In this document: one piece after another, positions 1 to 64,000 of the stretch
Layout of the letters: each line of letters starts with the position of its first letter
Position numbering within the stretch: the stretch's first letter is position 1
Source: an uncultured Fluviicola sp.
Lineage (GTDB): Bacteria; Bacteroidota; Bacteroidia; Flavobacteriales_D; Crocinitomicaceae
Assembly: GCF_902168135.1 (NCBI RefSeq)
Contig: NZ_CABHOL010000048.1
Coordinates: 1-64,000 of the forward strand
Reading direction: 5' to 3'
DNA: 64,000 nt
Notes under the pieces: generated by a model
The model's database searches: none
Seen by the model: only the letters and a program-made list of their open reading frames with translations
What the model was told of the DNA's origin: nothing
Translations under genes and position numbers: made by a program

Positions 1-68
1 TTCAAGCAGAAGACGGCATACGAGATGCTCAGGAGTCTCGTGGGCTCGGAGATGTGTATAAGAGACAG
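1..68. other. Illumina Nextera adapter left in the assembly
   Basis: Bases 3-26 are the P7 flow-cell sequence (begins CAAGCAGAAGACGG), 27-34 are an 8-base index (GCTCAGGA, the reverse complement of index N704 as I recall it), 35-49 are the Nextera read-2 linker and 50-68 are the 19-base Tn5 mosaic end AGATGTGTATAAGAGACAG. This is library DNA, so genomic sequence starts at 69 and the window begins at a contig end. Confidence 0.98.
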
Positions 69-896
69 GATATTTTCACGGCAACCGACCGGTATTATTC
101 CCAGGGAATCTTTTTGCAGTACGAACACCACAACCTGGACCTGAAGTGGCTCAATCCGTTTTTCCTGCGTGTTCCGGATATGGAACGGACTCTGAAATCG
201 GGGATCGATCAGAGAGGCTATACACCGTCTACGATTCAGTCGGATACTTTTTTGAAGGGAGATCGCCCCTATGCAGCAACAATTACCTATGGAAATCAGT
301 TTTTTTCCAGGAGCCTGAATCGGAATTACCGCTTAAACTGGGGTGTGTTTTTAGGATTTATAGGGAAGCCTGCTTTTGGGGAATATACCCAGAAAACGGT
401 CCATAAGTGGATTGACAGTCCGAATCCGAAGGGTTGGGAATACCAGCTGAATACCGGTTTTGTGATGGATTTAAACATAGGTTACACGAAACTATTTTTC
501 ACCCGGAGCAGGTGGGTCCGCCTGGAGCTTGGAAATCTTCTGACAATCGGGAATTTAACGAATGACATGCGTATACATGCCGGATTGAAATTGGGATACA
601 TCGGTAACCGCAGGCAATTCTATCTGTACTACACACCTGAATTGCGGATTGTGGCTTATGACGGAACACTTCAGGGGGTAATTTTCGTGAAACCGAGTAT
701 GGCGGCTATTTCTGCTAAATCCATCGAGCGCTTTGTAGGCGAACAGCAGGTAGGGATTTATCTCCGGTACAAACCGTTTTACGCGACGGCTCATTTCCAT
801 TACCAGTCGAGGCTGTTTAAATATGCCATGAACCACATGTGGGGCGGGATATCGATCGGGTATATGTTGTGGGATAATATTCAAAATGAATGGTAA
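69..896 (+). CDS. Lipid A deacylase LpxR family protein (DUF2219), 5' partial
   Basis: This reads as the C-terminal part of an outer-membrane beta-barrel of the LpxR/DUF2219 family, whose founder removes the 3'-acyloxyacyl group of lipid A at the cell surface. Visible family landmarks are TDRYYSQGI near the start, the GDRPYAA motif, and the run GFIGKPAFGEYTQKTVHKW followed by GWEYQ; alternating hydrophobic beta strands continue to the end. The N-terminus with its signal peptide is missing. An open frame can be extended back to a GTG at 54, but those five codons (MYKRQ) are adapter, so the true start lies off the contig. The stop is followed by a palindrome that separates it from the convergent SUMF1 gene. 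Family assignment is good; lipid A as substrate in this organism is inferred. Confidence 0.85.
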   Translation, partial: DIFTATDRYYSQGIFLQYEHHNLDLKWLNPFFLRVPDMERTLKSGIDQRGYTPSTIQSDTFLKGDRPYAATITYGNQFFSRSLNRNYRLNWGVFLGFIGKPAFGEYTQKTVHKWIDSPNPKGWEYQLNTGFVMDLNIGYTKLFFTRSRWVRLELGNLLTIGNLTNDMRIHAGLKLGYIGNRRQFYLYYTPELRIVAYDGTLQGVIFVKPSMAAISAKSIERFVGEQQVGIYLRYKPFYATAHFHYQSRLFKYAMNHMWGGISIGYMLWDNIQNEW

Positions 897-905
897 AGCA
901 AGCAG

Positions 906-933
906 GTGGGCATGCGATTAATCGCATACCCAC
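906..933. repeat. GTAGG-type palindrome, copy 1
   Basis: A 28-bp inverted repeat with arms gtgggcatgcgatt and aatcgcatacccac has one non-pairing position. It lies between the convergent stops at 896 and 938. It belongs to a dispersed family also seen at 5098, 21871, 24425 and 45149, and could act as a bidirectional terminator. Confidence 0.8.
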
Positions 934-937
934 GGAA

Positions 938-2317
938 TCATTTTTTATCATAAACAATCAAATAGGTACTCACCACCCGGAACCCGATGGTTGGTTTTCC
1001 CTCGGTGATTCCTTTGTAAGGATCCGGAGCGTAGATTTTGATATCATCACCGGAGCTTCGCCAGGAACCTCCTGCTGTTCCGGGTTCGTTTTTATTCATG
1101 CCTTCGTAGACCATTTCTGCCACATTACCGGCCATATTGTACAAACCAAGTGCATTCGGCCAGAATGATTTGGATCGTGCCGTTAAATCGGAATTGTCAT
1201 AGATTATTGTGTTTCCCCATCCGGAGGTATCAATTTGATCTTTCACAATATCATGGGTGAAATTTGCCTGGAATAATCCGCGTGAATTCCGGCGGTATTG
1301 CCCGTCCCATGGATACGGAAGCTGTTTGCCTTCGTTGCTTGCTGCTTTGACCCATTCGGCTCGAAGTGGTAAGCGAACGTCGTTGTATTTGCCCTCTTTC
1401 TCATCGCCTACGTATTTGCGTACTTCCTGGGAAAGCCATTTGCAGTACAATTCGGCTCCCTCGCGACTTACATTCACCACCGGATAATCATCGTAAGCTT
1501 TATGCGAGAAGTAATGTTCTTCCAATGCTTTTCCTCCGTCATTTAACTCTTTCTTCCATGCTGACTGATCCGGTTTTGCCTTCAGAAATTCGTCTTTTCG
1601 GCCTTGAATAATGAGGTCGAACAGGAATGTGCGGTACTCGAAATTGGTGACTTCGGTGGTTCCCATGTAGAAAGCCTGGGCAGAAACCTGTTTGCCATTG
1701 TAATCAAAGCTCCCGCTTGGGATGAAGACATAAGCGTCTTTATCGTGCTTTGCCAAAGCTTTCAGCATGGACTTCTTTTTCTTTTTGGTAATGGCTATTT
1801 CTTCTTCTGTTAGCTTGGGAAATTGGTACGGAATATCATCCATCGGTTTAATGGAAGCCATCCTACGATTGTATGAATGATCATTTGGGGCTTCCGTTCC
1901 TTTGTTTTCCGAAACTATCGAAGACAATGGGAGCTCGGTCACCAGTTCTTGCATGACATTTACAAATGGGGCCGGTTTTTGAATAGGTGCCGGTTTGATT
2001 TGGGGTTCCGGATTTTGCTGAGCAGGAATGGAAGTATTTTTAGAAATGATAGTGACTGATTCCTGCGTTTTTGTAAATGAAGGAGTTTTATCCGGTTTTC
2101 CATCATTCCATAAAAGGAATAAGGAAATGCTTAAGGTGCTTACAATTGTTAACATGATAATCCATTTTTTAGTGAATATTTGCTTTGTTTTGGGTTTATT
2201 CACCACAGGATTATTCAAAGACGCAATGAACCGGTCTTTGGTCTGCTCAAACGACTGTATCGCCTGATCTTGTTTCGCATGGGCGAAAAGCTGATCCAAT
2301 TGTTGCTGCTTATCCAT
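938..2317 (-). CDS. Membrane-anchored SUMF1/FGE-sulfatase domain protein, putative anti-sigma-like partner
   Basis: This 459-residue protein has three parts. A charged cytoplasmic N-terminus of about 50 residues is followed by one transmembrane segment (about 52-70, WIIMLTIVSTLSISLFLLW), a Pro/Lys/Gln-rich linker, and a periplasmic SUMF1 (formylglycine-generating enzyme fold) domain from about residue 195. Family marks are the MGTTEVTNFEYRTF motif, NVSREGAELYCKWLS, LPLRAEWVKAA, the GLYNMAGNVAEMV signature, GGSWRSS and a terminal GFRVV. The C-terminal cysteines that define true FGE catalysis are absent, as in gliding/T9SS relatives GldJ/GldK, so a structural or binding role is more likely. Its ATG overlaps the stop of the ECF sigma gene by 8 bp, which is the usual sigma/anti-sigma arrangement. 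I infer a membrane-bound regulator of that sigma factor; this is not proven. Confidence 0.8.
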   Translation of the reverse strand: MDKQQQLDQLFAHAKQDQAIQSFEQTKDRFIASLNNPVVNKPKTKQIFTKKWIIMLTIVSTLSISLFLLWNDGKPDKTPSFTKTQESVTIISKNTSIPAQQNPEPQIKPAPIQKPAPFVNVMQELVTELPLSSIVSENKGTEAPNDHSYNRRMASIKPMDDIPYQFPKLTEEEIAITKKKKKSMLKALAKHDKDAYVFIPSGSFDYNGKQVSAQAFYMGTTEVTNFEYRTFLFDLIIQGRKDEFLKAKPDQSAWKKELNDGGKALEEHYFSHKAYDDYPVVNVSREGAELYCKWLSQEVRKYVGDEKEGKYNDVRLPLRAEWVKAASNEGKQLPYPWDGQYRRNSRGLFQANFTHDIVKDQIDTSGWGNTIIYDNSDLTARSKSFWPNALGLYNMAGNVAEMVYEGMNKNEPGTAGGSWRSSGDDIKIYAPDPYKGITEGKPTIGFRVVSTYLIVYDKK

Positions 2318-2831
2318 GACTTGATACTGTTTTTAAAGAAGATTCGTATGTGAGTATTTCCATCAGTTTTTCACGTCCCCGTTTCAGGCGCTGTTTCACT
2401 GCCGACTCGGATGCGTTTTGAATGACGGTAATCTCCCGGATGCTGAATCCCGAAATCTCAAAAAGGATAATGCTTTCCCGTTGTTCTTCGGATAGTTGTG
2501 CCAAAGCTTCGTAGAGATAATGAATATCTGCATGTGCCTGCGGATTGGCATCCCTGTCCCGGATTTCCAGGTGCATCGTTCCTTCCGGAAGCCGGAAAGC
2601 GCGCTTCTTTTGGTGATAATTCCCTAAAACATGTACACAAATACTGAACAAAAAGGAAAGAAAGGCTTCTTTTGATTTCAGGGAATCGAATTTTTCATAA
2701 GCCACCAAAAGGGTGTCGTTCATCAAATCCCTAAAATCCATTTCATTGTAAACCCTCGCCCTGCAGAAGCGTTCAAACCGTTCATGAACCGGTTCGTAGA
2801 GTTTCAGAAATGCGTCTTGTTTGTCTTTCAT
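2310..2831 (-). CDS. ECF-type RNA polymerase sigma factor
   Basis: A 173-residue sigma-70 family protein of ECF size. The sigma2 region is visible around residues 15-70 (ARVYNEMDFRDLMNDT, then VAYEKFDSLKSKEAFLSFLF), and sigma4 at about 112-160 carries LSEEQRESIILFEISG followed by the helix-turn-helix FSIREITVIQNASESAVKQR. No sigma3 region is present. It is the first gene of a two-gene unit; the downstream membrane SUMF1 protein starts 8 bp before its stop. The arrangement suggests envelope-signal control through that membrane partner. Regulon and signal cannot be read from the sequence. Confidence 0.9.
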   Translation of the reverse strand: MKDKQDAFLKLYEPVHERFERFCRARVYNEMDFRDLMNDTLLVAYEKFDSLKSKEAFLSFLFSICVHVLGNYHQKKRAFRLPEGTMHLEIRDRDANPQAHADIHYLYEALAQLSEEQRESIILFEISGFSIREITVIQNASESAVKQRLKRGREKLMEILTYESSLKTVSSHG

Positions 2832-2943
2832 GCTCGTTGATCACGTATTGGGTACAAGGGTAAGTTTGACAAAAATGGAAAAAGTTACATGAGAATTGAA
2901 AATTGAGAAGATAAAAGTTCAATGAATTCAAAATGCAAAAACT

Positions 2944-3090
2944 CAAAAGGTCCAAAGATATTCCGGTGGTTGGAATTCTTTGAACCTTTTGGTAACGGAT
3001 ATATTTTAATTATCAATTATGAATGTCCCGATAGCTATCGGGAGAATTATCAAATGGGTTCCCTTCTTGATAATTCATCATTGATAATTG
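2944..3090. repeat. Intergenic hairpins downstream of the VWA gene, including a cccgatag/ctatcggg palindrome
   Basis: Two structures fill this gap. First, 2944-2991 is an imperfect inverted repeat (caaaaggtccaaaga against tctttgaaccttttg). Second, 3008-3090 is a longer imperfect hairpin built of attatcaa/ttgataat blocks, carrying a perfect 18-bp palindrome, tcccgatagctatcggga, at 3026-3043. The blocks recur at 19401-19473 and 54131-54248, and the 18-bp palindrome recurs imperfectly at 56003-56018. They lie at the 3' side of the VWA gene and may terminate it. Confidence 0.7.
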
Positions 3091-3094
3091 CTTT

Positions 3095-5008
3095 TTAGCT
3101 TGTGCGTTGCAAAACCACTTTCCCGCTCAGCCAATGGTTGTTTTCGTCGAGGTAGCGGATGAGGTAGATTCCCGTTGCATATCCCGAAAGGTCGACCTGG
3201 ATGCGTTCGTCTTTTTTCAGTTTCGGAAGGATCTGCAAGACTTTTCCGCTTAAATCTGAAACGTATAATTCTTTGATATCTGTGTTCGGAAGAATCGTAA
3301 TGATCCCGTTTGTCGGATTCGGATAATAGCTCCAGGTAATGTTCAGTGCCTTCGGATCCGGTTTTGTTTGCACGGCACTGGTATCTGTTGAATCGGCAGG
3401 CTGAAGTGTTGAAACGATAGAATCCGGAATGTTTAAAGCCAGATCCGGGATGTTTTGCTGGCAATCCGGCATATAGGTATAGCTTTTCAGGATTCGAACC
3501 AGGATGGCATTCAGTGTTTCCACTTCGTAGCTGTCTGTCGAAGGTTTGATGTGACTGTTGCCGATTCCGCTGTGATCTGTCAGGAAAGTATATGTTCCGT
3601 TTGTTCCCAAAGCCAGGGCGCGCATCAGGTATTCGGTGCTTTTATCAATACCGCTTGCCCCGACAGGAACAATGCGGATTCCTTTTTCTGCAGCCTGGAG
3701 CATCAATCGCTGTAAACGCTCATTGATCTGTGATCCCTGGTGCGGAGGTGCGTCCAAAATCAGGAACAGGATGCGCGCACGGGCACTTTCGCTCCAGCTC
3801 AGGTTGTTAATCGCCGAATCCAAACCAATGTCCATTGCCTCGGGGAAATCTCCGCCGCCGCCTGCGGATTGCTCATTGATAAATGCATCCGATTCGGACA
3901 GGATGCGGTTAAAATTCATGCTTTTAGTAACATATGAATCCCCGGCATCCCGGTAATAGACATTCGCAAACCGGAAATTCAATTTGTTACTAATTTGTTT
4001 TGACTGGAAAATGACATCGCTCATTTCCGCTTGCAGGAACCTGATCTCGTCCCCCATGGAACCGGTTGCATCGACAACGAAAGCTACGTCTACATTTTGG
4101 ACTTCCTGGCAGGAGATATTTAATTTCTGATGGTTCAACCCATTCTCAAAAGCACTTACTTTGTTGATGGCCGATACTTTTCCGTCGTAAGTGATTTGGA
4201 TAGATAGTTTTCCGTTTACAGTCGGAGTTTCATTCTTGACGGTCAGCCAGCATTCTGCTTTACCGGTGTTGTCTGTCCGGGTGGTGAAAACCACATCGCG
4301 GTTTAAAAGCAACTGAACAATAGCGTCCACTATTGGAATACCACTTTCGGATTGTAGCATGACGGTGTATCTTCCGGATGGAGCAATTTCCCAGGTTTTT
4401 TGGTAAGCTGCCAGTTCCCCTTTGTTCAGGTCCTGCCACATTTTCCATTTCGAAAAGTCGTTGATCTCACCGGCAGTCAATAGCTTTGAACTGACTGTTC
4501 CGCCGTAAGCTCCGCCGGATCCCGGATGCGCAGCCATGACAGTTCCCTCGGCGCGTATTCTTGAGGGATCGGCACCGTAGCTGTCGGATCTCATTTTTTT
4601 GGATGAAACCGATTTCGTACTGATAACCGCAACCTCTTCAATGGAGCGCATTTCTTTGCGCAGGTCGAGGTCGTCTTCGGCTTTTGCAGGGTGCCTGGTT
4701 GCAGTGGGATCTTCTTTCATTTTAAAGTTTGCAACCTCATCTCCGGTAACTTTGATTTCTTTCCTGATTGGGGAGTACCCGGCGTAGTTCATCACGCAGA
4801 CATACGTTCCGGTGTCGAGTGCAATGGCAAAATTCCCCAATTTATCCGTGAGAACAGAGGCCACTAATTTGTCGCCTTTATAGATGTCAACATTTCCGTA
4901 ACGAAGGGCTTCGCTGTGGGCTTCGGAGTTCATATTTCCGGAAATGGATTGGGAAAAGGCAGCGCCCGTTCCGAGTAAAATGATGCATAGAAGGGTAACG
5001 AATCTCAT
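3095..5008 (-). CDS. VWA-domain protein secreted by T9SS
   Basis: A 637-residue exported protein. A signal peptide covers about residues 1-20 (ends GAAFSQS). A carboxypeptidase-regulatory/CNA-B-like beta-sandwich (about 21-95) is followed by a linker and a second beta domain. The von Willebrand A domain starts at about 305 with the metal-ion-dependent adhesion site in VAFVVDATGSMGDEI. The C-terminus from about 555 is a type A T9SS sorting domain: it begins YYPNPTNGIITI, contains LSGYATGIYLIRY and ends in a basic strand. Family knowledge indicates export across the outer membrane and surface attachment or release. Ligand and biological role are unknown; adhesion or matrix binding is the usual guess for VWA proteins. 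It stands alone on the minus strand, 116 bp from marC. Confidence 0.88.
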   Translation of the reverse strand: MRFVTLLCIILLGTGAAFSQSISGNMNSEAHSEALRYGNVDIYKGDKLVASVLTDKLGNFAIALDTGTYVCVMNYAGYSPIRKEIKVTGDEVANFKMKEDPTATRHPAKAEDDLDLRKEMRSIEEVAVISTKSVSSKKMRSDSYGADPSRIRAEGTVMAAHPGSGGAYGGTVSSKLLTAGEINDFSKWKMWQDLNKGELAAYQKTWEIAPSGRYTVMLQSESGIPIVDAIVQLLLNRDVVFTTRTDNTGKAECWLTVKNETPTVNGKLSIQITYDGKVSAINKVSAFENGLNHQKLNISCQEVQNVDVAFVVDATGSMGDEIRFLQAEMSDVIFQSKQISNKLNFRFANVYYRDAGDSYVTKSMNFNRILSESDAFINEQSAGGGGDFPEAMDIGLDSAINNLSWSESARARILFLILDAPPHQGSQINERLQRLMLQAAEKGIRIVPVGASGIDKSTEYLMRALALGTNGTYTFLTDHSGIGNSHIKPSTDSYEVETLNAILVRILKSYTYMPDCQQNIPDLALNIPDSIVSTLQPADSTDTSAVQTKPDPKALNITWSYYPNPTNGIITILPNTDIKELYVSDLSGKVLQILPKLKKDERIQVDLSGYATGIYLIRYLDENNHWLSGKVVLQRTS

Positions 5009-5054
5009 AACATGCAGTTTAGAATTAGTACTAATTACACCTAAGATGCATGTT
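5009..5054. promoter_or_regulatory. Nested inverted repeats in the leader of the VWA gene
   Basis: Immediately upstream of the VWA start, aacatgca (5009-5016) pairs with tgcatgtt (5047-5054) and encloses the perfect 14-bp palindrome aattagtactaatt (5023-5036). It could be an operator or an mRNA leader stem. No TAnnTTTG box is clear here. Confidence 0.4.
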
Positions 5055-5097
5055 GGTTCAAAAATCCATAAAACAATTACGAATTAAATCGATTACG

Positions 5098-5131
5098 ACA
5101 GTAGGCATGCGATTAATCGCATGCCTACTGT
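5098..5131. repeat. GTAGG-type palindrome, copy 2 (perfect, 34 bp)
   Basis: The perfect 17-bp arms read acagtaggcatgcgatt. This is the longest perfect member with the gattaatc centre. It overlaps the 3' end of marC: the TAG stop (5125-5127) and the last one or two codons lie inside the right arm. It may serve as the marC terminator. Confidence 0.85.
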
Positions 5132-5799
5132 ATGTTAAACAAATGTTTGATCCCCGTTATCCCGATCTGCAATCCTACACAAAAAATCAGGAATGCCATG
5201 ATGCGGTTAAGTATTTGTTCTCCTTCTTTGCCAATAACGCGGATAATTTTTTTGGTGTTCAGGTAGAAAAAATAAATCAACGAACAAATAACGATGATTG
5301 CCAGCAGGATGGCTCCGGTATTGATCAGGTATAAGTTGATATGTGCATTGGCACTGTGCGCACTCAGGGTAAAAAGAACCGAAATGGATCCGGCTCCGGT
5401 TGTGATCGGAAAAGTAATGGGGTAAAACAATTTATCCTGGATCAGTGAGTAATTGGAACTAAGGGTGTTCCCTTCTTCGTCCACGTCAGCCTTTGCTTCT
5501 TTTTTATCTGAAGAAAGGAATTCCCAGCCGATCTTACAGATCATGATTCCTCCTGCAAGCTGAACAACCGGAATCGTAATGCCGAAAATTTCCAGGATCC
5601 AATGTCCTGCGAAAAGAGCTATCGTGCATAGGATAAATGCGTAAAGTGCAATTTTCTTGACCGCTTTTCTTTTTTCCCGGATCTCCAGGTTTGACAAGTA
5701 AGGATTGACAATAAATGCAGATCCTATCGGATTGACAACCGGGAAGAGGGTAATTACCCCGATAAAAAGCATATCGATGAAAGATTGGATGAAATTCAT
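5125..5799 (-). CDS. MarC family (UPF0056) inner-membrane protein
   Basis: A 224-residue polytopic protein with six predicted transmembrane helices. Features are the MarC signature near the N-terminus (GVITLFPVVNPIGSAFIV), the second helix pair ending in GGIMICKIGWEFL, a charged cytoplasmic loop at about 105-125, and the conserved FPITTGAGSISVLFTL stretch opening the second half. The two halves are inverted repeats in this family. MarC relatives were once proposed to take part in multiple antibiotic resistance or small neutral amino acid transport; the substrate is not established. The terminal codons and stop lie within a dispersed palindrome, so the C-terminus may have been shaped by its insertion. 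It faces the M43 protease gene across a 173-bp divergent promoter region. Confidence 0.9.
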   Translation of the reverse strand: MNFIQSFIDMLFIGVITLFPVVNPIGSAFIVNPYLSNLEIREKRKAVKKIALYAFILCTIALFAGHWILEIFGITIPVVQLAGGIMICKIGWEFLSSDKKEAKADVDEEGNTLSSNYSLIQDKLFYPITFPITTGAGSISVLFTLSAHSANAHINLYLINTGAILLAIIVICSLIYFFYLNTKKIIRVIGKEGEQILNRIMAFLIFCVGLQIGITGIKHLFNIQ

Positions 5800-5919
5800 T
5801 CGAATAAATTTTGGATTAATAATACATATAATTCCGAATTATTTTCCTTCAACGGTGCAGTAGTGACCGGATTAATTGGGTTGTGAATGTTAAAACACGC
5901 TTTTTGTTCCGTTTTTTCA

Positions 5920-5948
5920 TTGCCGGTACGTTCATTTAATTAGATTTG
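5920..5948 (+). promoter_or_regulatory. Bacteroidota-type promoter of the M43 protease gene
   Basis: TTG at 5920-5922, an 18-bp spacer and TAGATTTG at 5941-5948 match the Bacteroidota -33/-7 consensus (TTG, TAnnTTTG). Transcription would start about 20 nt before the ATG at 5973. Confidence 0.6.
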
Positions 5949-5972
5949 AGTATAATTAATTACACACTATTT

Positions 5973-8900
5973 ATGAAGAAACACTATTTGCTGGGAATGA
6001 CCTTCCTGTTACTCACCATTTTTTCGTCCTTCGCACAACAAGTGCCGCGTGAGAAAATAGTTTCGTGCTATTTTGACGAGTTATTGTCCAAACAACTTCA
6101 GGAAGATCCGTCGCTTCAGAAAAAACTGGACGAGATGGACCACGAAATTGAACGATTTAAAGCTGCTAAGAAAAAAGGAGGCGGCGCGGTTTCAAAAAGT
6201 TTAAGCGACAAGTTACTGATCCCTGTTGTAGTCAATGTGGTGCACCAGAATGGTCCCGAAAATATTTCGGACATGCAGGTAATCAGCCAAATCAATGCAC
6301 TGAATACGTATTATGAAGATTATGGTATCCAGTTTTGTCTTGCAACAAAAAAAGGAACGGTAAACCTCACATCGATCAGTACACCGGCAGGAATTACCAG
6401 TTCTACTCCGGGTATTTTTCATTATTACAATCCAACTCTTACCAATCACGATGTAAGCCAGATCAATTCACTGGCTGCTGTTGGAGCTTCATTGCCCGCG
6501 GATAACTACCTGCGTATCTGGGTTGTTAAAAGCATTACTTCTGCGTCCGTTCCGCCAGGATCCATTATCCAGGGGTATTCTTCCTTCCCGGGAAGTTACA
6601 ATTATACAGATGGGATTGTGATGGATTACAGGGCTTTCGGAGATATCGCAACCTGCGGTTGTTCAACACTGGCTTCTTACAGTCAGCTGGGTAGAATTGC
6701 CGTACATGAAGTGGGCCACTACCTGGGATTATACCACACTTTTCAGGACGGCTGTGCGGGAATGAATACCTCTACCTGCGCATCTCAGGGTGACAGAGTT
6801 TGTGATACGCCTCCGGTTGCAATACCCGGAAATACCGGCTGTCCGGCTGCGGGATGGAATACCTGTAACGAGACTCCGAACCTGCCCGATGATATTCACA
6901 ACTATATGGATTATGTAGACGAAGGTTGTATGACGGGGTTTACCAACGGACAGAACGACCGTATGGATGGCAGTATCGCTTTGTATCGTGCAAACCTGGT
7001 TAGCTCAAACAACATGGTTTATACGGGTATTAATTGTAACGGGCAGATTATGGCGCATTTTACGGCGGATAATTATGCACCTTGTACGGGAACTTCCGTA
7101 ACATTTACAGCGAATCCGGTAAGTGGAGCTATTTATTCCTGGGATTTCGGGGATGGATCTACCGGAAGCGGACAGGTTGTTTCTCATACTTACACAACTG
7201 CGTACGCACCGGCAATCGTGACGCTTACAGTTACAAGCGGGAGTAATCCGAGCGATTTTGCAGAAAATGAAGAGCTTGTTTTTCCTACGAACTGTACAGC
7301 GATCAGCAACACCCAAAGTACATGGATGTTCAGCAATCAGGCCGGACTGGATTTCTCATCGGGGGTTCCTGTTTATGATAATTCTGCTGACGTGAATAAT
7401 ACCATGCAGGGAAATATAGAAGATGTTGTTTCTCAATGTGATGCCAGTGGAAACTTGCTCTTTTACAGCAGCGGAGATAATATTTGGGATCAGAACCACA
7501 ATTTGATTGCATCTGCTCTCAACGCAGATAACAGTAGTGCAACGGGATCAATATCTATACCTAACCCGGCAAATTCCAGCCAGTATTTGCAGTTCAACAC
7601 TAGTTTTAATCAAGGTGGATTGCTATACAGTGTTATTTCGATTACCGGTACACAGGCTTCTATCGTGAGCAATAACAATCCGGTTCCGGTTCCTGCAGGA
7701 TATATTCAGTCAGGAGCAACGCTGTGGAGCGGTGAAGGGGTAACTGCTGTCAAGGCTTGTAATTATTACTGGCTGATCGTCCATGGAAAAAAGAGTGAAT
7801 ACCAGCATTTCCTGATGGTTTACAAAGTTTCCGCTTCCGGAATTGCTTTCCATTCAGATTATTTACTGAATAGTTTCGATGGTATTTATTGCACGATCGA
7901 AGCTTCTCCCGACGGAACGAAGATACTCGTATCTGAATTTGTTGGCAACAGTATGTTCCTGTGTGATTTTAACCCGGTAAGCGGTTTTATAACCGGTGAT
8001 GAGATCATTAATCGAGAGCGTGTCTACGGGACATCTTTCAGTCCGGATTCCAAATTGTTTTATGCTGTTCAGGAAACCACCGGAGATGTGTTCCAGTACG
8101 ATGCAACCGCATCGAATGTATTCCTTTCTGAAGTGAAGGTGGGGAATTTGATAGCACCTAATTCCGTAAAACGATTGGGAATGCAGTGCGGACCGGATAA
8201 CAAGATCTACATTTCCCGGAATATGACACAGCTGGGGGCTATCCATGCTCCGAATACGCAATCAACAATCAGCCAGCCCAACCTGTGTTTGTTTACCAAT
8301 AACGGACCTTACCTGGATATACTTGCTGCAGGAAGCGGCTTACCGAATATGTTAGATGCCGATCAGGTTCAGCTATTCACCGGTGATTCGATCTTCGCAG
8401 AAGAAGTGCGTTGTGATACATACATTTTCAGCACGAATATTTGTGCGAATTCCTATTCCTGGAATTTCGGTGATCCGGCTTCGGGTTCTGCCAATACTGC
8501 TTCCGGAGCTTCTCCGACCCATATTTTCTCCGGTCCGGGAACTTATAACGTTGTTGTTTCCGGAAATGGTATCACACTGAATTATACCATTGTTGTAGCT
8601 CAGGGCTGTGAGCCGTGTGTTTGTCCTGAGAATGGATCATTCTCGTATTCAATTGTTGAAGAAGAATGTTATGTAAAGTTCCATGCGAATTACGTGGCGG
8701 ACCCATGCCTGGAGAATGTGGAATATACCTGGGATTTCGGTGACGGAACAACTGCAACAGGGATTGATGTCGATCATGCTTTTGCAACTGCCGGAACACA
8801 CACCATTTGTTTGACAATAACGGCGCTAAACGACTCTGAACTGTGTACGACTCAAGGCTGTAAAACCTTTGAAACGCGTTGTACTCCGCCATGTGATTGC

Positions 8901-9728
8901 AAACTGCGTCCGGGATTCAATGTTAGTTTTGATGATAAGGAGTGTATCTATACGTTTGAAGGATTCCACGGAGGTCCCGAATGTCTGAAGTATGCGGAAT
9001 ACTACTGGGATTTTGGCGACGGAACAACATCCATCGGTCAAACTACAGGACACGTTTTCCCGGCTGCAGGATCGTATGATGTTTGTGTTACGGCTGTTAT
9101 CAGAAACGAAAAGGGAGATGTCCTTTGTACGGAAAGATACTGTGAGAAAATAGAGGCTCGCTGCGGAGGAAGATGTGACTGTAAATTGAAGCCCGGGTTC
9201 GATATGGTTAATTCCGGAGATTGTAATATGCTGTTTACCGGTTTCTCAGGTTCAAATTGTGCGAATATTACCCAGATGGAATGGACTGTCAACGGAGCCG
9301 GACCTTATTACGGACAATACCTGGCGCAGCAATTCCAGGTAAATACACCTTATGAGATTTGTCTGACAGTGACCGGAAATAATGGTGACGTGGAATGCAA
9401 AGAAACTTACTGCCAGGAATATTTTTACACGGATTGTTATCCTGCACATGGGAAGTCTTTGGCAACAACTCCGACTGCTCCGCAATGGCAGCTGTATCCG
9501 AATCCTGCGAGCAAAACCGTTCAGCTGAAGGTTTCTTTCCGTCCGGAAAGCAGCACGATTGTTACTTTGAAAACTGCGGATGGCAAGCTGATCGGACGAT
9601 ATGTATTTGATAAGGAGGAACAGGAAATGAGCCTGGATATTCCTCAGAGTGTTTCCAGTGGATTTGTTTTTGTAGAAATACAATCCGGAGATCATTTCTT
9701 TACGGAAAAACTAATGATCATGCATTGA
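5973..9728 (+). CDS. Secreted M43 (pappalysin/cytophagalysin-like) metalloprotease with PKD domains, T9SS substrate
   Basis: I use the ATG at 5973 because it opens a clear signal peptide (MKKHYLLGMTFLLLTIFSSF, then AQQ); an in-frame TTG at 5946 lies inside the -7 promoter box. The 1251-residue product has a zinc metalloprotease domain with HEVGHYLGLYHTF at about 245 and the Met-turn NYMDY at about 310, typical of family M43. A first PKD domain (SWDFGDGSTGSG, about 388) follows. A roughly 400-residue region of propeller-like repeats contains GLDFSSGVPVY and GNLLFYSSGD. Then come three PKD-like domains (about 828, 918, 1010) separated by cysteine pairs of the form CDCK. The type A T9SS sorting domain begins at about 1171 with WQLYPNPAS. 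It probably acts outside the cell as an endopeptidase; substrates are unknown. Confidence 0.9.
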   Translation: MKKHYLLGMTFLLLTIFSSFAQQVPREKIVSCYFDELLSKQLQEDPSLQKKLDEMDHEIERFKAAKKKGGGAVSKSLSDKLLIPVVVNVVHQNGPENISDMQVISQINALNTYYEDYGIQFCLATKKGTVNLTSISTPAGITSSTPGIFHYYNPTLTNHDVSQINSLAAVGASLPADNYLRIWVVKSITSASVPPGSIIQGYSSFPGSYNYTDGIVMDYRAFGDIATCGCSTLASYSQLGRIAVHEVGHYLGLYHTFQDGCAGMNTSTCASQGDRVCDTPPVAIPGNTGCPAAGWNTCNETPNLPDDIHNYMDYVDEGCMTGFTNGQNDRMDGSIALYRANLVSSNNMVYTGINCNGQIMAHFTADNYAPCTGTSVTFTANPVSGAIYSWDFGDGSTGSGQVVSHTYTTAYAPAIVTLTVTSGSNPSDFAENEELVFPTNCTAISNTQSTWMFSNQAGLDFSSGVPVYDNSADVNNTMQGNIEDVVSQCDASGNLLFYSSGDNIWDQNHNLIASALNADNSSATGSISIPNPANSSQYLQFNTSFNQGGLLYSVISITGTQASIVSNNNPVPVPAGYIQSGATLWSGEGVTAVKACNYYWLIVHGKKSEYQHFLMVYKVSASGIAFHSDYLLNSFDGIYCTIEASPDGTKILVSEFVGNSMFLCDFNPVSGFITGDEIINRERVYGTSFSPDSKLFYAVQETTGDVFQYDATASNVFLSEVKVGNLIAPNSVKRLGMQCGPDNKIYISRNMTQLGAIHAPNTQSTISQPNLCLFTNNGPYLDILAAGSGLPNMLDADQVQLFTGDSIFAEEVRCDTYIFSTNICANSYSWNFGDPASGSANTASGASPTHIFSGPGTYNVVVSGNGITLNYTIVVAQGCEPCVCPENGSFSYSIVEEECYVKFHANYVADPCLENVEYTWDFGDGTTATGIDVDHAFATAGTHTICLTITALNDSELCTTQGCKTFETRCTPPCDCKLRPGFNVSFDDKECIYTFEGFHGGPECLKYAEYYWDFGDGTTSIGQTTGHVFPAAGSYDVCVTAVIRNEKGDVLCTERYCEKIEARCGGRCDCKLKPGFDMVNSGDCNMLFTGFSGSNCANITQMEWTVNGAGPYYGQYLAQQFQVNTPYEICLTVTGNNGDVECKETYCQEYFYTDCYPAHGKSLATTPTAPQWQLYPNPASKTVQLKVSFRPESSTIVTLKTADGKLIGRYVFDKEEQEMSLDIPQSVSSGFVFVEIQSGDHFFTEKLMIMH

Positions 9729-9742
9729 TCTTTTTTAGTGTA

Positions 9743-9782
9743 AAAACAGTAGGGGTGTAAAATTTTACACCCCTACTGTTTT
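9743..9782. terminator. Perfect 40-bp palindrome, bidirectional terminator
   Basis: The arms read aaaacagtaggggtgtaaaa and are perfectly complementary, lying between convergent stops at 9728 and 9790. Runs of A and T at each end give a U-tract in both directions. The outer part (acagtagg/cctactgt) is the same as in the palindrome at 5098, but the core differs. Confidence 0.85.
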
Positions 9783-9789
9783 ATTAGAA

Positions 9790-12468
9790 TTACTCCACGG
9801 TAAATTCCTCTTTTTCATTCGGGCTGCTCTTTTCTTTCAGCTTTTCGCCGAATTTCTTGAGACCCTTTTTCTCCTTCTCGATCTTTTTCTTTTCCTCAAA
9901 CGGGTTAACTTCTTCTTCCTTACCGAATTCAATTTGCAGTACTTCGTAGTCTTTTTTCGGAGGCTGGTATTTTTTGATCGTTGTGTCTTTTTTGAACAGG
10001 CCTAATTCGCTTTTCAGGATCGAAATGGCTTCTTGCTTGGCTTCTTCACGGTTTTGTTTGGCTTCTTCCTTGCGCGAAGTTTTATCCCATTCAATGACCG
10101 GGTTAGCAAGGTTTCCGTACATGCGGACGAATATTTTGATTCCTGTTCCGTCGTCTTCCACAATTCCGAATTCTGATTCGTCTTTTTTCTCTTTTAACTC
10201 CCGGAAACGGAAAGCAAATTTGTAATCAATATCGTTGTTGAATTTGTGTTTCCCTTCCACGCTGATGTTGAGTGCACTGGACTTGATCTCCATTCTTGGA
10301 ATGACGATTGTACTTTTCTTGATCAGGATCGTATTTTCCAAAGTCTCAAAACGGATGTCGTTCAACTTGTTCCCAAGCGCATCAATTTCACCGGCTTTCA
10401 GTACCAGCTTCGTTTTGGCTGTTTTTAAATCCTTAGCAAGGGCAGTGAATGTACTGACGTTTTTCAATTGTCCGCCTATAATCTTCATTTGGATCTGGGC
10501 TTCCAGCTCGTCCTTGAGGATTCCGTAAGTCAGATCGAAAGGAGCTCTCAAATCCAAAATAGCTTCCGCACGACCGCTGATGTTGTCTTCTGTGATCACT
10601 TCCTGTTCAAAGTTGTTCCATTCGCGGAAAATCGGTTTGAAATAAATATCCTTCGAACTCAGGTTGGTTGCCAGCTGGAAATATTCCGGGGAGGATTCCA
10701 CAACTGCAAGTGTCCCGCGAACGGTCGCATTTCCGGTTATTCCGTGGAGCTTTTGAATCGAAATTGTTCGGTTTCCAACAGTCATTTCTCCATTGATCTG
10801 TGAGAAGGTATGATGGTCCATGTGGATCGCATCGACATTCAATTTGACATTTCCGTTAATTAGTGTCGGAAGCATCCATTCCCGGTTGATGGAAGTTGTT
10901 TTCGGATCGCCCGCAATGGAATTGGTGAAATCTTTCAGGTTAATTTTGCTGCTTTCGGCAATTACGGACACATCCAGGGTATGCTTATCCTGCAGGAACA
11001 GGTCAATGTAATTAAAACTTCCGTTTAGCTCCAAATCCGATTCTCCCAAATGGACTTTCAATCCCTCCAGTAAGGCATTGCTTCTGTTCAGGATGAGGTT
11101 TCCGTAAATGTCATAGAACTTCCGTGAGTCGTTTTGAAGTCTGAAATCAACATTGTCCATCAATGCGGTACCATTACCATCTGCGATCTCAACCACGGCT
11201 TCATTGTTCTCAAACACTGTTTCCAGGTAGAAATTCGTATTAACTTTGACCTTTCCTGAAAGCTCTTCGATCTTTGGGATGCGGAACAGGGCATGAATAA
11301 CTTCAAGGTCAACAGATCCTTTAGCCGTTCCGCGATAGCTTGGTTTGGAGAAACGGCGTATAGCTAAATTGCCCGAGAAAGGTCCGCTGACGGTTTGGAA
11401 GGAAACATTTTTGATGGTAAGTTCTTCTTTGTCTCTTCCTTTTAAAGTCGAATAGTATCCTTTCAAATCAATGTCGCGAAGTGTCAATCCTTTGGTTGGT
11501 TCGGTTAATCTTCCGTTGTCGATGGAGAAGTTGCAGTCAACCATCGGGTAGGAATCTTTTGCGAGTTTGTTTTCGAACGACAAGTGGAAAGTTCCTGTTC
11601 CCGAACCTTTGAGTTCCGAAACGGTCTTGACTTCTTTGACGGCTAATTTATTGGCCAGCTCGGCAAGTGGAACTTTATCCGCATCGATTTTCAACCGGAC
11701 TTCGGTAGTATCGACTTTAACATCAAAGTCAAACGGGATTCCGGAAAGCAATAGTTTCCCGCGGTCGATGGAAAAGGTTTCCGATACCCGATCAATGTGA
11801 ATGGCAACATCTGTTGAAGCCTGCTGATTGATGATAAAGGGCACCAATCCGTTTTGGATACGCTGAATGTAGAAGTTCGCTTTGGTTGCAATGTCGAATT
11901 TATCCTGGGTGAAATTCCCCACCAGCCGGAGATCCTGGACTTTGGTTTTATAACTGTTGTCATTGACTTTGTTCGAATAGGAAAAACGGATCCCTGTAGC
12001 GTGAATGGATTCCAGCTTCAGGTTAAAATTCGTTTTTTCATCGGATTCGGATTCTCTGAAAATGTCATAGTTTACATCGCCTTTTTTGTCGACCTTCAGT
12101 TTCAGTGTTCCGGGCTTAATAGCTACTTTCTTGACGTTGTACTTTTCATTCCAGATGTCCATCGGGCTGAATTTCAACCGGACCTGCTCGGTGTAGAGAA
12201 GCGTATCCTGCCGGGTTGCATAAGGGAAAGCATCCTGGATGAAAACTTTGTTGAAATCGAGACTTAAGTTCGGGAACGTGGCCCAGAAGGTGACGTCGAT
12301 CTCATCTACATGAACTTCTGTTTTCAGGGTTTTATTGATCTCCGAAACGGCGTAATCGATAATGTCGTCTTTGAAGATGTAAAGCAGGAAACTAATGAGC
12401 AAAACAAGAGTGATCAGGATTCCGAAGAACCATTTCACAGATCTCACCAGCCACTTTTTCCACTTCAT
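9790..12468 (-). CDS. AsmA-like outer-membrane biogenesis protein
   Basis: An 892-residue protein with an N-terminal basic segment and single transmembrane helix (about 12-32, VKWFFGILITLVLLISFLL), then the AsmA N-terminal pattern (LKTEVHVDEIDVTFWATFPN, then LSLDFNKVFI). The rest is a long series of amphipathic beta strands with repeated phrases such as LELNGSFNYID and ISVEGKHKFNNDIDYKFAF near 790. The C-terminal 90 residues are highly charged and Lys/Glu-rich. AsmA/TamB-type proteins form bridge-like, inner-membrane-anchored structures implicated in phospholipid movement to the outer membrane. A -7-like box (taaatttg on the minus strand at 12473-12480) sits just upstream of the start. It is monocistronic, between a bidirectional terminator and a repeat-rich gap. 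Confidence 0.85.
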   Translation of the reverse strand: MKWKKWLVRSVKWFFGILITLVLLISFLLYIFKDDIIDYAVSEINKTLKTEVHVDEIDVTFWATFPNLSLDFNKVFIQDAFPYATRQDTLLYTEQVRLKFSPMDIWNEKYNVKKVAIKPGTLKLKVDKKGDVNYDIFRESESDEKTNFNLKLESIHATGIRFSYSNKVNDNSYKTKVQDLRLVGNFTQDKFDIATKANFYIQRIQNGLVPFIINQQASTDVAIHIDRVSETFSIDRGKLLLSGIPFDFDVKVDTTEVRLKIDADKVPLAELANKLAVKEVKTVSELKGSGTGTFHLSFENKLAKDSYPMVDCNFSIDNGRLTEPTKGLTLRDIDLKGYYSTLKGRDKEELTIKNVSFQTVSGPFSGNLAIRRFSKPSYRGTAKGSVDLEVIHALFRIPKIEELSGKVKVNTNFYLETVFENNEAVVEIADGNGTALMDNVDFRLQNDSRKFYDIYGNLILNRSNALLEGLKVHLGESDLELNGSFNYIDLFLQDKHTLDVSVIAESSKINLKDFTNSIAGDPKTTSINREWMLPTLINGNVKLNVDAIHMDHHTFSQINGEMTVGNRTISIQKLHGITGNATVRGTLAVVESSPEYFQLATNLSSKDIYFKPIFREWNNFEQEVITEDNISGRAEAILDLRAPFDLTYGILKDELEAQIQMKIIGGQLKNVSTFTALAKDLKTAKTKLVLKAGEIDALGNKLNDIRFETLENTILIKKSTIVIPRMEIKSSALNISVEGKHKFNNDIDYKFAFRFRELKEKKDESEFGIVEDDGTGIKIFVRMYGNLANPVIEWDKTSRKEEAKQNREEAKQEAISILKSELGLFKKDTTIKKYQPPKKDYEVLQIEFGKEEEVNPFEEKKKIEKEKKGLKKFGEKLKEKSSPNEKEEFTVE

Positions 12469-12590
12469 AAATCAAATTTACGCCGAAACCAACGCTTAAA
12501 TTCACTGGTCCTCAAATAGTAATTAACGTTGGATTTTTAATTTGTTTCAGTTTTCCACGGATTATTTCACAACATAGAATAATAAATGAA

Positions 12591-12661
12591 CCACATAGGA
12601 ACATAGTGCACATAGTTTTTAGTGCAATAGATACTACTTGTGTTCTATGTGCTCTATGTGG
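12591..12661. repeat. Imperfect inverted repeat (ccacatag...ctatgtgg)
   Basis: The left part, ccacatag and then gtgcacatag, pairs with the right part ctatgtgctctatgtgg across a loop of about 27 nt. It lies in the 244-bp gap between the VWD and AsmA genes, both on the minus strand. It looks like an intergenic hairpin repeat; I see no coding. Confidence 0.6.
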
Positions 12662-12680
12662 TAAAAAATCCGCTGGAAAC

Positions 12681-12707
12681 AAAAAAGGAGCCTGTTAAGA
12701 CTCCTTT
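12681..12707 (-). terminator. Rho-independent terminator of the VWD gene
   Basis: Read on the minus strand, the stem aaaggag/ctccttt with a 10-nt loop is followed by a run of T. It starts 6 bp after the VWD stop codon. Confidence 0.85.
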
Positions 12708-12712
12708 CTATA

Positions 12713-14578
12713 CTAACCTCTTCTTCCTGGTGTTGAAATGGGTTTTGATGGTGTTGATGCCGGTGTCGAAACGGGCGTGCTTGCGGGACGCGGCGTTGGA
12801 GTTGATACCGGTTTGCTTGGCGGCGGTGTATATCTTGGTTCTGTTTTAATCGGTTGTGTTCTTACGGGTTCAGTTCTCACAGGTTCCGTTTTAACAGGTT
12901 CTTTGTAAACCGGCTTGTTATAAACCGGTACCGGTCTTTTGACTTCCGGTTCTTTTACCGGCTCAGGAGTTTTAACCGATTCGTTTGTAGTGGATGAAGA
13001 ACCTGAGTTAAATACACGTGGATTCACACCTTCTGCCGGTTTTGTTTCCACAGGAGCACTTGAAGATGATTCTTTAGAAGTCGTTCTTGTACTTGTATTT
13101 GTTGAGCTACCGCTGGTTCCTGCCGATTCCGGGGTTTTAACAGCGCCCTTGCTTGCTTCTGTATCCGTAACCGTTCTTGATGTTCCGGATCCTCCTGAAG
13201 CCTTATCGTCTCTTGGAACTCCGCTGTTACCGGTATTTCCTCCGGGGATTTCTTCCGATCTGTGTTCCGGATAACGCTCTCTGTATGGCTTTTGCCCCGG
13301 GTTTACATTGGGAGCAGGAGTTCTTACAGGTTCCAGTTGTCTTCCTGCCGTACGGTTCGGAAGAACAGGTTTCGGAGTCGGTTCGATACGTAAGAATCCA
13401 TTGTCGTAGATGCATGCGCTCAAATCGCTTCCTGTAAAGCCTCTGCGCTCACATTCTCTCTGTGCTCTTCTGAAATCGTCTCCGTTCATGTCACCCAAAG
13501 TTCTGTGAACACGAGGGAAGGACTCATCTGTGAAAGCAAAAGTACTTTGATTGAATCCGTAGTCGAACAAAGATTCCTGCGGAGTAATACGGTATTGTCT
13601 TGCGAAATCCTTAGCCAGGAAAGCCAGGTATTCTTTTTCCAGTTGCTGATCGCGGGAGTTGGTTGAACCGAAAACGCCCATGTTCCAGTTGGAAGATGCA
13701 ATTCCGCCCATGTTGTTGCGTACATCGAAATCATCGGATGTTCTTCCGTTAGCATTTCCAAGGATTCCGTCATAACTTTCAGTACAAGGATAGACTTCCA
13801 TGGCGATGTTATAGAATCCCATTCCGCCGGTGGATGAAGCGTCCAACTTTACCTTTTCACCTGTGGGCCAGGTAACGACGTAATCATTTCTTCCTGATTT
13901 GGTAATTGTTCCACCATGTTCCAGGTAATAATTGCTTCCGTCGATGTATACCGGCTCTCCGTTTATACGTAACGGAGTAGTGGTATTACCGTCCGGCTTC
14001 TCATGTGCGTAAAAACAAACGCGGTCTCCGCCAACATTCATAGCTACTGCCGTATTCAATGAGAAATCATCGGATTGATTGCGCTGACGAACTTGTACAT
14101 TGACATTTCCGCTGGCTGATCTTGCGAGTGTAAATTCTCCGACTGTCTGGAAGGAATACGTAGCTCCGTCGAAAGACTTCAAATGTGGATCTCCGTAAGT
14201 TCTTCCCATTACGGGCTTACAATCCGGAGTTCGGTTTGTAAAACTGCTCAATCGCGCCCATTGTGCGCGTGATGCACTGTCACTGGTAGTACTCGATCGC
14301 TGGATATGCGACCGGACTTTGTCTTGAGTAGTACCTGGCATGGCACTAAACATTTCTGCAGGGGTGTATTCTTCCGGAAAATTACGGTCCGGAGTTGGTC
14401 TTTTATTCGCCATCGCTTCCATCGACTGAGCCAACCACTCACCACGAACGGCATCCCAGGCAACCATTTCATTTCTGATTGACTGGAAATCGGTTCCGAA
14501 GTTTGCTTTTTCCTGAGCGTTTGCAGATCCAAGCGCTAGAAGAGCGAATAATCCAAAGAATGTAACATGTTTTTTCAT
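12713..14578 (-). CDS. Secreted VWD-domain protein with Pro/Thr/Lys repeat tail
   Basis: A 621-residue protein with a signal peptide (MKKHVTFFGLFALLALGS, then ANAQ). After a linker of about 100 residues comes a von Willebrand factor type D domain at about 120-290: TYGDPHLKSFDGATYSF, FTLARSASGNVNVQVR, and SYDGILGNANGRTSDDF near its end. Paired cysteines typical of VWD are partly present. From about 390 the protein is low-complexity (Ser/Thr/Pro), ending in a repetitive tail of KTEPVRTEPVRTQP-type units and short STPxS repeats that resemble a cell-wall-spanning or flexible tether. No T9SS sorting domain is visible. Function is unknown; VWD domains commonly mediate extracellular protein interaction. 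Confidence 0.8.
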   Translation of the reverse strand: MKKHVTFFGLFALLALGSANAQEKANFGTDFQSIRNEMVAWDAVRGEWLAQSMEAMANKRPTPDRNFPEEYTPAEMFSAMPGTTQDKVRSHIQRSSTTSDSASRAQWARLSSFTNRTPDCKPVMGRTYGDPHLKSFDGATYSFQTVGEFTLARSASGNVNVQVRQRNQSDDFSLNTAVAMNVGGDRVCFYAHEKPDGNTTTPLRINGEPVYIDGSNYYLEHGGTITKSGRNDYVVTWPTGEKVKLDASSTGGMGFYNIAMEVYPCTESYDGILGNANGRTSDDFDVRNNMGGIASSNWNMGVFGSTNSRDQQLEKEYLAFLAKDFARQYRITPQESLFDYGFNQSTFAFTDESFPRVHRTLGDMNGDDFRRAQRECERRGFTGSDLSACIYDNGFLRIEPTPKPVLPNRTAGRQLEPVRTPAPNVNPGQKPYRERYPEHRSEEIPGGNTGNSGVPRDDKASGGSGTSRTVTDTEASKGAVKTPESAGTSGSSTNTSTRTTSKESSSSAPVETKPAEGVNPRVFNSGSSSTTNESVKTPEPVKEPEVKRPVPVYNKPVYKEPVKTEPVRTEPVRTQPIKTEPRYTPPPSKPVSTPTPRPASTPVSTPASTPSKPISTPGRRG

Positions 14579-14766
14579 AACAGTTGGTTTAATTCGAAAG
14601 GGAGTTAAACAATAAACGTACCGAAAAATGAACAGATTAAAAGTTGTTAAAATAAAAACGAATTTCAGTTCGATAGTTTTAAAATTTAAAACAAGTTGGT
14701 ATTCAAGTCATTGAAGATACGTAAATACTTAATGAATTCCACGTGACTTATACCTAAATATTTGCG

Positions 14767-14774
14767 TACATTTG
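14767..14774 (+). promoter_or_regulatory. -7 promoter box upstream of the PfkB kinase
   Basis: TACATTTG matches TAnnTTTG and lies 18 nt before the kinase ATG. No clear TTG is found at the expected upstream spacing, so only the -7 element is called. Confidence 0.45.
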
Positions 14775-14792
14775 CCCAAATAAATTAAGAAA

Positions 14793-15722
14793 ATGAGTCT
14801 ATTGACAGTTGGTAGTGTGGCATTTGATGCTATTGAAACACCATTCGGAAAAACGGATAAGATTGTAGGTGGTGCAGGAACTTTCATTGCATTGTCTGCT
14901 TCAAACTTTATAAAAGACCAGCGTATTGTCTCTGTTGTCGGAGATGATTTTCCGCAGGAAACATTGGATTTGCTTCGTTCTAAAGGTGTTGCTTTGGAAG
15001 GATTGCAAATTAAGGAAGGTGAAAAGACTTTCTTCTGGTCAGGTCGTTACCACAACGATATGAATTCCAGAGATACCTTAGTAACGGAACTGAATGTATT
15101 GGGTGATTTCGATCCGATCATTCCGGACTCATACCAGGGAGCGGAATACGTGATGCTGGGGAATTTAAGCCCGCAGGTACAACGCCAGGTTATTGAGCGC
15201 TTGACAACACGTCCGAAGCTGATTGCTATGGATACCATGAACTTCTGGATGGACATCGCATTGGATGATCTGAAACAAACATTGAAACTGATCGATGTGT
15301 TGATCATCAATGACGAAGAAGCACGCCAGTTGTCGGGAGAATATTCGTTGGTAAAAGCAAGTCGTGTGATCCGTGAAATGGGACCAAAGACTTTGATCAT
15401 TAAAAAAGGAGAGCATGGTGCTTTGTTGTTCCAGGGCGACCAGGTATTCTTTGCACCGGCTTTACCGTTGGAGGATGTATTTGATCCGACAGGAGCAGGA
15501 GACACCTTTGCAGGTGGATTCATCGGTTACATTGCAGCAACGGATGATGCTTCTTTTGAAAATATGAAACGTGCAATTATTGCAGGTTCAGCATTAGCGT
15601 CTTTCTGTGTGGAAAAGTTCGGAACAGAGCGCTTATTGGAAATTAGTCATGATGAAGTGGAGGCCAGAATTGCCCGCTTTATTTCATTGACAAATTTTGA
15701 AATGTCAACTGTAGTTGGTTAA
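14793..15722 (+). CDS. PfkB family carbohydrate/nucleoside kinase
   Basis: A 309-residue cytoplasmic ribokinase-fold enzyme. The N-terminal PfkB signature is at about 25-45 (GGAGTFIALSASNF) and the second signature, with the catalytic aspartate, is DPTGAGDTFAGGFIGYIA at about 231-248. The middle carries NDEEARQLSG, the usual substrate-lid region. Family members phosphorylate a hydroxyl of a sugar, nucleoside or related small molecule with ATP; the exact substrate cannot be read. It is first in a plus-strand run with a DUF349 protein, two small membrane proteins and an EamA transporter; the gap to the next gene is 37 bp. Confidence 0.9.
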   Translation: MSLLTVGSVAFDAIETPFGKTDKIVGGAGTFIALSASNFIKDQRIVSVVGDDFPQETLDLLRSKGVALEGLQIKEGEKTFFWSGRYHNDMNSRDTLVTELNVLGDFDPIIPDSYQGAEYVMLGNLSPQVQRQVIERLTTRPKLIAMDTMNFWMDIALDDLKQTLKLIDVLIINDEEARQLSGEYSLVKASRVIREMGPKTLIIKKGEHGALLFQGDQVFFAPALPLEDVFDPTGAGDTFAGGFIGYIAATDDASFENMKRAIIAGSALASFCVEKFGTERLLEISHDEVEARIARFISLTNFEMSTVVG

Positions 15723-15759
15723 ATAGTTGTAAATTGAGGAACCACTAAAAAGCTTTATC

Positions 15760-17457
15760 ATGGAAAAGGCAAGTTTATTAGAATCGTTAAAAAATCTCGT
15801 GCAGCAGGAAGACGCGCTGGTTGTAGCGCGCGAAGTGAGTGAATTACGTAATCAGTTTGAGGATGTAGTTTTGGAAGAGGATCGTCAGTTCCAAATCAAG
15901 CAGCTGGAAGCCCAGGAAAAGGGTGAAGCGGTTGAGGAACGTACTGCTGATCCGGTGCGAGAAGAGTTTTATAACTTGTATAACGAATTCCGTGAGCGTA
16001 AAAACGGATTGCAAAAAGCGAAAAAAGAAGCTGAAGAATCCAACTTACGCCGTAAGAAAGCACTTTTGGAGCGCCTCAAAGATGTGGTAGAGAAAGAAGA
16101 GAACATCGGTGCGGCAATGACTGCATACAAGGAAATCCACGATGCATGGAAAGAGGTTGGAGATATTCCGCGTGAAAAGCGCCAGGATATCCAATCCGAA
16201 TATTCCCGCTTATTGGAAACGTTCTTTTATCATATCAAAATTTACCGCGAATTGCGCGAGCACGATCTGCACCGCAATCACCAATTGAAATTGGATGTAA
16301 TCCGCAGGATACAGGATTTGTCGAAAGTTGAGCATGTAAAAGATGTGGAACAGGCCATCAAAACGCTTCAAAACGAATGGGACGAAACCGGGCCCGTTGG
16401 GAATGATGCCTGGGAAAGCCTCAAAAATTCATACTGGGATGCTGTTCGTGCGGTTTATGCACGTATCCAGGCTTTCTATGATGAAAAACGTTCGGAATTG
16501 TCTGCAAACCTGGAACTGAAAAAAGAAATAGCCCGAAAAGCTGCTGAATTGGTGAAAGACTTTGCGTCTACAAGTACGAAAGATTGGGATCATGCAACTG
16601 CTTCGCTGCTGGCCCTTCAGGAAGAATGGAAGAAAATAGGTTTCGGACCGCGAAAGGAAAACGAAGAAGTTTGGAAAGAATTCCGTGCTTCCTGCGATGA
16701 GTTCTTCGCGAAAAAGAAAGCATTCTTTGATTCAGTGAGAGGTAAATTTGATGAAGTAGCTGCGAAAAAACAGCAATTGGTCGACAAACTGGAAGAATTG
16801 AAAAATTCCACGGAATGGAAGAAAACAACCGATCAAATCCTGGCAATCCAGAAAGACTGGAAAGAATTGGGAAGTGCAGGACAGCGGTTTGAACAAAAAC
16901 TGTGGAAAGATTTCCGTGCTGCTTGTGATCATTTCTTTGAAGCAAAACAAGCTCATTTCAGTTCGAAAGACAAAGAATTCGAAGGGAACCTGGCTTTGAA
17001 AATGGAATTGATCGACCGCATTAAATCGGCAACGATACCTGAAGATAAGAAAGAGGCAATGTCTTTGTTGAAAGGCTTCGCAACGGAATTTAACGACATC
17101 GGCCATGTTCCGATGAAAGAGAAAGACCGTGTTTTCAATGCTTACAAAGAAGCCCTGGACGCACATTATAAGAAATTGAAACTCGAAGGCGAAGAACAGG
17201 AGAAAATGCTGTTCCAGGCGCGTTTGGATACCATGAAGGCAGATCCGAATGCAGAACGCGCTCTGGCAAGAGAAAAGTACGACCTGCACGATAAAATAAA
17301 CAAGCTGAAATCAGATATTTTGCAATTTGAGAACAACCTTGGTTTCTTCGCGAAATCAAAAGGTGCAGACTTGTTGAAAAAAGAGGTGGAAGGTAAAATA
17401 GCAGCAGCTCAGCGCAAAATTGACGAGCTGAAAGCAAAGATTAAAATGATCCAGTAA
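15760..17457 (+). CDS. DUF349 repeat protein
   Basis: A 565-residue, almost wholly helical and highly charged protein made of repeated DUF349 units of about 70-75 residues. The recurring landmark is a W-K-E/D-x-G phrase: AWKEVGDIPREKRQDI (about 128), EWDETGPVGNDAWESL (about 207), EWKKIGFGPRKENEEVW (about 288) and DWKELGSAGQRFEQKLW (about 365), each followed by a helix with a central aromatic pair. The C-terminus is a coiled coil. No signal peptide or membrane segment is present. In gammaproteobacteria a DUF349 protein of this architecture has been linked to RNA-related functions, but its role in Bacteroidota is unsettled. The next gene starts 3 bp after the stop, so co-transcription is likely. 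Confidence 0.85.
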   Translation: MEKASLLESLKNLVQQEDALVVAREVSELRNQFEDVVLEEDRQFQIKQLEAQEKGEAVEERTADPVREEFYNLYNEFRERKNGLQKAKKEAEESNLRRKKALLERLKDVVEKEENIGAAMTAYKEIHDAWKEVGDIPREKRQDIQSEYSRLLETFFYHIKIYRELREHDLHRNHQLKLDVIRRIQDLSKVEHVKDVEQAIKTLQNEWDETGPVGNDAWESLKNSYWDAVRAVYARIQAFYDEKRSELSANLELKKEIARKAAELVKDFASTSTKDWDHATASLLALQEEWKKIGFGPRKENEEVWKEFRASCDEFFAKKKAFFDSVRGKFDEVAAKKQQLVDKLEELKNSTEWKKTTDQILAIQKDWKELGSAGQRFEQKLWKDFRAACDHFFEAKQAHFSSKDKEFEGNLALKMELIDRIKSATIPEDKKEAMSLLKGFATEFNDIGHVPMKEKDRVFNAYKEALDAHYKKLKLEGEEQEKMLFQARLDTMKADPNAERALAREKYDLHDKINKLKSDILQFENNLGFFAKSKGADLLKKEVEGKIAAAQRKIDELKAKIKMIQ

Positions 17458-17460
17458 GCG

Positions 17461-18126
17461 ATGAATCGTTCTATAAATATTTTACTGATTTTTTTCTCTT
17501 TTCCGGCATTTGCATTTATCATTTGTGTAGCGTTTGATATTCATTTTTTCAATATCCCGATAGCGGAACTTCCGTTCAAATTCCATATTTTCATTGGGAT
17601 TGCAACACTTTTGCTGTTGTTGATCATCCGCAGGTCTGCAAGCCGTTGGGTGGGTGTTTCGATGACCCGGAAACCCGAACGCTTTTTGTGGAGCACCCCC
17701 GTTTCGAAAGAACGTAAAAAGCAGGTACGCCTGTTTTTGATACTGGAGGCCTTCATTGCATTGTTTGCAATGATTACAGCCTTAGTACTCACCACGGAAG
17801 CCTGGCCGGTGGCATTGGTTTACGGGATTATGGTGCTGGACCAATTGTTGTTCCTGCTAATTGCACAATCCGGTTTCCGGGTTGGAATTACACATAAAGC
17901 GGTAGTGGTGGCTGATCGCGAAGTACGGTTATTGTTCTTTTCCGGTTTGAGACGTATTGAAACGCATCAACAAACACTTTACTTTGAATACATCGAAGAT
18001 TTGCAGTTATTTTTCCCGGTGAATTGCATTCCGGAAGGAAAATATGAAGAGTTCAGAACTGCGGTAGAAGAGCGGGTAAACCGCGACCGGGTTTTCTTTT
18101 CAGAAGGATTTAAAGCATTGAATTAA
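17461..18126 (+). CDS. Membrane protein of unknown function, four TM helices and a soluble C-terminus
   Basis: A 221-residue protein that I do not recognise. Four hydrophobic segments are visible: about 4-27, 38-58, 84-106 and 110-135. They are followed by a soluble domain of about 75 residues rich in beta strands (VGITHKAVVVADREVRLLFF, then LQLFFPVNCIPEG), which resembles the PH-like domains found after TM pairs in small Bacteroidota membrane proteins. It begins 3 bp after the DUF349 stop and ends 2 bp before the next gene, so it is a middle gene of the operon. Confidence 0.7.
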   Translation: MNRSINILLIFFSFPAFAFIICVAFDIHFFNIPIAELPFKFHIFIGIATLLLLLIIRRSASRWVGVSMTRKPERFLWSTPVSKERKKQVRLFLILEAFIALFAMITALVLTTEAWPVALVYGIMVLDQLLFLLIAQSGFRVGITHKAVVVADREVRLLFFSGLRRIETHQQTLYFEYIEDLQLFFPVNCIPEGKYEEFRTAVEERVNRDRVFFSEGFKALN

Positions 18127-18128
18127 TC

Positions 18129-18500
18129 ATGGGAGCAATCTTGAAAAGGCCCATTTTACTCGGAATTTTGATTGGAGTATTGTTACTGGTACTCTGTATT
18201 TTTGTCCCGATACCGATGTATGACGGTATTTTCCACTACAATCACGAACTGGTTCACATTCAGACAGAAGGAAAAGTAGCCCTAAGCTATTACTTTGGTT
18301 TTGGATTGGAACAGGTGCGGGCAAATGGAATTCTCCCGACACAAATCGCTTTAAAACCAATCGGTTATGCGCTTATTGTGCTAATTCATATTGGTCTGCC
18401 GGCTTTGGTAGCTATTCGTTTCAGAATGAGCAACGCAAAAAATGCTTACTCTGAAGCTTCAGCGAAGGAGCAGAAAATCGAAAACCCGCCCAATGAGTAA
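18129..18500 (+). CDS. Small membrane protein of unknown function
   Basis: A 123-residue protein with two hydrophobic segments, at about 8-27 (LLGILIGVLLLVLCIFV) and 77-98 (ALIVLIHIGLPALVAI), and a charged C-terminal tail. No recognisable domain. It lies between the preceding membrane gene (2-bp gap) and the EamA transporter (8-bp overlap), so it is probably translated coupled to both. Its last codons include the ATG of the transporter. Confidence 0.65.
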   Translation: MGAILKRPILLGILIGVLLLVLCIFVPIPMYDGIFHYNHELVHIQTEGKVALSYYFGFGLEQVRANGILPTQIALKPIGYALIVLIHIGLPALVAIRFRMSNAKNAYSEASAKEQKIENPPNE

Positions 18501-19398
18501 AGACCTGCGAAGCTGGATAACTCTATTCGTTTTAGCACTTATTTGGGGAGCTTCTTTTATCTTGATGAAGCGTGGAATGTACGACGAGGTTGGAGGACAC
18601 ATTTTCTCTGATTCACAAGTCGGTGCATTGCGGATGGCAATTGCAGGATTGGTGATGCTGCCTTTCGGATTGATGAACCTGCGCAAGATCAAAAACTGGA
18701 AACAGGTGGTTTACTTGTTGGTGGTCGGTACCTGCGGAAATTTCTTTCCGGCCTTTTTATTCACCTTTGCAGAAACAAAACTCTCTTCCGGATTGGCGGG
18801 AATGCTGAACAGTTTTACTCCATTCTTTACACTGATCCTGGGCTTTTTGTTCTTCAGGCAAAAGATCCGTTTGAAACAAGTTGCAGGATTGATTATTGCA
18901 TTTATGGGAATCTGCATCCTGGTGGGGATCCTCAATGATGCACCGGTTGAGATTTCCATGCTGCACGTAGGAGCCATTCTTCTGGCAACCCTGATGTATG
19001 CTACCAGTTTGAATACAATCAAATTTAAGCTCAGCGAATTCAAATCCCTTGAAATTGCTTCTCTGTCCTTTACTTTTCTATCCATTCCGGCGTGGATCGT
19101 TACTTTAAGCCTGAAAACTTCTCACGTACTTCAAACCAATGAGCATGCGTTTGAAGCTTTGGGTTATATCAGCATTTTAAGTGTATTTGGAACTTGTTTG
19201 GCGCTCCTGCTGTTCAACCAGATCATTGCCCTGAAATCCCCGATGTTTGCCAGTTCGGTTACTTATATGATCCCGATCGTTGCAGTCATTCTGGGCGTTC
19301 TTTTGAATCATGAAAAATTCTATGTATCGCAGTTTTTGGGAATGATTGTGATAGTTGGCGGGGTTTATTTGGTGAATTCTAAGCAGAAGGAAAAATGA
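18493..19398 (+). CDS. EamA/DMT superfamily transporter
   Basis: I place the start at the ATG at 18493, which overlaps the previous stop (ATGAGTAA) and gives a 301-residue protein beginning MSKDLRSWITLFVLALIWG; a longer frame to 18442 would read through the upstream gene. The product has ten hydrophobic helices arranged as two EamA repeats. The first contains the typical LALIWGASFILMKRGM and ends near LVGILNDAP. The second begins at LHVGAILLATLMYATSLNT and ends in IPIVAVILGVLLNHEKF. DMT-family proteins export or import metabolites such as amino acids or purines; the substrate here is unknown. It is the last gene of the operon and is followed by a large imperfect hairpin. Confidence 0.88.
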   Translation: MSKDLRSWITLFVLALIWGASFILMKRGMYDEVGGHIFSDSQVGALRMAIAGLVMLPFGLMNLRKIKNWKQVVYLLVVGTCGNFFPAFLFTFAETKLSSGLAGMLNSFTPFFTLILGFLFFRQKIRLKQVAGLIIAFMGICILVGILNDAPVEISMLHVGAILLATLMYATSLNTIKFKLSEFKSLEIASLSFTFLSIPAWIVTLSLKTSHVLQTNEHAFEALGYISILSVFGTCLALLLFNQIIALKSPMFASSVTYMIPIVAVILGVLLNHEKFYVSQFLGMIVIVGGVYLVNSKQKEK

Positions 19399-19400
19399 AA

Positions 19401-19473
19401 GGAATTATCAATTATTAATTATCAAGGGGTCTGATTTGTCTTGATAATTGAATCGTTTATAATTGATAATTCC
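19401..19473. repeat. Long imperfect hairpin between convergent genes
   Basis: ggaattatcaattat and aattatcaag on the left pair with cttgataatt and ataattgataattcc on the right, with an 8-nt bulge and a loop of about 13 nt. It shares its attatcaa/ttgataat blocks with 3008-3090 and 54131-54248. Its position between EamA (+) and the TonB receptor (-) suits a bidirectional terminator. Confidence 0.7.
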
Positions 19474-19478
19474 TCTAA

Positions 19479-21842
19479 TCAAAACTCCAAACGATAACTC
19501 AACACAGGCAATAGTGGTGTCTGATACCAATATTTCACTTCCCCGGTTTTGCTGTCGAAGTATTGCCCGCCTACATTTTTACGGTTTATTGTATTTTGGA
19601 TATCAAGCGCAACTGTACTTGTGATGCGTTTGTAGTTGCGTTTCAGGCTCAACCGGATGTCAAGCCGGTAATAATCAGGCATTCTTTTGGAATACGTTTG
19701 CGAAGTCACAAATTTGGTTTCTCCGGCTGCAATAGAAGCACTCAGGTCTATTGGCGTATAACGGAAACCTCCGACATAAATGGACTTTATGTTAAAGCCG
19801 ATGGTCCGGTTTTTTCCTTTTTTGTTGAGCAGCCATTCTTTGCCGATCGTTAGGGAAGTAGCATAATTCGTGTTGAACCGTGTATCATACCAGTTTCCGT
19901 CAGCTGCTTTGTATTTGGATTCATACATGGATGCGGATAGTAAATAATACAGGTTTTTGAAGAGAAAACGCTCGTAGGTCAATTCCACTCCGTAGTTCTT
20001 TCCAAGTCCGGTGTTACTTAGCGATTCAGAAGGAAAACCATCTGTTGAATTCAGGATCGAATAGGTACTTGTCGGGTCCTGGCTGATCGGAGTATGGAAT
20101 AAATGCTGGTAATAGACTTCTGTCTTAATGTGTTCGTGATCATTGATCACAAAGTCGTACCCGAAAACAGCGTGGTGTGCTTTACTCAGCTTTAGGTTTT
20201 TGTTTGGAAGTCTCGTAATTCCGTTTTCGTTTTGCTCCACGAAATAAACACCTATCGGCTGCAGCTGGCTATGAAGGCCGTATCCCAAAGTAAGATGATG
20301 TTTCGGATGAACATCATAACGCAAAGATGCCCGTGGTTCAATGGAATTGCTGTTGTTCAGGAATAGTTGAAAGTAATGCAATCCGACATTTGCCGTCCAT
20401 TTTTCAGTAATGTGGGTATTCCATTGGAAAAATAGCTGCATGGTTTCTGTTCCGCCTTTTTCATTGATCTGTTCTGTTAAAACTGTTGAATCTCCCATGT
20501 CGCTTTGCTTTAAGCTATATCCCAGGTGATTCAGGATAAATCCGGTCCGGATATTGTTTTTCGGATTGATCTTTTGCGTGTAGGTACTTGAAAGTGTCAG
20601 TTTGTTCTGAAGGAATCGCTGTTCGTATTCTCTGATCAATGTGCTGTAATCGTCCTGGAGCTCGTCTTGCTTGTAGCCGTTTTCTGTTCCTGAAAATACC
20701 AGGGCGGTCTTCAAATAGGATTTGTTGCGGAAGAGTTTGGTGTTTGTAATTCCGACTGCTCCGGTGTTGCTGTAGAAGTTTGTGTTTAATCTTAAGAAAT
20801 CATCTTCCTGCCAGCGGAGAGAATCTTTTTCAGCGGTGGTCGTCTGGTAGCTCAATCCGCCAAAGCCGAAGACAGTAAACTTTCCGAGTTTTTTCGTCGG
20901 TAAATAGAAATTGAATGACAAGTCCTGGAAATTGGTGTTTGCATCACCGATCGGAATACCGATTTTCCCAAGGATATTGAGTGTTGAATAGCGGTAATTG
21001 ATCAGGTAGGACCCTTCATAGCCTTTTTTGAACGGACCTTCGGTTGCTACATCCAAGCCAAGGATTCCGAGCTGCACGGTGTACTCCCGTTTTTCGTTAT
21101 TCCCTTTTCGAAGTCGCAGATCAAATACGCCGGAAAGTGCATTCCCGTATTCTGCGGCAAATGCCCCGGTTGAGAAGTCTGAATTACTCATTAATTGTGC
21201 ACTCAAAATAGAAATTCCGCCTCCGGCAGTCCCGACATTCGAAAAATGGTTCGGGTTTGGAATTTCCACGCCTTCCATGCGCCATAGCAAACCGTTCGGC
21301 GAGTTCCCGCGGATGGAAATATGATTGTTCCCGTCGCCGGCTGTTACAACTCCGGCAAAAGAGGTTGCCATTCTTGCAGGGTCGTTTACTGCAGCAGCAA
21401 ATTTCTGGGTTTCTTCCACAGAAAATGTTCTGGTACTAACGGTGGAAAGCTCATTCAACGGACTGTTTTTGTCTGTTTTAGCGGAAATCACCACTTCGTT
21501 TATTGCCCGGATATCTTCTTCCAGGTTGATATTGAGCACGAGCTCCTTTCCGGCATTTACGGTTATGTTTTGCATGATCACCGGTTTATAATCGGTTGCG
21601 GTGATTTCAATGCTTCGGTTTCCGACCGGAACGCGCAGCAGGGTGAATTTACCATCCTCGTCTGTTACGGCATGAATAAGGGAATCTAACCCGGTAACTT
21701 TCACAATCGCTCCGGGGATCGAGGACTGGGAAATATTGTCGACAACTGTGCCGCGAACCGTTTGTGTTTGAGAAAAACAGGTGTTCACAATAAAGCATAG
21801 CAATCCTGATACGAAGAATTTCGTTAATTTTTTTTGGAACAT
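19479..21842 (-). CDS. TonB-dependent outer-membrane receptor
   Basis: The start is placed at the ATG at 21842, giving a clear signal peptide (MFQKKLTKFFVSGLLCFIVN, then TCFSQ); a longer frame to 21890 is translated palindrome. The 787-residue protein has a carboxypeptidase-regulatory domain (about 28-110), then a plug domain with ISIRGNSPNGLLWRMEGVEI and LMSNSDFSTGAFAAEYGNAL, then a 22-strand-type barrel whose last strand ends in LPVLSYRLEF. Such receptors use TonB/ExbBD energy to import large nutrients; the ligand is not evident and no SusD partner lies next to it. The GIN-domain lipoprotein gene is immediately upstream on the same strand, separated by a palindrome. Confidence 0.9.
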   Translation of the reverse strand: MFQKKLTKFFVSGLLCFIVNTCFSQTQTVRGTVVDNISQSSIPGAIVKVTGLDSLIHAVTDEDGKFTLLRVPVGNRSIEITATDYKPVIMQNITVNAGKELVLNINLEEDIRAINEVVISAKTDKNSPLNELSTVSTRTFSVEETQKFAAAVNDPARMATSFAGVVTAGDGNNHISIRGNSPNGLLWRMEGVEIPNPNHFSNVGTAGGGISILSAQLMSNSDFSTGAFAAEYGNALSGVFDLRLRKGNNEKREYTVQLGILGLDVATEGPFKKGYEGSYLINYRYSTLNILGKIGIPIGDANTNFQDLSFNFYLPTKKLGKFTVFGFGGLSYQTTTAEKDSLRWQEDDFLRLNTNFYSNTGAVGITNTKLFRNKSYLKTALVFSGTENGYKQDELQDDYSTLIREYEQRFLQNKLTLSSTYTQKINPKNNIRTGFILNHLGYSLKQSDMGDSTVLTEQINEKGGTETMQLFFQWNTHITEKWTANVGLHYFQLFLNNSNSIEPRASLRYDVHPKHHLTLGYGLHSQLQPIGVYFVEQNENGITRLPNKNLKLSKAHHAVFGYDFVINDHEHIKTEVYYQHLFHTPISQDPTSTYSILNSTDGFPSESLSNTGLGKNYGVELTYERFLFKNLYYLLSASMYESKYKAADGNWYDTRFNTNYATSLTIGKEWLLNKKGKNRTIGFNIKSIYVGGFRYTPIDLSASIAAGETKFVTSQTYSKRMPDYYRLDIRLSLKRNYKRITSTVALDIQNTINRKNVGGQYFDSKTGEVKYWYQTPLLPVLSYRLEF

Positions 21843-21870
21843 GGATTTGTTTTTTTGTTTGTGATTGTTC

Positions 21871-21898
21871 GTAGGTACGCAATTAATCACGTACCTGC
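21871..21898. repeat. GTAGG-type palindrome, degenerate copy
   Basis: gtaggtacgcaatt faces aatcacgtacctgc with three non-pairing positions. It lies between the GIN lipoprotein and TonB receptor genes, both on the minus strand. Confidence 0.7.
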
Positions 21899-21915
21899 AG
21901 GTTTTTGGATATTGA

Positions 21916-22641
21916 TTAAATGTGAATGAGAGATCCAGATCCGCTAATCGTGGTATTTACCTCCGGATTCCCTTTGTAACGGATATCACCGCTTCCGGAA
22001 ATGGTGGCGCGCAACTGGTCAATAGCCCAAACAGAAATATTTCCGGAACCACTGATCTTAGCATCCGAATGATTTGCGGCAAGGCCTGTCATTTCAATGT
22101 TTCCGGAACCGCTGATGGTCGTTTTTTGATTGGTAACCGTTCCGCCTGAAGCCGTGATATTTCCGGATCCGCTGATCTTTGCTTCCAATTCAGCAGAATT
22201 GACTGCAGCCAGGGAAATGTTTCCCGAACCGCTTATTTTGAGTTCCAGGGTGGATGTTGAAATGGCATACGCCGATTCGATGTTTCCGCTTCCACTGATA
22301 TCCAGGGAGTAAAGATCCGGTGAGTGAACAATGACCTTAATGCCGTTGTGTTTGCGAATCCATTTCTTAGAGTCGATTTCCAATTCACCGGAGCTGATTT
22401 CAGTTGTAATGACATTCAATACATTTTGCTGTGCCGAAATCTCTACGTAATAAATTGAATCCTGCGTATAGTAAACATCTGCGTCAATATCCAGCGAAAT
22501 TTTATTGAAACCGCTCAAATCACGTGTTTCGGTAACTGTTGCCCCTTTTCCCTTGATGGAATTGAACAAATGTTTCTTACAAGATGTCAATGATATGGCA
22601 AACACCAAAATTCCCGGAATCATCCATTTTAAACTTTTCAT
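21916..22641 (-). CDS. GIN-domain (DUF2807) lipoprotein
   Basis: The start is taken at 22641 because it opens a lipoprotein signal peptide (MKSLKWMIPGILVFAISLTS followed by the acylated Cys); a longer frame from 22728 has no signal features. The 241-residue protein is a putative auto-transporter adhesin head (GIN) domain, DUF2807. The first 100 residues form a beta domain (DLSGFNKISLDIDADVYYT). After this, seven evenly spaced turns of the form ISGSGN[IS/IE/IT] or ISGSG[D/S] build a right-handed beta-helix-like stack to the C-terminus. It is probably surface- or periplasm-exposed and membrane-anchored. It lies 73 bp upstream of a TonB-dependent receptor on the same strand. Confidence 0.88.
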   Translation of the reverse strand: MKSLKWMIPGILVFAISLTSCKKHLFNSIKGKGATVTETRDLSGFNKISLDIDADVYYTQDSIYYVEISAQQNVLNVITTEISSGELEIDSKKWIRKHNGIKVIVHSPDLYSLDISGSGNIESAYAISTSTLELKISGSGNISLAAVNSAELEAKISGSGNITASGGTVTNQKTTISGSGNIEMTGLAANHSDAKISGSGNISVWAIDQLRATISGSGDIRYKGNPEVNTTISGSGSLIHI

Positions 22642-22728
22642 AAAGACTTTTATTTTGTTAGTTATCTCTATGACAATCCAGGTTGAGTTTACCCCTATGT
22701 CGGATGAAGATTTTTTTCGATTTATCAT

Positions 22729-22801
22729 GTCCTCCCCCTAGTGCCCCCTCTGACGGAGTCTGACACTCGTCTGAGTCGTCAAGACCTCCCAAAGGGAGAG
22801 A
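22729..22801. repeat. Divergent member of the CCTCCCCC...GGGGGA element family, in the 350-bp fumC upstream gap
   Basis: gtcctccccctag at the left and cctcccaaagggaga at the right resemble the ends of the elements at 26011 and 51990, but the interior is different (a partly self-complementary tgacggagtctgaca / ctgagtcgtca stretch). The rest of the 22642-22991 gap shows no ORF and no clear TAnnTTTG box for fumC. Confidence 0.5.
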
Positions 22802-22991
22802 CCTCGGACACCATGAACTTATCGATCCGTGTAAGGTAATTTTTTCCTAAAATATCACTCAAAAAAGCGATTATTCCGTAACTTCAAGTCGGTTAATTTT
22901 ACATTCCGTCAACAGGGATTTATCCTCCCGCTGATCACGCAGAATAAAAAACTGGGAAACAAAATAACGGTTCATACAAATTCAAAACACC

Positions 22992-24380
22992 ATGGAATAC
23001 CGCATCGAAAAAGACACAATGGGCGAAGTAAAAGTCCCTGCCCAAGCATACTGGGGCGCTCAAACGGAACGCAGCATCGAAAACTTCAAAATCGCTCAGG
23101 ACATCAACAAAATGCCCAAAGAGATCATTCGCGCATTTGCCTACCTGAAAAAGGCAGCCGCACTCACAAATTTAGACGCCGGAGTACTTTCCAAAGAGAA
23201 ATCCGATCTCATCGGACAGGTAGCAGATGAAATCCTGGCAGGAAAACTCGACGATCAATTCCCCTTGGTCATTTGGCAAACAGGCAGCGGGACACAAAGC
23301 AACATGAATGTCAACGAAGTCATTGCTTACCGCGCCCATGTCATCAACGGCGGGGCTTTAACCGACAAAGAAAAAGTACTGCACCCGAATGACGATGTGA
23401 ACAAATCGCAGTCTTCGAACGACACCTTCCCTACCGCGATGCACATTGCCGCTTACCAGATTCTCGTCGAAACAACCATCCCGGGAATCGAGAAACTACG
23501 CGATACCTTAGCTCAGAAAAGCAAGGACTACATGCAGGTAGTGAAGATCGGGCGCACGCACTTTATGGATGCAACACCCTTAACACTCGGACAAGAGATC
23601 AGCGGATACGTGAGCCAGCTCAACCACGGTTTGAAAGCTATTAAAAATACACTGGCACATTTGAGCGAACTGGCTTTGGGCGGAACGGCTGTCGGAACAG
23701 GAATCAACACCCCTCCGGGATATTCTGAGAACGTAGCGAAACACATTGCCGACTTAACCGGACTTCCGTTCATTACCGCAGAAAATAAATTTGAAGCACT
23801 GGCAGCACATGACGCCATTGTAGAAGCTCACGGAGCATTGAAAACCGTTGCTGTGAGTTTGATGAAAATTGCCAATGATATCCGCATGCTTTCATCAGGA
23901 CCCCGAAGCGGCATCGGAGAAATCCACATTCCGGATAACGAACCGGGATCCTCCATCATGCCCGGAAAAGTAAACCCTACCCAGTGCGAAGCTTTAACCA
24001 TGATTGCAGCACAGGTGATGGGGAACGATGTAGCTATCAACATTGGCGGGGCAAACGGACATTTCGAATTGAATGTCTTCAAACCCGTGATGATCGCCAA
24101 CTTCCTGCATTCCGCGAGACTGATCGGTGACGGGTGTGTTTCTTTCAACGACAAATGCGCCGTTGGAATCGAACCGATCACGGCAAACATCAAAAAACAC
24201 GTCGATAACAGCCTGATGCTGGTAACCGCTCTAAACACGAAAATCGGTTATTACAAAGCGGCAGAAATTGCTCAGAAAGCACATACCGAAGGAACAACCC
24301 TGAAAGAAATGGCCGTGAAACTCGGGTATTTGACCGCGGAAGAGTTTGATCAATGGGTGGTGCCGGAGAACATGGTTTAG
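22992..24380 (+). CDS. fumC: Class II fumarate hydratase
   Basis: A 462-residue enzyme that hydrates fumarate to L-malate in the TCA cycle, in the cytoplasm. It belongs to the iron-independent class II (fumarase/aspartase) family. Visible marks are [18 protein letters not shown] at the N-terminus, [16 protein letters not shown] (about 100), [17 protein letters not shown] (about 137), the [16 protein letters not shown] region with the catalytic His (about 185) and the signature [13 protein letters not shown] at about 319-331. Length is normal for FumC. The frame is open without breaks and ends VVPENMV. A second, unrelated fumarase of class I lies at 52440, so the organism probably has both oxygen-stable and Fe-S enzymes. 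Confidence 0.96.
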
Positions 24381-24424
24381 AAAATTACGAATTCCCAATT
24401 CCCAATTACGAATTTTACAGATTT

Positions 24425-24452
24425 GTAGGTACGCGATGGCTCGCGTGCCTGC
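24425..24452. repeat. GTAGG-type palindrome, degenerate copy
   Basis: gtaggtacgcgatg faces gctcgcgtgcctgc, with a replaced centre (atggct instead of attaat). It lies between the convergent stops of fumC and the 98-residue hypothetical. Just upstream, two direct copies of aattacgaatt flank a short cccaattcccaa run. Confidence 0.65.
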
Positions 24453-24471
24453 GGATCTGAAACCCGGCCGA

Positions 24472-24768
24472 TTAATCACCATAAGCAATCAAATCACTTT
24501 TCGTTTCAAGAGCGGTATTAATGAGACGAAGTAATTTAATTACATCTGTATCGAAATGCATTTGTTTCCGATCAATTCGTTCGCGTATCTGATTCAAGAT
24601 CAATTTACTCCAACGGAAATCAGAATAGTAATCGAAGCGATCATCAATAATTCCTTTCTTTTGAAGATTTGCAAATGTTTTGTTATCAAGATCACCAGCA
24701 AAATCGAGTCCTAATGGTTCGTTAATCGGTTTTGAAATTTCTTCAGCTATAAAGTAGAAATCCAACAT
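24472..24768 (-). CDS. Hypothetical protein, 98 residues
   Basis: I do not assign a family. The protein is acidic and mostly helical, with the phrase LDFAGDLDNKTFANLQKKG, then DRFDYYSDFRWSK, and a helical C-terminal half. It has no signal peptide or membrane helix, so it is cytoplasmic. The stop of the upstream gene is 4 bp away, so the two are likely co-transcribed. Base composition is AT-richer than fumC beside it. Confidence 0.65.
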   Translation of the reverse strand: MLDFYFIAEEISKPINEPLGLDFAGDLDNKTFANLQKKGIIDDRFDYYSDFRWSKLILNQIRERIDRKQMHFDTDVIKLLRLINTALETKSDLIAYGD

Positions 24769-24772
24769 CGTT

Positions 24773-25387
24773 TTATTTTTTCAGAATTTTGAAAGAATCG
24801 AAGAAAACTAAAGCGGATTTATTCGGAAACTTTGGATCACGTGTCATTATTGTTAGTCGATAAAGAATACCATCAGTGTAATACCATTTATGGTATATCA
24901 GTATATCATCAATAGAAGGTATACGCATTCTTGAAATAAAATATCTTCCAGGTATACCATACAGGTCAATCTCCTCTTCTGATTCAATTACTACTTCTGA
25001 AGCAGAGTCAAATTCTTTTAATCTGGAAATCAATTCAGTCATAACATAGTCTCTTTGATCATCAAACATCTGTTTAACAGAACCAAAATCAATAGAATCC
25101 AAATGATTATAATCTATTTGATAAGCAAGATTTTCATCATTTATATTTTGCACCTGAGCTATGTAGTGATAAAGGTTAATGCCATCCTGCACAGTTGTGG
25201 TAGGTATAACATAGCTTTTCTTTACAGGAAAAGTCAATTCAAAATGAAATTCAGGAACAGATAACAAATAATGATCTTTGACCGATCTTCCCTTGTCTAA
25301 AACCTGGGATTCTACTTGAAATGGAATCCAAGAACTAAATCCAATTAAAAACAAACTGAAGATTCCGGTGATCTGAACAATTCTCAT
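24773..25387 (-). CDS. Secreted hypothetical protein, PsbP/DUF1795-like fold possible
   Basis: A 204-residue protein with an N-terminal hydrophobic signal (IVQITGIFSLFLIGFSSWIP). The rest alternates beta strands and helices and ends in YYTDGILYRLTIMTRD and ALVFFDSFKIL. A strand pair followed by a helix with an F-F-D-S-F motif recalls the PsbP/DUF1795 superfamily, but this is by eye only. It probably functions outside the cytoplasm. It heads a two-gene minus-strand unit and is divergent from the membrane protein at 25452 across 64 bp. Confidence 0.6.
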   Translation of the reverse strand: MRIVQITGIFSLFLIGFSSWIPFQVESQVLDKGRSVKDHYLLSVPEFHFELTFPVKKSYVIPTTTVQDGINLYHYIAQVQNINDENLAYQIDYNHLDSIDFGSVKQMFDDQRDYVMTELISRLKEFDSASEVVIESEEEIDLYGIPGRYFISRMRIPSIDDILIYHKWYYTDGILYRLTIMTRDPKFPNKSALVFFDSFKILKK

Positions 25388-25416
25388 AATTACATTTTGA
25401 ACGATAAAAGTACAAA

Positions 25417-25444
25417 TTGATTTTGCAACAGATCATTATCTTTG
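25417..25444 (+). promoter_or_regulatory. Bacteroidota-type promoter abutting a start codon
   Basis: TTG at 25417-25419, a 17-bp spacer and TATCTTTG at 25437-25444 fit the consensus. The ATG at 25452 is only 7 nt after the -7 box, so the transcript would have almost no leader. Confidence 0.5.
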
Positions 25445-25451
25445 GAATTAT

Positions 25452-26006
25452 ATGGAACAACCGGTCAAAATACTAAAACCGCTTAACAGAATACCTTTCA
25501 CGCTGGCAATTTTCATGCGGCTGCTGGTTTTGATTCCCATTTTCGGGATTTCTATCCTGATGATGGTTACCGGTTTCATCGGTGCGTTTAAGGGAGAACT
25601 AATGGAACTCCCCACACTGCTCGTTGGAATCGCATTCTTTGTGATTACTTCGTTTTTCCTGCTGAATATACTCGTTCTGAAAAAGCGTCGGCTTTCACAA
25701 CTCCAATACCTTTTTTACCCCGACCGTTTGGTCATTTACAATGAACAGAAAGACCAAATCCTCCACGAAGTATTTTACGATCAGTTTCCCGATTTTACTT
25801 TTCACGAAAACCTGACGAATTTTGGCCACATCGTGATCGGAAAGAATGAGCCGGTAATGGCACGCGGAGGAATATTCGGTCAAAACTACGGCATCAACAT
25901 GAAAGACCCGGACATTATGCTGGAAAATCTGCCCGAAGTAAAGAAAGAATACCTTTTCCTGAAGGAATTGGTCGAAGCGCAGCAAAAAAACTCAGCAAAA
26001 GAATAA
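25452..26006 (+). CDS. Membrane protein with two TM helices and a PH-like soluble domain
   Basis: A 184-residue protein of no recognised family. Two hydrophobic helices (about 20-46 and 56-78) are followed by a soluble domain (YLFYPDRLVIYNEQKD and on), whose strand-turn-strand opening resembles bacterial PH-like domains. The C-terminal 40 residues are charged and helical. The gene is alone between a divergent neighbour and a 95-bp repeat element that begins 5 bp after its stop. Confidence 0.6.
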   Translation: MEQPVKILKPLNRIPFTLAIFMRLLVLIPIFGISILMMVTGFIGAFKGELMELPTLLVGIAFFVITSFFLLNILVLKKRRLSQLQYLFYPDRLVIYNEQKDQILHEVFYDQFPDFTFHENLTNFGHIVIGKNEPVMARGGIFGQNYGINMKDPDIMLENLPEVKKEYLFLKELVEAQQKNSAKE

Positions 26007-26010
26007 ATAC

Positions 26011-26104
26011 GTCCTCCCCCTTTACCTTGCAGTTTCCGCACTACCGCTTGTCACTGCTTTGTCTTCAAGCACAAAGTGCTTTCTCCCGCCTCCGAAGGGG
26101 GAAA
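26011..26104. repeat. CCTCCCCC...GGGGGA element, copy E1
   Basis: About 95 bp, opening gtcctccccctttacc and closing cctccgaagggggaaag. A second copy with over 80 percent identity by eye is at 51990-52083, where it sits inside a larger repeat. The interior (26033-26067) carries the dispersed core tttcgcactaacgtttgtca-like sequence. A further inverted left end, caaagggggaggaa, is at about 26176. The 26007-26272 gap holds no gene. Confidence 0.75.
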
Positions 26105-26272
26105 GCGATCCGACTCCTAGGTTGGAAACTATAGCTAGTTAGTTTAATTGTTTTTCAGAACTTCGATCTTTAACTCAAAGGGGGAGGAAATGAGGAGGAA
26201 GTGGGGAGGAAAAGAGAATCACCTTCAATTACACACATCTGTAACACTTCGCAAAATCCTGCATTTGAACTA

Positions 26273-29119
26273 CTAATGATGCGGCGGTCCGTGTGGTCCT
26301 CCATCTTCCGGCTTCTCCTCTTTCGTTTCCGGAGCTTTCGTACCGAAGTTCCGCAGGTTGTAAGTCAAGGTCACCATGTAATACCGGTTCAGTACATTCG
26401 ACTTCACGTCTTCGATGTAAGATTCCGTCACGTTTCGCGTAATGCTGTTGTTGTTGTTCAGGATATCGAACACGGAAACACGCAGTTCCAGTTGTTTTTT
26501 CTTCAGGAGCTTGTACCCGATCCCGCCGTTCCACAACATGATTGTCTGGTTGAAGCCCGAGCCCAAACCGGCATAGGCATTTACGGAATAAGTACTGTTG
26601 ATCACCAAACGCTCTTTGATGATCCAGTTGAAACGCGCATTGACATTGTGTACGAAATATTCGTTGCTGGCTACATTCTGGCGGGTATTGACCACGTTGT
26701 TGTAGTTCAGGGTATAACCCACCGTGAAATCCAGGTTCTCACTGATATTGCTCGAAACAGTCAAACCTCCGTTGGCATTCGAAGTCTTCGCTTTATTGAC
26801 CACATTGTTGATCAAACCGGGAGCAACGGTATACGCTCCGCCCAGGTAGAAATTCAGGTTCAGTTTCAGCTTCGTTAAAGAAAAACCGTAAGAGATCGAT
26901 GAACGCCCATTGTAGCTTCCCGGCAGGTTTACCGGCTGACGGAACTGCGCCCCGCGAAGCAATACCACATTTCCATTGACAACCGTATCGTTCGTGGCAA
27001 TGATCGTTCCGTTCGAAATGTAATTCTGGTTCACCTCTCCGCCGAAGAATACATTGAAATTGGTAGCTTTCTGAACGTTTGTTTTGTTGAAGCGTCCGAA
27101 TACGCGGTGGTTATACTGCTGCTTCAGATCCGGGTTCCCCGATGACAGGGAAAGCGGGTTGGAGTTGTCGATCACATTCTGCAATTGGTCAATCGTGGGG
27201 TTGCGTGTACCTGCCCGGTAGACAAGCATCAAAGAAGTTCCCTTCGAGAATTCATACCTGAAACGCATATTCGGCAAAAGGGAATTGAACGATAAATTCA
27301 CATTGCGGGTAGTAGGGAATTCCTGCACATTCATCAACAGGGAATTCTGGTAGCCGATCCCCACCTGGAAACTTGCTTTCCCCTTCTGGAACCGGAAATT
27401 CGTTCCGCCTTCGTTCACAATAGTTTGGTTCCCGAACACGTTTGAAAGCGTCGTATCCATGAAATAGTAGGAATTCGTTACCGTATCGAAATCATAAGTG
27501 CGCTTGTCTGCATTGCTCGTTGTGTAGGCCGGAGCATAGTAAAACTCACTCGACCAGGACTTGCTGAGCGGTTCCGTAAAGGAAAAACGCCCGCTCACCC
27601 CGTAACCATTCGTGTTGTTATCGGTGTGCTGGTCGATCTCTGCCAGGGAATCCTGTCCCAGTTCATCGTAATAGCGCGACGAAGAAAGCTGTCCGTTATT
27701 CCCCTCTTTCACGTTGTAAGTTCCGGTGATATTTGCCGAGAATGTACGTCTCGGTTTCGCAAAGCGGTGGCGCCACAACACGCTGGTACTTGCATTCAGT
27801 CCTTTGGTATCGCTGAAGGTGCGGTTATTGATCTGGTTGATGAGCACATTACCGGCATCCGCTGTTGTTCCGTCGGTAGTCTGTGTGCGCTCATTTCCCT
27901 GGTAACTCACTTTCGGATTAATCACCAGCGAGTTCATGGAATCCAGGGCGATATCGAACTTGAAGTTCAGGCGGTGGTTCGCGTTTTTCATCGTAGACAA
28001 AAAGTCCTCGTTGTAGATTTGTCCGGCAGTTGTAGAAAGCACGTAAGTCCGGCTGGTCTGCTGCGAGTTTTTCGTATCGGAGGCGTTGAAGAAATAGCTT
28101 CCCGTCACTTTGGTATTCTTGTTCTTTCCCCATTTATCCGAAAGGTTCAGTCCCAGTCCGTGCGTCATGCTCACCCCGTTTTGCTGCGACACCAGGTAGT
28201 TCTCATTATCGCCGCCGCCAAAGCGTCCGCCCCTGCCACGCGCGTTTCCTGTTCCACCCGTTGCTCCCAGGATATCATCCGTAGAAAAATTCTGTTGGTT
28301 CACGTTATTCGACATTCCCACGATGGAAAGACGGCGCGTTCCCTTAAAGAAGTTCACGTTCAGTCCCGCCAGGTACAAATCGTTCGGAGTTCCGTATCCG
28401 GCATAGATCTTCCCGAACTGCCCGTTGTTTTTCCCGGTTTTGGTTACAATGTTGAGGGCCTTAGCCTCATTCCCGTCCGAAATCCCTGTAAACTTGGCCT
28501 GGTCACTCGCCTGGTCGTAAACCTGGATCTTAGAAACGATCTCAGCCGGCAGGTTCTTCATAGCCGCCGCGGCATCGTCCCCAAAGAATTCCTGTCCGTC
28601 GATCATCACCTTGGTGATCTGTTCGCCCTGTGCTTTCACCACCCCGTTTTCCAGCGTAATTCCCGGCATCTTGGTGATGAGGTCCTGCACCGTCGCATCT
28701 ACATTTACCTTGTATGCATCCGCATTGTACTGCGTGGTATCGCCTTTCTGTTCCACCCGCACCGCATTGGCTTCGATGGTTACTTCGTCGAGCTTCGTAT
28801 CGGTTTTCATCACCACATCCAAAACGGTTTTCCCCTCCGGCAAAACCACGTTCCGGAACTGGTCGACGTACTCAAAAAGTGTGACTTTCAGGATGTAATT
28901 CCCGGGAGTGAGGTCTGTCAAAAGGTACATCCCGTTCTCGTCGGTATTCACAGCTGTGATAACGGAAGAATCCGCCGCTGCGAGCAATGCCACGCGGGCA
29001 TCCATCAATTTCTCGGATGTTTTGGGATCGGTAACTTTCCCGGAAAGTTCGGTTTGTGAGTAGCCAATAAAAGAAGTAAGGATGGTAACGCATGTAAAAA
29101 GTGCGATTCGAATCTGCAT
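26273..29119 (-). CDS. Outer-membrane beta-barrel receptor (TonB-dependent receptor-like)
   Basis: I start at 29119, where MQIRIALFTCVTILTSFIGY followed by SQ makes a signal peptide; an extension to 29161 adds only hydrophilic residues. The 948-residue protein has a carboxypeptidase-regulatory domain (about 20-105, ELSGKVTDPKTSEKLMDARV). A plug-like domain with DLITKMPGITLENG, VMIDGQEFFGDDAAAAMKNL and IVTKTGKNNGQFG follows, then an OMP_b-brl_3-type barrel. It lacks a SusD partner. The extreme C-terminus is unusual: after the last barrel strand (MVTLTYNLRNFG) comes a charged tail ending GGPHGPPHH, which could bind metal. Family membership is clear; ligand unknown. Confidence 0.88.
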   Translation of the reverse strand: MQIRIALFTCVTILTSFIGYSQTELSGKVTDPKTSEKLMDARVALLAAADSSVITAVNTDENGMYLLTDLTPGNYILKVTLFEYVDQFRNVVLPEGKTVLDVVMKTDTKLDEVTIEANAVRVEQKGDTTQYNADAYKVNVDATVQDLITKMPGITLENGVVKAQGEQITKVMIDGQEFFGDDAAAAMKNLPAEIVSKIQVYDQASDQAKFTGISDGNEAKALNIVTKTGKNNGQFGKIYAGYGTPNDLYLAGLNVNFFKGTRRLSIVGMSNNVNQQNFSTDDILGATGGTGNARGRGGRFGGGDNENYLVSQQNGVSMTHGLGLNLSDKWGKNKNTKVTGSYFFNASDTKNSQQTSRTYVLSTTAGQIYNEDFLSTMKNANHRLNFKFDIALDSMNSLVINPKVSYQGNERTQTTDGTTADAGNVLINQINNRTFSDTKGLNASTSVLWRHRFAKPRRTFSANITGTYNVKEGNNGQLSSSRYYDELGQDSLAEIDQHTDNNTNGYGVSGRFSFTEPLSKSWSSEFYYAPAYTTSNADKRTYDFDTVTNSYYFMDTTLSNVFGNQTIVNEGGTNFRFQKGKASFQVGIGYQNSLLMNVQEFPTTRNVNLSFNSLLPNMRFRYEFSKGTSLMLVYRAGTRNPTIDQLQNVIDNSNPLSLSSGNPDLKQQYNHRVFGRFNKTNVQKATNFNVFFGGEVNQNYISNGTIIATNDTVVNGNVVLLRGAQFRQPVNLPGSYNGRSSISYGFSLTKLKLNLNFYLGGAYTVAPGLINNVVNKAKTSNANGGLTVSSNISENLDFTVGYTLNYNNVVNTRQNVASNEYFVHNVNARFNWIIKERLVINSTYSVNAYAGLGSGFNQTIMLWNGGIGYKLLKKKQLELRVSVFDILNNNNSITRNVTESYIEDVKSNVLNRYYMVTLTYNLRNFGTKAPETKEEKPEDGGPHGPPHH

Positions 29120-29260
29120 AAATTGGGTTTGTTTGTGTCCTTTGGATGTTTCCGGGGGCAAAAGGTTTAGTTTGCGAAGGGAAAAAATCGGTCGGAATAT
29201 GCAAAAATCGTGCCTGGGGGAAGGTTGAAGAGTTCAATTGAATCAACCAATACTTAACCA

Positions 29261-29293
29261 TTTGAACATTTTGAACTAAAAATTGTATTTTTG
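29261..29293 (+). promoter_or_regulatory. Bacteroidota-type promoter of the TonB-C protein gene
   Basis: TTTG at 29261-29264, a 21-bp spacer and TATTTTTG at 29286-29293, 19 nt before the ATG. The spacing is at the long end of the consensus. Confidence 0.5.
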
Positions 29294-29312
29294 AATCAAG
29301 TCCAATCACCGT

Positions 29313-30020
29313 ATGAAGACAATCACTCTTATTCTCCTGCTTTTACTAATCAGCACAAACACTGTCAACTCCCAGAAAAATCTTTTATGCATTCGTGTGC
29401 TATTAGGCGATGACACCCCGGCAAAAGCACTTCCTGTAAACGTTCACAATCCCAATGACTCACTCATCGCCAGTTTGACAACAGATAAAGACGGTAACGT
29501 AAATTTTCGCTGTAATGAGCTCATTGTGAACCTTGACATTCGTTCCAACGATCTGAAATTCAAATCCACTTATGACCGCTGCTACTTGCTTCAGAATGAC
29601 ACGACACAAAAGATTTACATACTCTGCAACCGCAGTGCAGATGAAGTTGCTATGATTAAACAGGGAATGAAAAAAATCTCCTTTATAGGGAGAAGTAACA
29701 TTCCACACGGGTCTTGTCCTGAAATTATTCCGGCACAGGATCCAGAAACAATGAAAGAAATCCATGCCTGCCTGATCGAAAATCTTCATTACCCGGAAAT
29801 AGCTGTGGAAAACGATCTCGAAGCAAAGATCAAAATTCGCTTTTTAGTGGACGAAAACGATCAAATCAGAAACCTCCAAATCTTCAACGGCTCCTACGCT
29901 ATCCTCGAAGAAGAAGCACTCCGTGCAGCTTCATGCCTTTCGGGATACGTAGCCGTATCCTGCGATGGAAAAAAGGTGCCGACGATGTTTACACTGCCTT
30001 TGAGTTTTCGATTGAATTAG
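29313..30020 (+). CDS. Secreted protein with TonB C-terminal-like domain
   Basis: A 235-residue protein with a signal peptide (MKTITLILLLLLISTNTVNS). A beta-sandwich of the carboxypeptidase-regulatory type (about 22-95) is followed by a TonB C-terminal-like domain: HACLIENLHYPEIAVEND, then KIRFLVDENDQIRNLQIFNG, then EEEALRAASCL and a closing strand FTLPLSFRL. In Bacteroidota this domain often occurs in periplasmic proteins that touch outer-membrane receptors. There is no N-terminal TM-proline TonB stalk, so it is probably not an energy transducer itself. It is monocistronic and convergent with the defence operon, 25 bp away. Confidence 0.75.
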   Translation: MKTITLILLLLLISTNTVNSQKNLLCIRVLLGDDTPAKALPVNVHNPNDSLIASLTTDKDGNVNFRCNELIVNLDIRSNDLKFKSTYDRCYLLQNDTTQKIYILCNRSADEVAMIKQGMKKISFIGRSNIPHGSCPEIIPAQDPETMKEIHACLIENLHYPEIAVENDLEAKIKIRFLVDENDQIRNLQIFNGSYAILEEEALRAASCLSGYVAVSCDGKKVPTMFTLPLSFRLN

Positions 30021-30045
30021 GGGTGAATCTTCGATTTTGTAATGG

Positions 30046-30603
30046 CTAAATCAATGTATCAACAACTATGTACCTCAATTCTGAATTCTTTGGTCGATAA
30101 CCTTTGCATGCATCCCGATTAAAGCAAATCAATTTCATAACATCTTGATTTTCGGTATTTTTCAATTTACTTCTTGTTTTGAATAGTTTCGTCATAAAAA
30201 AAGTAGGGGCTGTATTGAATGCCTCTGCATAAAAAACAGGATTATCATCCACATCGAATCCAATGATGTCATGTTTTTGTTTATTAGAATGACCAAAATC
30301 AACCTCTACTCTTTTAAAAGAAGGTAACGCTTCAATTTTATTCTCAAAAATCAGGAGAAGTGTATTATAAATGACGCAATCAGTAAGAATGCGATTAGCA
30401 GATTCTAATAAAGTAACATGAGGATATGGTCCTTTTTTTATTATATCCCGTTTTAAACACTGCATTAATTCCAGCGACGAATTCGCAGAAATCACAGGAT
30501 CTATTTCATTCAGTTGATGTTTAAATCCCACTATTTCGCTTTGAACTTCTTGCAACGAATCGAATGTCGATTTTCTATTTATTTTCGGTAAGTTTTCGAT
30601 CAT
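30046..30603 (-). CDS. Unknown protein at the 3' end of the type I restriction operon
   Basis: I choose the ATG at 30603, which shares one base with the stop of the upstream ygjP-like gene (TAATG), giving 185 residues; a longer frame to 30645 would overlap ygjP more deeply. I recognise no family. The N-terminal half is helical. The C-terminal half is alpha/beta: FKRVEVDFGHSNKQKHDIIG, then FDVDDNPVFYAEAFNTAPTF and KLFKTRSKLKN. The spacing of an acidic residue, a turn and a strand ending A-E-A-F is reminiscent of nuclease cores, but the expected lysine after the glutamate is absent, so no catalytic claim is made. Overlap with the operon argues that it acts with the restriction system. Confidence 0.6.
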   Translation of the reverse strand: MIENLPKINRKSTFDSLQEVQSEIVGFKHQLNEIDPVISANSSLELMQCLKRDIIKKGPYPHVTLLESANRILTDCVIYNTLLLIFENKIEALPSFKRVEVDFGHSNKQKHDIIGFDVDDNPVFYAEAFNTAPTFFMTKLFKTRSKLKNTENQDVMKLICFNRDACKGYRPKNSELRYIVVDTLI

Positions 30604-31295
30604 TATAAAGGTAACTCGTTCAACTTTTTTTTCTGGGCACGCCACAGTGGAAGAAACTGATCCATCAACTGGATGAATCGTTTATTATGACGTCTCTCAA
30701 TTAAATGAATCATTTCATGAACTACTATATATTCAATGCATTCCAATGGTTTTTTAGCCAATTCGATATTGAAAAATAATGTACCGCTATCAGCACAACT
30801 TCCCCATTTAGTTTTCATGCTTCGAATGGTGATTTTGGGGGTTGGAACCAACATAATTAAAGAATATTTCTCAAGAAATAATTCAATTCGCTCGCGAAGA
30901 TTCTTTCTATAAAAAGTGTTCAGCACCCTTTGTTTAGAAGAGAAATCATTAGTATCATTTACATAGATGACTAATCTTTTTCCCTTCTTCTCAACTCGGG
31001 ATTTTTTAGATTGTTCGATCAGCAATAAATAACGCTCACCAAGAAAATAATGACTTTCCTGATTAATAAATAATCGAGGTTCTTCTCTTAATTGATTTTT
31101 GAATTTACGTTGTTCCTTTTTTATCCATCCCAACTTGGTAGCCACGTAAATTCTAACTTTTTCAAGATCATAGAATTCGGGGGACGAAATGGTTACTCGC
31201 CCTTCCGGAGGATGAACGCTGAGATGAAGGTTTTTTATCGCTTTAAAAGTAACTTCTATCTCCAAATTGGAATATTTCAAAATATGTTTTTCCAC
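30603..31295 (-). CDS. YgjP-like zinc metallopeptidase domain protein
   Basis: A 230-residue cytoplasmic protein of the YgjP/WLM-gluzincin group (M48-like). The zinc site is VVHEMIHLIERRHNKRF at about 195-211, matching HExxH-x-n-H; the preceding TKWGSCADSGTLFFN block is the other family hallmark. The start is a GTG that overlaps the hsdR stop by one base (TAGTG), and an in-frame ATG further in would remove conserved N-terminal strands. YgjP-like genes often accompany type I restriction loci, where their role is not established; substrate trimming or regulated turnover of a partner is a guess. Confidence 0.88.
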   Translation of the reverse strand: MEKHILKYSNLEIEVTFKAIKNLHLSVHPPEGRVTISSPEFYDLEKVRIYVATKLGWIKKEQRKFKNQLREEPRLFINQESHYFLGERYLLLIEQSKKSRVEKKGKRLVIYVNDTNDFSSKQRVLNTFYRKNLRERIELFLEKYSLIMLVPTPKITIRSMKTKWGSCADSGTLFFNIELAKKPLECIEYIVVHEMIHLIERRHNKRFIQLMDQFLPLWRAQKKKLNELPL

Positions 31296-34200
31296 TAATA
31301 GTCGTCTTTGTGGGATTCTATTACTTTGTAAATTTCCTCTACCTTTTTTGCATCTGGAATAACCTCATAAATTGCTTTCTTAACCAAGTTCCGCTTAGCC
31401 AGATTTTCCCGGAAGCCATCCTGTTTAGCGTATTGAATTGCAACATCACATGCTATTGTTAATTCTTCATTATCATCAAGTGTATGATAAAGAGCAACCT
31501 TACCTTTTGTATTTATGGAATTTGGAACATCATCCTTTTTCCCTCGATTCACCTGGCGAATTAGTTCCGCCATTTCTTTTAGATATTGCTGGTAGGAAAC
31601 GATTTCAGATTTACGTCGTTCGATCAATTCCTGAAGCAAAACAGACATTTGATCAAAATACTTCGGATCAAGCAAGTGCTCTTCAACTATTTTACTTCTG
31701 ACATTATTTTCAATAACTTCTGCTACCGCATCTCTATTTGCCCTTATTTCTTTTGGGAGCGAATCAATGGCTTTCTGCATGTTTGTCTCCAGCAGATCAA
31801 GCAGCGAAATATCTTCAAATGGGGTGATCGTTTCAGACTCTTCTGCCCGTATGTATGTATCAATAAGAAAACGCATATCTGCTTCGTAAGCTTTTAAATT
31901 AATCGTTTCACCACTTGCAATTCGAATAATTTCACGCAGATTTAGATAATCTTCCATTTTCTGATGAAAGTTCTTTATCTCTTTGTCCGTATAACTTGTT
32001 TCGGCGAAATCTGCTTTCAACCCGGTGTAAGCGCGAATGTATTCTACGATAGCTTTGTACAATGCCATCCGTTTGTATTCATTCGATTTTAAATCGTCCG
32101 GATTTTCTGTATTACCACAGAAGTATTGGATGTATTGTAAATCCGTTCTTGGATTCTCAACATTTTGACAAATGCTTTCCACGGTTTCCAGCGCTGTTTC
32201 TAACCTGTCAATTGCAATTTTGAGTCTGTTTTTCAATTGAACTTCAACCTCCGATTTCGAAAAGCCTTCACAATCCAATTCAGAAGTATAAACATTGATT
32301 GCATCGGTAACATTTCCAAATAACTCCATGTAGTCAATAATATAACCGTAGTCTTTGTCATCTGTATCCAAACGGTTTACGCGGCAAATTGCCTGGAACA
32401 ATGTATGGTCCTGCATCTTTTTATCAATGTAGATATAAGAACAAGGTGGCGAATCAAAACCCGTTAGCAGTTTAGAAACGACAATAAGCAACTTCATCCG
32501 TGCAGGTTCTTTTCTGAATTGCTCCTTGGAATAACTTTCATAGGTTTCCGTGGCAGATTTCCCTCCTTTAACACCAACGTTTTTCAAAAGTTCAGTATAG
32601 GTGTTATAAATAAACTGACGATCGGTCTCACTATCCGTTCCAGTATCTTCCAAAGAAACATCACTTGCATTCGGATTGTAAGATGTGATAACTGCACATT
32701 TATTTTTCAATTCAGTATTGAGAAATAAACTATAATATTTACAGGCTTCATATATGTTTGATGCCACCAAAATAGCATTTCCCATTTGCGATTTTAAACG
32801 CGGTTTAACTGAAAAATCCATCAGGATATCGGACACAATTTTTTCCATCCGACTTTTAGAACTGAGGACATTTTGCATCGTACCCCATTTCTTTTTTAAT
32901 TCGTTTTTCTGGAATTCATTTAATCCAGCTGTTTTGGCTTCAAACCATTGATCAACTTTGGTTTGAGAAGTCAGGTTTTGTTCAATAGAGCGTCCTTCAT
33001 ACATTAAGTCTTTTACAACCCCATCTTCAACCGCTTCGTTGAATTTGTAAGTATGAATATATCGTCCGAAAACATCCATAGTTGTTTTCTTATCTTGTTT
33101 CAAGAGCGGGGTTCCCGTGAATCCAATAAATACCGCATTGTGCAACACAGCTTTCATTACCTGGTTCAACTTACCTCCTTGTGTGCGGTGACATTCATCT
33201 ATGAATACAAAAATCTCTCCTTGCGTTTTCACCGGATTGCTTTGCAACTCGGCAATAAATGAATCAAAATCAGTCTCCTGTTTATTACCAAACTTATGAA
33301 TAAGGGAGCAAACCAAACGTGGTCTAGACGAGGTTAAAAACTGCATCAATTCTTTTCCTGAACGAGTTCTTGCTACATCTGTTTCACCTACATCTTTGAA
33401 TACACGTTCTATCTGATCGTCGAGTTCTGTGCGGTCAGTTAAAATGACTACACGTGAATTCGGAACATTCTCCAAAATCCATTTCCCTAACATCACCATC
33501 AAAAGTGATTTTCCGGAACCTTGTGTATGCCAGATAATCCCCCCTTCTTTTCTTCGAACAAATTTCTGAGCCTCCTTAAGTCCAAAATACTGATGAGGAC
33601 GTGGAAGCTTCTTTAATCCTGCATCGAAGACTACACCATCGTGAATCAGATCAATCAAACGATCCTTTCCACACAGTTTCTTAAGATACTTATCCAGTTT
33701 GTAACCGGAATTATCATCTTCATCTTCTTTCCAGGGAAGATAATACTTCGCCTGGGTTTCAATGGTTCCATATCTCAACCCTTGGGTATTGTTCCCGGCC
33801 ATCAGTAATTGAACAGTGGTATAAAACCATTCATTAAACATCTCCTTTTGGTTGGAAATGCATTGATTGATACTTTCTGATAAATCTGTAGTACCACGTT
33901 TCAATTCCAATACTCCGATAGCAATGCCGTTGATGTACAATACAATATCTGGACGTCGGTTATTTTCTCCTTTGGTCAGGGTTACTTCTTCTGCAATACC
34001 AAATTCGTTCTTCTCAAAGTTATTCCAGTCAATCGGGAAAATTGTCTCAAACTGCTCTCCCAGTTCCGGTCGCGCTTTTACTCCGTAACGCAGTAACGAG
34101 TACATGTTCTTATTACGCTCATACAAATTACCCGTTGTTGCCATAGCGAGATCATAAGTCTCCTTCACAGCTTTTTCTGCAAGTACTTCGGAGTAACCCC

Positions 34201-34348
34201 TGCTAATCAAATTCTTTTTCAGAATAAATACTTCAACATTATAGTTTTGTAGGCGTGTTTCCCAGTTACCATAATAAGTGTAACCAAGTTCTTCCACAAA
34301 GAGCTTAATGATACGATTCTGGGTTTCGCGTTCTATAGGGTTGATCAT
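31295..34348 (-). CDS. hsdR: Type I restriction enzyme, R subunit
   Basis: A 1017-residue DNA translocase/endonuclease. The N-terminal nuclease domain shows a PD-(D/E)xK core (RRPDIVLYINGIAIGVLELK, about 132-150). The SF2 motor has Walker A HTQGSGKS (about 274-281), the DECH box FIDECHRTQGG (about 382-392), motif III GFTGTPLL (about 409), and motif VI QAICRVNR (about 652-659). A long helical C-terminal domain follows and presumably docks on HsdM. All catalytic motifs look intact. Its ATG overlaps the stop of the DUF262/DUF1524 gene by four bases (ATGA), and its stop overlaps the ygjP start, so it is embedded in one long transcript. It cleaves unmethylated DNA after translocation as part of the R2M2S complex. 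Confidence 0.96.
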   Translation of the reverse strand: MINPIERETQNRIIKLFVEELGYTYYGNWETRLQNYNVEVFILKKNLISRGYSEVLAEKAVKETYDLAMATTGNLYERNKNMYSLLRYGVKARPELGEQFETIFPIDWNNFEKNEFGIAEEVTLTKGENNRRPDIVLYINGIAIGVLELKRGTTDLSESINQCISNQKEMFNEWFYTTVQLLMAGNNTQGLRYGTIETQAKYYLPWKEDEDDNSGYKLDKYLKKLCGKDRLIDLIHDGVVFDAGLKKLPRPHQYFGLKEAQKFVRRKEGGIIWHTQGSGKSLLMVMLGKWILENVPNSRVVILTDRTELDDQIERVFKDVGETDVARTRSGKELMQFLTSSRPRLVCSLIHKFGNKQETDFDSFIAELQSNPVKTQGEIFVFIDECHRTQGGKLNQVMKAVLHNAVFIGFTGTPLLKQDKKTTMDVFGRYIHTYKFNEAVEDGVVKDLMYEGRSIEQNLTSQTKVDQWFEAKTAGLNEFQKNELKKKWGTMQNVLSSKSRMEKIVSDILMDFSVKPRLKSQMGNAILVASNIYEACKYYSLFLNTELKNKCAVITSYNPNASDVSLEDTGTDSETDRQFIYNTYTELLKNVGVKGGKSATETYESYSKEQFRKEPARMKLLIVVSKLLTGFDSPPCSYIYIDKKMQDHTLFQAICRVNRLDTDDKDYGYIIDYMELFGNVTDAINVYTSELDCEGFSKSEVEVQLKNRLKIAIDRLETALETVESICQNVENPRTDLQYIQYFCGNTENPDDLKSNEYKRMALYKAIVEYIRAYTGLKADFAETSYTDKEIKNFHQKMEDYLNLREIIRIASGETINLKAYEADMRFLIDTYIRAEESETITPFEDISLLDLLETNMQKAIDSLPKEIRANRDAVAEVIENNVRSKIVEEHLLDPKYFDQMSVLLQELIERRKSEIVSYQQYLKEMAELIRQVNRGKKDDVPNSINTKGKVALYHTLDDNEELTIACDVAIQYAKQDGFRENLAKRNLVKKAIYEVIPDAKKVEEIYKVIESHKDDY

Positions 34349-36381
34349 AATAAACTTTGTTTTAAAAGTTCAACGATAGATTGATTATGCACTTTGATTT
34401 CATCAACAGACCAAGATTTGTCAAACTTCATCATTTCCATTTGCTTAATACTGTCTTTTGACTGCGATTTTGTATAATGTTCTCTTTTTGACATCGGTAA
34501 ATAGTTACTAAGCTTTGAATTATTGCTATGAGATATCAAACACAAATTGCCAATGCAATTTAATACAGAATCATCCTCAATTCTATCTCCACTAATCGGA
34601 TTTTGAGGGTAATAATGTTCGACCGAACTCCTAAATGAAAACTCGAACTCTTTGTATTCCTCTTTATTAATTTGCCACAAAAGATAATCAATGTAATTGA
34701 AAACAAGATTATTTCTAATTTGCCCGTAACTTAAGAGATCCAAATTAAAAGATTCATTCTTCTCTTCAAGATTATCATACAACAGTTCATCATAACTCAA
34801 TTCTTGTTCTCCATTCAAAAATCTATATTTCAAAAATTTAATTGCAACTGACCTCAAAAAATCAGCATAGTTTTCGAAATGAACATTTTCAGGATTTTCC
34901 AAACCTTTTTTATTTGCATGGAAGCTATATACTTCATTGAGAAACTTTAACGCCTCAAACAACCAATATTTATAGACTTGTGTTGGTATAGAAACATGGA
35001 ACATCGAGAGCAGCAGAATAAGCTCATCATTCTTATTCTTATCTGAATAAAGGTTGACATAATTATATGACTCTTTATCCCGAACGTTCTCTACCTTCGG
35101 ATAAAATTTCAGTACTTCCAGACTCCAGAAATCCTCTCCAACCAAATATTTTCTTTTAATAACATACTGATCCAACAAGAATTTATTCTTTAATAACTGA
35201 TAGGCGAATTCCTTAACGAACTGCTCTTTATCCTTTGCTTTCTCCAGAGTTATCTTGAAAAAACTCAACAATCTTTTATCATCCAAACTAACAGAAAAAT
35301 CAGGATTGGTCAATTTTAAAGTGTGGAGAAGAAAATTCTCGAAATTAATAATCGGCTGATATTGTTTAGAATCTGATTCATTAATGATGTTTTCGTCTTG
35401 CAATTGTTCAATCTTCTTTGTCAAAACGGATAAATCTTTCGTGTTTACAATATCAGAAAACGATATTCCTTCATTCTCAGTTTTAAAAACTGATGAACTA
35501 CTATCCATCAGTTGAAACATTTGTTCACTTGATTCGGGTACAAACTGAAACCAACGATCTCCGAAAAGTTTCATTCGCAACTCTTTAGGAAACAGTAATT
35601 GGACATATGTATCCATTTGTGAACAGGCTTCCCAGATCATGTTGAATTGTCTTCTAATCACTTTTGCGTTAGAACAGTTATTTAATTCCTTCATCATTCG
35701 GGACTTAAGAATCTCATGCTTCTCTAACTGTTCCCCTCTGGAATTCATTATTTCAAAATAATGATTCAAATCAGTGTCTAGAGGAACTTGAACCCTAACA
35801 ATTATGACCTTATGAAATAAGTAATTTAAAAACCCTTCAAAGGTTTTGCTCTTCCAACTTACTTCTTTCCTAATTGAAGAAAATTGTTCTTCTAACTGTT
35901 TTAGCTGATTATACAGAACTCTGTTTCCAGCAATAATATTGTCGTTAAAGTCCGTAAAGTTGGGTTTGTCAGAACCATTATTAAAAACAAACTCTATTGT
36001 TTTCTCTGAAATCGGTCGTGATTCAAAGTGAATAATTGTTTTGGATAGGAAATCATTCACCGATTCTGGAATTTTGTTTTCCATCGCCAATGCTTTTAGA
36101 GCGCAGATTAATAAATTAAATGTTGTTAGTCTCTGTTGCCCGTCAATAGTCTCATACAAAGGTTCCTTGCTTTCTAAACGACGGTTAACCACCAATGTCC
36201 CTATATAATACTGCTTGTCTTCTTCCTCAATGTAATAATCTTTGATATCTTCAATAAGCTGAATAATCTGTTTATCCTCCCATTCGTAATTACGCTGATA
36301 TATTGGAATTAGGTACTTATCACTTCCTGTAAACAGCTCCTTAATCGTTAAGTTCTTTATATCCTGATTATTAGTTTGCAT
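34345..36381 (-). CDS. DUF262-DUF1524 (GmrSD-like) protein
   Basis: A 678-residue protein with the fused architecture of GmrSD-type modification-dependent (type IV) restriction enzymes. The DUF262 N-terminus has IPIYQRNYEWEDKQIIQLI (about 25-43) and the nucleotide-binding signature TIDGQQRLTTFNLL (about 78-91). A long helical middle follows. The DUF1524 HNH-type nuclease at about 580-635 has SSVEHYYPQNP, then LNCIGNLCLISHSNNSKLSN, the usual HxxP...GNL...N arrangement. It starts 11 bp inside a second DUF262 gene and ends overlapping hsdR. In known relatives the DUF262 part hydrolyses nucleotides and the DUF1524 part cuts modified DNA; the target here is unknown. Clearly AT-rich relative to flanking chromosome. 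Confidence 0.9.
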   Translation of the reverse strand: MQTNNQDIKNLTIKELFTGSDKYLIPIYQRNYEWEDKQIIQLIEDIKDYYIEEEDKQYYIGTLVVNRRLESKEPLYETIDGQQRLTTFNLLICALKALAMENKIPESVNDFLSKTIIHFESRPISEKTIEFVFNNGSDKPNFTDFNDNIIAGNRVLYNQLKQLEEQFSSIRKEVSWKSKTFEGFLNYLFHKVIIVRVQVPLDTDLNHYFEIMNSRGEQLEKHEILKSRMMKELNNCSNAKVIRRQFNMIWEACSQMDTYVQLLFPKELRMKLFGDRWFQFVPESSEQMFQLMDSSSSVFKTENEGISFSDIVNTKDLSVLTKKIEQLQDENIINESDSKQYQPIINFENFLLHTLKLTNPDFSVSLDDKRLLSFFKITLEKAKDKEQFVKEFAYQLLKNKFLLDQYVIKRKYLVGEDFWSLEVLKFYPKVENVRDKESYNYVNLYSDKNKNDELILLLSMFHVSIPTQVYKYWLFEALKFLNEVYSFHANKKGLENPENVHFENYADFLRSVAIKFLKYRFLNGEQELSYDELLYDNLEEKNESFNLDLLSYGQIRNNLVFNYIDYLLWQINKEEYKEFEFSFRSSVEHYYPQNPISGDRIEDDSVLNCIGNLCLISHSNNSKLSNYLPMSKREHYTKSQSKDSIKQMEMMKFDKSWSVDEIKVHNQSIVELLKQSLL

Positions 36382-37789
36382 AATAATTATTGCTTTTAAA
36401 AAAAGTAACGATTCGTTGATCTATTCTTCTTGAACCCTCTTTCGAGAAATCTTCTATTTGCTGATAACCTGGCAATTGCAACACTGGTGCTTTGATCACT
36501 TCCTTCGGTTGAATCGCATTTTTGATAATCAGAAAAAGATTGTTCTTAATGACATAATTATCAACAGAGTCGAAACCCAAACGTTGATATTCAAACCGCA
36601 AATAATAACACCAAACAAAGGCTTTCTCAATAAACTCCTGCAACTCATTCTCACCAAACTTATCAATGTAATAAATAGTCACGCATTCAAACAAATCTTT
36701 CAGGTAACTTTCTCCCTCACGGTAACTATATTGATTGCGATAAACATATTTTACCAACAATTCCGTAGAAGTACAATCACTATCTAAACTACCAATGGGT
36801 TTTAGGAATTTTTCTTTGAATCGTTCATTAATCCCCAAATAATAATCGATATATTCAAAAAAGCGTCTCCCATTAATCATCAACTGGTCAATTTGAAAGG
36901 GAAAACTCATGTATTGTCTATCAATTTTCCGTTCAACATTCTCATTGTAATTATCTACCAGGTGATGCGCAATTTGCATTGCTTTTACGTATGGAAAACT
37001 TTCAATTTTATCTATGCTAATGCCTTTAAAAAGATCAATATGTTGTTTACCGAAATATCTGGAAGAACGACTATTGCTCCAACCTTTAATTCTAAATAAA
37101 TAATCTGAAAAAAGTGCTGCCAATTTACTTGAAGTATACTTTTCCCAATGATCTACGATTCGCGTTTGTGCATCCCTATCAGAACTATCAAACTCTCTTA
37201 AGTGATAAGCTTTTAATAAATCATGGGGATACAAATCTTTCCCTCTGGAATTCTGTGAATCAAAGAACTGAAAGGCCTCAGTTTCATCCGTAATAAAGAA
37301 AACAACCACCTGAAATTTCAATACAAAGTTCGTAATGGTTTCATCATCGAAATTTTGGATGGATCTTTTAATAAGCTGATAATTCTCGTTAATGGTTTGA
37401 ATGCTTGTTTTATTGGTGTACTCAATAGCTATTGCATCCAGTTTAATTTTTAAATCTTGCAGCAAATTTCTAGTATTCCCCTGGTATCTGGAGTTATCTT
37501 TTGTTTGCTGACATAATGCATAAATGAGTAATCGCAAGGTGGTATAACGTTGCTGACCATCTACAATATCGTGGTAAGTTGTATGAACATCATCTTCTAT
37601 TAACGAATTTTCATGAATAACGATTGTTCCAAAACGATAATGCGATTTCTTGCGAAAACTGTGAATGTCATCTATTAACTGTACTACATTTTTTGAATTC
37701 CATTTGTATGGTCTTTGGTACTCAGGAATTCTGATCTTCTTCAGACTGATGAATTCTTGTATGGAATAGATTTCGGCTCGGTTATTCAT
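36371..37789 (-). CDS. DUF262-domain protein without DUF1524
   Basis: A 472-residue protein with the DUF262 signature in its first 100 residues: IRIPEYQRPYKWNSKNVVQL (about 19-38) and HDIVDGQQRYTTLRLLIYA (about 73-91). A long helical body follows, with no HNH/DUF1524 block at the C-terminus. The central phrase FFDSQNSRGKDLYPHDLLKA also occurs in DUF262 relatives, equivalent to MNSRGEQLEKHEILK of the neighbour. It is therefore the sensor/ATPase-like half alone. It starts 12 bp after hsdS and its stop lies 11 bp inside the next DUF262 gene. A paired, nuclease-less DUF262 could form a heteromeric partner, but this is inference. Confidence 0.85.
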   Translation of the reverse strand: MNNRAEIYSIQEFISLKKIRIPEYQRPYKWNSKNVVQLIDDIHSFRKKSHYRFGTIVIHENSLIEDDVHTTYHDIVDGQQRYTTLRLLIYALCQQTKDNSRYQGNTRNLLQDLKIKLDAIAIEYTNKTSIQTINENYQLIKRSIQNFDDETITNFVLKFQVVVFFITDETEAFQFFDSQNSRGKDLYPHDLLKAYHLREFDSSDRDAQTRIVDHWEKYTSSKLAALFSDYLFRIKGWSNSRSSRYFGKQHIDLFKGISIDKIESFPYVKAMQIAHHLVDNYNENVERKIDRQYMSFPFQIDQLMINGRRFFEYIDYYLGINERFKEKFLKPIGSLDSDCTSTELLVKYVYRNQYSYREGESYLKDLFECVTIYYIDKFGENELQEFIEKAFVWCYYLRFEYQRLGFDSVDNYVIKNNLFLIIKNAIQPKEVIKAPVLQLPGYQQIEDFSKEGSRRIDQRIVTFFKSNNYYAN

Positions 37790-37801
37790 GAATGTGTTTG
37801 T

Positions 37802-39052
37802 TTAGATAAATCTTGTCCTTCCTGTCAACAACTCCTGCATCATGCCCTGCTTTATTTGCCGGGCTTTTGCCAATTGATTATCTAATGTTTCCAGCTCTAT
37901 ATCCATGTCTGACAAAATGGTGGCGATGCGGGTTTGTTCTTCGAGGGATTTTGGAATCATAATTTTAATATTCCCCAAATTTCCTCTTGAAATTCTTTTA
38001 TGAGTAGTTCCTCCAACCTGTTCTAAAACTTGTTTAAACCATTCATCTGTAGAAAGCAGATATAATAAAACCCTTCTATCAAAGACATTAACATCAGGTC
38101 TGTAAATTGTTACATCAACAGAAGTTACACTTTTCCTATCTTCAGTTTTAGGAAAAATACAAACTCTTCCAGCAGGTTCTGCTAAACGGCAAATCAATAA
38201 ATCTCCTTCTAATATTTCCTTGCACTTTAAATCAACAAAGGATTTTTCAGAAATGTATTTTTTATTGCTCTTATTTAAAAATTTACCAACTCCAATATTT
38301 CCAGTTTGAATTAATCTTATCCCTTCTTCTTTTATGTGAATAGCTTCAACCCAATCTCCGTCATTAAATAAATCTCTTTTTTTCTCAGCTATTTCAAAAA
38401 TTGTTTTTTCCTCCCAATCATCTTTCGGAGTTAACAACTTCTGCATTGCACCTTGTTTGATCAGACGTTTTTTATTAACGAGTTTTTCCAGACTTTCGAT
38501 CCAAGTATCCGTGTCACTCAACGCTTCCGCTATAAATTCTTGTTCTGGCAAGGGGGGGAGAGGAATTTGAAAACCTTTAATTTCATTAGAATTAATTCCT
38601 GGTTGTCCACTTCTCATTGAATTAGAAATAATCCAATTTTTGTAATATGTTGTTTGAGTATTGTAGAAAACGAATTTTGAACTTGCTTCCTCAGTATTAA
38701 TTTTTAGTCGAATTAAGAAGCCTGCAAATACTAATCTGCCATCATATTCCTTATACAAATATGTTTTTCCTACACTCGCACCTGTTCTTGCAAATACAAT
38801 TTCATCCTTATTCAAATAATATTTTTCAGAATTTATATTATTCACTGATGATAAATTTTTTTTAATAAAATTCCCTTCATCATCAATATCTGTAATTCTC
38901 AAATAAGTTGGCAAAGCATCATTGTATTTCACAGCTGAGGCATTTATTCCATAATCAGGATTTGACAACAAAATATCTCCTAAACTCATCACCTCCCAAT
39001 CCTCAGGCAACAAACCAATCTCTGTTTGCTTCATTGTCGTTTCCTTCACCAT
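37802..39052 (-). CDS. hsdS: Type I restriction enzyme, S (specificity) subunit
   Basis: A 416-residue DNA-recognition subunit with two target-recognition domains. Each opens with the usual phrase (IGLLPEDWEVMSLGDIL and DDWEEKTIFEIAEKK) and each is followed by a helical conserved repeat (PLPPLPEQEFIAEALSDTDT to KQGAMQKLLT, and IPKSLEEQTRIATILSDMD to KQGMMQELLTG). This internal twofold repeat is diagnostic of HsdS. The start overlaps hsdM by 7 bp; an alternative ATG six codons in (MKQTEIGLLPED) is also credible and would leave a short gap. Both recognition domains look complete, so a bipartite target is expected; the sequence cannot be predicted. Confidence 0.95.
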   Translation of the reverse strand: MVKETTMKQTEIGLLPEDWEVMSLGDILLSNPDYGINASAVKYNDALPTYLRITDIDDEGNFIKKNLSSVNNINSEKYYLNKDEIVFARTGASVGKTYLYKEYDGRLVFAGFLIRLKINTEEASSKFVFYNTQTTYYKNWIISNSMRSGQPGINSNEIKGFQIPLPPLPEQEFIAEALSDTDTWIESLEKLVNKKRLIKQGAMQKLLTPKDDWEEKTIFEIAEKKRDLFNDGDWVEAIHIKEEGIRLIQTGNIGVGKFLNKSNKKYISEKSFVDLKCKEILEGDLLICRLAEPAGRVCIFPKTEDRKSVTSVDVTIYRPDVNVFDRRVLLYLLSTDEWFKQVLEQVGGTTHKRISRGNLGNIKIMIPKSLEEQTRIATILSDMDIELETLDNQLAKARQIKQGMMQELLTGRTRFI

Positions 39053-41484
39053 ACCAATCCCATTTTCTCCAGATGGAGTTTTACTTTTTGAGAAGCCTCA
39101 TTCACTTCTGTTTCTAAAGCTGAAAGGGGATTTTCATACCGATCTGCCAGTTGCTTAATTCGTTGGGTCAAATTTTGGCTCAACTTCTCCTGCTCATTAT
39201 TCAAAGCTTGTTGTAATACGAATGTCCATTTATGGTTAATGACCAAGTCTTTTATTTCAGCTTCGCTTAATAAGGGATACTGTGCAACAATTTTCGCTTC
39301 CAGATTCTCTTTGGCAATTTTAATCAGCTTATTAATACCAGCCAAAGCTTCATGCGTATCGATATAATTTTTAATGTATTTTAATTCTTCTTTGGGTGCT
39401 TTATCTGCTTTACGTGTTTTGTAAAGGTCTTTTACGTTTTTCAAATTGATCTTTTCCAAATCACTGAAAATGCCTTCTTCTCCGCTGTTCTCTTCTTCCA
39501 TTTCAGTAAGAGCTTCCTGGGTTAGGTTCAACTGATTTTCCAACTCTTGTAAAGCATCATACTGTTCTTTAAAGAAATAGTTAATCAACATTGTCGGTGT
39601 TATCATTCTGCCTTCAATTCCAACCAAACCGGAAATGTCTTTATCCGCACTCGTTTTGCCATCTTTCCCTTTCTTACCTTTGATCACCAAACGTGTGAAT
39701 TCATTTCCTGCTTTCCAGCCATCCATTGCAATGCTGTAAAAATCATCCTGCATTGTTTCTCCCCAGTATGCCATAAGATGTTGATACATGGCATATTTAT
39801 TAACCAGTACATTATTCTCAAAATGATCTAGTAAGGATTGAGAAATGCTGTCAATATGCTCTTTCACCGCAAAACCCTCTTTCAAATTATTCCAGTTGTT
39901 TTGCTGTAGGTGTAACCATTTATCAAATTCAGTATGCATAGCAGCATTGAAATTCACAAATTCCGGATGATTGAAAATAGTAGATTTAATGGTTTCGGAA
40001 GATACCTTTAGTTCAAAATACCCCGTTCTTGCCGTACTAAACAATTCAGCTTTCAGTGCTGGAAACAAATCCCAATAAGCCTGTAAAGAATCTATATCTT
40101 TCTGTGGTATTCCACCCAGTAAATGACCACTAAGATCCTGAATATCTTCGGCCTCTTGTGTATCAATATAGCGTGGTATATTAAGATTGTAATCGTTTTT
40201 CTCATCACTGATTTCAGAAATGGAAACCATGCGGCTGAATTTTGGAACCTCTGCAAAAGCATCAAATACATCCGTAATCTTGCGAATATCTTGCTCACGC
40301 AGACGATTCTTGTTACCGTCTTTGACAAATCCCTTGCTGGCATCTATCATAAAAATGCCTTTACGCTGTTCCGCATTTTCTTTATCAAGCACAAGGATAC
40401 ATGCCGGAATTCCTGTTCCATAAAACAAATTGGCAGGTAAACCTATAATTGCTTTAATGTAACCCTTCTTCAGAATGTTCTTACGGATTTCGCCTTCCGC
40501 ATTACCTCGAAACAAAACACCGTGTGGCAATACAACTGCACCTTTTCCTTTCGACTTCAGTGATTGAAGTATGTGTAACAGGAATGCATAATCCCCATTC
40601 TTCTCAGGAGGAACTCCCAAAGCGAAACGATTGTATTCATCACTTTCAATATTTACACCATTACTCCAGCTTTTCAATGAAAATGGTGGATTAGCAACTA
40701 CGTAATCAAACTTTTTCAGACTTCCATCAGCCTCCTTATAGTACGGTCGTGACAAGGTATTATCTGCATAAATTGTCGCCGTTTCAGCCCCATGCAGAAT
40801 CATGTTCATGTGTGCCAGATTGGCTGTGGTAGTTTCTTTTTCCTGTCCGTAAAGGTCAATGTTCTTTCCCGCTTCGTTCATCACCTTAAGCAGCAATGAC
40901 CCAGAACCACATGTGGGATCATAAGCAGTCGTTTGACGAGAAGAATTCTTCTCATTGATACCAATCACTTTTGCCAATATGCGAGAAACTTCTGCTGGTG
41001 TATAAAATTGTCCTTTGGATTTCCCTGATTCGGTTGCAAAATGACGCATGAGGTATTCATACGCATCGCCTAAGATATCATCACCTTCTGCAGAATTGCC
41101 GGAAAAATCAAGGCTCGGATCATTAAAGATCAGAACCAAATTGGAAACAGTATCAATCAGGTCCTTCCCTTTTCCAAGTTTCGATTCATCGTTGAAATCC
41201 GGAAATTCGTTTAGTTTATTTGCTTCCTTAATTGGATTTAGAATTTGCTTGTTGATCTTATCGCCAATTTCATCATTCCCGATAAGATTAACCATATCAT
41301 CAAAACTAGCACCTTCTGGAACTGTTATCGCAGAATAAGGATTTCCCTTGTACTTGTCGGAAACATACTTTACAAATAGCAAAGTCAGCACATAATCTTT
41401 GTATTGAGACGCGTCCATTCCACCGCGTAATTCGTCGCAACTTGCCCAAAGAGAGCTATATAATTCAGATTTTTTTATGGCCAT
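39046..41484 (-). CDS. hsdM: Type I restriction enzyme, M (adenine methyltransferase) subunit, long form
   Basis: An 812-residue N6-adenine methyltransferase. The helical N-terminal HsdM domain includes LRGGMDASQYKDYVLTLLF. The SAM-binding motif I is YDPTCGSGSLLLKV (about 188-201) and the catalytic motif IV is NPPF (about 265-268). The protein is some 250-300 residues longer than compact HsdM proteins; the extra C-terminal part is helical and charged, with a coiled-coil-like LENQLNLTQEALTEMEEENS stretch near 650, and ends RYENPLSALETEVNEASQ. It is the first gene of the operon; TAATTTTG (minus strand, 41496-41503) is a good -7 box 12 bp upstream. It protects host DNA by methylating the HsdS target. 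Confidence 0.95.
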   Translation of the reverse strand: MAIKKSELYSSLWASCDELRGGMDASQYKDYVLTLLFVKYVSDKYKGNPYSAITVPEGASFDDMVNLIGNDEIGDKINKQILNPIKEANKLNEFPDFNDESKLGKGKDLIDTVSNLVLIFNDPSLDFSGNSAEGDDILGDAYEYLMRHFATESGKSKGQFYTPAEVSRILAKVIGINEKNSSRQTTAYDPTCGSGSLLLKVMNEAGKNIDLYGQEKETTTANLAHMNMILHGAETATIYADNTLSRPYYKEADGSLKKFDYVVANPPFSLKSWSNGVNIESDEYNRFALGVPPEKNGDYAFLLHILQSLKSKGKGAVVLPHGVLFRGNAEGEIRKNILKKGYIKAIIGLPANLFYGTGIPACILVLDKENAEQRKGIFMIDASKGFVKDGNKNRLREQDIRKITDVFDAFAEVPKFSRMVSISEISDEKNDYNLNIPRYIDTQEAEDIQDLSGHLLGGIPQKDIDSLQAYWDLFPALKAELFSTARTGYFELKVSSETIKSTIFNHPEFVNFNAAMHTEFDKWLHLQQNNWNNLKEGFAVKEHIDSISQSLLDHFENNVLVNKYAMYQHLMAYWGETMQDDFYSIAMDGWKAGNEFTRLVIKGKKGKDGKTSADKDISGLVGIEGRMITPTMLINYFFKEQYDALQELENQLNLTQEALTEMEEENSGEEGIFSDLEKINLKNVKDLYKTRKADKAPKEELKYIKNYIDTHEALAGINKLIKIAKENLEAKIVAQYPLLSEAEIKDLVINHKWTFVLQQALNNEQEKLSQNLTQRIKQLADRYENPLSALETEVNEASQKVKLHLEKMGLVW

Positions 41485-41495
41485 GTGGTAATTCC

Positions 41496-41503
41496 CAAAA
41501 TTA
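41496..41503 (-). promoter_or_regulatory. -7 promoter box of the hsdM-led operon
   Basis: Read on the minus strand this is TAATTTTG, an exact TAnnTTTG match 11 nt before the hsdM ATG. No convincing TTG is seen at the -33 spacing. A gataagt/acttatc hairpin at about 41539-41556 lies further upstream and may terminate the preceding gene. Confidence 0.5.
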
Positions 41504-41570
41504 AAGCGTTAAAGATAGAAAAAAGCGCCTTTGAGGATAAGTAAAACTTATCTCTTTTAATTCCTATCAA

Positions 41571-41939
41571 TCACTCCTCCCCATCCAAAACCTCATTCAT
41601 CATAAAAATATAGCTGTTTCTTCTGAGCATCATCGTGGTCAATTTATAGATCACTAAAAAGAGGAGTGCTACAGTCATAACCGGAAAGGCCTGTTCACCG
41701 GAATCCACCGCTTTCAAATGAGCAAGCTCTTTGAATAGTTTGATAAATGATTCATCGTCTTTTGGGACAGGTGGGTTTTCATACGAAAGGTACATGTAAA
41801 CACTAATCCCCGCCAGGACAAAAAATCCCGCCAAACTGGTATACCTGACCAGTAACATAAACAAAGAATTTCCGATAGCGCTGGGCTGGTACTTTCGCAG
41901 GCCCCGGATACGCGCAAGAGTTTGTTGAGGTGTTTCCAT
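41571..41939 (-). CDS. Small membrane protein of unknown function
   Basis: A 122-residue protein with two hydrophobic segments (about 26-51, NSLFMLLVRYTSLAGFFVLA, and about 86-101, FPVMTVALLFLVIYKL) separated by an acidic/Lys loop. No family recognised. GC content is closer to the general chromosome than to the restriction operon it precedes, so it probably marks the operon's upstream border. It is separated from the next minus-strand gene by 85 bp without visible features. Confidence 0.6.
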   Translation of the reverse strand: METPQQTLARIRGLRKYQPSAIGNSLFMLLVRYTSLAGFFVLAGISVYMYLSYENPPVPKDDESFIKLFKELAHLKAVDSGEQAFPVMTVALLFLVIYKLTTMMLRRNSYIFMMNEVLDGEE

Positions 41940-42024
41940 ACAGTGAATAGTTTAATAGTAGGAAACAAGTTTACAGAAAAAGAATGAGAAAAAGTAAAAC
42001 CTTTTGAAAAGCGAACTATTTCCC

Positions 42025-42546
42025 CTAAAACACCCGCTCCGGCATTTCCCTCTTCAACCTTCTTCGAATATCCATCGGAAATTCATCGGTCTCTTTCACG
42101 CGCTTGGGAAAAAGCGTATCGAGGTACTGGTAGAAATTGCTTAGTCCGTCCGCTTTGATGAAATAGGCAGCCGTTCGGCCGTTGCGGAAATAATAGGCTG
42201 TACCGCCTTTGAAACTATGGCGATACACCTCCGTCCATTCATCGGGTCGGATCCGTATGAGTTGGGTCCTCTTCCGGAAGAAGAAACTGAATTTACGGAG
42301 CGGCCTCAGGAATACCAATTCTCCATCCAGGTAATAGACTCGGATGTAAGTATTGACCGCGATCTCAAAGACGAGATACCAAATAATGAGGCCCACGATA
42401 AGCGAACCATAATATGCAGGATTCCGGATGACGTTATAAATAAACATTCCGCCAAACGCCAGAAAAAGCATTGAATTAAAGGTCATGGTAAATGCATTAC
42501 TCCACGTTCGCTCCTGACCATCGGTGATAAAGTCCGGTTTTTCCAT
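42025..42546 (-). CDS. Membrane protein of unknown function
   Basis: A 173-residue protein with two hydrophobic helices (about 20-42 and 46-66), then a soluble domain with strands (YIRVYYLDGELVFLRPLRKF, TAYYFRNGRTAAYFI) and a basic C-terminus. The layout, a TM pair followed by a PH-like domain, resembles the proteins at 25452, 47716 and 60103, so it may belong to a loose family of such proteins here, but I cannot name it. Confidence 0.6.
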   Translation of the reverse strand: MEKPDFITDGQERTWSNAFTMTFNSMLFLAFGGMFIYNVIRNPAYYGSLIVGLIIWYLVFEIAVNTYIRVYYLDGELVFLRPLRKFSFFFRKRTQLIRIRPDEWTEVYRHSFKGGTAYYFRNGRTAAYFIKADGLSNFYQYLDTLFPKRVKETDEFPMDIRRRLKREMPERVF

Positions 42547-42567
42547 ACGCTAAAAATACTCAAATAA

Positions 42568-42771
42568 GATTTTGAATCCATTTTAACTAATGACGAGTGT
42601 TTTTTGAAAATTAAAGATTTAACCTTTTTGGCGGATCGATACCAGTTGCCAAAACACACAATTACACGACCTGTAGGAATAGCACAGAATTTTCCAATCA
42701 TTACCCGTCCTTCAGATCTATTGGAAGAAGCGACAGCCGGCCGATCTGCTATCAATCCCGAAAAGTGCTAA
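42568..42771 (+). pseudogene. Start-less reading frame of 67 codons, possible gene remnant
   Basis: After a TAA at 42565 a frame stays open to TAA at 42769-42771 and reads like protein (DLTFLADRYQLPKHTITRPV and on to LLEEATAGRSAINPEKC) but has no ATG; only a TTG at 42604 is available. A perfect 10-bp-stem hairpin begins at its stop. It might be the 3' relic of a deleted gene. Weak: it rests on residue composition only. Confidence 0.25.
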
Positions 42772-42802
42772 TCCTGTAGTGTTTGCAAAACAACTACAGG
42801 AT
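42771..42802. terminator. Hairpin with perfect 10-bp stem
   Basis: atcctgtagt (42771-42780) pairs with actacaggat (42793-42802) around a 12-nt loop. There is no strong T-run, so terminator activity is uncertain. It marks the left end of a repeat-rich, gene-poor stretch reaching 43912. Confidence 0.5.
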
Positions 42803-42859
42803 TGCATTTTGGATCCTGATCCCGCCTTTTCGTGGATTGATCAAGATCGGCAGGTTGGC

Positions 42860-42985
42860 TGAAAGCTGTAATTGTGCAAAGGCGTTTTTGCTACTTTTTG
42901 GGCCTGTACAAGAGGCCGCAAAGCGGGTGAAGACGAAACAGTGACAAACGTTAGTGCGAAAACTGTAAGGTAAGTAGGGAGACAA
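42860..42985 (-). repeat. Partial inverted copy (D) of the structured intergenic repeat
   Basis: Read on the minus strand this has cttaccttacagttttcgca and ctaacgtttgtcactgtttc, matching the 3' half of the repeats at 44616 and 51919. After gtcttca the sequence diverges. No coding is supported. Confidence 0.65.
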
Positions 42986-43074
42986 AGAGGATCGTTAGGA
43001 GATGTTGGAAATTTAAGCGGACAACACTGATTGCAAACCCTTCAACTACCCCATAAATTCCAACAAGCTCGCTT

Positions 43075-43410
43075 AATTAACCACAAGGCGCACCAGGCAC
43101 ACAAGGTTTATTTTCTATCATTAACAGGGATTACCAAAGAAGATGATCCCTTTTTAGTTATCCTCCGAAGCCAAAAACAAATCAACTTAGGGGATTTAAA
43201 AACCGGCCCTTATGCTGAAGATGTAGAAAATTTGTTTTTTGGAGCGTTGCCGAACCCCTGTTTGAACTCAGTCCTCGACTTTTTTGTAAAAAAAGACGCA
43301 AAGGACGTTTGTGAGTTGGGGTACAGGCAGTGCCGGAAAACTTAATTTTCAAGTCTTCGAATACAGGCCTAGACCTTTTTGTTACTTTTTGGGGCAATGC
43401 CAAAAAGTAA
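43075..43410 (+). repeat. Structured intergenic repeat, partial copy C
   Basis: It begins aattaaccacaaggcgcacc, as copy A does, followed by a terminator-like hairpin (gggatta...tgatccc plus T-run). The middle differs from A and B. It ends with the hairpin ttactttttgg-ggcaatg-ccaaaaagtaa (43382-43410), whose 7-nt loop GGCAATG is the same as in copies A and B although the stem is different. A 104-codon frame over it is not convincing. Confidence 0.65.
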
Positions 43411-43538
43411 GATTGATCTGGCAGGTATGCTTTCTGCTGTTTACTAGTCAATCCCCCATACATTTCAATAACCCCGATAAACAAAAAAGCACTCCCACAC
43501 AAACATCCCCCTTCTCACCTACCGCAATTCGAGAACCT

Positions 43539-43757
43539 ACCCTATACAAACACTCACACCAACGTAAACAAACCCAAACATGAGGGCAAGCATCTCCCCG
43601 CAGCTGTGCTGCAACTGCACAACACACCCCAAACAAACCCGCAGACAACCCCATACAAACACAAAGTGCACCCCATACAAAGACAGAATACACCCTATAC
43701 AAAGACAGAGTGCACCCTGTACAAAGCCGGAGCACATCCCAAACAAGTCCCTGAAAA
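43539..43757 (+). repeat. Degenerate 22-bp tandem repeat array
   Basis: The clearest units are contiguous at 43626, 43648, 43670, 43692, 43714 and 43736, with consensus accccatacaaagacagag plus 3 bases. An outlying unit, accctatacaaacactcaca plus cc, starts at 43539 in nearly the same phase. Because 22 is not a multiple of three, the frames over it change phrase each unit and are unlikely to code. The array is C/A-rich on the plus strand. Confidence 0.75.
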
Positions 43758-43912
43758 CAAAAAAAACAGGATAATTCAAACCGACACTTTGAAAAACCAC
43801 GGGAGTGTTTCACTCAATAAAACGCCTGATTTAACGAGCGTTAACAACTGTCCCCCAGTGTTTTGGCACAATATTCCCGACTGGTATTACGATACTATAA
43901 AAAATAGAAGTC

Positions 43913-44587
43913 ATGAACAAGTCAACATTGCACCACATGGCGATGTACCAGAATGTACTCGCGGTGGTAAAGGACCATCAAAGCAGCTGGAACGGGATTC
44001 CGGCAATTGTATCTGTAGTAAGTCAATTCGAAACCTTGCTAAATAACCTGGGAAGCCGCCTCACCGGACAAAACAGCATCACACAGGGAATCAGCGAAGA
44101 AAAACAGGTGTTCCTGGATCAACTGATCAAAGACATGAGCCTGCTCAAAAAAGGACTGTTCCTGTATGCCACACAGGCAAACGACCTGGCATTGCGTGCG
44201 CGCCACAAAGAGTCGCTGACTTTATTGAAACGAACTTCGGCAGACCGCTTGCAGGTTCTAAGTACGGTCTTGTTGGAAGACCTGGAAACATATGAAAGCT
44301 TCCTGCCCGATTTTGGGATTACAACTACGCAAATCCAGGCATTCCGCGACCATGCCGGACTTATCGAAGAACGCAAGAACAGTGTGAGGCAGGCCATCAT
44401 TGAGCGCTCGCTGGAGACCAAATCCATCAAAGAACTCGAAAAGCAGCTCAACAAACTGCTCATCGAACAACTCGACCGCTTCATCAGCCTGTTCCAAAGC
44501 ACCAACAATCCCTTCTACGTGACCTACAAGGCCGCGCGCAGGATTATCGGGAAAAGCGGCCCGGGTAGTACTAAGCCAGCAGTTTAA
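43913..44587 (+). CDS. Unrecognised helical protein in a repeat island
   Basis: A 224-residue, almost entirely helical protein with no signal peptide or TM segment. Residues 1-60 hold MAMYQNVLAVVKDHQSSWNG; the centre is charged with the phrase KGLFLYATQANDLALRARHK; helices follow to about 200; the C-terminus is basic, KAARRIIGKSGPG plus a short tail. I do not recognise the family. It sits between two direct copies of the same intergenic repeat (43075 and 44616), directly after a 22-bp tandem array. A diverged copy of its last codons is found at 45061-45142 behind the second repeat, showing that the gene plus repeat was once duplicated. GC content resembles the chromosome, not the restriction operon. 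Confidence 0.7.
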   Translation: MNKSTLHHMAMYQNVLAVVKDHQSSWNGIPAIVSVVSQFETLLNNLGSRLTGQNSITQGISEEKQVFLDQLIKDMSLLKKGLFLYATQANDLALRARHKESLTLLKRTSADRLQVLSTVLLEDLETYESFLPDFGITTTQIQAFRDHAGLIEERKNSVRQAIIERSLETKSIKELEKQLNKLLIEQLDRFISLFQSTNNPFYVTYKAARRIIGKSGPGSTKPAV

Positions 44588-44615
44588 CCACAACGGAGCG
44601 TGATGCCAAGGGTAT

Positions 44616-45054
44616 AATTAACCACGAGGCGCACCAGGCACACGAAGTTTATTTTTATCATTAACAGGGATTATCCGTAAAAGGGTGATCCTTTTTTAGT
44701 TAAAATCTTCGAAGCATAAAACAATTCCTCTTAGAGGATCTCAATATGGCGCCTTAGTAAACGAGATCGGGTACCTGTGCAGGATATGACAGGAAAATTC
44801 ACCTTCTGTTTGAGGCGGAACGCTGAGTTTAAGGTGAATTCTGTCATGACCTGCTAACAGGTCGATCGGTTTACCCGCGCCTAGACCTTACCTTACAACT
44901 TTCGCACTAACGCTTACGCAGTAGCTTGTGCCGCCGCTAAAGCTTTGGCGACATGCCGGTCAGCGAAGGCGCAACGTTTGTCGTTGTTTCGTCTTCAAAA
45001 GCTACGCTTTTTCTTAGCTCCACCTTTTTACGGCAATGGAAAAAAGGTGGAAAC
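44616..45054 (+). repeat. Structured intergenic repeat, copy A
   Basis: In order: the opening aattaaccacgaggcgcacc; a terminator-like hairpin (ggattatcc...gtgatcc, then T-run); a long hairpin whose arms run from ggcgccttagtaaacgagat to the reverse-complementary atcggtttacccgcgcc and whose inner stem aattcacctt/aaggtgaatt encloses the loop ctgtttgaggcggaacgctg; the core ctttcgcactaacg, interrupted by about 60 bp before tttgtcgttgtttcgtcttc; and a final hairpin with loop GGCAATG (45020-45050). It is noncoding. It fills most of the 44588-45297 gap. Confidence 0.75.
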
Positions 45055-45060
45055 AATTAG

Positions 45061-45142
45061 AAGTCGAAGCACTAAAGCCGCACGAAGAATCATCGGGAAA
45101 AACGGCCCGGGCGCAACAAAGAACAAACCGGCAGGTACCTAG
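45061..45142 (+). pseudogene. 3' relic of a second copy of the helical-protein gene
   Basis: The frame reads TKAARRIIGKNGPGATKNK and a short tail to TAG. It matches the C-terminus of the intact gene at 43913 (KAARRIIGKSGPGSTKP) in both protein and DNA. Everything upstream has been replaced by repeat copy A, so only about 25 codons remain. Confidence 0.75.
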
Positions 45143-45148
45143 ATAACC

Positions 45149-45176
45149 GTAGGTGCGCGATTAATCGCGCACCTAC
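45149..45176. repeat. GTAGG-type palindrome, perfect 28-bp copy
   Basis: The arms read gtaggtgcgcgatt and are perfectly complementary. It lies 7 bp after the relic, between two plus-strand genes. It differs from the copy at 5098 at paired positions on both arms. Confidence 0.85.
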
Positions 45177-45297
45177 TTTCCAGCGCTTGCCAATCAAATC
45201 ACCGCGAATATGAATTGCTGCTGAACTTTACTGCGCATTCCATTGAAAACACTGTAGCAGCAGTTACTTTTACCACGTATTAAAATTTACCTTCAAC

Positions 45298-46233
45298 ATG
45301 AAAAAAAATCTTTTTTACCTGCTTATCGGAGTATCTTTCCTGGCTGCTTCCTGCTCCAGAACTCCTGAAAACAAAGAAACAACATACACTTCCAACGTAA
45401 AAGGCTTCCTGAACGGGAAAAACAACGAAGAAGGAGAACCGGTATACAACATCATGTCCCTGGCTTCCGTGTCGGATGATTGGGATGGGAAAGAGGATTA
45501 CAGCCCGAACAGCGGAGAGGAAAAACTGATCAAAATAGAAATTTCGGTTCAGTCAACCGATTCTAAAACCGACATCGGTATGCTTGAAACAAACATCGCA
45601 TTGTTTGACGCAACGGCAAAGAAAACCTACAGTCCAATTGTTTCATTGAGCGCAGGGCCATCTTTCAAAGGCATGTCATCTACTTACCAAACAGGTTTTG
45701 CGGTTTACAGTGTTCCTCTTGACTCCAAATTGGAGAACCTGTACCTGGCTTCTTCTTCTGAGGCGGCAATCGACATGGACCTGAGCAAAGAGTCAACTAA
45801 AAACATGCTTCCTTTGAAGAAAATGGATGAGCAGAAAGAGAAAACAGTCGCATTGAACTCACAATTTAAAGTAGAAGATGGTATTTTTCAATTGACAAAA
45901 ATATACACCATCAAAAGCATCACTTACAATGCAAACGACGAGAAAGTGAAAAAGTTCCGCACTTCAAGCCCTGAAAGCTCAAACATGAGCATTGTAAAAG
46001 TGGATATTGAAATCGAAAACACCTCAGCTTCCGCAGATGCCTGGATCTCCATGCCATGGTTGATCTCAGAATACGGAAACGAACTACCTGATTACAATTT
46101 CGGTGAGACTCCGTCCAACATCAAACCGGGGAAACACACATTCTCACTTTATTACCGCGTTTACGCAGGTGAAAAAATAATGAGCCTGAACGGAGAAAGC
46201 AAAGAAGGAGACGATTACAGCATAAAGCTTTAA
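45298..46233 (+). CDS. Lipoprotein of unknown function
   Basis: A 311-residue lipoprotein: MKKNLFYLLIGVSFLAAS is followed by the acylated Cys at about 19. Two beta-rich domains follow. The first (about 30-150) includes LIKIEISVQSTDSKTDIGML. The second (about 195-311) includes FQLTKIYTIKSITYNANDEK and MSIVKVDIEIENTSASADAW. The second pattern resembles telokin-like/DUF4352 immunoglobulin folds, by eye only. It is probably anchored in the inner or outer membrane facing the periplasm. It is a single gene followed by a strong terminator. Confidence 0.75.
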   Translation: MKKNLFYLLIGVSFLAASCSRTPENKETTYTSNVKGFLNGKNNEEGEPVYNIMSLASVSDDWDGKEDYSPNSGEEKLIKIEISVQSTDSKTDIGMLETNIALFDATAKKTYSPIVSLSAGPSFKGMSSTYQTGFAVYSVPLDSKLENLYLASSSEAAIDMDLSKESTKNMLPLKKMDEQKEKTVALNSQFKVEDGIFQLTKIYTIKSITYNANDEKVKKFRTSSPESSNMSIVKVDIEIENTSASADAWISMPWLISEYGNELPDYNFGETPSNIKPGKHTFSLYYRVYAGEKIMSLNGESKEGDDYSIKL

Positions 46234-46262
46234 TTGCCCGGAATAACAAGTAATTTAGAGAT

Positions 46263-46292
46263 GAAGACGATCGCGAAAACGGTCGTCTTTTT
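46263..46292 (+). terminator. Rho-independent terminator of the lipoprotein gene
   Basis: aagacgatc pairs with ggtcgtctt (one G-T pair) around gcgaaaac, followed by a T-run, 30 bp after the stop. A second hairpin (aaaaggg-cgat-ccctttt, about 46325-46342) serves the opposite strand. Confidence 0.85.
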
Positions 46293-46355
46293 AGTTGTCC
46301 GAAACAATCCTGGTTCACCAACCCAAAAGGGCGATCCCTTTTATATGGAACAAAC

Positions 46356-46844
46356 CTATTCCTGACCGGATCGCTTTCTCTTTTCAATCCACCACATCAC
46401 CACGCCGCACAAAATAGAACCTGCAATTGTCATCCAGCCAACAAAGAGGATACTGAAAAAACTCAGAACTATTCCAAATGCGAACATTCCGAAAATACTT
46501 TCGGGTGCATCTCCGAAGGAATCCGTGCATCCGCCGAAACACCAGTAGCAAAGGTTCATGAAAATACCGGCGAATATCCACGTCAGGTAATGAGCAATGA
46601 TTCCCACCAGTATTCCGAGGAAAATGATCCTGCCCGCCTCGATTTTTTCGTTCTTCATGGTTGCTTTCCAGAACAAAGCCCCGATACAAAACATCCCCAA
46701 AGGTGCCGCGAGCATTAGCACCTCGTATCCGTCACCAATTGCCTGGGTGAAAACATAAAAAGCAACGATCAATCCGACAAGCGCATTGAGTAATCCATAC
46801 GTTACCGCTGGACTTAAACCGGAAAGGCGGCGGTTTAATTTCAT
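46356..46844 (-). CDS. Four-helix membrane protein of unknown function
   Basis: I prefer the ATG at 46844 (MKLNRRLSGLSPAVTYGLLN), eight codons inside the longest frame, because it puts a short basic stretch before the first helix. The 162-residue protein has four transmembrane helices (about 12-35, 40-60, 72-97, 118-150). It carries two cysteine pairs (CYWCFGGC) in the loop between helices 3 and 4, which could form disulphides or bind metal. DUF4199-like proteins have a similar outline, but I am not confident. Monocistronic. Confidence 0.6.
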   Translation of the reverse strand: MKLNRRLSGLSPAVTYGLLNALVGLIVAFYVFTQAIGDGYEVLMLAAPLGMFCIGALFWKATMKNEKIEAGRIIFLGILVGIIAHYLTWIFAGIFMNLCYWCFGGCTDSFGDAPESIFGMFAFGIVLSFFSILFVGWMTIAGSILCGVVMWWIEKRKRSGQE

Positions 46845-46935
46845 GGAATTAAAGATAGGATAAAGCATCTGTAAAACAATGAATCAACCACTGGCATATC
46901 CTGTTAATGTGACGTTTTTTTTCGAAATTATCCCT

Positions 46936-46943
46936 TATTTTTG
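46936..46943 (+). promoter_or_regulatory. -7 box abutting the TPR gene start
   Basis: TATTTTTG matches TAnnTTTG and ends 5 nt before the ATG at 46949, which implies a transcript with essentially no leader. No TTG at standard -33 spacing is obvious. Confidence 0.4.
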
Positions 46944-46948
46944 TTCGT

Positions 46949-47710
46949 ATGAAAACAATCCTGACATCCATCCTTGTGCTGATCGCAGCGATCAGCTTCG
47001 CACAGGAACCACCGGAGAAATACCAGAAAATCTGGAATGATATCAATGAAGGTGATGGTTCTTATGCTCAAAAAGAGTTGAAAAAAATAATCAAAACCAA
47101 CCCAAAAGATCCCTGGCCTTATTGGTTGATGGGCATTTCATTTAATCCCTACCAGGATCAGGAAGCCTCTGCTTACTACGAACAGGCAATTGCTGCAGAT
47201 TCTACTTTTGCACCTGCTTACTATAACCTGGGAAGCTGTTTACAATCAGACTCCGTAAACTATCCAAGGGTTGAAAAACTATACAGCAAGGCTATTGAAC
47301 TGGAGCCGAATGACAATCATCACTACATAGCAAGAGCCAGTCTTTACGAGGATTGGAAGAAATACGACCAGGCCATCAAAGACTGTAAAATAGCCAAATT
47401 GATCGAACCGGCTGATTGTTACTTCGCCAACAAGATCATTATCCAGTCGCTATACGCACAGGGAAAGATGGATGACCTGAGAATCTTCCTCAAATTGAAT
47501 GATCCTAATGCCGGTGGTGGTCCGCCTGATGGAGAGTATCAGTTTTTCCTGGGGGGACTTTACGAAGGCTGGGGAGAACCCGAAAAAGCGTGCCCTTTTT
47601 ACCAGCAAGCGGTAGAAGATACCGAATTTATGCTGGATATTGTAGATCCGGGAGTTTTAGACGAAGAACTGGAGCAATACCGGTCAAAAGTGAAAGCAAT
47701 CTGTAAATAG
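46949..47710 (+). CDS. Periplasmic TPR protein
   Basis: A 253-residue protein with a signal peptide (MKTILTSILVLIAAISFAQE). Tetratricopeptide repeats follow from about 30. The best units are DPWPYWLMGISFNPYQDQEA, TFAPAYYNLGSCLQSDSVN, and NDNHHYIARASLYEDWKKYD, with a final less regular pair. It is probably a periplasmic or outer-membrane-associated scaffold; no partner can be named. The next gene begins 5 bp after its stop. Confidence 0.8.
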   Translation: MKTILTSILVLIAAISFAQEPPEKYQKIWNDINEGDGSYAQKELKKIIKTNPKDPWPYWLMGISFNPYQDQEASAYYEQAIAADSTFAPAYYNLGSCLQSDSVNYPRVEKLYSKAIELEPNDNHHYIARASLYEDWKKYDQAIKDCKIAKLIEPADCYFANKIIIQSLYAQGKMDDLRIFLKLNDPNAGGGPPDGEYQFFLGGLYEGWGEPEKACPFYQQAVEDTEFMLDIVDPGVLDEELEQYRSKVKAICK

Positions 47711-47715
47711 ATTCT

Positions 47716-48237
47716 ATGATGAAACCAAAACCTATGATAACCGTCAGATTCGTAAAACGTTTCTTAGCGGTATTCTTTGGGTACATCATCCTGGTCTTCC
47801 TGTTACCAGCTGGCTTTGGAGGTATTCTATTCCATGGATTATTGATTACAGGAATCCTGGCAGTAGTTGTCTTGAAGCATGGTTTCCCGCAAACACAAGT
47901 CATTGTAGATGAAACAACCATTCACTTCAAAAGGGAATTTCCGAGCTGGTATTTTCTCAAAAACTATTACCTGCATGACTTGGTTATTTCCCACAAAGAG
48001 TGGAATAACTGGGTGAAAATAAGATTGTCAGACAGGGAAGGAAGTATTCAGAACTTCTACCTTTTCTTTATGGATGTAAAATTGTGCTTTGCCGCTGAAA
48101 CAACCGAAAACAACGATTTGGAATTTTGGGTTCAGACGAAATTTCCTGAAAGATCCCTGCAAACAGCCAACAGTTTTAGAAAATACAGAGACAAATACGA
48201 TACTCTGAAAGAAAAACAACGGATGAGGGTGTTTTAG
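47716..48237 (+). CDS. Membrane protein, TM pair plus soluble domain
   Basis: A 173-residue protein, unrecognised. It has two hydrophobic helices (about 15-36 and 38-52) and then a soluble region beginning VIVDETTIHFKREFPSWYFL, with beta strands and a basic tail (KYRDKYDTLKEKQRMRVF). The arrangement is the same as at 25452 and 42025. Two ATGs six residues apart could start it; the first is used because it is only 5 bp from the preceding stop. Confidence 0.6.
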   Translation: MMKPKPMITVRFVKRFLAVFFGYIILVFLLPAGFGGILFHGLLITGILAVVVLKHGFPQTQVIVDETTIHFKREFPSWYFLKNYYLHDLVISHKEWNNWVKIRLSDREGSIQNFYLFFMDVKLCFAAETTENNDLEFWVQTKFPERSLQTANSFRKYRDKYDTLKEKQRMRVF

Positions 48238-48325
48238 GATGGATTCTGAGTTTATTCATCGGTCCGCAATGATTCGTTTTTACTACGGTTATTTTTTTCT
48301 TACCTTGCAATACAAATCCCTGTAT

Positions 48326-50062
48326 ATGAAACAGCTAGCCCTCACAACAAAATACCTTTTCCTTTTGATCATTCTGATCTCACAATCGGGGATGCTGTTC
48401 GCCCAAACTTCCGTACTGGAATGGGTACATGCCCTGGGCGGTCCGCAGAGCGACAATGGCCAGGCAGTTGCAACCGACAGCCAGAATAATGTCTATGTTA
48501 CCGGAACTTTCTCCGGGACGGCTGATTTCGATCCGGGAACAGGAACGGCCTACATCAATTCGGGCGCAGGTTCGAACGTGTTTATCCAAAAGCTCAGTCC
48601 CGACGGAAATTTCATCTGGGCAAAGGTATTTCCGGCGGGAAGCAGCACCATTATCACTTCCATCACCATAGATCCTTCAGACCATGTGATTCTCGGGGGG
48701 CGTTTTACAGGAACGATGGTTTTTCCTACTGTCGACAGTACTTCTACCATCTCATCCCCGGGGCAGGCCGATGCTTATATCGTGAAATTGAATCCAGGCG
48801 GGCAATTCGTTTGGGCAAGATCTTTTGGAAATCCGAATGACACTGACGGCGATCCCGACCTGATCCAGGCACTGAAAACGGATGCTTCCGGGAACATTTA
48901 TTCCACCGGGCATTTTTACGGAGCCGCTGATTTTGACCCGAGCAACATGGGAGCAGTGATTGTAACTGCAACTGGTTCCAACAAGGATATTTTCATCCAG
49001 AAATTAAGTCCAGGAGGTGATTTTATTTGGGTAGAGAAAATCGGGGGCGGTGATACGGAGGAATCCGTTTCTATGAGCATCAATCAAAACACCCTTTTGC
49101 TAACCGGCTGGTTCCGGCAAACCGTCGATTTCGACCCTTCCGCTTCCATTACTTCACTGAGCTCACAGGGATATGCTGATATTTTTCTCTTATCCCTGAC
49201 AACGGATGGAGATTTCAACCAGGTCAATCAATTCGGCTCAGTATTCAACGATAAAGGCGTGGATTTAACTACAGATCCGAACGGTGCGATTTACCTGACC
49301 GGCATTTTCGATGCCGAAATTGATCTGGATCCGGGAACAGGAACCAACTACGTTACTCCAGCCGGCGGAACGGACTTTTTCATTCTGAAACTGACTCCTT
49401 CTGCGGATTTTTCCTGGGCGAAAACCTTTCCCGGAACTTATTACAAATACAGCCAATCCATGGCATACCATCCCGATAACGGAATCGTGGTAACCGGCAT
49501 TTTCGGTGACTCGGTATATTTCGATCCGGGAAACCCGGCCGGAAGTTTCTCCTCCATATTAGAGGACATATTCCTGGTTTACCTGGACCAGGACGGGAAT
49601 TACATCTGGGCGGGAACTTACGGGCATCAGGGAGTCCTGGACCATGATTATGTGAGCGGGATTGCGGTAGATAACCTGGGCGGGATTTATTCCACCGGGC
49701 TGTTTGTCGGAGATGTGGATTTCGACTGCGGACCGGGAGTGGAGATACTTAGTCCTTCCGGCCCGAGTGATGTCTATATTCAAAAATTGAACGGAAGTAT
49801 CCTGTCCCTTACTTCCCATTCCCCGGACGACTTCAAACTCTATCCGAATCCGGCGAGCCAGCAGCTTTTCATTTCAGCGGCGAGCTTAAACAACTGCCGG
49901 ATTACCATTTACAATTCCCTTGGAATGATCGTATTGGAAAAGGAGTTATCCGGCACGGACTCTCAACTGGACATTCAAAACCTTTCACCGGGAAGTTATG
50001 TGGTGAACCTTACGAATGAATCCGGATCAAGACATCAGAAAATGGTAAAATCCATGGACTAA
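48326..50062 (+). CDS. T9SS-secreted seven-bladed beta-propeller protein, copy 1
   Basis: The start is placed at the ATG at 48326, which gives a signal peptide (MKQLALTTKYLFLLIILISQ, then SGMLFAQ). A longer frame to 48239 carries 29 residues without signal character. The 578-residue protein has repeats of about 60 residues, each with a strand phrase like VYVTGTFSGTADFDPGTG followed by DIFIQKLSPGGDFIWVEKIG. I count seven: six carry a D-x-D-P-G-like turn (the last is DFDCGPG) and the second has FPTVDSTSTIS instead. A type A T9SS sorting domain ends the protein (DFKLYPNPASQQLFIS, NLSPGSYVVNL). It is followed by a paralogue with the same blade order. Probably a surface protein of unknown ligand. 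Confidence 0.85.
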   Translation: MKQLALTTKYLFLLIILISQSGMLFAQTSVLEWVHALGGPQSDNGQAVATDSQNNVYVTGTFSGTADFDPGTGTAYINSGAGSNVFIQKLSPDGNFIWAKVFPAGSSTIITSITIDPSDHVILGGRFTGTMVFPTVDSTSTISSPGQADAYIVKLNPGGQFVWARSFGNPNDTDGDPDLIQALKTDASGNIYSTGHFYGAADFDPSNMGAVIVTATGSNKDIFIQKLSPGGDFIWVEKIGGGDTEESVSMSINQNTLLLTGWFRQTVDFDPSASITSLSSQGYADIFLLSLTTDGDFNQVNQFGSVFNDKGVDLTTDPNGAIYLTGIFDAEIDLDPGTGTNYVTPAGGTDFFILKLTPSADFSWAKTFPGTYYKYSQSMAYHPDNGIVVTGIFGDSVYFDPGNPAGSFSSILEDIFLVYLDQDGNYIWAGTYGHQGVLDHDYVSGIAVDNLGGIYSTGLFVGDVDFDCGPGVEILSPSGPSDVYIQKLNGSILSLTSHSPDDFKLYPNPASQQLFISAASLNNCRITIYNSLGMIVLEKELSGTDSQLDIQNLSPGSYVVNLTNESGSRHQKMVKSMD

Positions 50063-50189
50063 ATCTCACCGGCTCGTAAACAACACATCCTGTCAGGCAC
50101 AGTGTCCGCCCTGGAGTGAAATATTCCGACATGAACTGTTTTCACCTGTTTATTTGTATTTTTAGCTCTATCAATAAATCACTTACAAT

Positions 50190-51905
50190 ATGAAACACCT
50201 GAATCTGTTATTAACACTAACACTTTTAACAACGCTTTCTTTTGCCCAGACTCCCGAGTTTGAATGGGTACACACTTATGGAACTACGGAAAGTGAGTGG
50301 GGAAAAGCACTTGCTGTTGATAACCAAAATAATGTTTACGCAGCCGGTATGTTCGAGGGAACAATTGATTTTGACCCGGGTACCGGAGTTACAAACCTGT
50401 CTTCGGGAGGCGGGAGAAATATCTTCATCCAAAAACTGAATCCTGCCGGAGACCTCCTTTGGGCCAAAGTATTCCCTTCCGGAAGTTCATTCAATGTTAC
50501 GGCAATAACGACCGATTATCAGAACAATGTGATCATTGCAGGATACTTTAACGGAAATTCCAGTTTCCCAACAGTTGACAGTACGTCTACTATCTCTAAT
50601 CAAACCTCACAATCCGATGCTTTTATTGTTAAAATGAATGCAGCCGGGCAATTCCTTTGGGCAAGATCCTTTGGCAGCCCTACTGATTCAGGAATAGCCG
50701 GTGATCAGATTACAGGCATAAAAACAGATAACTCCGGAAATATTTATTCAACAGGCTATTATTACGGCACTGCGGATTTCGATCCGGGACCGGCAACTGC
50801 AAACCTCAGCAACTCTTCCGGAAACAGCGATATTTTCATCCAGAAACTGAATCCGCAGGGAAACTATGTTTGGGCAAAAAGAGTGGGAGGAAGCGGATAT
50901 GACCAGGCAACTTCACTGGAAGTTTATCAAAACACAGTTCTGATCACCGGCTGGTTCCAGCTTGCGGTCGATTTTAATCCGGGACCTGCCACCAACCAGC
51001 TGATCGCCGGGGCATTATCTACCGATATGTTTCTCTTGTTTCTTACAACGGATGGTGATTTCAACCAGGTAAAACATTTCGACGGTCCGTACACGAATAA
51101 AGGGGTTGATGTAGCCACAACAACTACCGGCGAAATCTACCTCACCGGTACTTACAGTGACACTCTTGATTTGGATCCCGGAACAGGTACTTTTTTAATT
51201 TCCAGTGATATCACAAGCTTCTTCGTACTAAAACTAACGCCAACAGGGGATTTCATTTGGGGAAAAGGCTTTTCGGATGACGGTTTCAAATATTCCATTG
51301 CATTGGATGTGCTTCAACAGAAAGGAGTCGTCATTTCCGGTATGTTCAGCGATACGGTTGATTTTGATCCCGGGAATGGTATCAGTAACCTGGAAGCAAT
51401 TGGAGAGGTGGATGTCTTCCTGCTTTACCTGGACGAAAATGGGGATTATGTTTGGGCGGGCTCTTATGGAAACACCTCACCCTTTTACAATGATCTGTTA
51501 TGGGATATCGCTACTGACAACAGCGGAAGCATTTACTCCACCGGTTGGTATATCGAAACCGTAGATTTTGATTGTGGGTCGGGATTAGAGGAACGAACGT
51601 CCGTTTTATATGACGATATCTTCATCTTAAAAATGCATGCGGACCTGTTATCTGTAAGTGAGTATTCAATTCCTGATTTCAAACTCTACCCCAACCCATC
51701 GAGCGGGAATCTTTTTATTTCAGCCGAAAACCTGAATAACTGTAAGGTTGAGATCTATAGTTCCATGGGAACAACCGTATTGACAAAAGAATTGTCGGAC
51801 ACAGATAACCAACTGGAAGTTCAAAACCTTTCACCGGGAAGTTATGTGGTTCAATTGACAAACGAATACGGCTCAAAACGCCAAAACTTCGTGAAAATCG
51901 ATTGA
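50190..51905 (+). CDS. T9SS-secreted seven-bladed beta-propeller protein, copy 2
   Basis: A 571-residue paralogue of the preceding gene, with a signal peptide (MKHLNLLLTLTLLTTLSFAQ). The blades align one to one: TIDFDPGTGV, the odd second blade FPTVDSTSTIS, ADFDPGPATA, VDFNPGPATN, LDLDPGTGTF, VDFDPGNGIS and VDFDCGSGLE. The aspartate-rich turns could bind calcium. The C-terminal sorting domain DFKLYPNPSSGNLFIS and NLSPGSYVVQLTNEYG are almost the same as in copy 1. The 127-bp gap between the two holds no feature I can name beyond a T-rich TATTTGTATTTTTAG stretch that may be promoter. The stop is followed by a structured repeat. Confidence 0.87.
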   Translation: MKHLNLLLTLTLLTTLSFAQTPEFEWVHTYGTTESEWGKALAVDNQNNVYAAGMFEGTIDFDPGTGVTNLSSGGGRNIFIQKLNPAGDLLWAKVFPSGSSFNVTAITTDYQNNVIIAGYFNGNSSFPTVDSTSTISNQTSQSDAFIVKMNAAGQFLWARSFGSPTDSGIAGDQITGIKTDNSGNIYSTGYYYGTADFDPGPATANLSNSSGNSDIFIQKLNPQGNYVWAKRVGGSGYDQATSLEVYQNTVLITGWFQLAVDFNPGPATNQLIAGALSTDMFLLFLTTDGDFNQVKHFDGPYTNKGVDVATTTTGEIYLTGTYSDTLDLDPGTGTFLISSDITSFFVLKLTPTGDFIWGKGFSDDGFKYSIALDVLQQKGVVISGMFSDTVDFDPGNGISNLEAIGEVDVFLLYLDENGDYVWAGSYGNTSPFYNDLLWDIATDNSGSIYSTGWYIETVDFDCGSGLEERTSVLYDDIFILKMHADLLSVSEYSIPDFKLYPNPSSGNLFISAENLNNCKVEIYSSMGTTVLTKELSDTDNQLEVQNLSPGSYVVQLTNEYGSKRQNFVKID

Positions 51906-51918
51906 TCAGGGGTATTTT

Positions 51919-52424
51919 ACCACCAGGCACACGAAGTTCTTTTGCATTGACACAAAAGGATTATCCGTAATAGACGGATACTTTTTAAATCCTCCCCCTT
52001 TACCTTGCAGTTTCCGCACTGCCGCTTGTCACTGCTGCGTCTTCATCAGCCGCCGCTGATTCTCCCCCTCCGAAGGGGGAGATTGAAAATCACTCTTCGA
52101 AGTATAAAACAATTCCCCTTAGAGGATCTCAATATGGCGCATTGGTGAACAAGATCGGGCACCTGTGCAGTAAATGACAGTAAATTTCTCATATTGTTTG
52201 AGGCGTAGCTGAGTTTATGAGAAGAGCCAGCCATGGCTGGTGAAGACTGAAGCTAGCCAGTATGGCTTAAGCTGAATGAGTCATGACCTGCTAACAGGTC
52301 GATCGGTTTACTCGCGCCTAGACTACCTCACAACTTTCGCACTAACGTTTGTCGTTGTTTCGTCTTCAAAAGCTACGCTTTTTCTTAGCTCCACCTTTTT
52401 ACGGCAATGGTAAAAAGGTGGAAC
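51919..52424 (+). repeat. Structured intergenic repeat, copy B
   Basis: It matches copy A (44616) over ccaccaggcacacgaag, the terminator-like hairpin (atccgtaatagacggat then T-run), caattccccttagaggatct, the long hairpin with arms ggcgcattggtgaac/gtttactcgcgcc, the loop tgtttgaggcgtagctgagt, the core actttcgcactaacgtttgt and the last hairpin with loop GGCAATG (52391-52421, perfect 12-bp stem). The inner stem differs from A on both sides, and a second element is nested at 51990. It fills the 51906-52439 gap; no gene is seen. Confidence 0.75.
51990..52083. repeat. CCTCCCCC...GGGGGA element, copy E2, nested in copy B
   Basis: tcctccccctttaccttgca opens it and cccctccgaagggggaga closes it, as at 26011. 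In copy A the flanking sequences are almost adjacent (tttttagttaaaa / tcttcgaagc), so this copy is an insertion within the larger repeat. Confidence 0.75.
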
Positions 52425-52439
52425 CATATTTAGTTAGGA

Positions 52440-54044
52440 CTACAAATTCGCGAAGAAATCATTCCCTTTATCATCCGTAATGATAAACGCCGGGAAATCC
52501 TTGATGGTAATCTTTCTCACAGCCTCCATTCCCATGTCTTCGAAATCGACCAGTTCCACGGAAAGGATGTTCTCTTTAGCTAAGATCGCCGCCGGACCAC
52601 CAACAGATCCCAGGTAGAATCCGCCGTACTTCTGACACGCGTTGGTAACATCTTTTGAACGGTTTCCTTTTGCCAGCATGATCATACTTCCGCCCATGCT
52701 CTGGAACAAGTCCACGTAGGAATCCATACGGCCCGCCGTTGTAGGCCCGAAACTTCCGGACGGCATTCCTTCCGGTGTTTTCGCAGGACCGGCATAATAT
52801 ACCGGGTGGTTCTTAAAGTATTCCGGCATCGGCTGACCTGCATCCAGCATGTCTTTGATACGTGCATGCGCGGCATCGCGGGCAACAATCAGTGTTCCGT
52901 TCAGTTTCAAACGCGTTTTGATCGGGTATTTGGACAATTCAGCCAATACTTCTGCCATCGGACGATCCAAATCGATCGTTACAGGCGGCTCCAAATGCGG
53001 CGGAACTTCAGGCAGTAATCTGCGCGGGTTTTTCTCCAGTTGCTCTACGAACAATCCTTCTTTGGTAATCTTTGCTTTGATGTTTCTATCGGCAGAACAG
53101 GAAACTCCCAATCCAACCGGACAGGATGCAGCGTGGCGCGGTAAACGGATCACACGCACATCGTGCGTAAAGTATTTCCCTCCGAATTGCGCTCCGATCG
53201 TACTTTCCTGGCAGATCTTCTGAACGCGCTTTTCCCACTCCAGATCACGGAAAGCCTGGCCTCCCATGTTTCCTTCCGTCGGTAAATGGTCGTAATACCC
53301 TGCAGAAGCTTTTTTCACTGCTGCCAGGTTCGCCTCAGCAGAAGTTCCTCCTACTACGAATGCCAAATGGTAGGGCGGACAAGCAGAGGTTCCCAAATCT
53401 TTGATCTTTTCCTTGATAAACTCTTCCAAAGAAGCATCGTTGAGCAATGATTTCGTTTTTTGGTAAAGGAACGTTTTGTTTGCCGAGCCTCCACCCTTCG
53501 CTAAAAACAGGAATTCGTACTTCGCTCCCTGACTTGCATAAATATCAATTTGTGCCGGAAGATTGGAACCCGAGTTCTTCTCTTCAAACATATCCAAAGC
53601 CACAATTTGCGAATAACGCAGGTTGCGCTCCTGGTACGTGTTGTAAATTCCTTTGGAAAGGTATTCGGCATCATTTACACCGGTATACACATCCTCGCCT
53701 TTTTTACCAACCACAATAGCAGTTCCCGTATCCTGGCAGGAAGGAAGTTGTCCTTCCGCAGCAATCGTTGCGTTCTGCAACAAGTTGTAAGCCACAAAAC
53801 GGTCGTTATCCGTAGCTTCCGGGTCGTCCAAAATAGCGCGCAGTTTCTCCAAATGGGAAGTTCGCAGGTAAAAAGAAACATCCGCCAATGCCTCCTGTGC
53901 TAAGAATTCCAATCCCTTCGGATCAATGTTCAATACTTCCCGGTTTCCGATCTTTTCAACAGTTACGAAATCAGAAGAAACTTTGCGGTATTCGGTCGTA
54001 TCCTTTTGGATCGGGTACGGTTCCTGGTAAAAAAAGTCAGCCAT
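52440..54044 (-). CDS. fumA: Class I ([4Fe-4S]) fumarate hydratase
   Basis: I use the ATG at 54044 ([15 protein letters not shown]); an extension to 54101 adds 19 residues not typical of the family. The 534-residue enzyme is the oxygen-sensitive, single-chain class I fumarase, unrelated in sequence to FumC. The three cluster cysteines are at 103 (PSCQDTGTA), 222 (GTSACPPYH) and 316 ([10 protein letters not shown]); the spacings of 119 and 94 are those known for class I fumarases. Other marks are [23 protein letters not shown] and [13 protein letters not shown] near the C-terminus. It converts fumarate and L-malate in the cytoplasm. With fumC at 22992 the cell has two unrelated fumarases; class I enzymes are usual under low oxygen or iron sufficiency. 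Confidence 0.95.
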
Positions 54045-54130
54045 TTTTATTTCTAGTTGTTCACGCGCAAAAGTAATGAAAAAGCGTTTTTCTATTCCCA
54101 AATGACTAATTCAGAATGAAGCTAAATAAT

Positions 54131-54248
54131 GGAAAATTGAAAATAGACAATTGACAAGGTCTTTAATTATCAATTATAAATGATTGAATTGTCAAGTCAG
54201 AGACTCATAATTGATCATTCCTTCTCAATTTTCAATTGTCCATTCTCA
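54131..54248. repeat. Nested imperfect hairpins upstream of the histidine kinase
   Basis: ggaaaattgaaaata and acaattgacaagg on the left are complementary to ccttctcaattttcaattgt on the right. Inside are attatcaattataaatg and cataattgatcatt. It shares blocks with 2890-3090 and 19401-19473. It fills most of the gap between the divergent fumA and kinase genes. Confidence 0.6.
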
Positions 54249-54300
54249 ACTCAAAACAATTTAACTATCAAAACCCCGTTTTTAATTACATTCGTAAATC

Positions 54301-55863
54301 ATGAATTTATACTCCAACAAACAGAAATGGAAAATCGTGCTGCTGGTGATCGCCCTGATTACCGTAGCTGCTTCTTTGTGGGTATCCAATTCAACCGTGC
54401 AAAAGGTATCCGACCGCGAACGACTGCGGGCAAAACAATGGGCGGATGCCATCAAGAAAAAAGCCGAACTGGTCGAATTTACCAATCGTGCTTTCCGGCA
54501 ATTGCGCGGGTATGAACGCCGGAAAATCAAGTTGTACCTGGATGCCACGAAAGAAATCTCCAAGGAACCTGCAGATATCAACTGTTTCCCGGATTACCGC
54601 TTCCCCATCAGTATCATTGATGAGAACAAGGATATCCCGGTGATTTTGGTGGACGACCGCAACCAGATCTCCAGCTATACCAATATCGACTTTGACACGG
54701 CGGATCTGCGCGTACTCTACCCGGAAGCCTCGAAAAAAGAACTGATCCGGAAATTTGAGGACAGTTTGCTGGTCCTGACAACCATTTGGGAGAAAAAACA
54801 CCAACCTTTCCGCATTGAAGTGGTGGAAGGATTGACCATGACTTCGTTCTACACGGATACCAAACGCACCATCCAACTGGAAAAAGAGAGAGATTCCCTG
54901 ATCACCGCTTTCAACAATGAATTGATCAACGACTCCAAACTGATCCCGGTAGTCCTCATGGACAAAAGCAATGACTCACTCATCTCCAGCAACCTTCCGA
55001 AGGAAAAAACTTCCCCGGAAAACCTGAAGAAAACGCTGCATTCCCTGGAATTGGTCAACGAACCGATCAAGATCTCTTTTGGTGCAGATGAGGTAAACCT
55101 GTTGTACTTCGATAATTCGGGAGAACTAAAACAGCTGCAGTTCTTCCCCTACATCCAGTTCCTGATCATCGGTCTGTTCATTTTCATCGGCTACCTGCTG
55201 TTCAGCACTTTCCGGAAAGCAGAGCAGAACCAGGTTTGGGCCGGAATGGCAAAAGAAACAGCTCACCAGCTGGGAACGCCGCTTTCTTCTTTGATGGCCT
55301 GGATCCAACTACTAGAAACTCAGGATGTGGATCAGAATATCATTGCCGAAATGCAAAAAGACGTCGAACGGCTGGATGTGGTTTCACAGCGTTTTTCCAA
55401 AATCGGATCGGAAACGCATTTAACCCAAAGCGATATCCGCATCACCGTCCAAAATGTGATGGATTACCTGCGTCCGCGTATTTCGCAGAAAGTGGAAATG
55501 ACCACGCATTTCACAGACGAACCGGTCATGGTCAGCCACAATAAATCGTTGATGGAATGGGTGATGGAAAACATTATCCGCAATGCGGTCGACGCCATGG
55601 AATCCAAAGGAAAGCTGGATGTTACGATCAAGACGGTTCCGGAACGGGTTTACATTGAAATTTCCGATACCGGGAAAGGATTGCTGCCCAAACAGTTCAA
55701 ATCGATCTTCGAGCCGGGTTACACCACCAAGAAACGCGGTTGGGGACTGGGGCTTTCACTGGTAAAAAGGATCGTGAAAGAATACCACAAAGGAAAGGTT
55801 TACGTGGTGCATTCCGAGATCGGGAAAGGGACCACCATCCGGGTGAGCCTGCCTTTAAAATAA
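54301..55863 (+). CDS. Sensor histidine kinase, orphan
   Basis: A 520-residue membrane kinase. The first TM helix is at about 11-30 (IVLLVIALITVAASLWV). A periplasmic domain of about 250 residues follows, then the second TM at about 282-302 (FLIIGLFIFIGYLLF). The transmitter has the H-box AKETAHQLGTPLSSLMAW with the phospho-acceptor His at about 321, the N-box NIIRNAVDAM (about 423-432), G1 ISDTGKGLLP (about 455) and G2 GWGLGLSLVKRI (about 480). The short HxxGTPLSS H-box is a subtype common in Bacteroidota. There is no response regulator next to it, so it is orphan in this window; its signal is unknown. Confidence 0.93.
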   Translation: MNLYSNKQKWKIVLLVIALITVAASLWVSNSTVQKVSDRERLRAKQWADAIKKKAELVEFTNRAFRQLRGYERRKIKLYLDATKEISKEPADINCFPDYRFPISIIDENKDIPVILVDDRNQISSYTNIDFDTADLRVLYPEASKKELIRKFEDSLLVLTTIWEKKHQPFRIEVVEGLTMTSFYTDTKRTIQLEKERDSLITAFNNELINDSKLIPVVLMDKSNDSLISSNLPKEKTSPENLKKTLHSLELVNEPIKISFGADEVNLLYFDNSGELKQLQFFPYIQFLIIGLFIFIGYLLFSTFRKAEQNQVWAGMAKETAHQLGTPLSSLMAWIQLLETQDVDQNIIAEMQKDVERLDVVSQRFSKIGSETHLTQSDIRITVQNVMDYLRPRISQKVEMTTHFTDEPVMVSHNKSLMEWVMENIIRNAVDAMESKGKLDVTIKTVPERVYIEISDTGKGLLPKQFKSIFEPGYTTKKRGWGLGLSLVKRIVKEYHKGKVYVVHSEIGKGTTIRVSLPLK

Positions 55864-56187
55864 CCACAATGTACACAAGAATATCTTTATCTATGTGTTT
55901 GTAAACTTCAGTCGTTTTACAATTATGTGCAATAAGAACAGAATTCTTGTGGTCTTAAAATTAAAGGGAACTGAATAAAAATAACCTCGTGCTATTTTTG
56001 TGCCCTATAGCTATCGGGACGGTGCAATCAAACCGCCACACAGCTATTTTAAAAGCCAGTCGTATTTATATTCAATGCAGTTTTACAAATTACTTACTAT
56101 ACGCAAATCAGGAAAATCCTTGTGGGCTTTACTCCTAAAAGGGGTATAACAAAAAATCTTCGTGATCCTCGTGCGCCTCGCGGTCAA
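55864..56187. repeat. Repeat-filled gap between histidine kinase and GT9 genes
   Basis: Three structures fill this 324-bp convergent gap. The inverted pair is accacaatgtacacaagaat / attcttgtggt (55863-55953, starting at the end of the kinase stop). A degenerate copy of the 18-bp palindrome, ccctatag/ctatcggg, is at 56003-56018. At 56128-56190 a minus-strand stretch (accgcgaggcgcacgaggat, then cacgaag) resembles the opening of repeats A-C. No ORF is supported. Confidence 0.55.
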
Positions 56188-57156
56188 TCAAACCGTCACA
56201 TCGATTCGTCCGCATTTAAAATGTCCCTCCGGGCAGATCTTTCCGCCGTGTAATCCACAAGGCCTGCAGATCAAAGCTTCGGTTGTTTCCCGGATCTCAC
56301 TGTCATCTGAAAGCGGGCCGAAACCGAAACGCGGAACAGTGGCGCAGAAGAAAGCCGTTACCGGAGCATTTACAGCTGTAGCCATGTGCAGTGGTCCGGA
56401 ATCATTCACAAAACAACGGGCTGCCTTTTCAAACAAAGCACAGGATTCCAACAAATTCAATTTACCGGCCAGGTTATTTTCTTTCGGTAAACCTGCTGCT
56501 TCCAGTATGCGCTGGCACAATTCAAAATCAGCAGGGCCACCCACCAGGTATACATTCCCTTTCTTTTTGAGGTTATTAGCCAGTTCGATCCACTTCTTCT
56601 CGGGAAGCTGTTTCGTGAACCAAACCGAAGCCGGTGCAAGCGTGTAAAAAGGTCCGTGAGTATAAGTTGCAACTTTCGCCCGGTCTTCTTCATCAGAAGG
56701 AAAAACTTCCGGACGAACAAGCGATTTTGCTCCGTGATGTGCAATGCATTCCAGGTTGCGTTCCACCTCGTGCTTCCCCTTGCCTATTTCATGTTTGATC
56801 TTGATATCGTAACAAAAGGAAAAGGGGTTTTTATCGAAACCAACCTTCTTTCTTGCCTTTGAGAGGAATGTGATAATCCCGGAGCTGCCGAAACGCTGCA
56901 GGTTGATGACCTCATCGTAGCGTTTCGATCTGAAAACAGCGATCAGCCGTTTCATTTCTTTCCATTTCCCTTGCTTTTTATTGAAGGAAAACACTTCATG
57001 GATTGCCGGATGGTTTTTGAGAATGGTTTCATTGCCCTTCCGCACCAACACATCGATTTCCGCTTCCGGGTGCAGGCGTTTCAACTCACTGATCACAGGG
57101 GTTGCCAGGATGACATCTCCCAAAAAAGCTGTTTGAATGACTAAAAAACGCTGCAT
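56188..57156 (-). CDS. Glycosyltransferase family 9 (heptosyltransferase-like)
   Basis: The start at 57156 gives MQRFLVIQTAFLGDVILATP, the normal N-terminus of GT9; a longer frame to 57183 adds residues outside the fold. The 322-residue GT-B enzyme shows the acceptor-side motif above, the donor-site FVNDSGPLHMATAVNAPVTA at about 255-275, and a C-terminal cysteine set (CRPCGLHGGKICPEGHFKC) common in this family. GT9 members transfer heptose to lipid A-core or related sugars in lipopolysaccharide assembly at the inner membrane; in Bacteroidota the sugar is not necessarily heptose. It is alone in the window, with no other LPS gene beside it. Confidence 0.9.
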   Translation of the reverse strand: MQRFLVIQTAFLGDVILATPVISELKRLHPEAEIDVLVRKGNETILKNHPAIHEVFSFNKKQGKWKEMKRLIAVFRSKRYDEVINLQRFGSSGIITFLSKARKKVGFDKNPFSFCYDIKIKHEIGKGKHEVERNLECIAHHGAKSLVRPEVFPSDEEDRAKVATYTHGPFYTLAPASVWFTKQLPEKKWIELANNLKKKGNVYLVGGPADFELCQRILEAAGLPKENNLAGKLNLLESCALFEKAARCFVNDSGPLHMATAVNAPVTAFFCATVPRFGFGPLSDDSEIRETTEALICRPCGLHGGKICPEGHFKCGRIDVTV

Positions 57157-57197
57157 GGAGTAAAGGTAGTAATTTCGCTCCACGTATCCTTTTTTTC

Positions 57198-57742
57198 ACC
57201 GCAAAGGCACAGAGAAAGAAATTAGTATGCTAAAAGTTGATATACTAGAAAAGAAACAGAGGAAATTCACATTCAAATATTATACACTACTCTTCTAAGA
57301 CCATGTTTCAATCTAGTTTCATTGAAATTGATCAACAATCCAAGTTTCAAATTTGTCAATTTCAAATATGTCAGTGTTTGTGCTAAATGTACATCACAAA
57401 TTTCTTTCACGGCTTTTAATTCAATAATCACTTTGTCCTCCACAATTAAATCTAATTTGAGACCTGTTTCAAGAAAGAGGTTTTTATAGATTAATGGAAC
57501 TTCAACTTGTCGTTCTACTTTCAGTCCAATTTCCTTTAATTCATGATACAAGCATGTTTCATAAATACTTTCAAGAAGTCCGGGACCAAGTTGTGTATGA
57601 ACTTCAATAGCTGCTCCAATAATAATGGATGATAATTCGTTTTCACTCATCTGAATAGTAGGTATATATTATTATACTAATTAAGATAAGGAAAATTTTT
57701 GAATTATTCTGATGCAACTTTGCGCTCTTCTTTCTTTGCGGT
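57198..57742. mobile_element. Possible mobile cassette: inverted CGCAAAG-type repeats around the GxxExxY gene
   Basis: accgcaaaggcacagagaaa at 57198 and its inverted counterpart tttctttgcggt ending at 57742 (with gcgctctt before it) bracket the GxxExxY gene. The 545-bp interior is much more AT-rich than both neighbours. The paired 9-bp termini and AT-rich cargo suggest a transferable unit. No transposase is encoded. Confidence 0.45.
57273..57650 (-). CDS. GxxExxY protein (PD-(D/E)xK nuclease superfamily)
   Basis: A 125-residue cytoplasmic protein of the GxxExxY family. The naming motif is GPGLLESIYETCLY at about 22-35 (G-x-x-E-x-x-Y). A nuclease-like core is visible as LKLDLIVEDKVIIELKAV at about 67-84 (D...E-x-K). 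The C-terminus holds QTLTYLKLTNLKLGLLINF, the usual end of the family. Biochemical function is unknown; the superfamily includes nucleases. It is strikingly AT-rich and lies within inverted repeats, which suggests recent transfer. The start ATG is preceded by an AT-rich leader. Confidence 0.88.
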   Translation of the reverse strand: MSENELSSIIIGAAIEVHTQLGPGLLESIYETCLYHELKEIGLKVERQVEVPLIYKNLFLETGLKLDLIVEDKVIIELKAVKEICDVHLAQTLTYLKLTNLKLGLLINFNETRLKHGLRRVVYNI

Positions 57743-57786
57743 TAAACTCAAAAAGACTCTTTTTCTTTGCTTGAAACCTTCCGTGC

Positions 57787-58662
57787 CTAGGGTAATCTGA
57801 ATTCCAAATCCATCAATCCTATTTCAAAACGGTTCTTCCTGATTTCTTCCAGTTCCTTTTTCGTAAAGTCATTTTTCAACCCAATCTGTGTATTGTAAAT
57901 CGTTGGTAATTTATTGTAAAACTGGTGCTGATCTACCCAGTTGGCAAATATCCAGGGCGACATATTCCCGATTCGAACCTCTTGGAGGAAAACCGGTTTC
58001 ATGCGTTGGTAGAACGATTCGTTCCCCGCAGTATGAACAAGCACGAACCAAATACTGAACTCCGAGAACTGCAATTTCTTTTCTCCCGGGAAACCGATGT
58101 TTCGCACCATCTTCTCAAGCAGGGCTTCATTGATACGGTTCATCGAATCCAGTTCGGAAATGGCTTTTTGATCATAAGGGCTGTCATTTAATCGAGTCCG
58201 GAAAAACTGGTCCCAATACGTCATGCTGTCGATTATCGCGATCAATGAATCAGCATTTTTAGGCCGGATCTTTGCGGAATTATCGAAACCTTCGTACACC
58301 AGTGCATTTTCAGCCTCCGTGAAACCTTCCATGATCTTACCCGGATCCAATGGAGCAACGTACCAAAGCGTGCGCATGTCAAAGGAAAGGGATGACCAGG
58401 AGGTTTTAAGCGCTTGTGCAGCTAAGGAATTATTTCCCGTCATTTTGTAACAATAAGCCTGTAAACGATAATCTTCACCGTATAGCATTCCGTATTTCTT
58501 GTTCACAGCTTCGAGTTTCTGAAGGCTTTCTGTGTACTTTTTCTCATTAATGGCCATTTCATAAGCCGGGTTGACTTCTTGCTTGTAAGCAATGTGATCG
58601 AAAGATTGTGCCTGTGCACCTGGCACACACAGCAGCATTAAAGAGGCGATTAGTCGTTTCAT
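57787..58662 (-). CDS. Secreted hypothetical protein
   Basis: A 291-residue protein with a signal peptide (MKRLIASLMLLCVPGAQAQS). The mature part is helical and mildly TPR-like at the start (AYEMAINEKKYTESLQKLEA, YRLQAYCYKMTGNNSLAAQA). A domain with EFSIWFVLVHTAGNESFYQR and NMSPWIFANWVDQHQFYN follows. I do not recognise the family beyond this. Bacteroidota have many uncharacterised periplasmic proteins of this shape. Single gene. Confidence 0.65.
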   Translation of the reverse strand: MKRLIASLMLLCVPGAQAQSFDHIAYKQEVNPAYEMAINEKKYTESLQKLEAVNKKYGMLYGEDYRLQAYCYKMTGNNSLAAQALKTSWSSLSFDMRTLWYVAPLDPGKIMEGFTEAENALVYEGFDNSAKIRPKNADSLIAIIDSMTYWDQFFRTRLNDSPYDQKAISELDSMNRINEALLEKMVRNIGFPGEKKLQFSEFSIWFVLVHTAGNESFYQRMKPVFLQEVRIGNMSPWIFANWVDQHQFYNKLPTIYNTQIGLKNDFTKKELEEIRKNRFEIGLMDLEFRLP

Positions 58663-58842
58663 AAGGATAATTTTTAGTTTCAGGAATAAGCCAATTTAAT
58701 GAATCTGTTACAAAATAAACCTTAAGTTCCATTAGATAAATAAATCAGCGAATGGATTGAAATGGATTCCGTAGGATGCAGAATCATCAAAAAATCAATT
58801 TGGGTAAACAATTAATCGCATAGCTGCAATTTAAAATTGCGG

Positions 58843-58850
58843 TATATTTG
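58843..58850 (+). promoter_or_regulatory. -7 box abutting a start codon
   Basis: TATATTTG ends 4 nt before the ATG at 58855. Just upstream, gcaatttaaaattgc (58826-58840) is a palindrome and aattaatcgcatagctgc resembles half of a GTAGG-type palindrome. Confidence 0.4.
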
Positions 58851-58854
58851 ATGG

Positions 58855-59364
58855 ATGTTTTTTCGAAAAAAATATAGCTTCCTTCTAAATCAGAACAAGG
58901 ACCTTTTGACCGAATCTTTGAAAGCGGAACAAAACAAAAAACATGTTCTTCCAACCCCCTTTTCAGAATCCGTTTACGAGCTGAAATTTGACTACAACGA
59001 ATGGATCGTTTCGTATAAACACACCATACTCCGGGGATTGAAAATCAAACCGGATGCCTATATCCGGCTAACAAACATTTCTGAGAAAATGACAGAAATG
59101 AATGTCACTTTCAAACTGTCTCCGATCTGGATATTAGCAGGTATTTTCGTTCAGCTGGCATTCGTTGCCGTATGGTTTCTACCCCATAACACTCCGATTA
59201 CTTTCATGGGTACGAATCTTGGTTCAGACTGGTTAAATCGTACGGTTATTATTCTATGTAATATAGCACTGTTCAATGGAGTCATTTGGATTGCATTTCT
59301 CATTGAAACAACCCGTTTGAAGAAAGTCATTGAAAAAATATTCGGAACGGGTCAGGTTGTTTAA
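58855..59364 (+). CDS. Membrane protein of unknown function
   Basis: A 169-residue protein with two hydrophobic helices near its C-terminal half (about 97-117, IWILAGIFVQLAFVAVWFL, and about 133-153, IILCNIALFNGVIWIAFLI). The N-terminal 90 residues are soluble and cytoplasm-type, with VYELKFDYNEWIVSYKHTIL. This is the reverse order of the other TM-pair proteins here. Its stop overlaps the 3' end of the KOW gene on the other strand by 4 bp. No family is named. Confidence 0.6.
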   Translation: MFFRKKYSFLLNQNKDLLTESLKAEQNKKHVLPTPFSESVYELKFDYNEWIVSYKHTILRGLKIKPDAYIRLTNISEKMTEMNVTFKLSPIWILAGIFVQLAFVAVWFLPHNTPITFMGTNLGSDWLNRTVIILCNIALFNGVIWIAFLIETTRLKKVIEKIFGTGQVV

Positions 59365-59546
59365 TCAGGTTTCTCTACCCGCACATTCTTTCCCAGCGTT
59401 TTAAACCGCACCCCGTTTTCCTGTACCACAGTAATGGTTAAATGTCCGGTCTTGCTTACATTCAGATCCCGCACAACACCGCTTTTGCCTTTATGTGTAC
59501 CCGCTGTGACTGTGCAGAAATCGCCGTCTTTTAAAACTCCTTCCAT
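59361..59546 (-). CDS. Small KOW-motif protein
   Basis: I take the ATG at 59546 (MEGVLKDGDFCTVTAGTHKG), giving 61 residues; the frame to 59609 has an unlikely hydrophobic prefix. The whole protein is one KOW-type SH3-like barrel: GDFCTVTAGTHKGKSGVVRD, a beta hairpin and a final FKTLGKNVRV. KOW motifs bind nucleic acid or ribosomal components (for example L24, NusG). Stand-alone KOW proteins are known in Bacteroidota without assigned function. Its 3' end overlaps the convergent gene by 4 bp. Confidence 0.7.
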   Translation of the reverse strand: MEGVLKDGDFCTVTAGTHKGKSGVVRDLNVSKTGHLTITVVQENGVRFKTLGKNVRVEKPD

Positions 59547-59638
59547 AATATGAATAATCCACAGTTTATATCCCGGTAAGTTAGCAAAAAACAAAATCTC
59601 AAAATTCATTAGTCTATTTCGTTCTTTTATTCAATGCT

Positions 59639-60106
59639 TTACCTGGTTTTTCTGAAATATATATTTTTCTCCTCCTTATCATTCAGATCTGCACTAGTTG
59701 CATTATCATTCAATAGCGTGTTCTTCTTTATCAAATCCCCCAGGTCTATGCTTTGATCTATCAGGGTATCTAAATTTAAAGTCTTTCCCAAAGGTTTCTC
59801 ACAGATCAGTACATTCTCATAAGGTCTCTTTTTGTTATAAACGATTAAAAAGGATTGAATAGGGAATTCAGAAAGGTCATTTATGCAGTCTGCATTTGTA
59901 GATTCTGTATAATAATTCGATCCGATCTTATAGATGTATTTGTAATGAGTTCCACCTTTTACCGAATAACTATCGTAAACATTGGCAACTCCGATCCGAA
60001 TATTGGTTCCGGATAATGAATCATAATACTTATTACAACTTCTGATACCGAAAAAAAATGCACAAATCAGGATAATAATGATTGAATTAATGTATCTGAT
60101 AGTCAT
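59639..60106 (-). CDS. Membrane-anchored hypothetical protein
   Basis: A 155-residue protein with an N-terminal hydrophobic helix (INSIIIILICAFFFGIR) and a Cys just after, which could be either a lipoprotein-like or a plain anchor. The mature part begins beta-rich (TNIRIGVANVYDSYSVKG, THYKYIYKIGSNYYTEST) and ends charged. It overlaps the upstream gene by 4 bp (ATGA), so the two are translationally coupled. No family recognised. Confidence 0.6.
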   Translation of the reverse strand: MTIRYINSIIIILICAFFFGIRSCNKYYDSLSGTNIRIGVANVYDSYSVKGGTHYKYIYKIGSNYYTESTNADCINDLSEFPIQSFLIVYNKKRPYENVLICEKPLGKTLNLDTLIDQSIDLGDLIKKNTLLNDNATSADLNDKEEKNIYFRKTR

Positions 60107-60681
60107 TTCCCGGCAGCTTTATAAATTTCAATGAAAGCGGAGATCCTATTAGGAAAATACCTGAGCGAAAAAAGTGGCATAATGATTTCTTCCTGTTCTA
60201 ACTCTTTTATTATTAAATAATCATATCCATTATTGATGTATTTAAATGTTTGAAATTGATCCCAGGTAAGCAAACGATCTTTTAACCAGATTCCTTCATT
60301 TGTTAAACTAAACAGCACATTATTTTTAAGAGGAATGATCTTATAAAGCAAAAAACTGGTTCCTGCAAGAAAGGTCAAAAATACCAGGAATAAAAAAGGG
60401 ATGGTCTTTTTCGATTCCAGGCTGATCAAATCATAAATGGTGATCGACAATAGCACCAGAAAAAGTATGAGGTAAATCAAAACAACTGACCGAGGTTCAA
60501 TAGACTTAATTTCCATTTTTTTGCTAGTGTCAATATCTTTAGCTTCGCCAGGAGAATCAGATATTGTTGTTTTTTTAAGGCTATTCTTAGATGATTTAAC
60601 ATACCTGGAAATAAGCTCACGTGCTTCTTGTTCCTTCAACTCTGATATTCTTTTCTCTTCTTCTCTTGTTTCAATGCTCAT
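60103..60681 (-). CDS. Membrane protein with coiled-coil N-terminus and PH-like C-terminus
   Basis: The ATG at 60681 is chosen, one base from the chloride-channel stop; a TTG start 12 bp upstream would overlap that gene. The 192-residue protein has a charged coiled coil (REEEKRISELKEQEARELIS), two TM helices (about 69-91 and 96-116), and a soluble domain (LFSLTNEGIWLKDRLLTWDQ, then DYLIIKELEQEE) like those of the other TM-pair proteins. It forms a unit with the chloride channel upstream and the membrane-anchored protein downstream. Function unknown. Confidence 0.65.
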   Translation of the reverse strand: MSIETREEEKRISELKEQEARELISRYVKSSKNSLKKTTISDSPGEAKDIDTSKKMEIKSIEPRSVVLIYLILFLVLLSITIYDLISLESKKTIPFLFLVFLTFLAGTSFLLYKIIPLKNNVLFSLTNEGIWLKDRLLTWDQFQTFKYINNGYDYLIIKELEQEEIIMPLFSLRYFPNRISAFIEIYKAAGK

Positions 60682-60682
60682 A

Positions 60683-62467
60683 CTACTCCACAATATTCTC
60701 CATGATCTTTTTCCGGTAGGCTTCCAGCAAACGGTGTTTGGAATAATACCCCATGACCTGGTCGTTATCGATTACCGGCAGGTAGTTCAACTTGGAATGC
60801 TCGAACATTTCCATCACCTGTTCCATAGTATTCCGCGGATTTAAAGAATAACGGATCGGTTCCATGACCAATTCCAGGTGTGTATTGGGATCAGAAGAAT
60901 AAACCGGAAGAATGGTCGGTAAATCATCCAGGTAAATCATCCCGAGCAAGAAACCGTTGTCCGAAACAATCGGGATCAGTGCCTGTTGCGAATATTGCGC
61001 AGTTAAGAACAAGGTTGAAACGGTATCGTCGGGCTTTAACACCACCAGCGTTTCTTCCATGACTTCCTCGCGATCAATGGAAGACAGGACATGCCTATCC
61101 TTATCCGCACGTACCACATGTCCTTCCTCGGCAAGTTTCACAATGTCCATGGAATGATTGGAATACCGCTTCGAAATAGCAAAACTGATGGAAGAAACAA
61201 TCATCAGCGGAATCATCAACCCGTAACCTCCTGTAATTTCAGCAATTAAGAAAATCGAGGTCAGGGGTGCATGGAACAATCCACTGAGCATACCTGCCAT
61301 TCCCACCATGGTGAAATTGGTGATCGGAAGTGAAAGCCCGATGCCTGTCAGGTTCCAGCCGTAAGCAAAAGCAAACCCGGTGTAGCTACCCACAAACAGC
61401 GACGGTGCGAAGTTTCCGCCGTTCCCCCCCGAACCTAAAGTCAGACCGGTAGCAATGGCTTTCAGGAATACAACTGCTCCGATGAACAAAAGCGGGAACC
61501 AGGATTGTTTAAAGGACTGAAACAAACTCCCATCCATCAGATCAAACACTTTCTCCCCGGAAAGCGAACGGATACTATCATACCCTTCACCGAATAAGGA
61601 AGGGAATACAAAGATCAGCGCTGACAGCAGTAAAGCTCCGATTATTCCTTTTTGATAAGGTCCCATTTTCCAGTGTTCGATCCAGGTTTCAACCCGGTTA
61701 AAAACCCTGGAATGATAAACCGCTATAAAACCTGTAAGAACACCCAAAACAATGTAGAAGGGTACGTTTTGCATTTCAAAAGCCGCCATGTCTTTAAAGG
61801 ACAATAAAATGCTTTCGTTCAAAATAGCGCCGGAAAGCAAAGCACCGGAAGCCGATGCAAGCATCAATGGAATGAAGGCTGTAATTCCGACATCAGCCAA
61901 AAGTACTTCCATGGTAAACAAAACACCTGCAATAGGCGCATTGAAAGCCGCTGCAATTCCTGCCGCCACACCACAGGCCAATAACAAAGTACGTTCCTTG
62001 GTTGACAGTTTATAAACCCGAGCATAATTCGACCCGAAAGCAGCCCCGGTAATTGTTACCGGAGATTCCAAACCGGCAGAACCGCCAAAGCCAACTGTCA
62101 CAGACGAAGTAATGACCTGTGCATACATTTGTTTACGCGGAAGAATACTCGACTTCTTATTAATGGCATAAATGATGCGCCAGGTACCTTTCTCCAATCT
62201 ACCGTTCAGTAACCTGCGTGTGATGAAAATCGTGAGTACAATCCCGAAAACCGGCAAGATGAAATCAACATATTTAAAGTGCAATTGCTGATTGAGTTCC
62301 TTTGCAAACACCAACACCGCATGTGCAAAGGATTTAAGCGCTACTACAGCCAAACCACAGGATACGCCGACTATTACACTGGATATTAATAAGAATTGGC
62401 GGGGAGTTAAACTGTTTCTCAGAAAGAAAATTCCGCCGTTCAGTTTTCGCAAAAATCGGGATAACAT
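60683..62467 (-). CDS. ClC family chloride channel/transporter with CBS domains
   Basis: A 594-residue integral membrane protein of the ClC family. The selectivity and gating motifs are visible: GSAGLESPVTITGAAFGS at about 129-146 (the GxxGxEx motif, with the gating glutamate), GSGGNGGNFAPSLFVGSYTG at about 345-365, and the helix-R region with MVGMAGMLSGLFHAPLTSIF. About ten or more TM helices span residues 25-425. The C-terminal 150 residues hold two CBS domains (about 455-515 and 540-590), which usually bind adenine nucleotides and regulate gating. It moves chloride, perhaps coupled to protons. It heads a three-gene unit. Confidence 0.92.
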   Translation of the reverse strand: MLSRFLRKLNGGIFFLRNSLTPRQFLLISSVIVGVSCGLAVVALKSFAHAVLVFAKELNQQLHFKYVDFILPVFGIVLTIFITRRLLNGRLEKGTWRIIYAINKKSSILPRKQMYAQVITSSVTVGFGGSAGLESPVTITGAAFGSNYARVYKLSTKERTLLLACGVAAGIAAAFNAPIAGVLFTMEVLLADVGITAFIPLMLASASGALLSGAILNESILLSFKDMAAFEMQNVPFYIVLGVLTGFIAVYHSRVFNRVETWIEHWKMGPYQKGIIGALLLSALIFVFPSLFGEGYDSIRSLSGEKVFDLMDGSLFQSFKQSWFPLLFIGAVVFLKAIATGLTLGSGGNGGNFAPSLFVGSYTGFAFAYGWNLTGIGLSLPITNFTMVGMAGMLSGLFHAPLTSIFLIAEITGGYGLMIPLMIVSSISFAISKRYSNHSMDIVKLAEEGHVVRADKDRHVLSSIDREEVMEETLVVLKPDDTVSTLFLTAQYSQQALIPIVSDNGFLLGMIYLDDLPTILPVYSSDPNTHLELVMEPIRYSLNPRNTMEQVMEMFEHSKLNYLPVIDNDQVMGYYSKHRLLEAYRKKIMENIVE

Positions 62468-62527
62468 GCCTTAAAAATAGCACATATAATTCCGAATTCC
62501 GAATTCCGGGTGCCTAATTTCTCGATT

Positions 62528-64000
62528 TCAATGGATTACCGACACGTTTCCGCGGAAGAAATATTCCTGGTTGTTGCCGTCCACTACTTTCAGCACGTAC
62601 ACATAAAGGTTCGGCGCAACCAGTTTCCCGCTTTGCTGATGATGCCCGTCCCAGCCCTGCGCAGGATCATTTGTTTGGAAAACCACCTGTCCCCAACGGT
62701 CTACAATCGAGAATTCATATTTGGAGACGTCCTGGAAGGAAACAACCGGTATAAAAATCGGGTTTAACCCACCCGGTGTAAAGGCGTTCGGAACATATAC
62801 CAAAGGCTGTATAACGGCACAAACCTGGTTCGAAAAACTCAATTCCTGTATCCCGTATTGATTCGTCGATTCTTCGGCAACAACAAAATAACAGACCTTA
62901 CCGCTGTGCTCAAATCCTAATTCATCTACCAGGTCTTCGTAAAAACGCTGGTCAGGCGTAACAATTGCTGTTGGCGTGGACGGAAAAACTCCATCTATTC
63001 CTCTGTAGATCTGGTATTGCAGTACACCACCATCGTAATCTCCGTAAGGAGACCAATTCAAATATGTGGACAAGCGGGTTTGATCTTCGGTTACTTTCAG
63101 TAAAATAGTCCGTGCGCGATTGGAAACTTCTCCCAGGTTCCCGCAGCTGTCTACTACAACCGCACGATACGTGTAACTGAAATTGTTCACATCCACATCC
63201 GCATCCGTTATGGAAAGTGTAGCTGCTGTTGCCGGAACTTCACCCAAAAGATCAAACTGACCGGTTGCCATATTGAACTTCTCAAAACGGACAGCCTGCA
63301 CATTCGACCCTACTGATACTTCATGTCTCAAAACGATTGTATTCTGGTCAACGGTTGCTACCCGCAGGTAATTGATCGCCGGAGCTGTAGGAGCATAGAT
63401 CACAAAAGTCTGTACATTGGAAAAAGCTTCGAAACCATTGGAATTATTAGCCCTTATGGCTACCGAATAATTCTGCAGCGGGATACAATCCAAATTATAA
63501 GACAGATCGGTAGTTATTTCAACCGGAACCCAAGGCCCCGTTCCTTCTTTGACAAAAACAGTATAACCTGTAAGCCCTGATCCCCAGCCATCATAAGGAG
63601 TCCAGGACAATTCAGCCTGGGAAGTACAACTATTGGTGGAATAACTCAAATACATACTGGTATGCGGTTCTGCTTTTGCAGATGTTTGATGCGTGGGCGG
63701 AACTGCCGGAGTATAGCAGGAATCAAAAGCGGCAATAGAATACGTTTCCGGTCCGCTAACCGAAATAGCGTGTGTGTAGGTCGTATTCAGTCTTCCCCAA
63801 ACGGTATCAATTTCCACGATAAAACCATTCGCATCCTGGTGGTAAACGATGTAACCATAAGTATCCGGTGCATAGTTCACATTCCAGGTAATGACTATAT
63901 TTCCGGTCAGTGTATCAACGGAAACACTCGAAATAACTGGGATTTGAGGAGTAATATCATCCTGGAGGTTATCTCCCACAATATTGGAAGACCATTGACA
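62528..64000 (-). CDS. T9SS type B secreted protein with fibronectin-like domains, 5' partial
   Basis: The frame is open through the right edge of the window, so the N-terminus is missing; the first GTG at 63979 is internal. What remains (490 residues) is a chain of fibronectin type III-like beta domains. The first visible one contains SVSVDTLTGNIVITWNVN; another holds AELSWTPYDGWGSGLTGY, and one has TYLNWSPYGDYDGGVLQYQI. They are followed by a type B (CHU_C/gliding-motility-associated) T9SS sorting domain: VPNAFTPGGLNPIFIPV, then KYEFSIVDRWGQVVFQTNDP, then GWDGHHQQSGKLV and a closing strand FRGNVSVI. Type B domains commonly anchor or release surface proteins and occur in motility-associated adhesins. 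Confidence 0.88.
   Translation of the reverse strand, partial: CQWSSNIVGDNLQDDITPQIPVISSVSVDTLTGNIVITWNVNYAPDTYGYIVYHQDANGFIVEIDTVWGRLNTTYTHAISVSGPETYSIAAFDSCYTPAVPPTHQTSAKAEPHTSMYLSYSTNSCTSQAELSWTPYDGWGSGLTGYTVFVKEGTGPWVPVEITTDLSYNLDCIPLQNYSVAIRANNSNGFEAFSNVQTFVIYAPTAPAINYLRVATVDQNTIVLRHEVSVGSNVQAVRFEKFNMATGQFDLLGEVPATAATLSITDADVDVNNFSYTYRAVVVDSCGNLGEVSNRARTILLKVTEDQTRLSTYLNWSPYGDYDGGVLQYQIYRGIDGVFPSTPTAIVTPDQRFYEDLVDELGFEHSGKVCYFVVAEESTNQYGIQELSFSNQVCAVIQPLVYVPNAFTPGGLNPIFIPVVSFQDVSKYEFSIVDRWGQVVFQTNDPAQGWDGHHQQSGKLVAPNLYVYVLKVVDGNNQEYFFRGNVSVIH

Follow-up and report, generated by a model that had tools for sequence, protein, structure and literature searches.

A TgvAB-type gene pair within a probably acquired type I restriction locus of an uncultured Fluviicola

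We analysed a run of seven minus-strand genes at positions 30046-41484 of a 64,000-nucleotide stretch of an uncultured Fluviicola contig (the window). The run is best explained, with good confidence, as a type I restriction locus, probably horizontally acquired, in which a two-protein type IV restriction system of the TgvAB type lies between hsdS and hsdR, with ygjP as a common tail and a seventh gene as extra cargo. An earlier study has described and named the five-gene core (TgvAB; PMC11411939) and has also interpreted it as a complementary attack; the initial annotation had the right idea in proposing attack on both unmodified and modified DNA, and was anticipated in it by that study.

Layout and composition of the operon

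All seven open reading frames are present and open. The initial annotation described seven genes in one direction joined by overlaps of 1 to 11 bp or a 12-bp gap, and the reading frames bear this out, with junctions in gene order of -7, +12, -11, -4, -1, and -1 bp (negative values are overlaps). From gene spacing only, we infer that the genes would be co-transcribed as one unit. In gene order they are:

hsdM, 39046..41484, minus strand: type I N6-adenine methyltransferase, 812 aa; N6_Mtase 1e-108; DPTCGSG and NPPF motifs
hsdS, 37802..39052, minus strand: specificity subunit, 416 aa; Methylase_S 2.6e-33, in two Methylase_S stretches
tgvA-like, 36371..37789, minus strand: 472 aa; DUF262 (GmrSD_N) 1.6e-31 and DUF7834 1.5e-66; YQR, DGQQR (77), and FDSQN
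tgvB-like, 34345..36381, minus strand: 678 aa; GmrSD_N (DUF262) 1.1e-32 and GmrSD_C (DUF1524 His-Me nuclease) 8e-12; YQR, DGQQR (80), EHYYP (588), and GN (611)
hsdR, 31295..34348, minus strand: restriction/translocase subunit, 1017 aa; HSDR_N 1.1e-30 and SWI2_SNF2 5.3e-74; RPD...ELK nuclease motif, Walker A GSGKS, and DECH box
ygjP, 30603..31295, minus strand: YgjP-like zinc metallopeptidase, 230 aa; YgjP-like 1.3e-56; HEMIH; 1-bp overlap with hsdR
gene 7, 30046..30603, minus strand: 185 aa; rare unnamed family; predicted alpha-beta-beta-beta-alpha-beta core; possible PD-(D/E)XK-like protein

For gene 7 we chose the start codon ATG at 30603, giving a 1-bp overlap with the ygjP stop; the list of reading frames has a GTG further upstream, at 30645. 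Six of the seven proteins have strong Pfam domains, and the catalytic motifs that we looked for in them are present. HsdM, HsdS, and HsdR all have intact domains and make up a type I restriction-modification set, in which the best solved-structure match to HsdR by sequence is an EcoR124I-type HsdR. HsdMS would methylate self DNA, and HsdMSR would translocate on and cut unmethylated invading DNA.

The operon is A+T-rich (GC 35.3% versus 43.8%), and in the rest of the 64 kb, 61 overlapping segments of the same length have between 42.4% and 45.2% GC. The low GC content suggests transfer, and the locus was probably acquired horizontally. In a genome of the same genus (G659), the gene neighbouring the operon (26273-29161) is 89% identical and is the sole gene aligning in the 19 kb fetched, which does not make a clean empty-site comparison. 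That genome has no PF01863 match and its one HSDR_N match lies elsewhere, which marks the operon as accessory. Low GC content, together with cargo that differs among related loci (below), would also fit a cluster of defence-island leftovers, some of them inactive; the seven open frames, the presence of the searched motifs, and the tight spacing make this highly improbable.

A two-protein system between hsdS and hsdR

The tgvA-like and tgvB-like genes sit between hsdS and hsdR and overlap by 11 bp. GmrSD_N is found in both proteins and GmrSD_C only in the second, with no Pfam match to DUF1524 in the tgvA-like protein. YQR, DGQQR, and FxxxN occur in both, and EHYYP and GN in the tgvB-like protein, as pattern matches made without residue alignment to the Vibrio cholerae proteins; the His-Me nuclease residues of V. 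cholerae TgvB are H571 and N602 (PMC11411939). Domains and motifs agree with the gene identities given in the initial annotation, except that the two DUF262 genes, listed there as separate GmrSD-like genes, are better regarded as a single system of two proteins.

TgvA and TgvB would act together, their DUF262 NTPase domains detecting hypermodified cytosines and the TgvB His-Me nuclease cutting the hypermodified DNA. Base-modified phages that evade HsdMSR would, on this proposal, still be attacked because TgvAB cuts modified DNA. We know of no modified-cytosine phages of this host, and a scan of viral contigs found no TgvA relatives.

The gap between hsdS and hsdR is also where prrC is located. 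TgvAB might analogously guard the type I enzyme, being triggered by inhibition of HsdMSR instead of by modified DNA, as is described for PrrC, which is embedded in the type I locus EcoprrI and responds to inhibition of the type I enzyme (PMC12707154); the position of DarTG2 between hsdS and hsdR in the RRDM island (PMC12255303) also favours such a role. We give this little credence, since published TgvAB works against T-even phages without the type I genes, with 10- to 100-fold less protection than the whole cluster for several phages (PMC11411939), and phages without glucosyltransferases escape it according to a companion study cited there. The published counts of 1,341 tgvAB matches versus 79 five-gene matches (PMC11411939) indicate that embedding in type I genes is not a strict requirement of TgvAB.

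Related loci and exchangeable cargo

Matches that cover about 85% or more of TgvA occur in six of 395 genomes of the phylum, the present one included. Four of the six, again with the present one, have the order hsdM-hsdS-tgvA-tgvB-hsdR, followed by ygjP in three of those four; in the other two, type I genes are absent from the stretch fetched. Type I-YgjP loci without tgvAB also occur; in view of these, and of tgvAB lacking type I genes, functional coupling is putative. The conserved order for which the initial annotation had proposed a search extends through ygjP in G142 and G151, G142 having other reading frames between hsdS and tgvA; with gene 7 added, it is seen in the present genome only. 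The TgvA and TgvB relatives in G151 have just 28% and 25% identity, so members of the family may differ in the modifications that they recognise.

Comparison of these loci shows different cargo on related chassis. G142 combines a close tgvA and tgvB (66% and 64% identity) with a more distant chassis (hsdR 61%, ygjP 43%). The nearest chassis that we saw, in G359 (hsdM 68%, hsdR 79%, and ygjP 64% identity), has another gene in place of tgvAB. In our reading, the operon is a type I-YgjP chassis whose cargo can be exchanged. Reading frames intervene between hsdS and hsdR in 15 of the 18 loci in which both genes are visible. Scanning of these gap frames gave clear defence genes in 3 of 18, no Pfam match over the cut-off in 7 of 18, and transposase-like genes in 2 of 18; given the latter two counts, the description 'defence cargo' is borne out for few.

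YgjP as a recurring tail

The YgjP protein matches PF01863 at 192.3 bits against a cut-off of 26, with HExxH present as HEMIH; a sequence search of the PDB gave it no match at E 0.01. Of 20 YgjP loci drawn from the phylum matches listed, 7 have YgjP linked to hsdR, and the hsdR-linked proteins cluster on a tree, requiring 3 changes versus a mean of 11.3 after shuffling (0 of 500 shuffles were as low). ygjP is a recurring tail of the type I chassis and part of a widespread hsdR-ygjP pairing. Two papers that appeared to link DUF45 to type I restriction were discarded, as they held 'DUF450' instead.

YgjP is probably a protease, and would regulate restriction or act on DNA-bound proteins. A more specific reading, tentative and rather unlikely in our view, is that hsdR-linked YgjP is a dedicated type I partner: a metalloprotease of the SprT/WLM kind, associated with DNA, that tunes HsdR or clears away phage proteins (anti-restriction proteins or injected DNA-bound ones). 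On this reading the locus is a general chassis whose cargo can be exchanged both in the hsdS-hsdR gap and beyond the ygjP gene on its downstream side. If the protease does act in restriction, a very common class of enzymes would include a component that has received little study.

Gene 7 and the extent of the system

No Pfam family matches gene 7 above the cut-off, and across the searches that we ran its family was found in three genomes only: the present one, G576, and G353. The 19.5 kb fetched for the G576 homologue contain no type I gene, and the G353 homologue (Ignavibacteriae), the one locus recovered by a scan of genome contigs, is at the end of its contig, which hides what lies upstream. 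No relatives were found in plasmids or phages. In PHROGs, neither the operon protein nor the G576 homologue had a match, and the G353 homologue had two weak ones, of unknown-function type ('unknown'). Several candidate matches were set aside: a viral contig (L029) matches residues 38-90 and then has a stop near the contig end; a match in G186 (E 2.3e-5) falls on a 302-aa reading frame that we read as an unrelated protein; and a search of the PDB with a profile of the gene 7 family returned ATP synthase beta only, at E 0.15 or worse, which we took as chance.

An AlphaFold model of gene 7 built from 2 sequences (pLDDT 77, pTM 0.81; the five models span 77.3 to 37.0) weakly resembles PD-(D/E)XK nucleases, with a best Foldseek match at E 0.09 and none at 0.001. 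The active site pattern D...(D/E)xK is absent: D112 and E127 are conserved, but the sequence reads E-A-F, and the conserved K139 is in the following helix. Gene 7 seems to be a passenger of sporadic occurrence, and would be an extra cargo gene joined to the operon end.

The tight overlaps do extend through gene 7, the six-gene order with ygjP recurs in G142 and G151 (in G142 with the additional frames), and YgjP linked to hsdR is widespread and groups together on the tree, all of which would be consistent with one integrated new system that requires YgjP and gene 7, for example as a protease clearing blocking phage proteins off DNA and an auxiliary nuclease. We consider this unlikely given that the exact seven-gene set was seen in the present genome only, that the G576 homologue of gene 7 has no type I gene nearby, and that TgvAB protects alone, if less strongly than the whole cluster, in the published system. 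The seven-gene order for which the initial annotation knew no name is seen here only, and its five-gene core has one; a TgvAB-bearing type I locus with a ygjP tail and added cargo is the reading that we favour.

Comparison with known systems

RloF is a single DUF262 gene, not a TgvAB pair. Loci of RloF and GmrSD homologues share with the present operon a DUF262 gene between the hsdS and hsdR of a type I locus (PMC4619093). A GIY-YIG modified-cytosine system (PMC12923530), also considered, is a different protein.

A Klebsiella plasmid locus (L027, NZ_CP055414.1) has hsdM (cut by the record end), hsdS, hsdR, YgjP (PF01863 4.4e-59), tgvA, and tgvB, all of which the operon also has; it differs in the position of tgvAB, after ygjP, and in a YecA-like gene that separates hsdS from hsdR.

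The RRDM island of Escherichia coli E2348/69, as described in PMC12255303, resembles the operon in its type I genes, in the defence cassette in the hsdS-hsdR gap, and in the metallopeptidase gene downstream. It differs in that the cassette is DarTG2, in its regulator RptR, and in that the peptidase is named M48, which we liken to YgjP by description.

The operon is also like VPI-2 of V. cholerae in domains, motifs, and layout: there TgvAB, which belongs to the GmrSD family and acts against hypermodified T-even phages, is embedded in a five-gene type I locus (PMC11411939). The five-gene composition, the embedding of the pair in type I genes, the DUF262 and DUF262-DUF1524 proteins, and the motif types are alike. 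Here, ygjP and gene 7 follow hsdR and the host belongs to another phylum; YgjP has no occurrences in the main text of that study. The TgvAB-in-type-I arrangement is now seen in another phylum, and the comparison suggests that VPI-2 TgvAB and the E. coli RRDM are versions of one layout, in which type I genes leave room for cargo between hsdS and hsdR and, in the RRDM and here, are followed by a metallopeptidase tail.

Layout and composition of the operon

The ORF listing of the window contains seven ORFs at 30046-41484, in the order hsdM, hsdS, tgvA-like (DUF262), tgvB-like (DUF262/DUF1524), hsdR, ygjP and an additional gene (gene 7), with junctions in gene order of -7, +12, -11, -4, -1 and -1 bp. 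The initial annotation had described seven co-directional genes joined by short overlaps; the ORF listing and the junction measurements confirmed its coordinates and overlaps, and supplied the strand missing from it, which is minus for all seven. GC content is 35.3% in the operon versus 43.8% in the rest of the window, where 61 overlapping windows of operon length span 42.4-45.2%. Two ORFs flank the operon:

29313-30020, plus strand, convergent neighbour gene, ending 25 bp past the operon end
41571-41939, minus strand, nearest ORF upstream, ending 86 bp ahead of hsdM

Pfam and PADLOC both identified hsdM, hsdS and hsdR. By Pfam only, the two genes after hsdS encode DUF262/DUF7834 and DUF262/DUF1524 proteins and the one after hsdR a YgjP-like metallopeptidase; gene 7 matched no Pfam family over the cut-off. 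HsdM carries DPTCGSG and NPPF, HsdR carries RPD...ELK, GSGKS and DECH, and YgjP carries HEMIH, under residue definitions that we assume for these three proteins. Both DUF262 proteins contain YQR, DGQQR and FxxxN, and the second also contains EHYYP and GN, with motif residues as defined in the paper on TgvAB, a two-protein GmrSD-family system (PMC11411939). In sequence searches, the top solved structure for HsdR was of the EcoR124I kind, and the solved relatives of the second DUF262 protein were a DUF262 protein (9jfl) and SspE.

Dispersed repeats, 70-98% identical, lie near the operon (43074-43195/44615-44739, 44706-45055/52094-52426 and 26012-26102/51990-52080), and near them is a segment at approximately 42755-42973 with three match places in a same-genus genome. 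The neighbouring segments 48721-50058 and 50564-51905 share 64% DNA identity and probably represent a gene duplication. Two stretches of the window are exact reverse complements of themselves (9743-9782, 40 bp; 5098-5131, 34 bp).

Recurrence of tgvAB with type I genes

The window's TgvA matched 11 of 395 phylum genomes at E 1e-10 or better, with approximately 85% or more of the protein covered in six (the window's own genome G000, G142, G033, G351, G151 and G080); the remaining five matches are partial and were left out of the TgvA count. By tblastn against fetched neighbourhoods, four of the six, the window counted, have the order hsdM-hsdS-tgvA-tgvB-hsdR, followed by ygjP in three (the window, G142 and G151). 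All seven genes in this exact order were seen in the window's own genome alone. G033 has only distantly related type I genes (hsdR 23%, hsdS match partial), and tblastn found no ygjP in its fetched neighbourhood; in the fetched stretches of G351 and G080 it found no type I or ygjP match.

Additional small ORFs separate hsdS from tgvA in G142. One gene in this interval (L019 10631-11380, 249 aa) has a sub-threshold match to a PvuRts1I-like N-terminal domain (E 0.01); the PvuRts1I-like family cuts modified cytosine.

Among plasmids, 891 records matched TgvA, 854 of them from Klebsiella, and the one Klebsiella locus described here (L027) reads hsdS-YecA-hsdR-YgjP, then tgvA-tgvB. Another embedding of a tgvAB-like pair occurs on an Aliarcobacter plasmid (L026 9663-18332), where a tgvA-like gene and a second DUF262 gene lie between PD-(D/E)XK nuclease and UvrD-type helicase genes.

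Linkage of ygjP to hsdR

The YgjP family PF01863 is present in 237 of 395 phylum genomes. An hsdR match lies beside ygjP in 19 of 30 loci (only a short match in two, L052 and L059), a set that is top-scoring rather than random. Below the first 30, we sampled about every sixth row by eye among the matches listed, with weaker YgjP matches outside the sample, and found hsdR linkage in seven of 20; one of these 20 (L110) has only 266 upstream bases, so its linkage could not be judged, and two rows of the same spacing that had been fetched earlier were left out (G150, linked; G072, not linked). In a quick tree built from 41 YgjP sequences (28 with hsdR linkage, 13 without), with long branches, many weak forks and a sample partly chosen for linkage, linkage required three changes versus a shuffled mean of 11.3, and none of 500 shuffles was as low. 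Of 5,426 E. coli genomes, 546 contain the hsdR-linked ygjP gene of Klebsiella over 80% or more of its length; among the matches listed, spaced across 563 records, 24 of 25 overlap a type I R gene as well as an M48 peptidase, the remaining one being a YgjP-like gene alone.

YgjP is a common member of the chassis (the type I genes plus ygjP). Its Pfam matches to SprT and WLM, both weak and under the cut-off, hint at DNA-linked proteolysis. ArdC, a metalloprotease with a Spartan SprT-like fold, is reported to help plasmids past the recipient's hsdRMS (PMC7213743), so metalloproteases of SprT-like fold do meet type I enzymes.

Cargo between hsdS and hsdR

We use cargo for apparently exchangeable genes in the hsdS-hsdR gap or after ygjP. 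Of the regions inspected, 14 had been selected because of linkage, one because of a DUF262 match and five because of kinship; L019 and L022 bring the total to 22. Both hsdS and hsdR are visible in 18; uncounted are L069, cut by a contig end, L084, which lacks hsdR, and L071 and L079, which lack a recognisable hsdS. In 15 of the 18, the gap holds one or more ORFs that reach 80 aa, the others being L072, L074 and L077. Pfam matched 11 of 18 scanned gap ORFs over the cut-off and gave no such match for seven; a defence gene is clearly recognisable in three of them, namely SMODS/AGS-C (L085) and GmrSD (L080, L081), all among the 11 matched. Gap genes assigned by Pfam include:

L085 5777-7078, CBASS-type SMODS/AGS-C gene in the gap of a type I-YgjP locus
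L083, DEAD helicase
L078, GIY-YIG and DUF4268 proteins
L080, AAA_13 protein
L073, KilA-N
L068, winged helix protein
L067 and L082, two Y1 transposase-like proteins

The chassis nearest the window's (G359, locus L086; hsdM 68%, hsdS 55%, hsdR 79%, ygjP 64%) has one 316-aa gene in the tgvAB position, which looks HNH-like at its C-terminus and has only a sub-threshold integrase SAM match in Pfam. The closest tgvAB is that of G142 (66%/64%), on a chassis more distant than G359's. Since the nearest chassis lacks tgvAB and the closest tgvAB sits on a distant chassis, the history of the cargo seems to be separate from that of the chassis. In E. coli AH21, the M48 gene is followed by one gene of the DUF262-DUF1524 type and one of the PD-(D/E)XK type. 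This suggests that cargo can also sit in a second place, the same as that of gene 7 in the window.

Gene 7

Gene 7 looks like cargo. Homologues were found in two other genomes (G576 and G353) over three overlapping samples (395 phylum genomes, 395 of the class and 371 of G353's class). The G576 homologue (L031) adjoins a DUF6855 gene, with no type I or ygjP match within 19.5 kb; the G353 homologue is at a contig end, with the G353 YgjP on another contig. Residues conserved in all three include E67, N70, R71, D112, E127, F129, N130 and K139. The predicted model, built from two sequences (pLDDT 77, pTM 0.81; five models spanning 77.3 to 37.0), arranges its strands and helices in an order that would fit PD-(D/E)XK. 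Foldseek returned no significant match to it; the weak matches include Can2, NucS/EndoMS, YaeQ and DrdV, which we take to be PD-(D/E)XK superfamily members, the other weak matches presumably lying outside it. The classical ExK is absent from gene 7, which may possibly be a PD-(D/E)XK-like protein.

Comparison with known systems

The V. cholerae gene order presumably begins with hsdM, then hsdS. The rest of it can be read from the locus numbers given by Vizzarro et al. 2024, who describe a five-gene operon whose two genes embedded in a type I locus are TgvAB (PMC11411939). The five-gene core of the operon is therefore already known. As described there, TgvAB restricts T-even phages, TgvA and TgvB are both required, and activity is lost on mutation of DGQQR in either protein or of the TgvB His-Me motif; across 41,142 genomes the five-gene operon had 79 matches and tgvAB 1,341 (PMC11411939). 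Our best reading of the operon is complementary restriction, in which HsdMSR would act on unmodified DNA and TgvAB on hypermodified DNA. The initial annotation had suggested such complementarity, which agrees with the proposal of Vizzarro et al. 2024 and hence is not new (PMC11411939).

For a link between type I genes and YgjP, DUF45, SprT or M48, the sole direct case among the papers examined, from a collection with most subscription journals outside its coverage, was RRDM, a defence island of E. coli E2348/69. As described, RRDM likewise has a gene system, DarTG2, between hsdS and hsdR, with an M48 gene downstream (PMC12255303).
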